Positions 1 to 25,490 of a stretch of DNA of 25,490 bases are shown piece by piece. Position 1 is the first letter of the stretch. Every line of letters begins with the position of its first letter. Both the position numbers and the translations under genes were made by a program. The stretch spans positions 1-25,490 of the IMG/VR virus record IMGVR_UViG_3300031140_000040; one strand, 5' to 3'. The notes beneath the pieces were generated by a model that had not been told where the DNA came from, did not search any database, and saw nothing but the letters and a program-made list of their open reading frames with translations. The stretch is from a virus.

Positions 1-150
1 TCCGTTATCCGTATACTGCATCAATAGATTAGCTCTATGGTAATGTACCATAAACTTAATCTGACGATTAGATATATCAGAATCATCAGAAGCAACACCT
101 CCAGAGACTATGTTTTTTATGTTGTATGTTATTTCGTTTAATGTAGCCAT
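1..150 (-). CDS. Virion-type protein, N-terminal part (runs off the left edge)
   Basis: The ATG is at 150-148 and the frame stays open to position 1, giving the first 50 residues (begins MATLNEITYNIKNIVSGG). The start resembles the N-termini of structural proteins encoded downstream of the capsid genes in Bacteroidota phages; that is a recollection of family appearance, not a search result. It is the most distal gene visible in the minus-strand head operon, separated from the connector-like gene by a hairpin at 166-204. A connector, ring or tail-related role is inferred from position only. The C-terminus is missing from the window. Confidence 0.7.
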   Translation of the reverse strand, partial: MATLNEITYNIKNIVSGGVASDDSDISNRQIKFMVHYHRANLLMQYTDNG

Positions 151-165
151 AATATCTTTTTAATA

Positions 166-204
166 AGAAAGGGTAAAGCAAGGAAACCCTACTCTACCCT
201 TTCT
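166..204 (-). terminator. Hairpin between two virion genes
   Basis: A perfect 10-bp stem (AGAAAGGGTA at 166-175, TACCCTTTCT at 195-204) encloses a 19-nt loop. It lies in the 79-nt gap between the stop of the connector-like gene and the start of the next gene. Read on the minus strand the stem is followed by TATTAAAAAG, not a clean U-tract, so a weak terminator, a processing site or an mRNA-stability hairpin are all possible. Confidence 0.5.
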
Positions 205-229
205 AGAAAGCAGGGAGCAAAAAGCATCT

Positions 230-847
230 TTAAACTCGTCGTTCAGTTATTTCAGCCTGAATCATTTGGTATCTTGGGTCTCCCAGTGTTCCCAAGACTT
301 TACGAGCAGCAATCTGACACACTTCTTCGTGTGTATGAGCGCTTAAATCTTCTATATTCGTAGTGTACTTTAAGTACTTTACTATAACTTCCTTCATTCC
401 TTTCCATCCTTGAAAGAATATATGCCCCATCTGCATGTAAGCAATAGGATACTCTTCGTTGTACTTATTGAAAGGGTCGTTAGAGTACGCTGTTATATCA
501 GATAACTGAATAATCTTAACACTAATGTACGGATTCTTTCTAGTGTGTATGGCTAGTATCTTAGAGTAAACATAATCAAGCTCCGTTTCAGGTACGTCCC
601 AAAACTCACCCCCAGCAGACTCTAAATCAATCTGAGGAGACGTAGTACCAGCCACCATTTCAGACCTAACTAGATTCTGTAGTTTATCTCTAGAATCTTG
701 ACTAGTCTCAAACGATAGATAATATTGTTGAGCAAACTCATCAACAGCCATTTCAACAAACCCATCTATATCAGTATTTGATAAGTAGGCAGCATCCTCT
801 CTGTCTATGATTAATCTTACTCTATCCCTTGCGGTCTCTACAGTCAT
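230..847 (-). CDS. Probable head-tail connector (adaptor) protein
   Basis: This 205-aa protein is mostly polar with predicted helical ends. The pattern DPFNKYNEEYP (about residues 124-134), then an aromatic-rich strand (YMQMGHIFFQGW), then THEEVCQIAARKVLGTLGDPRY near the C-terminus resembles ring or connector-type proteins of Bacteroidota phages, where a HEEIVDIAVR-like helix followed by a DPR motif is common. That family link is from memory of such proteins. It lies 5 nt after the preceding gene in the head operon, downstream of portal, scaffold and capsid, where head-completion proteins are expected. Start ATG 847-845; no competing start nearby. A role in joining the portal to the tail is inferred. 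Confidence 0.6.
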   Translation of the reverse strand: MTVETARDRVRLIIDREDAAYLSNTDIDGFVEMAVDEFAQQYYLSFETSQDSRDKLQNLVRSEMVAGTTSPQIDLESAGGEFWDVPETELDYVYSKILAIHTRKNPYISVKIIQLSDITAYSNDPFNKYNEEYPIAYMQMGHIFFQGWKGMKEVIVKYLKYTTNIEDLSAHTHEEVCQIAARKVLGTLGDPRYQMIQAEITERRV

Positions 848-852
848 TGTTG

Positions 853-1530
853 TTATTTTTTAGAAGCAACCTTACCTTTAGCTGGTTTAGTTTCACCTCT
901 TATTTCATGCTTCAAGATAGCTAAAATATCTTTGTTATCTTTTAACCAAACTAACACCTGTTCCTCGTTAGTTCCGATAGCTTCTTTACCATAATAGAAC
1001 GTTTCGTTCTTATAGTTTATCTTCTTAGCCTTCAACGCTTCCATGATGAACACTCTAAGTTCCTTCTCTGGGTCAAAATGAACCTCCATGAATTTAGCGT
1101 GGTCACTTTGAGCTACATTAATTGCTTTAGCTCTTAACACATCTAAGCTAGCATTAAGGTTAAAACGACTTAATGTTGCGAATACTTTCACATCAGAGTC
1201 TGACATTTTAGCTGCTTCAATAATAGCCTGAGCAGAAGTTAACGTCTCTTTAGTATCAGCTTCTTCTTTTTCTTGTATATCAATACGAGTCCAAGCAGCT
1301 AATATAGATGGATGACTCTTTAACCATTCGTCTGTTATTACATCTCCTTCTATAGAGGTGTTTAAGATGAATGAGGCACGACTTGTAACAAACTGCTGTT
1401 CTAGTCCGTTTACATCTTTTAACTCGTGCAGTCTTCCTGATTTGTCTTTGTAAGCACTACCAAAATTAAAGTTACTAATTTTAGAATATTTGTTGTGCTT
1501 GTAATGAATAAGGTTTTTTGTAATCTCCAT
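853..1530 (-). CDS. Unrecognised virion-operon protein
   Basis: I do not recognise this 225-aa protein. It starts MEITKNLIHY and has a short aromatic and basic N-terminus, a central helical part rich in Glu and Ala (about residues 85-150), and a lysine-rich tail ending KPAKGKVASKK. There is no signal peptide, membrane segment or cysteine. It is the first gene after a strong intrinsic terminator at 1555-1582, so it is either transcribed by read-through from the capsid genes or from its own promoter. It sits 5 nt upstream of the connector-like gene, which suggests a head-completion or internal virion role; this is positional inference only. Confidence 0.65.
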   Translation of the reverse strand: MEITKNLIHYKHNKYSKISNFNFGSAYKDKSGRLHELKDVNGLEQQFVTSRASFILNTSIEGDVITDEWLKSHPSILAAWTRIDIQEKEEADTKETLTSAQAIIEAAKMSDSDVKVFATLSRFNLNASLDVLRAKAINVAQSDHAKFMEVHFDPEKELRVFIMEALKAKKINYKNETFYYGKEAIGTNEEQVLVWLKDNKDILAILKHEIRGETKPAKGKVASKK

Positions 1531-1554
1531 GCTTGCTTTTTTTTGTTGTTAGTT

Positions 1555-1582
1555 AAAAAACACCCCCTCCGAAGAAGGGGTG
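1555..1582 (-). terminator. Intrinsic terminator with UUCG loop, inside the virion gene block
   Basis: Read on the minus strand, CACCCCTTC-TTCG-GAGGGGGTG is followed by TTTTTT (plus-strand 1555-1560 is AAAAAA). The stem has 9 pairs including one G-U that would be a C-A mismatch on the plus strand, so the hairpin is complete only in the minus-strand RNA. It lies between the decoration-like gene and the 225-aa gene. It probably lowers transcription of downstream genes relative to the highly needed capsid proteins. Confidence 0.85.
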
Positions 1583-1607
1583 AATATTATTTAGTTATTT
1601 AAAACTA

Positions 1608-2051
1608 TTAAGCGAATTTAACTCCGTTTGCAGCGTCACAAGCACCAGAAACAAACCAGCTTACACCGTCTGAAACTAATTCTAGAGCATCACCAGGAAC
1701 GGCAGTTGTCATAACTCGAATCTTAACGTCTGTTGAAGCAGCTTCATCGCCAGTTCCAGCACCATCAAGAATCAATCCTACAAACTTATCTGCAGCAGCA
1801 GCTTGAGCTATCTCTACAATAGCAGTAGATTCAGCACAGATAAACTTAAAGTTGCATCCAGCAATAGGAGCAGGTAAAGTTATAACGTGAGCTACAGCAC
1901 CGTTTGTATAGACAACAGAACCAGACTCTTCTTGAGTAAGAACTTTAGCTACAGAAGTTGTTAGAACATTTTTCAATGTACCGCGTGAACGTAGTAAGTA
2001 ATTACCAGTTGCGGATTTTTCGTATTGCTTAAGGTATTTTTCTTCAGCCAT
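1608..2051 (-). CDS. Capsid decoration or head-fibre-like protein
   Basis: This 147-aa protein is Ala, Gly, Thr and Val rich and appears to be nearly all beta. It has a short polar N-arm (MAEEKYLKQYEKSATGNYLL), then LTQEESGSVVYTNG (about residues 38-51), ITLPAPIAGCNFKFIC (about 57-72) and LELVSDGVSWFVSGAC (about 123-138). The 'tolerates a gap, then TLPAP.aG..FkFI ... SDG..W.vsG' layout is common in small beta-domain proteins encoded next to phage capsid genes. It directly follows the major capsid gene, 30 nt away, and precedes a strong terminator, so the two are probably made together in large amounts. Function is inferred from composition and position. Confidence 0.6.
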   Translation of the reverse strand: MAEEKYLKQYEKSATGNYLLRSRGTLKNVLTTSVAKVLTQEESGSVVYTNGAVAHVITLPAPIAGCNFKFICAESTAIVEIAQAAAADKFVGLILDGAGTGDEAASTDVKIRVMTTAVPGDALELVSDGVSWFVSGACDAANGVKFA

Positions 2052-2081
2052 TTTATTTGTATTTAAAAGTTTTTGTTAAAA

Positions 2082-3530
2082 TTAAATTGTTAATCCAGCA
2101 GGCATAATTACACCGCAAGATTGTGGGTTACGAATAATGATACCAGATTCAGATAAGATATGACATTCGAAAGTATCATTCCCGTTAGCAGCCATCATTG
2201 AAGAAGGGTCGTTAGGGTTAATCATACCAGGAACATATTTCTTAACATAGTTTCTGTTGTATCCTTCAGCACCTTTAGAGATAAGCTCTACGTTAGCTAC
2301 ACCATCTTGAACACTCATATCCATAACTACCATTAAACCTGATAATTGTGCAGTGTTAAATCCAGTACCAGAAATACCTGAAGTCATTGTAGCAACATTA
2401 GGGTCATCGAAACATGGATTGTGTACCAATTTGATGTTGTTACCTAAAGCAGAGTAAGAAGTAAAGTTAGTTCCTACAGCTACACCTTCACCAGATTTAG
2501 ATGCAATTAAGCTAGAAGCAGAACCCATTGTTGCCAAGTGAGCAGTCATAGCTTGTTGGAATTGAATCATTCCTTGCATTCCAGTAAATACTACATATTC
2601 GTTACCAGTTGCCTTTAAAGAACTTAAAGATAAAGTACCGATGAACTTCAATAACTCACCTTCAGTGATACCAAGACCAGCAGTAGTGAATTGATTAGCT
2701 GAAGCGATTTGAGCTAAGATTCCGTCACCCATGATTGGAAGACCGTTAGCAACTGAACCAGAATCACCAGGATATTGAATATCTCCAGATACAGAAGATT
2801 TACCAAACCAACGATTCAATTCAAGTTCGTACATGAATTGGTCAGTCATTTGTTGCTCCTTAGTAAAGTACCATAGTCTGTGACCATTGTGCTCAACCCA
2901 AGTAACATCATGTAAATCAATACCATTAATCTTACACTTTCTACGAGAAAGAGTTAAGTGGTTTCTGTGAGTTTCTGGGTAAGCATAACCTTCACCAACT
3001 TCATCACCTAATGAACCTTGTCCAAAAGCAGAACCAATTACTGCAACAACCTCTGTGTCAGCAGCAGAAGCACCAGCAGCAGAGAAATTAAAAGCATCAA
3101 TATGCTTAATTGTAACATCAGTACTTCCACCGTCAGCAGCGTCGATTGAACCTACAGCAGTTATTAATGCCGTAGCACCAGATTCGAAACGAATTACATC
3201 GTTTACGTTTAGCATACAGTATTCGTTAGCACCATCAGCACTTGAAATCTTGATAGTTCCAACAGTTCCAACAGAAGCATTGACAGCGTAAGCCGCATCA
3301 AGTCCAGCAGGAGCTTTATAACGTTGCATGATTTTCCACTCGAAAGAGCTTCCACCAATTACTTTTTCAGAAGCACCAAATCCTAGGCGTTCAAGTAAGT
3401 ACGTCATAGAGTAGCGAGGATACAATTCAATGATTTTCTTCGCAATCTCAGGGTACTTTAGCATATTGTTTACAAGGGAGTTGTCCGCTGTATTGTATGC
3501 TGGGTCATATTTTGCATTATAAACCTTCAT
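2082..3530 (-). CDS. Major capsid protein (HK97-fold expected)
   Basis: This 482-aa protein is the best capsid candidate: it follows TerL, portal and a scaffold-like gene in the standard head-gene order and precedes a decoration-like gene. The N-terminal arm is helical (MKVYNAKYDPAYNTADNSLV). The centre (about residues 80-180) is Ala, Gly, Ser and Thr rich, consistent with an inserted beta domain. It is followed by AFGQGSLGDEVGEGYAYPE (about 168-186), a pattern I associate with capsid proteins of marine and Bacteroidota phages. The C-terminal half carries IIRNPQSCGVIMPAGLTI at the end. Sequence alone does not prove the HK97 fold; a structure prediction would. No maturation-protease gene is visible in the window. 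Confidence 0.8.
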   Translation of the reverse strand: MKVYNAKYDPAYNTADNSLVNNMLKYPEIAKKIIELYPRYSMTYLLERLGFGASEKVIGGSSFEWKIMQRYKAPAGLDAAYAVNASVGTVGTIKISSADGANEYCMLNVNDVIRFESGATALITAVGSIDAADGGSTDVTIKHIDAFNFSAAGASAADTEVVAVIGSAFGQGSLGDEVGEGYAYPETHRNHLTLSRRKCKINGIDLHDVTWVEHNGHRLWYFTKEQQMTDQFMYELELNRWFGKSSVSGDIQYPGDSGSVANGLPIMGDGILAQIASANQFTTAGLGITEGELLKFIGTLSLSSLKATGNEYVVFTGMQGMIQFQQAMTAHLATMGSASSLIASKSGEGVAVGTNFTSYSALGNNIKLVHNPCFDDPNVATMTSGISGTGFNTAQLSGLMVVMDMSVQDGVANVELISKGAEGYNRNYVKKYVPGMINPNDPSSMMAANGNDTFECHILSESGIIIRNPQSCGVIMPAGLTI

Positions 3531-3573
3531 TTTTGTTTTGTTTATTAGTCGTTAATAATTAATTAAACATTAT

Positions 3574-4599
3574 TTAATTACTAAACTTACTCGGGTCAAA
3601 ACCTTTCTTCGGAGCTTCAAAGCTCTTAGATGAATGATTTTTCCTAGACGGTGATGTTATACCATCTAAAATACGAGACTTTCCTTGTTCTACGCCTTGC
3701 GTTCGAACCATTTTGAAAATCTTTTCTTTGTTTCTCCATAAGAAGGCAGCCTCCGCAACATTGGCATGAGTCTCAAACACTTCTTGGGCGAAATCCCCTT
3801 TGGTTATGTAATTATATAGTTGTTTCTTATCTTTCTGAGATACCTTCCCACCAAAGAACTCTTCTTTATCTTTAATAAAGCTTTGTAGTTCTTTACGTGA
3901 GTTCTTAGCACCCTCAGTTTTTTGTTGTTCAGATTCCTTTTCTTCCTTTCTAATTCTATCCTTCTCTCCGTGGATGTGCTTAGTAAGTTGTTGTCGAACT
4001 AATCCAGCTTCACGCTTTAATAATCCAGCATCTTGTAATCTGTCAACGGTATCTGCAATATCTTCATCTTCGTATTTTGCAGCACGCATATCAGCAATAA
4101 CTAAATCTTTATCACCCATCTCTAAGAATGAGTTTAGATTTTTAATTATATCGTTTTCTTGAACTGGAGGCTTCTGTAAGTCTTTTATCTTAGCGATAAA
4201 CTCTTCCTTACTTGTAGCTTCAACACCAGCTTCTTTACTTATTCCTTCCCAATCAAACTCAGCAGCAACTTCTTGTTCTGCATCGTTTTTAGTCTCAGCT
4301 TCGTCCCAGTCGTCATCAGACTCCTCAACTTCCACTTCTTCTTTGGTTGGCTCTTCCACTTCTTCTTCTTCAACTACTGGAGCTTCGTCTTCAATTTCAC
4401 CCCAAGAAAATCCATCTTCCTGGTTATCAGTTGTTTCCACTTCCTTAGTGTCTTCCGTGTTCGTGGTTAAACTCTCAGCTAGACTGGTAGCGTCATCGCC
4501 AGCACCACTTAAAAATGATGTTGGGTCAAACCCTCCGTCTTGCGTTGTTTCTTCTGAGCTGCTTAAAACCTCATCAATTAATTTGCTTTCTTCTGCCAT
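3574..4599 (-). CDS. Probable capsid scaffolding protein
   Basis: The 341-aa protein lies between portal and capsid, the usual place for a scaffold. Residues about 40-115 are extremely acidic (runs such as EEEEVEEPTKEEVEVEE) and look disordered. A helical, coiled-coil-like middle follows (about 185-290), and the last 40 residues are basic (SRILDGITSPSRKNHSSK), as in scaffolds whose basic tail contacts the capsid protein. The same short motif occurs at both ends: FDPTSF near residue 24 and FDPSKF at the C-terminus (KGFDPSKFSN). A TATCTTTG box just upstream may give it its own promoter. Not recognised by a specific family; the scaffold call is from order and composition. Confidence 0.65.
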   Translation of the reverse strand: MAEESKLIDEVLSSSEETTQDGGFDPTSFLSGAGDDATSLAESLTTNTEDTKEVETTDNQEDGFSWGEIEDEAPVVEEEEVEEPTKEEVEVEESDDDWDEAETKNDAEQEVAAEFDWEGISKEAGVEATSKEEFIAKIKDLQKPPVQENDIIKNLNSFLEMGDKDLVIADMRAAKYEDEDIADTVDRLQDAGLLKREAGLVRQQLTKHIHGEKDRIRKEEKESEQQKTEGAKNSRKELQSFIKDKEEFFGGKVSQKDKKQLYNYITKGDFAQEVFETHANVAEAAFLWRNKEKIFKMVRTQGVEQGKSRILDGITSPSRKNHSSKSFEAPKKGFDPSKFSN

Positions 4600-4621
4600 T
4601 TTGTTTGCTTTTAACTAGTTA

Positions 4622-4629
4622 CAAAGATA
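4622..4629 (-). promoter_or_regulatory. Candidate Bacteroidota -7 box before scaffold and capsid genes
   Basis: On the minus strand the sequence reads TATCTTTG, matching the Bacteroidota -7 consensus TAnnTTTG, about 22 nt before the scaffold ATG. I see no TTTG at the expected -33 position (that region is A-rich), so this is only half of a promoter. It would allow extra transcription of scaffold, capsid and decoration genes. Confidence 0.35.
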
Positions 4630-6885
4630 TTATTTTTTTTGTATACTTTTTTTGGCCTCCATTTTAGATTGATGTTCGTTGTCTTTGTCCTTTTGTTGTG
4701 AACTAAAGTCAGACTTAACCTTTTCTAAAACAAGTTTGTTTCTCTCTCTCGTATCATCCATATCTCTACTTGCATCAGAAGCAATCTCCTGAGCAGCGAT
4801 TCTAGCTTCTGCATTAATTTGAGCCACTTGGATTCTACCTTCAATATCCATTCTCTTAAGTTCGGTTTCTGCCTGAACTTTAGCTTGGTCAGCTTCTGCT
4901 TGTTGTTGTTGCATTTGTTGTTGTTGTTCTTGAGCACCAGCTTGTTCTTTCTTCATAGCATCTATACCCTGTTCTAATATAACTTGAGCTTCACTCATAG
5001 TATCTGCCTTCATAACTTTAAGGGCATCTAATAAAGTAATAGTACCTGATTGAAGAGCTGCTTGAGACATTTGCTGAACTTGAGTTTTAAGTGCATCATC
5101 TTTACCAGAATCTCCCATGAATATACCATAGTCATTTAAAGCTACATCAGGAAGGACGCTAAGCATCTTATATCCAGCATCTCCGAATATGAATGCTGCT
5201 TTCTTTCCGCCAGCCCAAGCTATCTTCATTAAGTTAGCAAGGTCTTCCATAACCTTCTTCTTAACTATGTTATGAGAAAATACCCAACCACCAGTTGATA
5301 TAGCAGACTGAGTTACAGACCTTTGCACGTTACCTACATATTCATACTGCTCTACAGCACCTTCTCTTTGTGGTGATACACCTGAAACCTGACCTGCGGT
5401 CTGTTCAAGCATTACCTTAAGGTTTATAAGTTGTTGAACAGATTGAGATAATGTAAAGTCAATTTGTTGGAATTGATTGAACGGTGCAGAGTCCCCACCC
5501 TCATCACGAGAGTTTATAGGAATAATACCATCATTCTTTAAGTGGTACATAACATCTTGCATATCCATACCTAAGTTCGTAGGCATCTGAGATACATCAT
5601 ATACTACTGCCTTACCCCCAGAACGAGCTAATGCTAATTCAATATGGTACATAACAATGTTATATAGCATTTGTATATGACTAAGAATGTCCATTAAACT
5701 AGTAGACTTACCTGTAGTGTGGTTGTATATAACACCAACATAAGATAAAGAAGTACTACCAGCATCATCTACAGAACGTATTTGATTAGGTCTTCTTCTA
5801 CAGTTTACTGTAATCTTCCCACCAATCATAGTTCCTTCCCATATATCATCTACATGTTTAGTTTCTATTACATCACCTTTTCTTGCTTTGTAATGTTCTC
5901 CTACAACTTTATGGAATGGGTGCTCTGGATTGTGTTTGTTTTCTGAAACCTTTACTCTAATGGTTTTTATGGATTTCCATTCTGCAGATACAACTCTAAC
6001 CTTTATGTTTTTGTAATCATCTACATCTACCCAATTAAATTGGCTATTCCATTTGTCTATGTTCTCAGAACCAGACTGACGCATATCTTCAAGTTCACGA
6101 ACATCTTCGTCATCAAACTCGTTTCTATATTCATCTAATATTTCATTTACGCTTAACCATCTTTCTTCACCTGCCCATTGAGCATCATCTAAGAAATCAC
6201 TTTCTATAGACTTATCGAATACGAATGTACGTGGGTCTACCCTTCTAAAGTAAGGGTCGCCATCTTTTACATATATCTTATAAAATTCCTTACCAGTTAC
6301 AAGTAAATCTCTCATCCCTTCATGGAACACTTTCTTCATCTTGTACTTCTCGCCTAAATAATCTAAACCATCCTTGATAGATTCTTCTACGACTTCCTTG
6401 TATTCAAATCTCATGAAATGGTCAATATCGTCAGGTATAGGGAAATCTTTATTGTCCATATCCAGCTCCATCCCATAACTATTCTCTAATTCGGAATTGA
6501 TTTCATTAAGCAAGTCATTAGCTATAAGAGAAACTTTAAACTGTTCCTTTCTAATCGCTGCATCCATGTTAATAGCAAATACACTCTTATCTAAAGGTCT
6601 ACTCAACTCTTCATTACATAGAAGGTCAATTTTATTTTTAGACAAAGGGTAATTCCCCATGGTTGCTGGAGATGTCATCTTATACTGCTCAGTCACATAA
6701 CTGTAATCATCATAGATTAAATCACCATTGTATAGTCTGTAGTTTCTAACATCCTTATCGTAACTACTGGTAGAGCCTTCTGCATTACTTTGCTCTAACT
6801 CTGCTACAATAGCTTTGATGTTTTTCTCACACCACTCTTCATTCTTTTCGCTATCTGGAACGAACTGTTTTGGAAAGTCACTCAT
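4630..6885 (-). CDS. Portal protein
   Basis: The 751-aa protein follows TerL with a 3-nt gap and precedes scaffold and capsid, the canonical portal position. Length and style match the long portals of Bacteroidota phages: a polar N-terminus with YRLYNGDLIYDDYSYV (about residues 49-64), a KVFHEGMRDLLVTGKEFYKIYV helix and strand pair (about 182-203) followed by RRVDPRTFVFDK, which is the typical 'g.ef..v......p.f.rvdPr.f..D' portal core. The last 110 residues are a Gln-rich coiled coil (QEQQQQMQQQQAEADQAK) extending to a Lys-rich end, as expected for a crown or barrel region. It forms the dodecameric DNA gate at one capsid vertex and binds terminase. Confidence 0.85.
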   Translation of the reverse strand: MSDFPKQFVPDSEKNEEWCEKNIKAIVAELEQSNAEGSTSSYDKDVRNYRLYNGDLIYDDYSYVTEQYKMTSPATMGNYPLSKNKIDLLCNEELSRPLDKSVFAINMDAAIRKEQFKVSLIANDLLNEINSELENSYGMELDMDNKDFPIPDDIDHFMRFEYKEVVEESIKDGLDYLGEKYKMKKVFHEGMRDLLVTGKEFYKIYVKDGDPYFRRVDPRTFVFDKSIESDFLDDAQWAGEERWLSVNEILDEYRNEFDDEDVRELEDMRQSGSENIDKWNSQFNWVDVDDYKNIKVRVVSAEWKSIKTIRVKVSENKHNPEHPFHKVVGEHYKARKGDVIETKHVDDIWEGTMIGGKITVNCRRRPNQIRSVDDAGSTSLSYVGVIYNHTTGKSTSLMDILSHIQMLYNIVMYHIELALARSGGKAVVYDVSQMPTNLGMDMQDVMYHLKNDGIIPINSRDEGGDSAPFNQFQQIDFTLSQSVQQLINLKVMLEQTAGQVSGVSPQREGAVEQYEYVGNVQRSVTQSAISTGGWVFSHNIVKKKVMEDLANLMKIAWAGGKKAAFIFGDAGYKMLSVLPDVALNDYGIFMGDSGKDDALKTQVQQMSQAALQSGTITLLDALKVMKADTMSEAQVILEQGIDAMKKEQAGAQEQQQQMQQQQAEADQAKVQAETELKRMDIEGRIQVAQINAEARIAAQEIASDASRDMDDTRERNKLVLEKVKSDFSSQQKDKDNEHQSKMEAKKSIQKK

Positions 6886-6888
6886 TTT

Positions 6889-8688
6889 TTATTTTTTATA
6901 TGGAACTAATCTTCCGTTTTCTCTTTTATAATATACAAAGCCTAAATTCCCTTGTACTTGTTCATCTCTTTTTACTTGCTTATCGTATAAGTCAATGTCG
7001 TGTACTAAACATAAACCAAAGGCTATCGCCCTATCCGTGTTACGTAACCCATAACTACCAAGTTCATCTAGTAAATCTACAAACCAAATATCACCACAAT
7101 TCTCCTCTATATAGTTCTCCATGAATTGTTCCATCACTGCTTTAGTGTGTTTATTCATTTGAAGACCGTACCTATTCCTGTTAACAGTTTTAGGTGAGTG
7201 AGCTGTTGTTGGTCTCTCTTTTAAATATTGTTTTCCTCCTGCTCTCTGGAAATATCCAATGATTCCAATACGAGTGAACTCAATCAGCATTTTCGCATTG
7301 TAATATACGGCTAATTTTAGACACCCATCCCAGAACTCTTCTGCTGTGTCTGGACGCTCTGTATACTCAGCAATAGGGTAGTTTCCAGCTATCTCCATGT
7401 TATAGAATCGTCTAAAGATAATAGCACTCCCTAAAGAGGAAGTTGACGACTCATCCTGGTCATACGAATCAATTCCACCTATATCTAAACCTTTAAGTTC
7501 AGTGTTTGGGTGTGCTAATATCTTATATGGACCATTCCTATCAAGAACAAACTTGACTTGCATTCCTTCGGCTTCCCATTCTAGTCTACCGCTTTGTATC
7601 TGACCTTGCAAATCTTCACTACTTAGTATCTCACTTCGTTGTGCGTTTATCTTAGCCACGTTAAATCTAGAGTTCTTAGTTTGTAAGAAAGCTTCTTCTA
7701 CGGATAATGGGTAATTTTGTAATTCTAGGTTGTATCCTTTCTGATTACCTGCCTTATGTAGTTGTTCTCTTCTGTCTTTAAGAGCTTTTGTAGCCCCGTC
7801 ATTATCTGAAGTACCTGTCTTTATATCAAAGAATCCATGATAACACATGGAAGCAGGAATAAACATAGGTATAAGGTTAAAGGCATCAGCATTATAATAC
7901 ATCTCCATGAAATCCTTAGAGGCTGCTTCAATATCTCCACCCGTTCCACCAATAATAGGAACTCCATACTGGACATTCCCATCCATGAAACAAGCCTTAG
8001 ATGACATATAAGCGTTAAGCAACTCTTTGAATTCCCCAGCTTCCTCAAATACCATCACAGAAAGACGTTCACCCTTATATACTTCAGGATTACTCATCGT
8101 TCTACAGTGTATAACAGATTGAAATCCATCTACACCCCATTTACCTTCTTTGTCTTTTATTTTATAACCAGATTTAAGAACTTCCTCACCTTCTTTAAGT
8201 GTTGAGTGTCTAAAATTGGAGTTTTGATTGTTGAGTCCTGCTTTCACCTTATCAAAGAAGGATGTAGCAGTCACCTGAAGCCCTGCGGCTACCCCTACGT
8301 GGTTGTACGGATAGAATGTGTATTCGTGTGCCAGGATACCAGAGTTCATGTAAGAGAACCCCTTATCTCTAGCCTTGATAACAATCATTCCTTTCTCTTC
8401 TTCCTTGCATGTATCGAACAAGTCAAAGTAATGCTTGTCCATATCTCTATACCAAGGAGCGATAAGAGTCTTACGACTGTTACCCTTGACACCATCACTA
8501 CCTAAAATTTTATAGAAGTTTAAATAATAATAGTGCTTACCAGTGATTCGTGGCATGCCTTTGGGTGCGAACCCGAACTTACACCTCTCAATCTGTTCGT
8601 CCCAATACTCCCTGAAAGAAACACTCTCTGGATTTAAGGTAGGAACACCTTCATAAATTAAAGGTTGATACTTCTTTGCATCAAACAT
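6889..8688 (-). CDS. terL: Terminase large subunit (packaging ATPase-nuclease)
   Basis: This 599-aa protein is the DNA-packaging motor. The ATPase domain shows an atypical P-loop, KARDKGFSYMNSG (residues 105-117), lacking the usual GK[ST], as in many Bacteroidota phage terminases. The Walker B is VMVFEEAGEF (211-220, with E215 and E216), and GGTGG (247-251) fits the coupling motif. YPLSVEEAFLQ (326-336) is the classic linker between ATPase and nuclease. The RNase H-like nuclease starts at GLDIGGIDSYDQD (400-412). It overlaps the preceding gene by 8 nt and is followed 3 nt later by portal. The start MFDAKKYQ fits this overlap; a start further upstream is not needed. Confidence 0.9.
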   Translation of the reverse strand: MFDAKKYQPLIYEGVPTLNPESVSFREYWDEQIERCKFGFAPKGMPRITGKHYYYLNFYKILGSDGVKGNSRKTLIAPWYRDMDKHYFDLFDTCKEEEKGMIVIKARDKGFSYMNSGILAHEYTFYPYNHVGVAAGLQVTATSFFDKVKAGLNNQNSNFRHSTLKEGEEVLKSGYKIKDKEGKWGVDGFQSVIHCRTMSNPEVYKGERLSVMVFEEAGEFKELLNAYMSSKACFMDGNVQYGVPIIGGTGGDIEAASKDFMEMYYNADAFNLIPMFIPASMCYHGFFDIKTGTSDNDGATKALKDRREQLHKAGNQKGYNLELQNYPLSVEEAFLQTKNSRFNVAKINAQRSEILSSEDLQGQIQSGRLEWEAEGMQVKFVLDRNGPYKILAHPNTELKGLDIGGIDSYDQDESSTSSLGSAIIFRRFYNMEIAGNYPIAEYTERPDTAEEFWDGCLKLAVYYNAKMLIEFTRIGIIGYFQRAGGKQYLKERPTTAHSPKTVNRNRYGLQMNKHTKAVMEQFMENYIEENCGDIWFVDLLDELGSYGLRNTDRAIAFGLCLVHDIDLYDKQVKRDEQVQGNLGFVYYKRENGRLVPYKK

Positions 8689-9208
8689 TCTTTTGGCTCT
8701 GTAAAGTTTCTAAATAACTAAGCTCTCTATTACCAGCAATCTTAGAACGTTCACCACGCCTCTCAATAGCATCTAATAGTTTCTGTCTAGTCCCTAATAC
8801 TTTCTCTACGCCAATCATAATCTTCTGTATGTCGGCTGCATTATCTATATTAATCTTAGTAGAATCGAGCAATTCAGTATACTCATTTATTTTCTCATTA
8901 AAAGCTGAGAGTTGAGCATCGAGGGGGTCATATTGAAGTTGGTTATACTTAAGTATTGCGGCAGCAATTTTTTTATTTTTTGAGCCTTTCCACTCATAGT
9001 CTTGATATAAGTCTTTAGATACGACTCTAACTCTCTCATCGAGGGTGAAGTGTCGGTACGGGGAGTCATAATCTGCTATATACGCAACATACATGAGTCC
9101 TTTACTGCCAAAGCTTTTAGAATCTATAAGGTCTTTGAATTCTGGTATACCAAATATGCCATCATCCTCAACAACGCTTCCTTTATTACTTATTTTTAGT
9201 AGGTACAT
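8681..9208 (-). CDS. Unrecognised protein before TerL; small-terminase candidate
   Basis: The 175-aa protein begins MYLLKISNKGSVVEDDGIFGIPEF. Similar proteins starting MYLLKIs are, as I recall, encoded immediately upstream of TerL in Bacteroidota phages, so the family seems real but is usually called hypothetical. The middle contains YVAYIADYDSPYRHFTLDERVR (about residues 41-62) and the second half is long-helical (about 95-165), compatible with an oligomerising small terminase. No clear helix-turn-helix is seen. It overlaps TerL by 8 nt and the upstream gene by 23 nt, which implies translational coupling. A DNA-recognition role in packaging is inference from position. Confidence 0.55.
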   Translation of the reverse strand: MYLLKISNKGSVVEDDGIFGIPEFKDLIDSKSFGSKGLMYVAYIADYDSPYRHFTLDERVRVVSKDLYQDYEWKGSKNKKIAAAILKYNQLQYDPLDAQLSAFNEKINEYTELLDSTKINIDNAADIQKIMIGVEKVLGTRQKLLDAIERRGERSKIAGNRELSYLETLQSQKNV

Positions 9209-9500
9209 ACTTTTCGAGTTCTGTTTTCATTATAAAGACACCGTGAATTACATGCGTTGACTCACCTTCTTCTGGTTCGCCATCCTCGTCAAGGTACTTG
9301 TAGTATATAGTTGATGTGCTACCTCCAGCAAGCTTATAGTTATTAACAATTGGTAGGTATCCCATTTCTATATAGTCTTCCATAATCGCAGACTCTCTCT
9401 TGTCAGACATTTCAGCTACGTTCACGTACCCAAATATCTTTCCATTTGGCATTAGCTCCACTACACCAAACTTTGTTTTTTGCTTCTCCATTGTTTCCAT
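9186..9500 (-). CDS. Unrecognised small protein, first gene of the TerL unit
   Basis: I do not recognise this 104-aa protein. It is beta-rich with GVVELMPNGKIFGYVNVAEM (about residues 12-31), acidic at DEDGEPEEGES (about 71-81), and ends KYVPTKNK. It starts at ATG 9500 or at the second ATG, 9491; the second is attractive because a TAACTTTG -7-like box at 9512-9505 would place transcription initiation next to the first ATG. It follows an intrinsic terminator at 9514-9543, so it appears to open a new transcription unit that runs through TerL and portal. It overlaps the following gene by 23 nt. Confidence 0.6.
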   Translation of the reverse strand: METMEKQKTKFGVVELMPNGKIFGYVNVAEMSDKRESAIMEDYIEMGYLPIVNNYKLAGGSTSTIYYKYLDEDGEPEEGESTHVIHGVFIMKTELEKYVPTKNK

Positions 9501-9504
9501 GATA

Positions 9505-9512
9505 CAAAGTTA
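9505..9512 (-). promoter_or_regulatory. Candidate -7 box for the TerL-portal transcription unit
   Basis: The minus strand reads TAACTTTG here, matching TAnnTTTG, directly after the terminator U-tract at 9514-9522 and immediately before the first ATG. No TTTG is present at the expected -33 distance because that space is taken by the terminator. A promoter just after a terminator makes sense, but the evidence is one box only. Confidence 0.35.
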
Positions 9513-9513
9513 A

Positions 9514-9543
9514 TAAAAAAAAGGGCTCATATTACTGAACCCT
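9514..9543 (-). terminator. Intrinsic terminator after the three tagged basic genes
   Basis: On the minus strand, AGGGTTCA-GTAATA-TGAGCCCT (8 pairs, one G-U, 6-nt loop) is followed by eight or nine T residues (plus-strand A run 9514-9522). The run of U exists only for minus-strand transcription. It separates the tagged basic proteins from the TerL unit. Confidence 0.88.
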
Positions 9544-9582
9544 CTTAAATCAAAAAACATAATATTTATATATTATAAAATA

Positions 9583-9852
9583 CTAATCATGTTGTATGAG
9601 TCCACCGCTCTTGTATGATTTTAACATAGCTAGTTCGTTACCTCCTTGAGTTTTGTTTCCGTTATTTCCGAACTTAGCGTTCTTCTTCATAGCGTACACC
9701 TCTCGTACTGCAGCTCTCTTTCTTTGTTTCCTGCTACCAGTAAGCTTTACTTCACCACTCTTACCTCTTACAAGTTTACGTGCAAGCTTTCTAGTATCTT
9801 TAGATACTGTACGCCCTCCGTATTTTTTGTATTTCCTTAAGTTGACACCCAT
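9583..9852 (-). CDS. Small basic protein with C-terminal KSGGLIQHD tag
   Basis: This 89-aa protein is strongly basic (many Lys and Arg, for example RKLARKLVRGKSGEVK and GSRKQRKRAAVREVYAMKK), with an N-terminus GVNLRKYKKYGGRTV. It ends YKSGGLIQHD. The same C-terminal motif ends the next two genes upstream, although codons differ (GGTGGACTCATACAACATGAT here). Its composition suggests nucleic-acid binding. It is the last gene of a three-gene unit closed by the terminator at 9514-9543. The tag could direct the protein into the capsid, mark a protease site, or bind a shared partner; none is established. I recognise no named family. Confidence 0.75.
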   Translation of the reverse strand: MGVNLRKYKKYGGRTVSKDTRKLARKLVRGKSGEVKLTGSRKQRKRAAVREVYAMKKNAKFGNNGNKTQGGNELAMLKSYKSGGLIQHD

Positions 9853-9853
9853 G

Positions 9854-10132
9854 CTAGTCGTGTTGTATTAATCCTCCTTTACTAAAAGATTTCTTCTTAG
9901 TTTTAGATTCGTTGTAAGCATTAGTAAATGTATTGCTAAACCTTTTACCTAAACTAGCTTCTCCTTTAGGAGTGCTTAGCTTTTTAGCTTTAGGTTGCTT
10001 TATCTTAACTGGCTTCTGGTCTGCTTTATCTTGTTGCTTTAATCTAGAAGCTCTGTTCTTGTTGTCTTCTCTATCTATACGAAGCTTTAGGGCTGCATCT
10101 TTTTTAGCTTTTCTTTTTTTTCCTATTGGCAT
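9854..10132 (-). CDS. Small basic protein with C-terminal SKGGLIQHD tag
   Basis: This 92-aa protein is lysine-rich throughout (starts MPIGKKRKAKKDAALKL; centre KIKQPKAKKLSTPKGE), looks largely disordered or helical, and ends KSFSKGGLIQHD. It is separated by one nucleotide from the next gene and by 9 nt from the previous, so the three tagged genes are one operon. The rest of the sequence does not align convincingly with its two neighbours; only the tag is shared. A role in DNA condensation or as a virion-internal protein is a guess from charge and from the position upstream of TerL. Confidence 0.75.
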   Translation of the reverse strand: MPIGKKRKAKKDAALKLRIDREDNKNRASRLKQQDKADQKPVKIKQPKAKKLSTPKGEASLGKRFSNTFTNAYNESKTKKKSFSKGGLIQHD

Positions 10133-10141
10133 AATATATAT

Positions 10142-10579
10142 TTAGTCGTGCTGAATAAAACCACCTTTAGAATATCCTCTATCCTTTGGATTACCTTTAT
10201 CGAACAAGTTAGTATTGTGAGTTCTTTTATATTGCTTCTCAACCTTACGATTCTTCACTTGAGAAATCTTACGCTTAACCTTATTCTTAAGAGGCTCTTT
10301 AACTTTTCCTCCTTTAGAGTATCCAATAACACCCAAAGCTGCTTTACCTACTTTCTTAGCTGTAGACTTAACGTAATCAATTGTAGACTTTGTTTTAGTT
10401 TTAGGAGTCTTCTTAATAGAACCACTACCAGCACTACCACTCTTTACAGGGTCTGTAGTACGTCTAACAACTTTATCCATAACATCCTTAGAAGACTGAG
10501 ACTGAACGTCCTTACCTCTTTTAATCTTACGCATTACTTTCTTACCAGCTCTCTTGGCTTTCTTTACTTTATCAGGCAT
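10142..10579 (-). CDS. Basic protein with C-terminal SKGGFIQHD tag and internal YSKGG
   Basis: This 145-aa protein is the first gene of the leftward head block. It is extremely basic (starts MPDKVKKAKRAGKKVMRKIKR). A short hydrophobic stretch with YVKSTAKKVGKAALGVIGYSKGG (about residues 69-91) could be amphipathic. It ends RGYSKGGFIQHD. The internal GYSKGGK repeats the beginning of the terminal tag GYSKGGF, which suggests duplication of a tag-bearing segment. Start ATG 10579-10577 follows an AT-rich leader and a TATTTTTG box. No named family recognised; it is likely an early-assembled or packaged DNA-binding protein. Confidence 0.72.
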   Translation of the reverse strand: MPDKVKKAKRAGKKVMRKIKRGKDVQSQSSKDVMDKVVRRTTDPVKSGSAGSGSIKKTPKTKTKSTIDYVKSTAKKVGKAALGVIGYSKGGKVKEPLKNKVKRKISQVKNRKVEKQYKRTHNTNLFDKGNPKDRGYSKGGFIQHD

Positions 10580-10749
10580 AATATTATATATTTAGTTTAG
10601 ATTCAAAAATACATAAAAATAATTTATATTTATTTGAGTGCGGATGTATTCCGTTAGTGACCCCCATGGTGTTCAAAACTTTGGATACCCCCATACTGTA
10701 CCCATATCCTGCTATTCTTCTCTGATATAAATAACTAAACCCATTCGTT
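10580..10749. promoter_or_regulatory. Divergent control region between head genes and accessory genes
   Basis: This 170-bp gap separates leftward and rightward transcription. The left half is very AT-rich and on the minus strand carries TATTTTTG (10611-10604), a match to the Bacteroidota -7 box about 25 nt before the first tagged gene; no -33 TTTG lies at the right distance. The right half is C-rich, with ACCCCCAT twice (10660-10667 and 10687-10694), a possible operator pair 27 bp apart, and ends in the first copy of the five-copy repeat. CGGA-TGTAT-TCCG (10641-10653) is a small palindrome. Confidence 0.55.
10708..10723 (+). repeat. CCTGCTATT(T)CTTCTCT repeat, copy 1
   Basis: The sequence is CCTGCTATTCTTCTCT. 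It is followed by ATAAATAACTAAAC and an ATG exactly 42 nt from the start of the repeat (10750). It is preceded by a short GGATA...TATCC pairing. Five such copies occur between 10.7 and 12.93 kb and none was seen elsewhere in the window. A phage-specific promoter, RNA-processing or terminator-antiterminator site are possible roles. Confidence 0.7.
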
Positions 10750-10956
10750 ATGAAATACTTAAGCTTGAGTGACCTTGTTGACTATGTTGACAATACTTCG
10801 ATTACATATCCGTGTGCAATGGAGTTGATAATCACTAACGACTCACCTGTTGAGTTCCTTATATCAAGTAAGGACGACTTCAACGAGACTATGTGTGACC
10901 TTGCAGGTAACATAGGTTCGTCAGGTATGCGTGAATCATTAGGTCGTATAGTATAA
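10750..10956 (+). CDS. Small protein, YPC-type paralogue A
   Basis: This 68-aa protein is unrecognised. Its first half (SLSDLVDYVDNTSITYPCAMELII) aligns by eye with the first half of the 80-aa protein at 11215 (SADLLKTVQNGNVINYPCELLI): both have DL[VL], an Asn, an Ile and YPC followed by EL.I. It is acidic, without membrane segments. It is the first rightward gene and follows repeat copy 1 with a 42-nt leader; a terminator at 10959 follows it, so it seems to be a one-gene transcription unit. Such short first-transcribed phage genes often act on host proteins, but that is a general tendency, not evidence. Confidence 0.65.
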   Translation: MKYLSLSDLVDYVDNTSITYPCAMELIITNDSPVEFLISSKDDFNETMCDLAGNIGSSGMRESLGRIV

Positions 10957-10958
10957 TG

Positions 10959-10995
10959 TAGTAGGCTCTTAGCAGGGCCTGCTATTCTTCTCTTT
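10959..10995 (+). terminator. Terminator-like hairpin whose 3' arm enters repeat copy 2
   Basis: TAGTAGGC (10959-10966) pairs with GCCTGCTA (10977-10984) through 8 pairs including one U-G, with a 10-nt loop, followed by the pyrimidine-rich TTCTTCTCTTT. It begins 2 nt after the stop codon of the 68-aa gene. The 3' arm is the beginning of the repeat, so the repeat may serve as a terminator tail as well as the leader of the next gene. Confidence 0.65.
10978..10993 (+). repeat. CCTGCTATT(T)CTTCTCT repeat, copy 2
   Basis: The sequence is CCTGCTATTCTTCTCT, identical to copy 1, followed by TTAATAATTAACTAATA and an ATG exactly 42 nt from the repeat start (11020). It doubles as the 3' part of the hairpin at 10959-10995. 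Confidence 0.7.
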
Positions 10996-11019
10996 AATAA
11001 TTAACTAATAAACCTTCTT

Positions 11020-11181
11020 ATGTACGAGATAAAAATACTTCGTGGAGAGGACGCAAGCGTCCAAAAGACATTGAACCAATGGAAACATAAGTTCTCTGTT
11101 AAGATATTGTCGTGTGTACCATGTCCTCATAAGGAGGGTGTAACCCATGCGACTGTATGCCGAACACCTAAGCCCGACTAA
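11020..11181 (+). CDS. Small Cys/His-rich protein
   Basis: This 53-aa protein starts MYEIKILRGEDASVQ and ends RTPKPD. Its second half has C32, C35, H37, H43 and C47 (SCVPCPHKEGVTHATVC), a spacing compatible with a small zinc-binding site. It lies 42 nt after repeat copy 2 and its stop codon is inside an intrinsic terminator at 11168-11194, so it looks like an independent unit. A 15-bp stretch of its coding sequence (11103-11117) recurs at 11664-11678 in non-coding DNA, suggesting that a decayed copy of the gene lies there. Function unknown; zinc binding is inferred from spacing only. Confidence 0.6.
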   Translation: MYEIKILRGEDASVQKTLNQWKHKFSVKILSCVPCPHKEGVTHATVCRTPKPD

Positions 11182-11194
11182 CGGGTTTAGTTTT
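11168..11194 (+). terminator. Intrinsic terminator overlapping a stop codon
   Basis: CTAAGCCCG (11168-11176) pairs with CGGGTTTAG (11182-11190), 9 pairs with one G-U, with a 5-nt loop holding the stop codon TAA, followed by TTTTAATT. It ends the 53-aa gene. The next gene begins at 11215 with only an A-rich leader, so it needs read-through or its own promoter. Confidence 0.78.
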
Positions 11195-11214
11195 AATTAA
11201 AACAATAAAAGGTT

Positions 11215-11457
11215 ATGCTGAACTCAGCTGATTTATTAAAGACCGTACAAAACGGCAATGTTATCAACTACCCTTGTGAACTACTTATCTGCGATAAGCA
11301 AGGCCAAGTAGCAACTATGTATGATATAGACTCTTACCACCAAATGGTAGAGCAAATATTATACTTAAGTTACGATGTAGATATAATGTACAAGGTCGTG
11401 CAAATTATAGACTGCAACGACGACTACAAAAACTATCCAACAGACTTACCCTTCTAA
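11215..11457 (+). CDS. Small protein with SSB-tip-like C-terminus (YPC-type paralogue B)
   Basis: This 80-aa protein is unrecognised. It is acidic and ends YKNYPTDLPF. The final DLPF matches the conserved C-terminal tip of Bacteroidota single-stranded DNA-binding proteins, which recruits repair and replication proteins, but no OB-fold is visible in so short a chain. Its first half resembles the 68-aa protein at 10750 around the YPC motif. The leader is A-rich (AACAATAAAAGGTT) with no Shine-Dalgarno-like dependence. It could imitate the SSB tip to capture host partners, or the ending could be chance. Confidence 0.65.
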   Translation: MLNSADLLKTVQNGNVINYPCELLICDKQGQVATMYDIDSYHQMVEQILYLSYDVDIMYKVVQIIDCNDDYKNYPTDLPF

Positions 11458-11594
11458 GGGTTCGTTTGTTGTCTCACTATCATAATGCGTAGTAGTTTGG
11501 GAGTTTCGTCGAGTTATGCCAATGCAAAGTAGTATAATATGTGTGTGTGGAAGAGTGAATAGAACACTTCAAAAACGCTTATATCCACCCACAT

Positions 11595-11611
11595 CCTGTT
11601 ATTTCTTCTCT
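11595..11611 (+). repeat. CCTGCTATTTCTTCTCT repeat, copy 3
   Basis: The sequence is CCTGTTATTTCTTCTCT, one change from the consensus, followed by ATATTAACTAACATAA and an ATG 41 nt from its start (11636). That ATG opens only a 6-codon frame, so the downstream gene is missing or decayed. Confidence 0.7.
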
Positions 11612-11703
11612 ATATTAACTAACATAAGTTGCGTAATGTATGCACTAAGTTGTTGATTAGCAGGATATTGTCGTGTGTTCGTCGGGTGTGTTTAAGCCCT
11701 TGT

Positions 11704-11720
11704 CCTGCTATTTCTTCTCT
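11704..11720 (+). repeat. CCTGCTATTTCTTCTCT repeat, copy 4
   Basis: The sequence matches the consensus and is followed by TTATTAAGTAAGC. An ATG lies 45 nt from its start (11749), opening a 26-codon frame that runs into the large inverted repeat. The repeat forms the 3' side of a 10-pair hairpin starting at 11658. Confidence 0.7.
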
Positions 11721-11737
11721 TTATTAAGTAAGCATCT

Positions 11738-11876
11738 TATTTATTTAGATGTTTAAGTATCTTCTAGGGAGTTATCCACTATCCCACCAAAGGTACAATA
11801 AATATATGATAAAGTCAAGTCGCAGTTGATAGCGCGATTGACCATCAGTATATTTATTTAGATGTTTAATAGTGGA
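11738..11876 (+). other. Candidate replication origin or structured RNA: nested inverted repeat with DnaA-box-like site
   Basis: The 19-bp sequence TATTTATTTAGATGTTTAA occurs twice (11738-11756 and 11851-11869). TTATCCACT (11772-11780) differs from the DnaA box TTATCCACA at one base. Nested pairings follow: TCCACTAT (11775) with ATAGTGGA (to 11876); AATAAATATATGAT (11797-11810) with ATCA-G-TATATTTATT (11844-11858), 14 pairs and one bulge; GTCAA-g-TCGC (11814-11823) with GCGATTGAC (11834-11842). AT-rich direct repeats, a DnaA-like box and large dyad symmetry are typical of origins; the phage also encodes a DnaA-domain-IV-like protein and a helicase. An RNA element controlling the next gene is the main alternative. 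Confidence 0.45.
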
Positions 11877-11913
11877 CACCAATTAACTTGAGCAATAAAT
11901 TAAAGCTCACACT

Positions 11914-11946
11914 TAGCCCGAAGACATCACCCGTGGGCTATTTTAT
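11914..11946 (+). promoter_or_regulatory. Attenuator-like hairpin ahead of the 228-aa gene
   Basis: TAGCCCG (11914-11920) pairs with TGGGCTA (11934-11940), 7 pairs with one G-U, followed by TTTTAT. It lies just upstream of the ATG at 11960. If the longer TTG start at 11888 were used it would lie within the coding sequence; as a leader element it would favour the ATG. Confidence 0.4.
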
Positions 11947-11959
11947 ACGGGAATATATT

Positions 11960-12646
11960 ATGTTCAAAATACCTACAGGATTACAGTCAGCAGACATCAA
12001 ATCGCCAATGCGTCTGCACCAAGCCTTAGACTCAGTAAGAGCTATAGTAGTTGGCTTCGAGGATACCAAATCAGCCGTAAAGGTTGACGGAAAAGTAGTC
12101 GGAGAGAAAGACAAGGCTTTACTTAAACTTAAGTTCCCTTCATTAGATACGGAATTTAACGAGGCTACCTTCACGCTAAGATTTATGAATAAGACCATAG
12201 CTCAAATCTCTATGGAATTCTATTTATACGGCTTGACGGGTAGCAAAGTGCCAAAGGCTACGACTAACATTGCTAAGTGGATACTAGGCGTGAACTTAGA
12301 TGAGAAGGGCGTTCCTGCTTCATCACCAGTACACGACGATGACGGAAACCCATACCACGAGTCTTTATCTGCATTTGCAGACAACTTCAAGCTACATTAC
12401 AGTAGCTCAAAGTTATACTCTATCCTAAGAGAGAACAAGACTAAGTTTGACCCTTCAAATCTTGCTGAATCCTTAGCAGGTAAGGAGCTAGTCGTGAAGA
12501 CTTTCTTCCACGAAGACTTGAAAGATTACACCATATCCACAACGGATTACACTTACAAAAGTAAGTCAGGTAATAACAATTCAAGTACACCTCAAGCGAA
12601 AAGCTTTAGCGTGAAATCACAAGCAGGTAACGGAGCTTCGTGGTAA
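11960..12646 (+). CDS. Unrecognised 228-aa early-region protein
   Basis: I chose the ATG at 11960 (MFKIPTGLQSADIKSP), though the frame is open back to a TTG at 11888, which would add 24 residues. The added part overlaps a terminator-like hairpin, and TTG is the weaker start. The protein is mixed alpha and beta, with KVDGKVVGEKDKALLKLKFPSL, an aromatic strand FYLYGLTGSKVP, and a Ser/Asn-rich flexible tail (SGNNNSSTPQAKSFSV) ending GASW. No catalytic motif or membrane segment is seen. It is an isolated single gene between two structured intergenic regions, followed by a hairpin at 12653. Its size and isolation suggest it is strongly expressed; a DNA-binding or replication role is possible but not shown. 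Confidence 0.7.
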   Translation: MFKIPTGLQSADIKSPMRLHQALDSVRAIVVGFEDTKSAVKVDGKVVGEKDKALLKLKFPSLDTEFNEATFTLRFMNKTIAQISMEFYLYGLTGSKVPKATTNIAKWILGVNLDEKGVPASSPVHDDDGNPYHESLSAFADNFKLHYSSSKLYSILRENKTKFDPSNLAESLAGKELVVKTFFHEDLKDYTISTTDYTYKSKSGNNNSSTPQAKSFSVKSQAGNGASW

Positions 12647-12652
12647 GAATAT

Positions 12653-12678
12653 TAGGGAGGTCTTAACGGACTTCCCTA
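12653..12678 (+). terminator. Terminator-like hairpin after the 228-aa gene
   Basis: TAGGGAGGTC (12653-12662) pairs with GACTTCCCTA (12669-12678), 10 pairs with one G-U, loop TTAACG. It starts 7 nt after the stop codon. The following TTTAACTAAG is only weakly U-rich. Confidence 0.6.
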
Positions 12679-12683
12679 TTTAA

Positions 12684-12782
12684 CTAAGTTCAAGCCGTAA
12701 TCATAATGTCCTTGATGTGCAACGGTTGCAAGCATGCGTAATCACACCCGAATATTGTAGCGGAGGTTGGCTTGAACATTAG
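12684..12782 (+). ncRNA. Candidate structured RNA closed by a 13-pair stem
   Basis: CTAAGTTCAAGCC (12684-12696) pairs with GGCTTGAAC-a-TTAG (12769-12782), 13 pairs with one bulged A, enclosing 72 nt. Inside is TGCAA-CGG-TTGCA (12718-12730), and GTAATCA occurs twice (around 12697 and 12738). No ORF of useful length is present and the stretch is richer in G+C than its surroundings. No known RNA family is recognised. Transcription is not shown by the sequence. Confidence 0.4.
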
Positions 12783-12911
12783 TTACTATTACTGCGTGCA
12801 AAACAACAAGGCTTACAGCATGGCGCAACCGAGCGTGCACCAAGCCGTTAAAAATCACTATCACTATGCACCGTACTATGCAGGGTATATCCATTGCTTT
12901 TCCGTTCTGTT
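12783..12911 (+). other. Gene-free stretch with a second nested stem-loop
   Basis: GGCTT-aca-GCATG (12810-12822) pairs with CGTGC-acc-AAGCC (12834-12846): two 5-pair stems (one G-U) around a 3x3 internal loop. A Cys-free, ORF-free tail follows with CTATGCA twice, and GCAGGG (12880-12885) can pair with the start of repeat copy 5. Together with 12653-12782 this makes 345 bp without a gene. Confidence 0.4.
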
Positions 12912-12927
12912 CCTGCTATTTCTTCTC
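12912..12927 (+). repeat. CCTGCTATTTCTTCTC repeat, copy 5
   Basis: The sequence is CCTGCTATTTCTTCTC followed by GTCCTTAATTAACCC. The next ATG is 80 nt away (12992), further than for copies 1-4, with a T-rich stretch between. It lies at the head of the long rightward block 12992-16922. Confidence 0.65.
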
Positions 12928-12991
12928 GTCCTTAATTAACCCTTGTTTTTATTATAGGGTGTAACCGATTAACTAATTAAATTACAACAAC

Positions 12992-13420
12992 ATGGCTAAG
13001 ACTATGATTACTAAAACAATGGTGCTACAACGCATCGTAACTAACCTTGCTAAGAAGAAGGTTTATGTTACAAGATTAGGTAAGCAAATAATTCCTCAAA
13101 ACGAAAACGACTTACCTCCTAGAATGAAGAGAGCAAGCAACAAAGGTGTAGCTAACCCAGAGTATAACAAGGCACATGGTCAGCTATATTATGAGTTGAT
13201 AACTAAGCCCAATAGAGAAGTCTTATCAAGTAAAAAGATTAAGGCAATATTTAAAGCTACTAAGAAGGTAGCACCAAAACCTATTGAGCCTATGAAAGCA
13301 TACAAAGAGATAGCTAGAACTGGTAGAGTAGCTGAAGCGAAGACACTAGTAATTAACATGTCTCCGACTATGACTTGCACAATTACAAACAACGGATTAA
13401 TAACTGTAGACTTTAAGTAA
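12992..13420 (+). CDS. Unrecognised basic protein
   Basis: This 142-aa protein is lysine-rich (net positive) with an N-terminus MAKTMITKTMVLQRIVTNLAKKK that could form a helix, a central Asn/Lys region (RMKRASNKGVANPEYNK), and a beta-like C-terminus (TMTCTITNNGLITVDFK). No known domain is recognised. The leader ATTACAACAAC before the ATG is A-rich. It opens the block that leads to the glutaminase and amidoligase genes and is followed after 1 nt by a membrane protein gene. Confidence 0.65.
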   Translation: MAKTMITKTMVLQRIVTNLAKKKVYVTRLGKQIIPQNENDLPPRMKRASNKGVANPEYNKAHGQLYYELITKPNREVLSSKKIKAIFKATKKVAPKPIEPMKAYKEIARTGRVAEAKTLVINMSPTMTCTITNNGLITVDFK

Positions 13421-13421
13421 C

Positions 13422-13613
13422 ATGAAAAATAACTTCACAAGGATTTATATAATGTGTATTGTATTTACACTATGTATAGCAGTAGACATATACTTCGCCT
13501 ATGTAATAGGTTGGAAGTTCACTATCATGGCTATATGCGGAGCAGCCTTCACATACTTAGCTTACTTGACTTACAAAGAGTTGTCAACATTTAGAAGTTC
13601 ATTCTATGACTAA
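13422..13613 (+). CDS. Small protein with two membrane segments
   Basis: This 63-aa protein has hydrophobic segments at about residues 8-28 (YIMCIVFTLCIAVDIYFAYVI) and 32-50 (FTIMAICGAAFTYLAYLTY), with short polar ends (MKNNFTR and KELSTFRSSFYD). An N-in, C-in hairpin is likely. It starts 1 nt after the upstream stop and overlaps the next gene by 8 nt, so it is part of an operon. Its place among early-type genes argues against a holin; an inner-membrane anti-superinfection or host-takeover factor is possible but unproven. Confidence 0.7.
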   Translation: MKNNFTRIYIMCIVFTLCIAVDIYFAYVIGWKFTIMAICGAAFTYLAYLTYKELSTFRSSFYD

Positions 13614-14100
13614 CTTTAACGTAGGTCTTGGTACTATTGATATAGTATCAGAAGGCTTTCAGGTAACTATAAGAAAGCGACCAACAAGTGATGCAAACAT
13701 ACCTTCCGAGGTGTTGTTTGTAAATCACTCTACCGATGCACAGTACTCATTTGAAGAGCGTGAGCTTAACATGGTACATAAGCAATGCGATGAATATGAA
13801 TTTCGTATTAGCTTAATATTTGAAGACTATAACTATGAATTCTTTCACTACCTGTCGTCCCGTATAGTATTTCAGGGTGAGAGTTTAGATGAATACAATC
13901 ACTGTATTATTCTAAGTAAGGAAAACATGGCTAAAGTTATTAACATTGTGTGTAACGACATGGATGAGTTTGTAATTCACACCGCAGAGAAGAGAATCAG
14001 TGATATTAAGACTAAAATGAATATAGATGATGAACAATACACCCAGATGCAAGCGCACTTTGAAGCAATTTCAAGAACTACTAAAGCTTCAGCATGTTAA
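13606..14100 (+). CDS. Unrecognised acidic protein
   Basis: This 164-aa protein starts MTNFNVGLGTIDIVSEGFQV. The first 110 residues are beta-rich with many aromatic residues (FRISLIFEDYNYEFFHYLSSRIVFQG), and the rest is helical (MAKVINIVCNDMDEFV, RISDIKTKMNIDDEQ). No motif that identifies a function is visible. It overlaps the membrane protein gene by 8 nt, implying coupled translation. Confidence 0.65.
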   Translation: MTNFNVGLGTIDIVSEGFQVTIRKRPTSDANIPSEVLFVNHSTDAQYSFEERELNMVHKQCDEYEFRISLIFEDYNYEFFHYLSSRIVFQGESLDEYNHCIILSKENMAKVINIVCNDMDEFVIHTAEKRISDIKTKMNIDDEQYTQMQAHFEAISRTTKASAC

Positions 14101-14110
14101 GCCAGCGACT

Positions 14111-14251
14111 ATGTCGTTTAAGATTGTAGATGGTGGTTATGTACTCTTCTGTAAGGAGGATATGCTACCTGTATCTACAGATGAATTAGGTAAGGCTCTT
14201 AATGAGCAAGAAATTAAATCGTTCTTCTATAAGAACAGAAAACTAAATTAG
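14111..14251 (+). CDS. Small unrecognised protein
   Basis: The chosen start is ATG 14111, 11 nt after the previous stop, giving 46 aa (begins MSFKIVDGGYVLFCKEDM, ends FFYKNRKLN). The frame extends back to an ATG at 14027, but that would overlap the upstream gene by 74 nt and read as an out-of-frame copy of it. The piece has a beta-like first half and a helical second half. Six nucleotides separate it from the glutaminase gene. Confidence 0.5.
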   Translation: MSFKIVDGGYVLFCKEDMLPVSTDELGKALNEQEIKSFFYKNRKLN

Positions 14252-14257
14252 GAAATT

Positions 14258-15277
14258 ATGTGTGGAATTACAGCATACTCTGGTAAGAGTGTAAATATAC
14301 TAAAGGCAATGCATTTATTAGAAGACAACGACAGCCGAGGAGGACACAGCACAGGAATGTATGTGGAGAACGGAGCATTCAAGAAGCTATATAAAACAAC
14401 GGGCGAAAGCTCAGAGCTATTGAGACAAGTCGAGCATAATAAAGCAGAGTTGTTCATTGGACACACTCGATATGCCACTCATGGTGTTAAAACCGCTGAG
14501 AACACACACCCTTATGCTATCGGTAGATTTATCGGTTGCCATAATGGAGTGTTAAACAACTATGAAGAGTTGTGTAAGAGTAATGATGTATTAGTACCAG
14601 ATGTAGACTCTAAAGCTATATATACTATACTTGATAAGACTAATGACTACCAAACACTTGGTGTTCATGGAGGTACAATCAATGCAGTATGGACTGAGCG
14701 TGATGGTAGACTGTATGTATACAGAAGAAACAACCCTCTATTTAAGATGGAAGTTAATGAAGGTATATACTTCTCATCATTAAGAAGAGGGCTTGAGGAT
14801 ATATGTCCTTTCGATTGTATAGTAGAAGAGGTGGAGAAAGAATGCCTATTCATATATGAAGAAGGAGAACTGGTTGCATCTATAGACATACCAACTACAT
14901 ATGTAGCACCTAAGAACACGAAGGTTAAAAACTGGACTGACTATAAGCCTGAGAATACAAGCTATTACGATGACCTTACAAGAGAGAGTAATGACTACTA
15001 CGGCAAGAAAGATGACTGGTATGCAACTGCAGACGACAGGTACTCTCTTGAGATGTATGTAGACAAAGAGCTAGAAGAAGCGGAGACTGTATTATTAATG
15101 ACGCAGATTGAAGTACTTGTAGCTTTAGGTACAGAAATGGAAGACTACCTTAATGATGATGAGATGAACGCTTACAATGCTCTAACCTCTCAAAAATATA
15201 GAGAGCTGGATACAGTAAGAGATGAGGCAGAACTACATAGACAACTACGTAGCAATCAAATAGTAGCCCCATTCTAA
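14258..15277 (+). CDS. Class II glutamine amidotransferase (GATase II)
   Basis: This 339-aa protein has an N-terminal nucleophile glutaminase domain. Cys2 follows the initiator Met (MCGITAYSG), as needed for the N-terminal nucleophile. Then come RGGHSTG (27-33, in place of RGPDSxG), GHTRYATHG (68-76, with R71), CHNGVLNNY (94-102, oxyanion Asn and Gly) and DVDSKAI (115-121, the conserved glutamine-binding Asp). This domain releases ammonia from glutamine. There is no SIS, synthase or phosphoribosyltransferase domain; the last 130 residues are acidic and helical (YDDLTRESNDYYGKKDDWY). It shares TAATG with the next small gene and lies just ahead of an amidoligase, so it may supply ammonia or trim amide groups in the same pathway. 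Confidence 0.88.
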   Translation: MCGITAYSGKSVNILKAMHLLEDNDSRGGHSTGMYVENGAFKKLYKTTGESSELLRQVEHNKAELFIGHTRYATHGVKTAENTHPYAIGRFIGCHNGVLNNYEELCKSNDVLVPDVDSKAIYTILDKTNDYQTLGVHGGTINAVWTERDGRLYVYRRNNPLFKMEVNEGIYFSSLRRGLEDICPFDCIVEEVEKECLFIYEEGELVASIDIPTTYVAPKNTKVKNWTDYKPENTSYYDDLTRESNDYYGKKDDWYATADDRYSLEMYVDKELEEAETVLLMTQIEVLVALGTEMEDYLNDDEMNAYNALTSQKYRELDTVRDEAELHRQLRSNQIVAPF

Positions 15278-15450
15278 TGTCAGTTAATATGGAAAAGAAC
15301 CTTGTCTTTGTGTCTGATACTCAGTACATTGATGAGGTCCTTACTTCTACTAAGAAGTTAAGAAGACGTTCGGCATACAAGAGCGATGTAGATATAGTGA
15401 TTAACAAACTTAAAAACATCAAACTATTATGCCAACAGAAAACGAAATAA
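15277..15450 (+). CDS. 57-aa protein between glutaminase and amidoligase
   Basis: The ATG overlaps the glutaminase stop (TAATG at 15275-15279), and the stop lies 22 nt inside the amidoligase gene. The product starts MSVNMEKNLVFVSDTQYIDEV and has a basic helix KKLRRRSAYKSDVDIVINKLKN, with a single Cys near the end (LLCQQKTK). The overlaps make coupled translation of all three genes likely. It could be an accessory subunit or a peptide substrate of the ligase, but no leader-peptide family is recognised. An internal ATG at codon 5 is an alternative start. Confidence 0.6.
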   Translation: MSVNMEKNLVFVSDTQYIDEVLTSTKKLRRRSAYKSDVDIVINKLKNIKLLCQQKTK

Positions 15451-16922
15451 TTGACAGCGCATTACAAGCATCTTTAGGTAGTGTAGTATTTGATTTAGCA
15501 TCATTCGCTGAACCTCAAGAAATTGGAGAAGGCTTAGTTAGAGTATCCGTACAATTAGCTAACTCAGCAGAAGATAAGTCAATCATTGTATCTAAAGATA
15601 TAACAGAGCTTGACTCAGGTACTCACTTCCTATACCCTTATGCTATTGATGAGGAGATTATGGATAGCCTAATAGGAGAACATGGCATATGTTATATAGA
15701 AGACGACCAATGGTATCTAGCTAGGCATAGCGAGGTAGTACATTGCGACCATAACTGCCAATGGATATTCAAGGACGATTCTATTTGGGGACAAGTAGGC
15801 AATGGAAATGAAGGGTTCTTTCATCAAGAAGAAGACTATGTAAGGTGTCAAGATTCAGACATCGCATATATAAACTCAGATGTTGCTGACGACGATGAAT
15901 GCTACTACTGCAACGATTGTGATGCATATAGAGCTAGCGAATCAGACCACGACTGCAATGATGATGATGACTACGATAACGATGGTGATGATGTATACTT
16001 CAACAATACAAGAGGAGCTAGTAATTTTGATAGTCTTAAACAGAAAAAGTTCTGGGGTACAGATAGTCCTACCTTCTCTATATCTAACGGTATGAGATAT
16101 ACATTCGGTGTAGAGATAGAGACTAGTAACGGTACTATGGACCGTGATGACTGGCAAGAACTTAACATATCATCTATGTATGATGGCTCAACTAGCGGGC
16201 CTGAATATGTTACAGGTGTACTGAAAGGTGACTACGGATTCAATCATCTTAAGAGGGTATGCAAAGCTGTTAGGAGTAACAATCATGAAACTAATAGTAG
16301 GTGTGGTATACATGTGCATGTAGGTGGTCAGTTCAATAGACGATTCACTATCATGCTGCTACGCTTATCTTATCAGTTGCAAGATGAAATCTTTAGAATG
16401 ATGCCACCATCGAGGGTAGGTAATACTTATTGCAAGTATATACCAACGTGGGCTAGTAAGATAAACTTCCAAGACTTCAGAGAGCAGTTGGGTAAGTTTA
16501 TATATAACGATAGCACTACTCTTGACAAGTATCATAACAAAGAGAAGAGACATGATAAGTATGCAGGTACTCGTTACAGGTGGGTAAATATCAATAACTT
16601 CAGTACAGCTAGTGGGAGACCAACAGTTGAATTTCGTAATCATGGAGCTTCAATGAGCTATGAGAAGATACGTAACTGGACGTTGATATGTATGTCTATT
16701 GTGCACTATGCAGAGTCTAATCAGAAGAGGATATACAACGATGTGGAATCAATCACATTAAAAGATGTTCTAATTGACGGTTTAGGAACTAACATAGCTT
16801 CACAAGTATATGCATACTATGAAGATAGGGTTGAAGGTTTCAAGCACCACTATGCACGGGGCGGAGACAAAGACAACCATTTACCATCTCACATAATAAA
16901 TAGAGGAGATGTAATAGATTAA
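15429..16922 (+). CDS. Amidoligase (glutamine synthetase-like COOH-NH2 ligase) with Cys-rich N-terminal region
   Basis: The C-terminal 280 residues show the amidoligase pattern (Amidoligase_2, PF12224 type): FGVEIET (226-232, E229 and E231 for metal), YDGSTSGPEYVTGVLKG (251-267), CGIHVHVG (292-299, H295 and H297), RWVNINNF (384-391) and TVEFRNHG (399-406). Enzymes of this family are predicted to join a carboxyl group and an amine using ATP, with a glutamine-synthetase-like fold. The N-terminal 210 residues carry CxxxC (106-110), C140, and CYYCNDC (158-164), C176, possibly a zinc site, followed by a run of Asp residues (178-189). The gene overlaps the 57-aa gene by 22 nt. Its substrate is unknown; wall peptides, proteins or small molecules are options. 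Confidence 0.85.
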   Translation: MPTENEIIDSALQASLGSVVFDLASFAEPQEIGEGLVRVSVQLANSAEDKSIIVSKDITELDSGTHFLYPYAIDEEIMDSLIGEHGICYIEDDQWYLARHSEVVHCDHNCQWIFKDDSIWGQVGNGNEGFFHQEEDYVRCQDSDIAYINSDVADDDECYYCNDCDAYRASESDHDCNDDDDYDNDGDDVYFNNTRGASNFDSLKQKKFWGTDSPTFSISNGMRYTFGVEIETSNGTMDRDDWQELNISSMYDGSTSGPEYVTGVLKGDYGFNHLKRVCKAVRSNNHETNSRCGIHVHVGGQFNRRFTIMLLRLSYQLQDEIFRMMPPSRVGNTYCKYIPTWASKINFQDFREQLGKFIYNDSTTLDKYHNKEKRHDKYAGTRYRWVNINNFSTASGRPTVEFRNHGASMSYEKIRNWTLICMSIVHYAESNQKRIYNDVESITLKDVLIDGLGTNIASQVYAYYEDRVEGFKHHYARGGDKDNHLPSHIINRGDVID

Positions 16923-17009
16923 TATATAGGGTCGGAGAATTGAGTGGACTCCTTTAATGCCGTGATTCAAGTCGAGCCTGACAAACCACATGTGCGCCCT
17001 TATATATTA
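16920..17009 (+). promoter_or_regulatory. Structured intergenic element after the amidoligase gene
   Basis: TAATATATA-GGG (16920-16931) pairs with CCC-t-TATATATTA (16997-17009), 12 pairs with one bulge, and encloses 65 nt with smaller pairings such as GGAG/CTCC and GAGT-GG-ACTC. It begins on the amidoligase stop codon. It is followed by TTAACTAACTAAAAAAAATC and the next ATG at 17030, so it sits between two blocks of genes. It may stop or process transcripts, or act as the leader of the next block. No U-tract is present. Confidence 0.5.
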
Positions 17010-17029
17010 TTAACTAACTAAAAAAAATC

Positions 17030-17260
17030 ATGAACGTAGAACAAGAGATACAGAGTATTATAGATAATATGGCTAACCATGTAGAGAAGACAGGTTCAAC
17101 TAAGCTATCTGTATGTAACGAAAGAAACTGGGATAAAGACCTATGGAACTATCGTCATCAAATCATGGATGCACTAAGGGGTAGAGGGTATATAATAAAC
17201 TCGTCTACTAACTATGAAGTGTTGGATATAATAGTAACAAAGAAACTTGAATTAAAGTAA
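17030..17260 (+). CDS. Small unrecognised helical protein
   Basis: This 76-aa protein starts MNVEQEIQSIIDNMANHVEK and contains NERNWDKDLWNYRHQIMDALRGRGYIIN, a mostly helical section with several Trp and Arg residues followed by a short beta end (YEVLDIIVTKKLELK). The start follows an A-run leader. It may be a small winged-helix-like or accessory protein, but I see no reliable family. It is the first gene after the structured element at 16920-17009 and is followed 1 nt later by the next small gene. Confidence 0.6.
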   Translation: MNVEQEIQSIIDNMANHVEKTGSTKLSVCNERNWDKDLWNYRHQIMDALRGRGYIINSSTNYEVLDIIVTKKLELK

Positions 17261-17261
17261 T

Positions 17262-17453
17262 ATGACTGGACAAGAAAACGAAGAGAGCTTCAAGAGAGTA
17301 ATTGAAGGAGGTAGAGGTGCTGTTAAATATTTCTACGGAGAAGATAGACCTAACCTTACCGAAGAAGACAAGCTTCAAGTGAAGGCAATAGTAGACCACT
17401 TAAGTTTACTTGACTCTATACTTAGGGAGGTAACAGAAAACTTAAAAAACTAA
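17262..17453 (+). CDS. Small unrecognised acidic helical protein
   Basis: This 63-aa protein starts MTGQENEESFKRVIEGGRG and is mostly helical (EEDKLQVKAIVDHLSLLDSILREVTENLKN). No Cys and no membrane segment. Part of a chain of three tiny genes (17030, 17262, 17459) with gaps of 1-5 nt ahead of the DUF932-like gene. Confidence 0.6.
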   Translation: MTGQENEESFKRVIEGGRGAVKYFYGEDRPNLTEEDKLQVKAIVDHLSLLDSILREVTENLKN

Positions 17454-17458
17454 AGGTA

Positions 17459-17650
17459 ATGGGATACATGAAAGAGCTTGCTATACAGCAAGGAGAACAA
17501 CAAGAGATGGAATCATTCCATAGTAATTATCACATGGAATCTATCATCATGCAAGCAGAGGCACAGCAACAAGCAGAGAACCTGCTATACGAGGAGCTAC
17601 TGTTAGACGAACAAATCAAACAAGACAAAAAAGATAACTCAAATGAATAG
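17459..17650 (+). CDS. Small Glu/Gln-rich helical protein
   Basis: This 63-aa protein (begins MGYMKELAIQQGEQQEMES) is rich in Glu and Gln and almost certainly one long helix or coiled coil. It overlaps the DUF932-like gene by 8 nt, which suggests translational coupling. A second ATG at codon 4 is an alternative start. No function can be assigned. Confidence 0.55.
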   Translation: MGYMKELAIQQGEQQEMESFHSNYHMESIIMQAEAQQQAENLLYEELLLDEQIKQDKKDNSNE

Positions 17651-18524
17651 ACAAGAATTTTTAGCTAGTGGGAAGTTAGACTTCACCGTTAGCAAGGTCG
17701 AGTTGCATACATACAACGTAGTGCATAACGATGATTACAATGTAACACCATTCTTTGCTACAGTAAATGACACTACAGGTGAGGCGTTAGGTCCAGTACG
17801 TAGTGCATACACTGTTAAACAGAATAGTGAGCTGTTAGATGTAGTACTAAACAAGATAGGTGAAGGCAAGTACGACCTTAATGAATCTAAGTGTGGTGTA
17901 TTCAACCACGGCAGAAAGGTATACTTCTTTATCAAGACTACACATCAGTCTGACTGGGGTCAGGAGAAAGCAGACACCTATGTGTATGCGTTATCATCAC
18001 ACGATGGTAGTCAGAAGTTAGTGTTCGGAGTATGTAATCAGATACACAGTTGTGCTAACATGTTTGGTACGCTAATGAATGATAAGGATAAGAACCATAT
18101 CATCAAGCACACTAAATCTATATCAGACATAGAAGGTAGTAACACCTTAGATGAGATGATTAAGAATAACATCACAGGTATAGCCAATCTTATGAAGACT
18201 ATGCAAAGACATTCTATAGACATATCACTTCAAGGTGAGTTGGTTAGTAGTGTGATGGATTTAGTAGCAAACTCTAAGAACAAAAGAAAGACAGCCATAT
18301 ACCACGAGAGAAGAGGATTAGTGGAGGAATGTGTACTGACTGAGTTCAATGAGAAAGGCGACACTTATTACGGGTTGTTTAATGGTATAACTAACTACCT
18401 AACTCACCATGCTGGTTCAGAGGACAGCGTTATGGATAACATTGCTGGTAATTCTAGTGATATATCTAAGAATGCTGTACAACTAATCATCAAGCACATG
18501 AAGGAGAATCAATGTCTGAACTAA
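17643..18524 (+). CDS. DUF932-like phage/plasmid protein
   Basis: This 293-aa protein matches the layout of the DUF932 family (phage/plasmid-like protein, TIGR03299 type): LGPVRSAYTVKQN (49-61), a CGVFNHGRKVYFF segment (84-96), SSHDGSQKLVFGVCNQIHSCAN (118-139, with the invariant-looking SHDGS and Cys-Asn), and a C-terminal half that is helical with a TNYLTHH motif (about 248-254). The family is common in phages and plasmids next to replication genes, but its biochemical role is not established. It lies just upstream of the helicase-loader-like gene, which it overlaps by 13 nt, so a role in replication or DNA handling is plausible. Confidence 0.75.
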   Translation: MNRQEFLASGKLDFTVSKVELHTYNVVHNDDYNVTPFFATVNDTTGEALGPVRSAYTVKQNSELLDVVLNKIGEGKYDLNESKCGVFNHGRKVYFFIKTTHQSDWGQEKADTYVYALSSHDGSQKLVFGVCNQIHSCANMFGTLMNDKDKNHIIKHTKSISDIEGSNTLDEMIKNNITGIANLMKTMQRHSIDISLQGELVSSVMDLVANSKNKRKTAIYHERRGLVEECVLTEFNEKGDTYYGLFNGITNYLTHHAGSEDSVMDNIAGNSSDISKNAVQLIIKHMKENQCLN

Positions 18525-19108
18525 CCAAGGCAGCGAACAACCTCATAAGTTTATGGGAAGAGGCTAGGCTTAATGTAAGTCTACTCTCTTTCCTAATTCT
18601 TGAGTATCATGCATCCACTCAGCAACATGAGATAGGGAACGAGGTACTCAGGGATATATACGGCTATACAAATGAACAGTTAGAATCGTCATACAGTGAG
18701 CTTGAATACTATGGTTATATAATCATTAAGCATGACTTCATAAGCTTCACTAGTAAAACGAAGTCCATATTCACATCACCACAGAAAAGAATGTCTGGTA
18801 TGGAGAAGATGAAGATGGAAGAAGGCTTTGAATTATTCTGGAAGGCTTACCCTATTAAGGTAGGCAAGAAGAAAGCAAAGTTTGAATGGATGAGACTAAG
18901 GCCTGAAGAGAAACTTGTTGCCACTATAATGGAGGCTATTAAAATACAAGTAAAGTATAAGGCTGACTCAGAAAGAAGTAATAAGTTTGTACCCGAATTC
19001 CAACACGCTGAGAGGTGGATAAAGAATGAACGGTATGAAGATGAGCCTGAGCTTAAGTCTGCCTTAGTCAAGAGGATGAACAATAAAACAAGTAGAGATG
19101 AACGATGA
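18512..19108 (+). CDS. Replication initiation / helicase-loader-like protein
   Basis: This 198-aa protein has an N-terminal winged-helix-like region (helices about 12-75, YSELEYYGYIIIKH) and a C-terminal replication domain with FELFWKAYPIKVGKK (106-120), WMRLRPEEK (126-134) and a FVPEFQHAERWIKNERYEDE end (159-178). The 'FW..YP.k.gk..A...W..l ... fiP....WL...rW.d' layout is widespread in phage and prophage replisome-organiser and helicase-loader proteins. It overlaps the DUF932-like gene by 13 nt and the DnaB-type helicase gene by 11 nt, so it should act in loading that helicase at the origin. Confidence 0.72.
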   Translation: MSELTKAANNLISLWEEARLNVSLLSFLILEYHASTQQHEIGNEVLRDIYGYTNEQLESSYSELEYYGYIIIKHDFISFTSKTKSIFTSPQKRMSGMEKMKMEEGFELFWKAYPIKVGKKKAKFEWMRLRPEEKLVATIMEAIKIQVKYKADSERSNKFVPEFQHAERWIKNERYEDEPELKSALVKRMNNKTSRDER

Positions 19109-20390
19109 CATAGAATTAATACTGCTAAGTAAGCTTATAAATAAGAAGTCTGACTACTATGAATATAGTGAGATACTTTCTCCTGGACTGTTTAGTACCA
19201 AGGTGTATAGAGATATATATGAATGGTTAGATGCAGAGTATCAGGCAGGTCGTAAGTTTGACATGCTTAAAGCTAGTAATGAGATTAAGGGTGATGCAAT
19301 ACATTACCATATAGCTCAGTGCTTAGATAGCGGTATTAGTTATATGCATAACACTCTTACATGTATTAGCTTTCTTAGGAATAGTCATAAGAAGACAGTG
19401 CTTAAGTCTATATGCCAAGATGTATTAGTAAACCTTAATGACTCAGATGTTAATGAGGAGATAGATAAGATTGAGAAATCTTTAATAGATATAAACAAGA
19501 ACGAACAAGGTTCTATTGTAGACATTAAAGAACACATCAAGGATACTATCAAGGTTATAGAAAAGAATTCACTATCACTAGGCATAAGCGGTATTACATC
19601 GGGGTTTGAATCTATAGATAAGTTCACAGGAGGTTGGCAGGAGCAAGACCTTATAATCGTCGGTGGAGCATCATCTATGGGTAAGACTTCCTTCGCATTA
19701 GCTTTAGCTACAAACGCAGCTAGAGGTGGTCATAATAGCGTTGTATTCTCTTATGAGATGTCTGTTACACAGTTAATGTCCAGGATAATCAGTGTTGAGA
19801 CAGGGATTGACAATAGATACCTTATAAAGGGTACTTTGACTAGCGACGAGTGGGGTTCGATACATACAGCATCTGGGGTAATCGAAAGACTACCACTATA
19901 TATAGACGACTGTAAGAGTACAAGCTTACGATACTTGCTTAATAAGATTAGGCAGTATGTAATTACTAGGGGCGTTAAACTTGTGATGATAGATTACCTG
20001 CAGCTTGTGAGCAACATGCTTAAAGGAAGAAGCAGGGAGCAAGAAGTATCTGTCATCGCAAGGTCCTTAAAGAATATTGCGAAGGAGCTTAACATAACAA
20101 TCATAGCTCTATCACAATTATCAAGAGGAGTTGAACGCAACGAAGGATGCAGACCAATGATGTCTAACCTAAGAGAATCAGGTGAGATAGAGCAGGCAGC
20201 AGACGCAGTAGTGTTTGTATACAGACCAGAGTATTACAATATACAGAACGATGATGCTGGTAACAGCACAGAGGGAATGGCTGAGATTATATTTGCTAAA
20301 GGAAGGAACATAGGAGTCGGTAGTAAGTGGCTTAAATGGATTAACTATCTAACTAAGTTCGAAGATATTGATGATAATTCCTTTTGTTAA
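19098..20390 (+). CDS. dnaB: Replicative DNA helicase (DnaB type)
   Basis: This 430-aa protein has an N-terminal helical domain (about 1-130) and a RecA-like C-terminal domain. Motifs: GASSMGKTS Walker A (190-198, K196, T197), FSYEMS (218-223, usual H1a region), LVMIDYLQLV Walker B (295-304, D299) and SQLSRGVERN (339-348), RESGEIEQAADAV (359-371), which are hallmark DnaB motifs. It unwinds duplex DNA at forks as a hexamer. It starts 11 nt before the loader-like gene stops. The last 8 nt of the gene hold the -33 part of a host-type promoter. No primase or polymerase gene is in the window, so these may lie elsewhere or be supplied by the host. Confidence 0.92.
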   Translation: MNDDIELILLSKLINKKSDYYEYSEILSPGLFSTKVYRDIYEWLDAEYQAGRKFDMLKASNEIKGDAIHYHIAQCLDSGISYMHNTLTCISFLRNSHKKTVLKSICQDVLVNLNDSDVNEEIDKIEKSLIDINKNEQGSIVDIKEHIKDTIKVIEKNSLSLGISGITSGFESIDKFTGGWQEQDLIIVGGASSMGKTSFALALATNAARGGHNSVVFSYEMSVTQLMSRIISVETGIDNRYLIKGTLTSDEWGSIHTASGVIERLPLYIDDCKSTSLRYLLNKIRQYVITRGVKLVMIDYLQLVSNMLKGRSREQEVSVIARSLKNIAKELNITIIALSQLSRGVERNEGCRPMMSNLRESGEIEQAADAVVFVYRPEYYNIQNDDAGNSTEGMAEIIFAKGRNIGVGSKWLKWINYLTKFEDIDDNSFC

Positions 20391-20411
20391 TAAATAAAAA
20401 CATTATATTTG
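20383..20411 (+). promoter_or_regulatory. Bacteroidota housekeeping-type promoter
   Basis: TTTG at 20383-20386 and TATATTTG at 20404-20411, separated by 17 bp, match the Bacteroidota consensus TTTG ... TAnnTTTG (usual spacing about 17-23). Transcription would begin only a few bases ahead of the HU-like ATG at 20420, giving a nearly leaderless message. It lies across the end of dnaB. Confidence 0.7.
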
Positions 20412-20419
20412 TAAAAGCT

Positions 20420-20647
20420 ATGAAAACATCGAAGGACGTTATAGATACCATCAGTAAAGACCTCCCATTTTCCAAGGAAATCATCAGAAAGGTTGTTAAT
20501 AAGACCTTTACTGAGATAAAGGAGCGTGCAAGTAAAGATGAGAAAATAATGCTTAGAGGGTTCATGAAATTTGTTTGTGCTACCAAAAAGAAAACCAAAA
20601 CGTATAACCTAGAAGACTACAAAAAGTTGAAAACAAAAGACAAATGA
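20420..20647 (+). CDS. HU/IHF-like DNA-binding protein
   Basis: With the ATG at 20420 the protein has 75 residues and starts MKTSKDVIDTISKDLPFSKE, the usual HU-like helix pair, followed by VVNKTFTEIKERASKDEKIMLRGFMKFVC (25-53), where 'l.GF..F' is the HU beta-region, and a lysine-rich end. The C-terminus is shorter than normal HU (about 90). The frame is open upstream to an ATG at 20384, but that part would cover the promoter, so the shorter form is preferred. It overlaps the next gene by 4 nt. It probably bends phage DNA for replication, recombination or packaging. Confidence 0.75.
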   Translation: MKTSKDVIDTISKDLPFSKEIIRKVVNKTFTEIKERASKDEKIMLRGFMKFVCATKKKTKTYNLEDYKKLKTKDK

Positions 20648-21285
20648 AACCAAACATTATAGTAGTAGGAAAGAGTGGCTCAGGTAAGTCATCGTCCTTG
20701 CGTAACCTTAACGCAGAAAGAACAGCAGTATTAAACACAGAGAGAAAGCAACTACCATTCAGAGGAGCAAAAAACTTCAAGAATATGCCTGTCCCTGACC
20801 TTAATACTTTCAATACAGCATTCAAGAAGGCTGTTGAATCTCCAGACATTGATACTATCGTGATAGAATCATTCACTTCTCTTATCGAAATGATATATAG
20901 AGAGGCTGATGTGAGATTTAAAGGCTTTGATGTATGGTCTTTTTATAATAAGGAGATAGACCGAATCCTAAACATGAGCAAGAATACGCAGAAGTATATT
21001 ATATACTTAGCTATAGACGGTGCTTATGATGGAGAAGACGGGGTACAAGAAAGATTTGTAGCTGTCGACGGTAACAGATGGAAGAAGAGAGTAGAGAAGG
21101 AATTTGTCCTATGTCTATTCACTGATAACCATTATTCAAATGAAGATGGAGGTACTAAGCACAGGTTTAGAACTCAATCTCAGGGTAAAGATTCAGCGAA
21201 AAGTCCAATGGAAATGTTCGATGAACTCTATATAGACAATGACCTTGCACAGGTAATAGAAAAGTGTGAAGAGTATTATAAATAG
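20644..21285 (+). CDS. P-loop ATPase of Sak4 / AAA_24 type
   Basis: This 213-aa protein has a Walker A GKSGSGKSS (9-17), a conserved NTERKQLPF (31-39) typical of phage AAA_24-type ATPases, and a Walker B-like TIVIESF (71-77). The RecA-like core fits the Sak4 group of single-strand annealing or recombination ATPases, which usually lie next to an SSB gene, as here. C-terminal residues 140-213 contain DGNRWKKRVEKEF and a KHRFRTQSQGKD basic segment. It overlaps the HU-like gene by 4 nt. ATP-dependent strand pairing during phage recombination is the likely role; the exact activity cannot be read from sequence. Confidence 0.8.
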   Translation: MKPNIIVVGKSGSGKSSSLRNLNAERTAVLNTERKQLPFRGAKNFKNMPVPDLNTFNTAFKKAVESPDIDTIVIESFTSLIEMIYREADVRFKGFDVWSFYNKEIDRILNMSKNTQKYIIYLAIDGAYDGEDGVQERFVAVDGNRWKKRVEKEFVLCLFTDNHYSNEDGGTKHRFRTQSQGKDSAKSPMEMFDELYIDNDLAQVIEKCEEYYK

Positions 21286-21306
21286 TAACAACTAAAGAAA
21301 ACAATT

Positions 21307-21855
21307 ATGTTTCCAGATTTAAACACAGTAGAGGTAAAAGAACAAGCAAGTTATTTACCAGCAGGTATACACCAAGTGAGTATAGTTGAAATGAGTAACT
21401 CTAATCAAAAACAAGGATACACAGGTACTCCTTATGTAGAGTTCAAAGTATCTAATGACCAAGGTATTTCAAACCTTAGATTTAGTGGAGTAGAAAAAGG
21501 TGTAACGTCAGAGAACGCAGCACGTGTTCGTACTGAAATCTTTAAAGGATTCTTACAGTCAGCAGGAGCTAAGTCTTTCAATGACCTACCTAAAGCTTGT
21601 AAAGAGACTATGGGCGGTAAGATTACTGTATGCTTAAGAGAGCGTGAGTATTGGACTAACGATAAAGAAACAGGAGCACCTGTAGTTAAGAAGATGGTAG
21701 AGTATAAGTTTGCAGGCGCAGCAGGTAAATCTGTTACGTGGAAGGATTCTTATAACAAGACTCTTTCAGAGACAGACCAAGCAGCGTATCAAGCTGCACA
21801 CGATGCATTCATTGGTAGTAATGTTGAGGTGGCTAGCGATTCAATGCCCTTCTAA
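21307..21855 (+). CDS. Single-stranded DNA-binding-like protein
   Basis: This 182-aa protein is beta-rich in the first two thirds (YLPAGIHQVSIVEMSNSNQK, YVEFKVSNDQGISNLRF), in keeping with an OB fold, and ends ASDSMPF. The acidic residue followed by MPF resembles the SSB C-terminal tip. The placement directly after the Sak4-type ATPase matches recombination modules in which the annealing ATPase acts with a phage SSB. The leader (ACTAAAGAAAACAATT) is A-rich. It is closed by a strong hairpin at 21860-21902. The SSB assignment is by fold pattern, tip and context; no signature catalytic residues exist in this family. Confidence 0.65.
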   Translation: MFPDLNTVEVKEQASYLPAGIHQVSIVEMSNSNQKQGYTGTPYVEFKVSNDQGISNLRFSGVEKGVTSENAARVRTEIFKGFLQSAGAKSFNDLPKACKETMGGKITVCLREREYWTNDKETGAPVVKKMVEYKFAGAAGKSVTWKDSYNKTLSETDQAAYQAAHDAFIGSNVEVASDSMPF

Positions 21856-21859
21856 ATAA

Positions 21860-21902
21860 AAATATGTAGCGAGTTGGGGACTAGCGGCTCGCTACAATAT
21901 TT
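21860..21902 (+). terminator. Strong hairpin after the SSB-like gene
   Basis: AAATA-TGTAGCGAG (21860-21873) pairs with CTCGCTACA-a-TATTT (21888-21902), 14 pairs with one bulged A and a 14-nt loop (TTGGGGACTAGCGG). A U-rich stretch (TATTTTATTGTTT) is partly inside the stem. Because A runs flank the other side it could also act on the minus strand. It marks the end of the HU-ATPase-SSB unit. Confidence 0.68.
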
Positions 21903-21925
21903 TATTGTTTAACGAATTCACTATC

Positions 21926-22339
21926 ATGAAATCAAATGAAATCTTCATACCATTCAATGTAAGTTCTAGTAAGAACAGTAAGCAATGGACAGGTAAAATG
22001 CTGATAAACAGCAAGGCAACAAGGGAATACATAAAGAAAAGCAAGGGAGACTACCTAAAAAACAAGGATAGATTCTTAGAGCTTACTAAAGGACTAAGTA
22101 CACCGTTACATATATCATTCTATTTCATACGTAATAGCAAGAGAAGGTTTGATTACATCAATCCAGCTCAAACTGTTCAAGACCTCATGGTTAAGTATGG
22201 CTATATAGAAGATGATGACGTGTTTAACTTAGTACCATACTTTCATGGATACCATGTTGATAAAGAAAACCCAGGAGTAATAATTAGAATCCTTACAGAT
22301 GCCAACGAACAAGAAACAAAAGAGAGTCAGTCAATTTAA
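21926..22339 (+). CDS. RusA-like Holliday junction resolvase
   Basis: The ATG at 21926 gives 137 aa starting MKSNEIFIPFNVSSSKNSKQW; a TTG at 21905 lies next to the hairpin and is less likely. The core RRFDYINPAQTVQDLMVKYGYIEDDDVF (73-100) matches the RusA layout in which acidic residues (here D76, D86 and D96-D98) line the metal site, with an Asn where many members have Asp (YIN). Like RusA it would cut four-way junctions during phage recombination and packaging. It lies after the SSB gene and overlaps the next gene by 41 nt. Confidence 0.78.
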   Translation: MKSNEIFIPFNVSSSKNSKQWTGKMLINSKATREYIKKSKGDYLKNKDRFLELTKGLSTPLHISFYFIRNSKRRFDYINPAQTVQDLMVKYGYIEDDDVFNLVPYFHGYHVDKENPGVIIRILTDANEQETKESQSI

Positions 22340-22565
22340 TGATGAAGTTACTGGTGTATATACACAGTGGCTACATGCATTAGACCATAAGAGTGCTATT
22401 GCTGAAGCTTTATGCTTATATAAAGAACTACCTGAAGTTCGTAGAACCGAAATAGCGCAGGAAGTTATAGATGTAGCTATGCTAAAGAGATTACAACAAG
22501 ACACTGGAGTAACAGTAGTAAACGTAAAGGAAGATGGAACATCAGAAGAGCACCCGCCAGAGTAG
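22299..22565 (+). CDS. Unrecognised helical protein
   Basis: This 88-aa protein starts MPTNKKQKRVSQFNDEVTGVYTQW and has several predicted helices with an acidic end (VKEDGTSEEHPPE). It overlaps RusA by 41 nt and the next gene by 32 nt, tight packing typical of this block. No domain is recognised. Confidence 0.6.
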   Translation: MPTNKKQKRVSQFNDEVTGVYTQWLHALDHKSAIAEALCLYKELPEVRRTEIAQEVIDVAMLKRLQQDTGVTVVNVKEDGTSEEHPPE

Positions 22566-22749
22566 GGTTATAGTTGTAACAACTCAGGAACACGAGAGAG
22601 GCAACATAGAAGCTGGAAGTATACTAAACTACAGCGAGCAATACGATAGGTATGTATTAGAAAACGAATATGGAATTGTTATATGCTCAGTAGGAGCAAA
22701 TTATAATAACGAAATTCCTCACATTTTTAAACTTATAGAAGATGAGTAA
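22534..22749 (+). CDS. Small unrecognised protein
   Basis: This 71-aa protein starts MEHQKSTRQSRVIVVTTQEHERG and continues with a beta-type body (SILNYSEQYDRYVLENEYGIVICSVG), ending IFKLIEDE. A small beta-barrel is plausible. It overlaps its neighbours by 32 and 8 nt. No function assigned. Confidence 0.6.
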   Translation: MEHQKSTRQSRVIVVTTQEHERGNIEAGSILNYSEQYDRYVLENEYGIVICSVGANYNNEIPHIFKLIEDE

Positions 22750-22972
22750 GACAAAAGACACACACGCAACAAGGCTAATAGCCTATCTAAAAGAATATGG
22801 TAGCATTACATCATTCGATGCATTCAAGGAGCTAGGTAATACTAGGTTAGCCGCTACTATATTTATCCTTAAAGACCAAGGATACAAGTTTGACACAGAA
22901 AACATAAGCGTTCCAACAAGATGGAATGATTCAGCAACAGTGGCTAAATATACAATCAATGCGGGAAAGTAA
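22742..22972 (+). CDS. Winged-helix DNA-binding protein
   Basis: This 76-aa protein has the layout TRLIAYLKEYGSITSFDAFKELGNTRLAATIFILKDQG (about 10-47): a helix, then a helix-turn-helix with GSITS..A...LG.TRL, and a wing (SVPTRWNDSATVAKYTIN). This matches small phage winged-helix proteins usually called helix-turn-helix proteins. It overlaps the exonuclease gene by 11 nt. It may regulate this gene block or act in recombination. Confidence 0.7.
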   Translation: MSKTKDTHATRLIAYLKEYGSITSFDAFKELGNTRLAATIFILKDQGYKFDTENISVPTRWNDSATVAKYTINAGK

Positions 22973-23741
22973 GAAGTTAGAAGACGGCTACATAGTAGAC
23001 GATGAATCGTACTTCGCTGATAGCATGTATGTAACCAATAGTATGCTTAAGCAGCTGATGACTGGTAGTACTATGAGGTTGGAACATTATTTAAACATGG
23101 AGCATAAGGAGTCTGAAGCTTTATTAGTTGGTAGTGCATTCCACTGTTACCTATTAGAGCCAGCTGATTTTGATAAGCGTTATGTATACGCTCCAAAGAT
23201 TGATAAGAGAACTAAGGCAGGTAAGGAAATGTACGCTGCATTCTTAGAAGATATTGGAGATAGGAAAGCTATACCAGCTCACTACGAACATGCATTCGAG
23301 TGTATGTATGATAACATTAGCAGAAACTTAAACGCCAACCAACTTATTCAGGGAGCTGAAGGTCGTGAGACTATTCACTTCTGGGAGGATATTAAGACTG
23401 GACTTAAGTGTAAGGGTAAGGTAGATATTGAAGGTGAAGATTATTTAGTGGACATAAAGACAACAAGCAAGGGAGCAGACCACGAAAGCTTCACTAAGTT
23501 TGTCAACGACTACAAGATAACCCAGCAGGCAGCATTCTACCTAAACGGAACACAAAAGAAAAACTTCTATTTCATTATGGTAGAACTTAAAGCACCATTC
23601 GGTGTAGGTATATACAAGATGAGCCCTGAAGCTATCGAGTATGGTAACAAACAAATAGATGCTACCATCGGGTTATATAAGCAATACATTAACGAAGAAT
23701 TATCTTCAGACCTTAACGGGGGAAACATAGTAATGGTTTAA
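22962..23741 (+). CDS. PD-(D/E)XK exonuclease, RecE/YqaJ-like
   Basis: The ATG at 22962 gives 259 aa (MRESKKLEDGYIVDD); an upstream ATG at 22926 would overlap the winged-helix gene by 47 nt. Motifs: SMLKQLM near residue 28, GSAFHCYLLEP (58-68, H62), E137 in EGRETI, CKGKVDIEGEDYLVDIKTT (151-169, D156, D165-x-K167) and QQAAFYL (179-185). This is the exonuclease-VIII/YqaJ-type nuclease core. It should resect DNA ends to single strands, which the Sak4-type ATPase and the SSB then use for annealing. It is followed by TAATG overlap with the cyclotransferase gene. Confidence 0.82.
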   Translation, partial: RESKKLEDGYIVDDESYFADSMYVTNSMLKQLMTGSTMRLEHYLNMEHKESEALLVGSAFHCYLLEPADFDKRYVYAPKIDKRTKAGKEMYAAFLEDIGDRKAIPAHYEHAFECMYDNISRNLNANQLIQGAEGRETIHFWEDIKTGLKCKGKVDIEGEDYLVDIKTTSKGADHESFTKFVNDYKITQQAAFYLNGTQKKNFYFIMVELKAPFGVGIYKMSPEAIEYGNKQIDATIGLYKQYINEELSSDLNGGNIVMV

Positions 23742-24142
23742 TGGAAAAGGTATTTGTATACGGAACATTGAAGAGTGGATTTAATAATAACATATTGTTA
23801 TCTGATTCTAAACTGGTAGGTCCAGGTGTTACAGACGACATGTATGTTATGTATGAAGATGGCATTCCTTATGTTTCGAAATCAAGTAAGCAATCACAAA
23901 TCTCAGGGGAGGTCTATCTAGTTGATGGACACACCCTTGAGGACCTTGATATGCTAGAAGGACACCCTCAATGGTACAAGAGAGAAAAGACTAAGGTCAC
24001 ATACTTTGACACTGAAGGTGAATTAATAACAGACTATGCATGGTTATACTTTAACGAGCATATACCAAACAGAGCACGTCTAAACAACACAGGTATTTAT
24101 GGACACAAGAAATCAAGCAGGCTTAACGCCTTATTATTCTAA
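23741..24142 (+). CDS. Gamma-glutamylcyclotransferase-like (AIG2/GGCT) protein
   Basis: This 133-aa protein begins MEKVFVYGTLKSGFNN, with the YG[ST]LK motif (7-11) that is the hallmark of the GGCT/AIG2 fold. ISGEVYLVDG (54-63, E57 the likely catalytic Glu) and LEDLDMLEGHPQWYKREK (66-83) follow, as in family members. GGCT enzymes release 5-oxoproline from gamma-glutamyl amines. The TAATG overlap with the exonuclease gene shows shared translation. Since the window also encodes an amidoligase and a class II glutaminase, it may remove or turn over gamma-glutamyl linkages made by the ligase. Confidence 0.82.
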   Translation: MEKVFVYGTLKSGFNNNILLSDSKLVGPGVTDDMYVMYEDGIPYVSKSSKQSQISGEVYLVDGHTLEDLDMLEGHPQWYKREKTKVTYFDTEGELITDYAWLYFNEHIPNRARLNNTGIYGHKKSSRLNALLF

Positions 24143-24143
24143 C

Positions 24144-24332
24144 ATGGATGTTAAGAGTAAGATAGATGAATTACTATTCCAGAACGCTAAGGTTCAAGCT
24201 AACCTAGGTCTGGATAGTACTAAAAAAGAAAAACATGAAGGATACCTCAAGTCAAAAGAAATTAGCAAGCAGATTAAAGCCCTGGACAGCAGCTTCGCAA
24301 AGAGTGCATTCCCTGAGTATATTAAGCAGTAA
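24144..24332 (+). CDS. Small helical protein
   Basis: The ATG at 24144, 2 nt after the upstream stop, gives 62 aa beginning MDVKSKIDELLFQNAKVQAN; the frame is open back to 24099 but that lies inside the cyclotransferase gene. It is helical and charged (KEKHEGYLKSKEISKQIKALDSS). Possible coiled coil. The end overlaps the DnaA-like gene by about 98 nt if that gene starts at 24235. No function assigned. Confidence 0.55.
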   Translation: MDVKSKIDELLFQNAKVQANLGLDSTKKEKHEGYLKSKEISKQIKALDSSFAKSAFPEYIKQ

Positions 24333-24756
24333 CAAGGATATAATAATTGAACTGTTTAAAAAGGCTTATATACACAACGACATTGAGCTATCACATATAG
24401 GTACAAGGAAGAGAAAGTTTGTGGAGACGCAAGCTATAATAATCTCTGTAATATATGAGTACTTCAAGATAACCCTGAATCAATTAGGTTATATAATAGG
24501 TAAGCACCATGCAACAACACTTCATTATGTAAACCTATATGAGGATGTGTTATGTTCAAACGATAAGAACAGGATACTGTATGAACTGCTAGCTGATTAT
24601 ATAAACGAAGAGCTTTATGGAGCTGGAGGTAATGAATCATACAATGTATTCTCTAAAGACAATAAAGAACTTAAGATTCTCTGCAAGAGATTAATACTAG
24701 AGAATAAAGAATTACACGCTAATATGCAGAGTATAAGAGCCTTAGTAAATGTATAG
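24235..24756 (+). CDS. Protein with DnaA domain IV-like DNA-binding motif
   Basis: This 173-aa protein contains TRKRKFVETQAIIISVIYEYF (57-77) and LNQLGYIIGKHHATTLHYVNLY (81-102). The pairing of 'R.rk.vE.r.i' with 'L..IG...gr.HtTvlHa' is the DnaA C-terminal (DnaA box-binding) pattern; here HHATTLH stands for DHTTVLH. There is no AAA+ domain. The remaining part is helical with a coiled-coil end (KELKILCKRLILENKELHANMQ). The ATG at 24235 overlaps the previous gene by 98 nt; a GTG at 24304 is the alternative. It may bind DnaA-type boxes, for example the site at 11772. Confidence 0.7.
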   Translation: MKDTSSQKKLASRLKPWTAASQRVHSLSILSSNKDIIIELFKKAYIHNDIELSHIGTRKRKFVETQAIIISVIYEYFKITLNQLGYIIGKHHATTLHYVNLYEDVLCSNDKNRILYELLADYINEELYGAGGNESYNVFSKDNKELKILCKRLILENKELHANMQSIRALVNV

Positions 24757-25048
24757 TGTTCCTATATACTTCAACGCTTTGACTTATCAGGTAAGACAAT
24801 ACGGGAAACGTAAGAGCGAGATAGTTCTTATAGATAAAGTATCCGTCAAGACTAGCAGGGAGATATGCTTAGGTAATACATTAGATATGCTTAACGACCC
24901 AGAGCTTAATGAATACCTGATTGGTAGATTAAAAACTAGCAGTGGTAAGTCATTAGGGTGTGAAGTTAAGATAACAAACGTTGAGCCTATATCTCAGTGC
25001 GGGTATACAACCAAACGATTTAAAACAAAACACGATGCCAAGAGCTAA
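24749..25048 (+). CDS. Unrecognised small basic protein
   Basis: This 99-aa protein starts MYSVPIYFNALTYQVRQYGKRK and is basic (KTKHDAKS at the end) with beta-type stretches and two Cys. It overlaps the DnaA-like gene by 8 nt and the next gene by 14 nt. No domain recognised. Confidence 0.6.
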   Translation: MYSVPIYFNALTYQVRQYGKRKSEIVLIDKVSVKTSREICLGNTLDMLNDPELNEYLIGRLKTSSGKSLGCEVKITNVEPISQCGYTTKRFKTKHDAKS

Positions 25049-25211
25049 ACCAATACCAAAAGATACTACAGTAAAGAATGTAACTAAGAGTGCGTTCCAA
25101 CTAATGATGGGCGACAACAGGAAAGGTGTAGTATCGCATTCAAATAAAACATCCCCCAGGAACTTCCGTCAACAAGGTGCTACCTTAAATGGTAGGCAGT
25201 ACGGAAGGTAG
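25035..25211 (+). CDS. Small basic protein
   Basis: The ATG at 25035 gives 58 aa (MPRAKPIPKDTTVKNVTKSAF), basic and probably disordered, ending RQQGATLNGRQYGR. The frame is open upstream to a TTG at 24981 but the ATG fits the 14-nt overlap with the previous gene. It is the last gene before a structured intergenic region. Function unknown; charge suggests nucleic-acid contact. Confidence 0.5.
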   Translation: MPRAKPIPKDTTVKNVTKSAFQLMMGDNRKGVVSHSNKTSPRNFRQQGATLNGRQYGR

Positions 25212-25279
25212 TAGGCAGGGCACGGTGCAGGGTATTATATATACCCTTGCCCTCTTGCCTCACTGCACCGACATACTAC
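25208..25279 (+). promoter_or_regulatory. Nested and alternative hairpins after the 58-aa gene
   Basis: GTAGTA (25208-25213) pairs with TACTAC (25274-25279); CGGTGCAG (25223-25230) with CTGCACCG (25263-25270); AGGGTAT (25229-25235) with ATACCCT (25241-25247). An alternative set, GGCA-GGGCA (25214-25222) with TGCCC-tct-TGCC (25248-25259), cannot form together with the 8-pair stem. The stop codon of the 58-aa gene is inside the first arm. A switch-like or terminating RNA is possible; no U-tract follows. Confidence 0.5.
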
Positions 25280-25336
25280 GAGAGGTGACTGCGTGAGTGT
25301 TACTAAATTAATCCTGTAATGGATTTAAAAGTCAGC

Positions 25337-25364
25337 GTTGGGGAGGGCGGGATTCCTTCCCAAC
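25337..25364 (+). promoter_or_regulatory. Leader hairpin before the last gene
   Basis: GTTGGGGAGG (25337-25346) pairs with CCTTCCCAAC (25355-25364): 10 pairs including one G-U, 8-nt loop. The ATG at 25391 follows after ACTAACTAAAACAAGACTAAG. It may act as a leader structure or a terminator of the upstream block; there is no poly-U tail. Confidence 0.5.
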
Positions 25365-25390
25365 TATGGACTAACTAAAACAAGACTAAG

Positions 25391-25490
25391 ATGAATGAAT
25401 CACAAACGATAACTTTAGACATTTCAGATAACGACCTTAAATCACAAGTTGAGAGGTATGCTAAACAAAGAGGTGTAGAGGAGCTAGAAA
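25391..25490 (+). CDS. Start of an unidentified protein (runs off the right edge)
   Basis: The ATG at 25391 opens a frame that continues to the end; 33 residues are visible, starting MNESQTITLDISDNDLKSQV and continuing ERYAKQRGVEEL. The beginning is hydrophilic with a short beta-like stretch. Too little is seen for a function. The A-rich leader and preceding hairpin suggest that this gene begins a new block. Confidence 0.55.
   Translation, partial: MNESQTITLDISDNDLKSQVERYAKQRGVEELE

Follow-up and report, generated by a model that had tools for sequence, protein, structure and literature searches.

Three tagged genes beside the head genes

The window (the whole stretch of DNA that was analysed) comprises positions 1 to 25,490 of the 25.5 kb virus record IMGVR_UViG_3300031140_000040. 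Three adjoining open reading frames lie on its minus strand, at 10142–10579, 9854–10132 and 9583–9852, encoding proteins of 145, 92 and 89 amino acids, denoted A, B and C, respectively. (Open reading frames were called mechanically in all records.) Protein A ends in YSKGGFIQHD (C-terminus RGYSKGGFIQHD), protein B in FSKGGLIQHD (KSFSKGGLIQHD) and protein C in YKSGGLIQHD (KSYKSGGLIQHD). The codons for the last eight residues, together with the stop codon, occupy 10142–10168 (KGGFIQHD), 9854–9880 (KGGLIQHD) and 9583–9609 (SGGLIQHD), all on the minus strand. The three proteins are basic, with isoelectric points of 10.6, 10.5 and 11.0, respectively. Apart from their ends, phmmer found no match between any of them, in agreement with the preliminary description of a C-terminal tag on otherwise differing basic proteins, and an origin from one duplicated gene was rejected on this lack of mutual similarity.

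The codons for the tag (GGTGGACTCATACAACATGATTAG, GGAGGATTAATACAACACGACTAG and GGTGGTTTTATTCAGCACGACTAA) show many synonymous differences among the three window genes, and the stop codons are also unlike. The same was seen between genomes: in the related contigs L006 and L007, a tagged body is 40% identical, and the tag is the same at all eight residues with five synonymous codon changes. This variation, both within and between genomes, bears out the earlier suggestion that selection acts on the tag at the protein level.

The predicted structure of protein C, which was of moderate confidence (mean pLDDT 68, from a shallow alignment of eight sequences), has a folded N-terminal part at about residues 11–61, consisting of a beta hairpin and helices, and a disordered tail that includes the tag. 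Comparison of the predicted fold with the PDB gave no noteworthy match. The body of protein B was found in near-identical contigs only. Searches of PHROGs and Pfam assigned no function to the tagged proteins, the sole match being to DUF5872.

A promoter box of the Bacteroidota TAnnTTTG type (TATTTTTG) lies on the minus strand at 10604–10611, 32–25 nt before protein A. Of 14 loci, 12 have a TAnnTTTG box 23–35 nt ahead of their first tagged gene, compared to 0.6 expected. At the other end, the unit is closed by an intrinsic terminator hairpin at 9519–9546 (minus strand), as had been described. It is conserved in relatives: of 13 loci inspected, 12 have a hairpin of −13 to −18 kcal/mol between the last tagged gene and gp104, and L037 has a GC-rich hairpin there without a run of five T. 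The tagged genes thus look like a late transcription unit of their own, a separation made likely by the box and the terminator around them.

This unit sits between divergent early genes and a packaging and structural unit with the order gp104–gp175–TerL–portal–gp341–MCP, encoded on the minus strand. The first gene of the latter, gp104 (9186–9500), encodes a conserved, acidic protein. It is followed by the conserved gp175 (8681–9208), which occupies the position of a small terminase between gp104 and TerL and gave no match in a family search. The large terminase subunit (TerL; 6889–8688; phrog_6681, E = 5e-86) lies two genes further downstream of the tagged unit, placing the tagged genes upstream of TerL as originally noted. 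The portal protein (4630–6885; phrog_6547, E = 6e-107) comes next, and the gene for the major capsid protein (MCP; 2082–3530; phrog_11589, E = 3e-27) is found 6 kb downstream of the tagged genes, on the same strand. Between the portal and capsid genes is gp341 (3574–4599), an acidic protein (pI 4.5) with long helices and an acidic, disordered N-terminal half, which we consider a candidate scaffold. Both gp341 and, as its rival, MCP are candidate receptors for the tag. FDPxxF occurs twice in gp341, near the N-terminus (GFDPTSFL) and at the extreme C-terminus (GFDPSKF), and in 12 homologs neither copy varies in its F-D or its final F. The protein may use both ends to bind a site on the capsid or the portal.

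Among the early genes on the plus strand, 14258–15277, 15429–16922 and 23741–24142 encode a class II glutamine amidotransferase, an amidoligase-like protein and a protein resembling gamma-glutamyl cyclotransferase, respectively. The amidotransferase and amidoligase-like genes recur through the lineage, and phage phi14:2 has similar annotated genes. The amidoligase and glutamine amidotransferase were considered as modifiers of the tag and rejected, as phi14:2 carries an annotated aminotransferase gene beside ATP-grasp and gamma-glutamyl cyclotransferase genes, without the tag in the regions fetched.

Recurrence, consensus and modularity of the tag

From comparisons of its head genes, the window's phage is assigned to an uncultured Crassvirales-like lineage. 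Its TerL is about 28% identical to those of crAss phages over 90% of the length, its portal 29% identical to that of cr114_1 over the full length, and its MCP 25–27% identical to those of crAss-like families over about 60%. The crAss tail ring proteins are present in relatives of 57 and 67 kb, CrAss_Ring_1 and CrAss_Ring_2 each matching two proteins of the G001/G003 set. In TerL or portal, even the nearest cultured phages in the collection reach no more than about 30% identity. The records of the relatives are metagenomic and mostly fragments; the kind of relatives suggests that the lineage is mostly marine.

Run as the preliminary description had proposed, an end-anchored search of IMG/VR for GG[LF]IQHD followed by a stop codon gave 23 matches in 19 contigs, against 1 contig for the same residues permuted, and KGG[LF]IQHD without a following stop occurred in 3 contigs. 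The broader KGGx[IVM]Q[HY]D-stop gave 44 matches in 31 stretches. Among 84,980 genomes of bacteria and archaea, the end-anchored pattern occurred in 15 stretches, none of which ends a plausible small basic gene, the reading frames mostly being 7–55 amino acids long, whereas the reading frame behind the phage matches encodes a small basic protein every time. With the permuted tag, the non-terminal tag and the cellular genomes all at background level, chance occurrence in unrelated proteins was rejected. (Four matches in L167, a rumen alphaproteobacterial contig, were discarded as antisense to a repetitive gene.) The tag recurs at the C-termini of basic proteins beside TerL in relatives of this phage, and all tag-bearing contigs long enough to judge belong to this single lineage, sharing homologous TerL, helicase, amidoligase or other genes. 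A search of open-access papers (PMC) returned no description of the tag, in line with the earlier remark that no described tag of this sequence was known to its author.

For an unbiased sample, 80 loci were gathered by TerL rather than by the tag, and the genes upstream of TerL were inspected. In the window's own clade, the proteins in this gene slot end in GGx[IV]Q[HY]D. For clades at a greater distance, the same slot yielded GGLVQHN, SSYRQYN, GGSLNQYD, GGLVQFD, GQKD, EQRD and MFTEQYD. The consensus was counted over 57 representatives with body identity under 60%, Q at position −3 being the selection rule. Position −2 is H in 35 of these, Y in 12, K in 6, L in 2 and R in 2; position −1 is D in 54 and N in 3; and G is found at −7 in 40 and at −6 in 34. 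The core of the tag is Q-[HYKRFL]-[DN] with a free carboxylate, and the [YF]xxGGx[IV] arm is a frequent extension. The tag originally given as [K/S]GG[L/F]IQHD is therefore real and end-anchored, with the qualification that its conserved core is only Q-x-D/N, GG[LF]I representing a common extended form.

The motif Q[HYFKRL][DN]-COOH ends 98 of 289 small basic open reading frames versus 3 of 858 others. Upstream sequence sufficed at 66 TerL loci, 56 of which have at least one tagged gene upstream of TerL. Since near-duplicates are numerous among the contigs, neither the ORF counts nor the locus counts represent independent events. Two of the three carriers outside the basic class are small, near-basic QKD proteins. 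Of the ten loci with no upstream tagged gene, six share a gene arrangement and a similar TerL, and one record of this group, G017, has seven tagged genes elsewhere. The TerL of the other four is only about 60% identical; G020 (65 kb), one of these, has no tagged gene.

Near-complete genomes contain 1–7 tagged genes, the numbers per record being three in G001, four in G002 (one doubtful), two in G003, six in G013, seven in G017 and one in G022. In the long records that were read through, the tagged genes are on the same strand as TerL. They adjoin each other and frequently run up to, or beyond, the start codon of the following gene; they also stand isolated or last in a unit. In a more distant clade, they are located between a TerS-like gene and TerL, and in the clade of L024, G006, G013 and G017, many lie far from TerL, near late tail and giant-protein genes. 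Untagged giant proteins of about 4,000–4,400 amino acids are encoded towards the far end of the late genes in G001 (2376–14456), G002 (29280–41735), G003 (10726–24000), G013 (36862–48807) and G022 (37516–49659), and may correspond to the virion RNA polymerase proteins of crAss phages. The late region also encodes a conserved, basic, untagged protein starting with MARN[ST]LAGK, at 33268–33546 in G001, 63835–64113 in G013, 60409–60690 in G017 and 64529–64807 in G022. In G013 and G017 its gene adjoins tagged genes, providing a natural contrast to the tagged proteins.

The tagged proteins are all small and basic (pI 9.8–11.4). The 55 distinct proteins collected first fall into 22 body families (phmmer, E = 1e-3), unrelated to one another, with this one short peptide in common and C-terminal every time. 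Protein A, which belongs to family 1, is a fusion of two modules, each of which is a separate tagged gene in relatives, as seen by alignment: the N-terminal module in L007, L003 and L033, and the C-terminal module, of 62–75 amino acids, in L003, L013, L014 and L042. The extra internal GYSKGG pointed out previously is present at residues 86–91 and is explained by its location at the junction of the two fused tagged modules. One tagged body family matches DUF5872 (PF19197, E = 1e-12), a family with no assigned function. DUF5872-type proteins are tagged in G006, G013 and G017, and G001 has an untagged gene whose product starts identically (MAVRKTKAG); here the tag is an addition found in only some members of the window's lineage. 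In L042 (1061–1300) and L013 (44–283), an EF-hand or dockerin-like insert (FPDLNKDGKITxADILKGR) leads from an internal KGG to the terminal tag.

Candidate functions of the tag

A short, end-anchored motif that unrelated bodies have in common, and that is confined to small basic late proteins encoded next to the head genes, argues for a targeting tag. Loading into the virion would be consistent with the preservation of the tag residues while codons and bodies diverge, and with the predicted location of the tag of protein C in a disordered tail. We give an even chance to the reading that the C-terminal peptide is a transferable virion-loading tag of the T4 capsid-targeting or encapsulin-cargo kind. 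A more specific version is put forward tentatively, namely a modular address code in which Gln-x-Asp with its free carboxylate, optionally extended by the [YF]xxGGx[IV] arm, would load an open-ended, fast-changing set of basic proteins into crAss-like heads. Late in infection, the phage would make its 1–7 small basic proteins of DNA-binding type, with bodies that change rapidly from one phage to another. Within the assembling head, a receptor shared by all of them would bind the free C-terminus and collect the tagged proteins into the procapsid. The likeliest candidates for this receptor are gp341, the acidic candidate scaffold, and the capsid protein of HK97 fold, on its inner face. The loaded proteins could then neutralise or organise the DNA in the head, or travel into the next host. 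We infer their presence in the virion, the identity of the receptor and the roles of the bodies.

Some observations count against loading. The expected large cargo, the 4,000-residue (possibly RNA polymerase-like) proteins, carries no tag; the peptide is therefore not a general cargo tag, and a role of this kind for the giant proteins was rejected. Some small basic late proteins are also untagged, such as the MARNSLAGK family beside tagged genes. Among cultured Crassvirales, no tag was found in the regions fetched from phi14:2, Fpv20, crAss001, cr114_1 and ProJPt-Bp1, and phi14:2, which has structural proteins annotated by mass spectrometry, offers no tagged protein among them.

Alternatively, the tag could be a docking motif for a partner other than the capsid (the packaging motor, a replication or transcription complex, or condensed phage DNA), and the proteins would work jointly in the cell late in infection, unpackaged. 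An end-anchored motif with an acidic last residue on a disordered tail would suit such docking, as would the location of tagged genes beside TerL, or between the TerS-like gene and TerL in the more distant clade. However, no evidence singles out one such partner, and the many tagged genes far from TerL in the L024/G006/G013/G017 clade fit poorly with it; we consider this explanation unlikely.

The GG might instead mark a maturation protease site, where a cut after [YF]xxGG would free the IQHD tail and split fusions like protein A. Adenovirus-type proteases cleave core proteins in a comparable way. Consistent with cleavage, the GYSKGG junction is retained in both forms of the fusion (window and L002) even though QHD has been lost there, and a further xGGx[IVLM] is found in 36 of 99 tagged bodies, compared to 6.7 in shuffled sequences. 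Against this, many tagged ends have no adjacent GG (GQKD, EQRD, MFTEQYD and RQYN), as also reflected in the incomplete occupancy of −7 and −6 among the representatives, and Q-x-D/N is always kept, although a tail destined for removal would have no need of it. Nor did eight records (genomes not closed) give a match to Peptidase_C5 (adenain) or S78. (Searches for C48 and, in eight records, for S77, the gp21-family prohead protease, PF03420, were empty, and their controls were likewise silent.) Because the GG is not universal among the tagged proteins, we regard cleavage as quite improbable. The preliminary description had offered a capsid-loading or a virion-protease signal; what holds is a real end tag, acting at the protein level, on late basic proteins, and the GG-centred protease is weakened.

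A signal for stability or turnover, either a C-degron or a shield from a host tail-specific protease, might set the levels of toxic basic proteins. The strictly C-terminal position and the need for the terminal residue would agree with this, but it gives no reason for the tag to be confined to basic late proteins encoded next to head genes, and Q-x-D is unlike any ClpXP or Lon tail known to us, making this very improbable. Finally, an effect at the DNA or RNA level (a hot spot for recombination, coupled translation or duplication of the operon), to which the adjoining, often overlapping genes might point, is scarcely credible, being contradicted by the synonymous variation in the tag, the differing stop codons, the occurrence of the tag on genes that stand alone or come last in a unit, and the dissimilar bodies of neighbours in the window.

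Likeness to known targeting peptides

The choice of enclosed non-structural proteins is known in detail for very few tailed phages (T4, P22, T7 and jumbo phages). The capsid targeting sequence (CTS) of T4 is N-terminal and is removed by the prohead protease gp21. The internal proteins of T-even phages are a highly diverse set with only this targeting sequence in common (PMC3012670). The likeness of the window's tag to the CTS of IPI–III and Alt consists in a short peptide shared by diverse, small, basic late proteins, the set of which varies between phages. In contrast to the CTS, the tag in the window's lineage is C-terminal in every case and has another sequence; furthermore, the T4 proteins are internal to the virion, whereas a virion location is only proposed for those of the window's lineage.

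Encapsulin cargo peptides are C-terminal, about 10 residues long, and dock inside an HK97-fold shell (PMC7355545). As in the window, they are found on unrelated proteins encoded near the gene for the shell (PMC7355545). The cargo of encapsulins is mostly folded enzymes, whereas the window encodes basic proteins of DNA-binding type and the shell is a phage capsid. We know of no sequence likeness between the encapsulin cargo peptide and the window's tag. The comparison in idea with encapsulin cargo tags made in the preliminary description is thus apt as to position, unrelated carriers and nearness to a shell gene, with the T4 CTS closer still.

An address-label candidate this short, on many unrelated proteins, was obtained from the sequence alone. 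Through it, proteins that probably enter the virion or are injected can be picked out in an uncultured lineage that otherwise lacks annotation for its small genes, and variable basic proteins can be linked between genomes even where their bodies are not recognisably similar. If loading is its function, it would be, to our knowledge, the first C-terminal virion-cargo tag common to dozens of unrelated phage proteins, and could then be used to bring foreign proteins inside such crAss-like capsids. It is also a candidate where a loading peptide is sought for engineered particles.

In phage crAss001, of the same order as the window's lineage, the cargo proteins gp45, gp46, gp47, gp49 and gp50 are held in the head and tail for ejection (PMC10172136). 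These differ from the tagged proteins in being large (60–277 kDa) and in having no common C-terminal tag; the giant proteins of the window's lineage are untagged too. In what could be a coincidence, gp45 (cargo protein 1; L163, 41987–44515) has the C-terminus TKKAKGGKVRTKKKKGLTYG, in which KGGKV is like the internal KGG of the tagged proteins.
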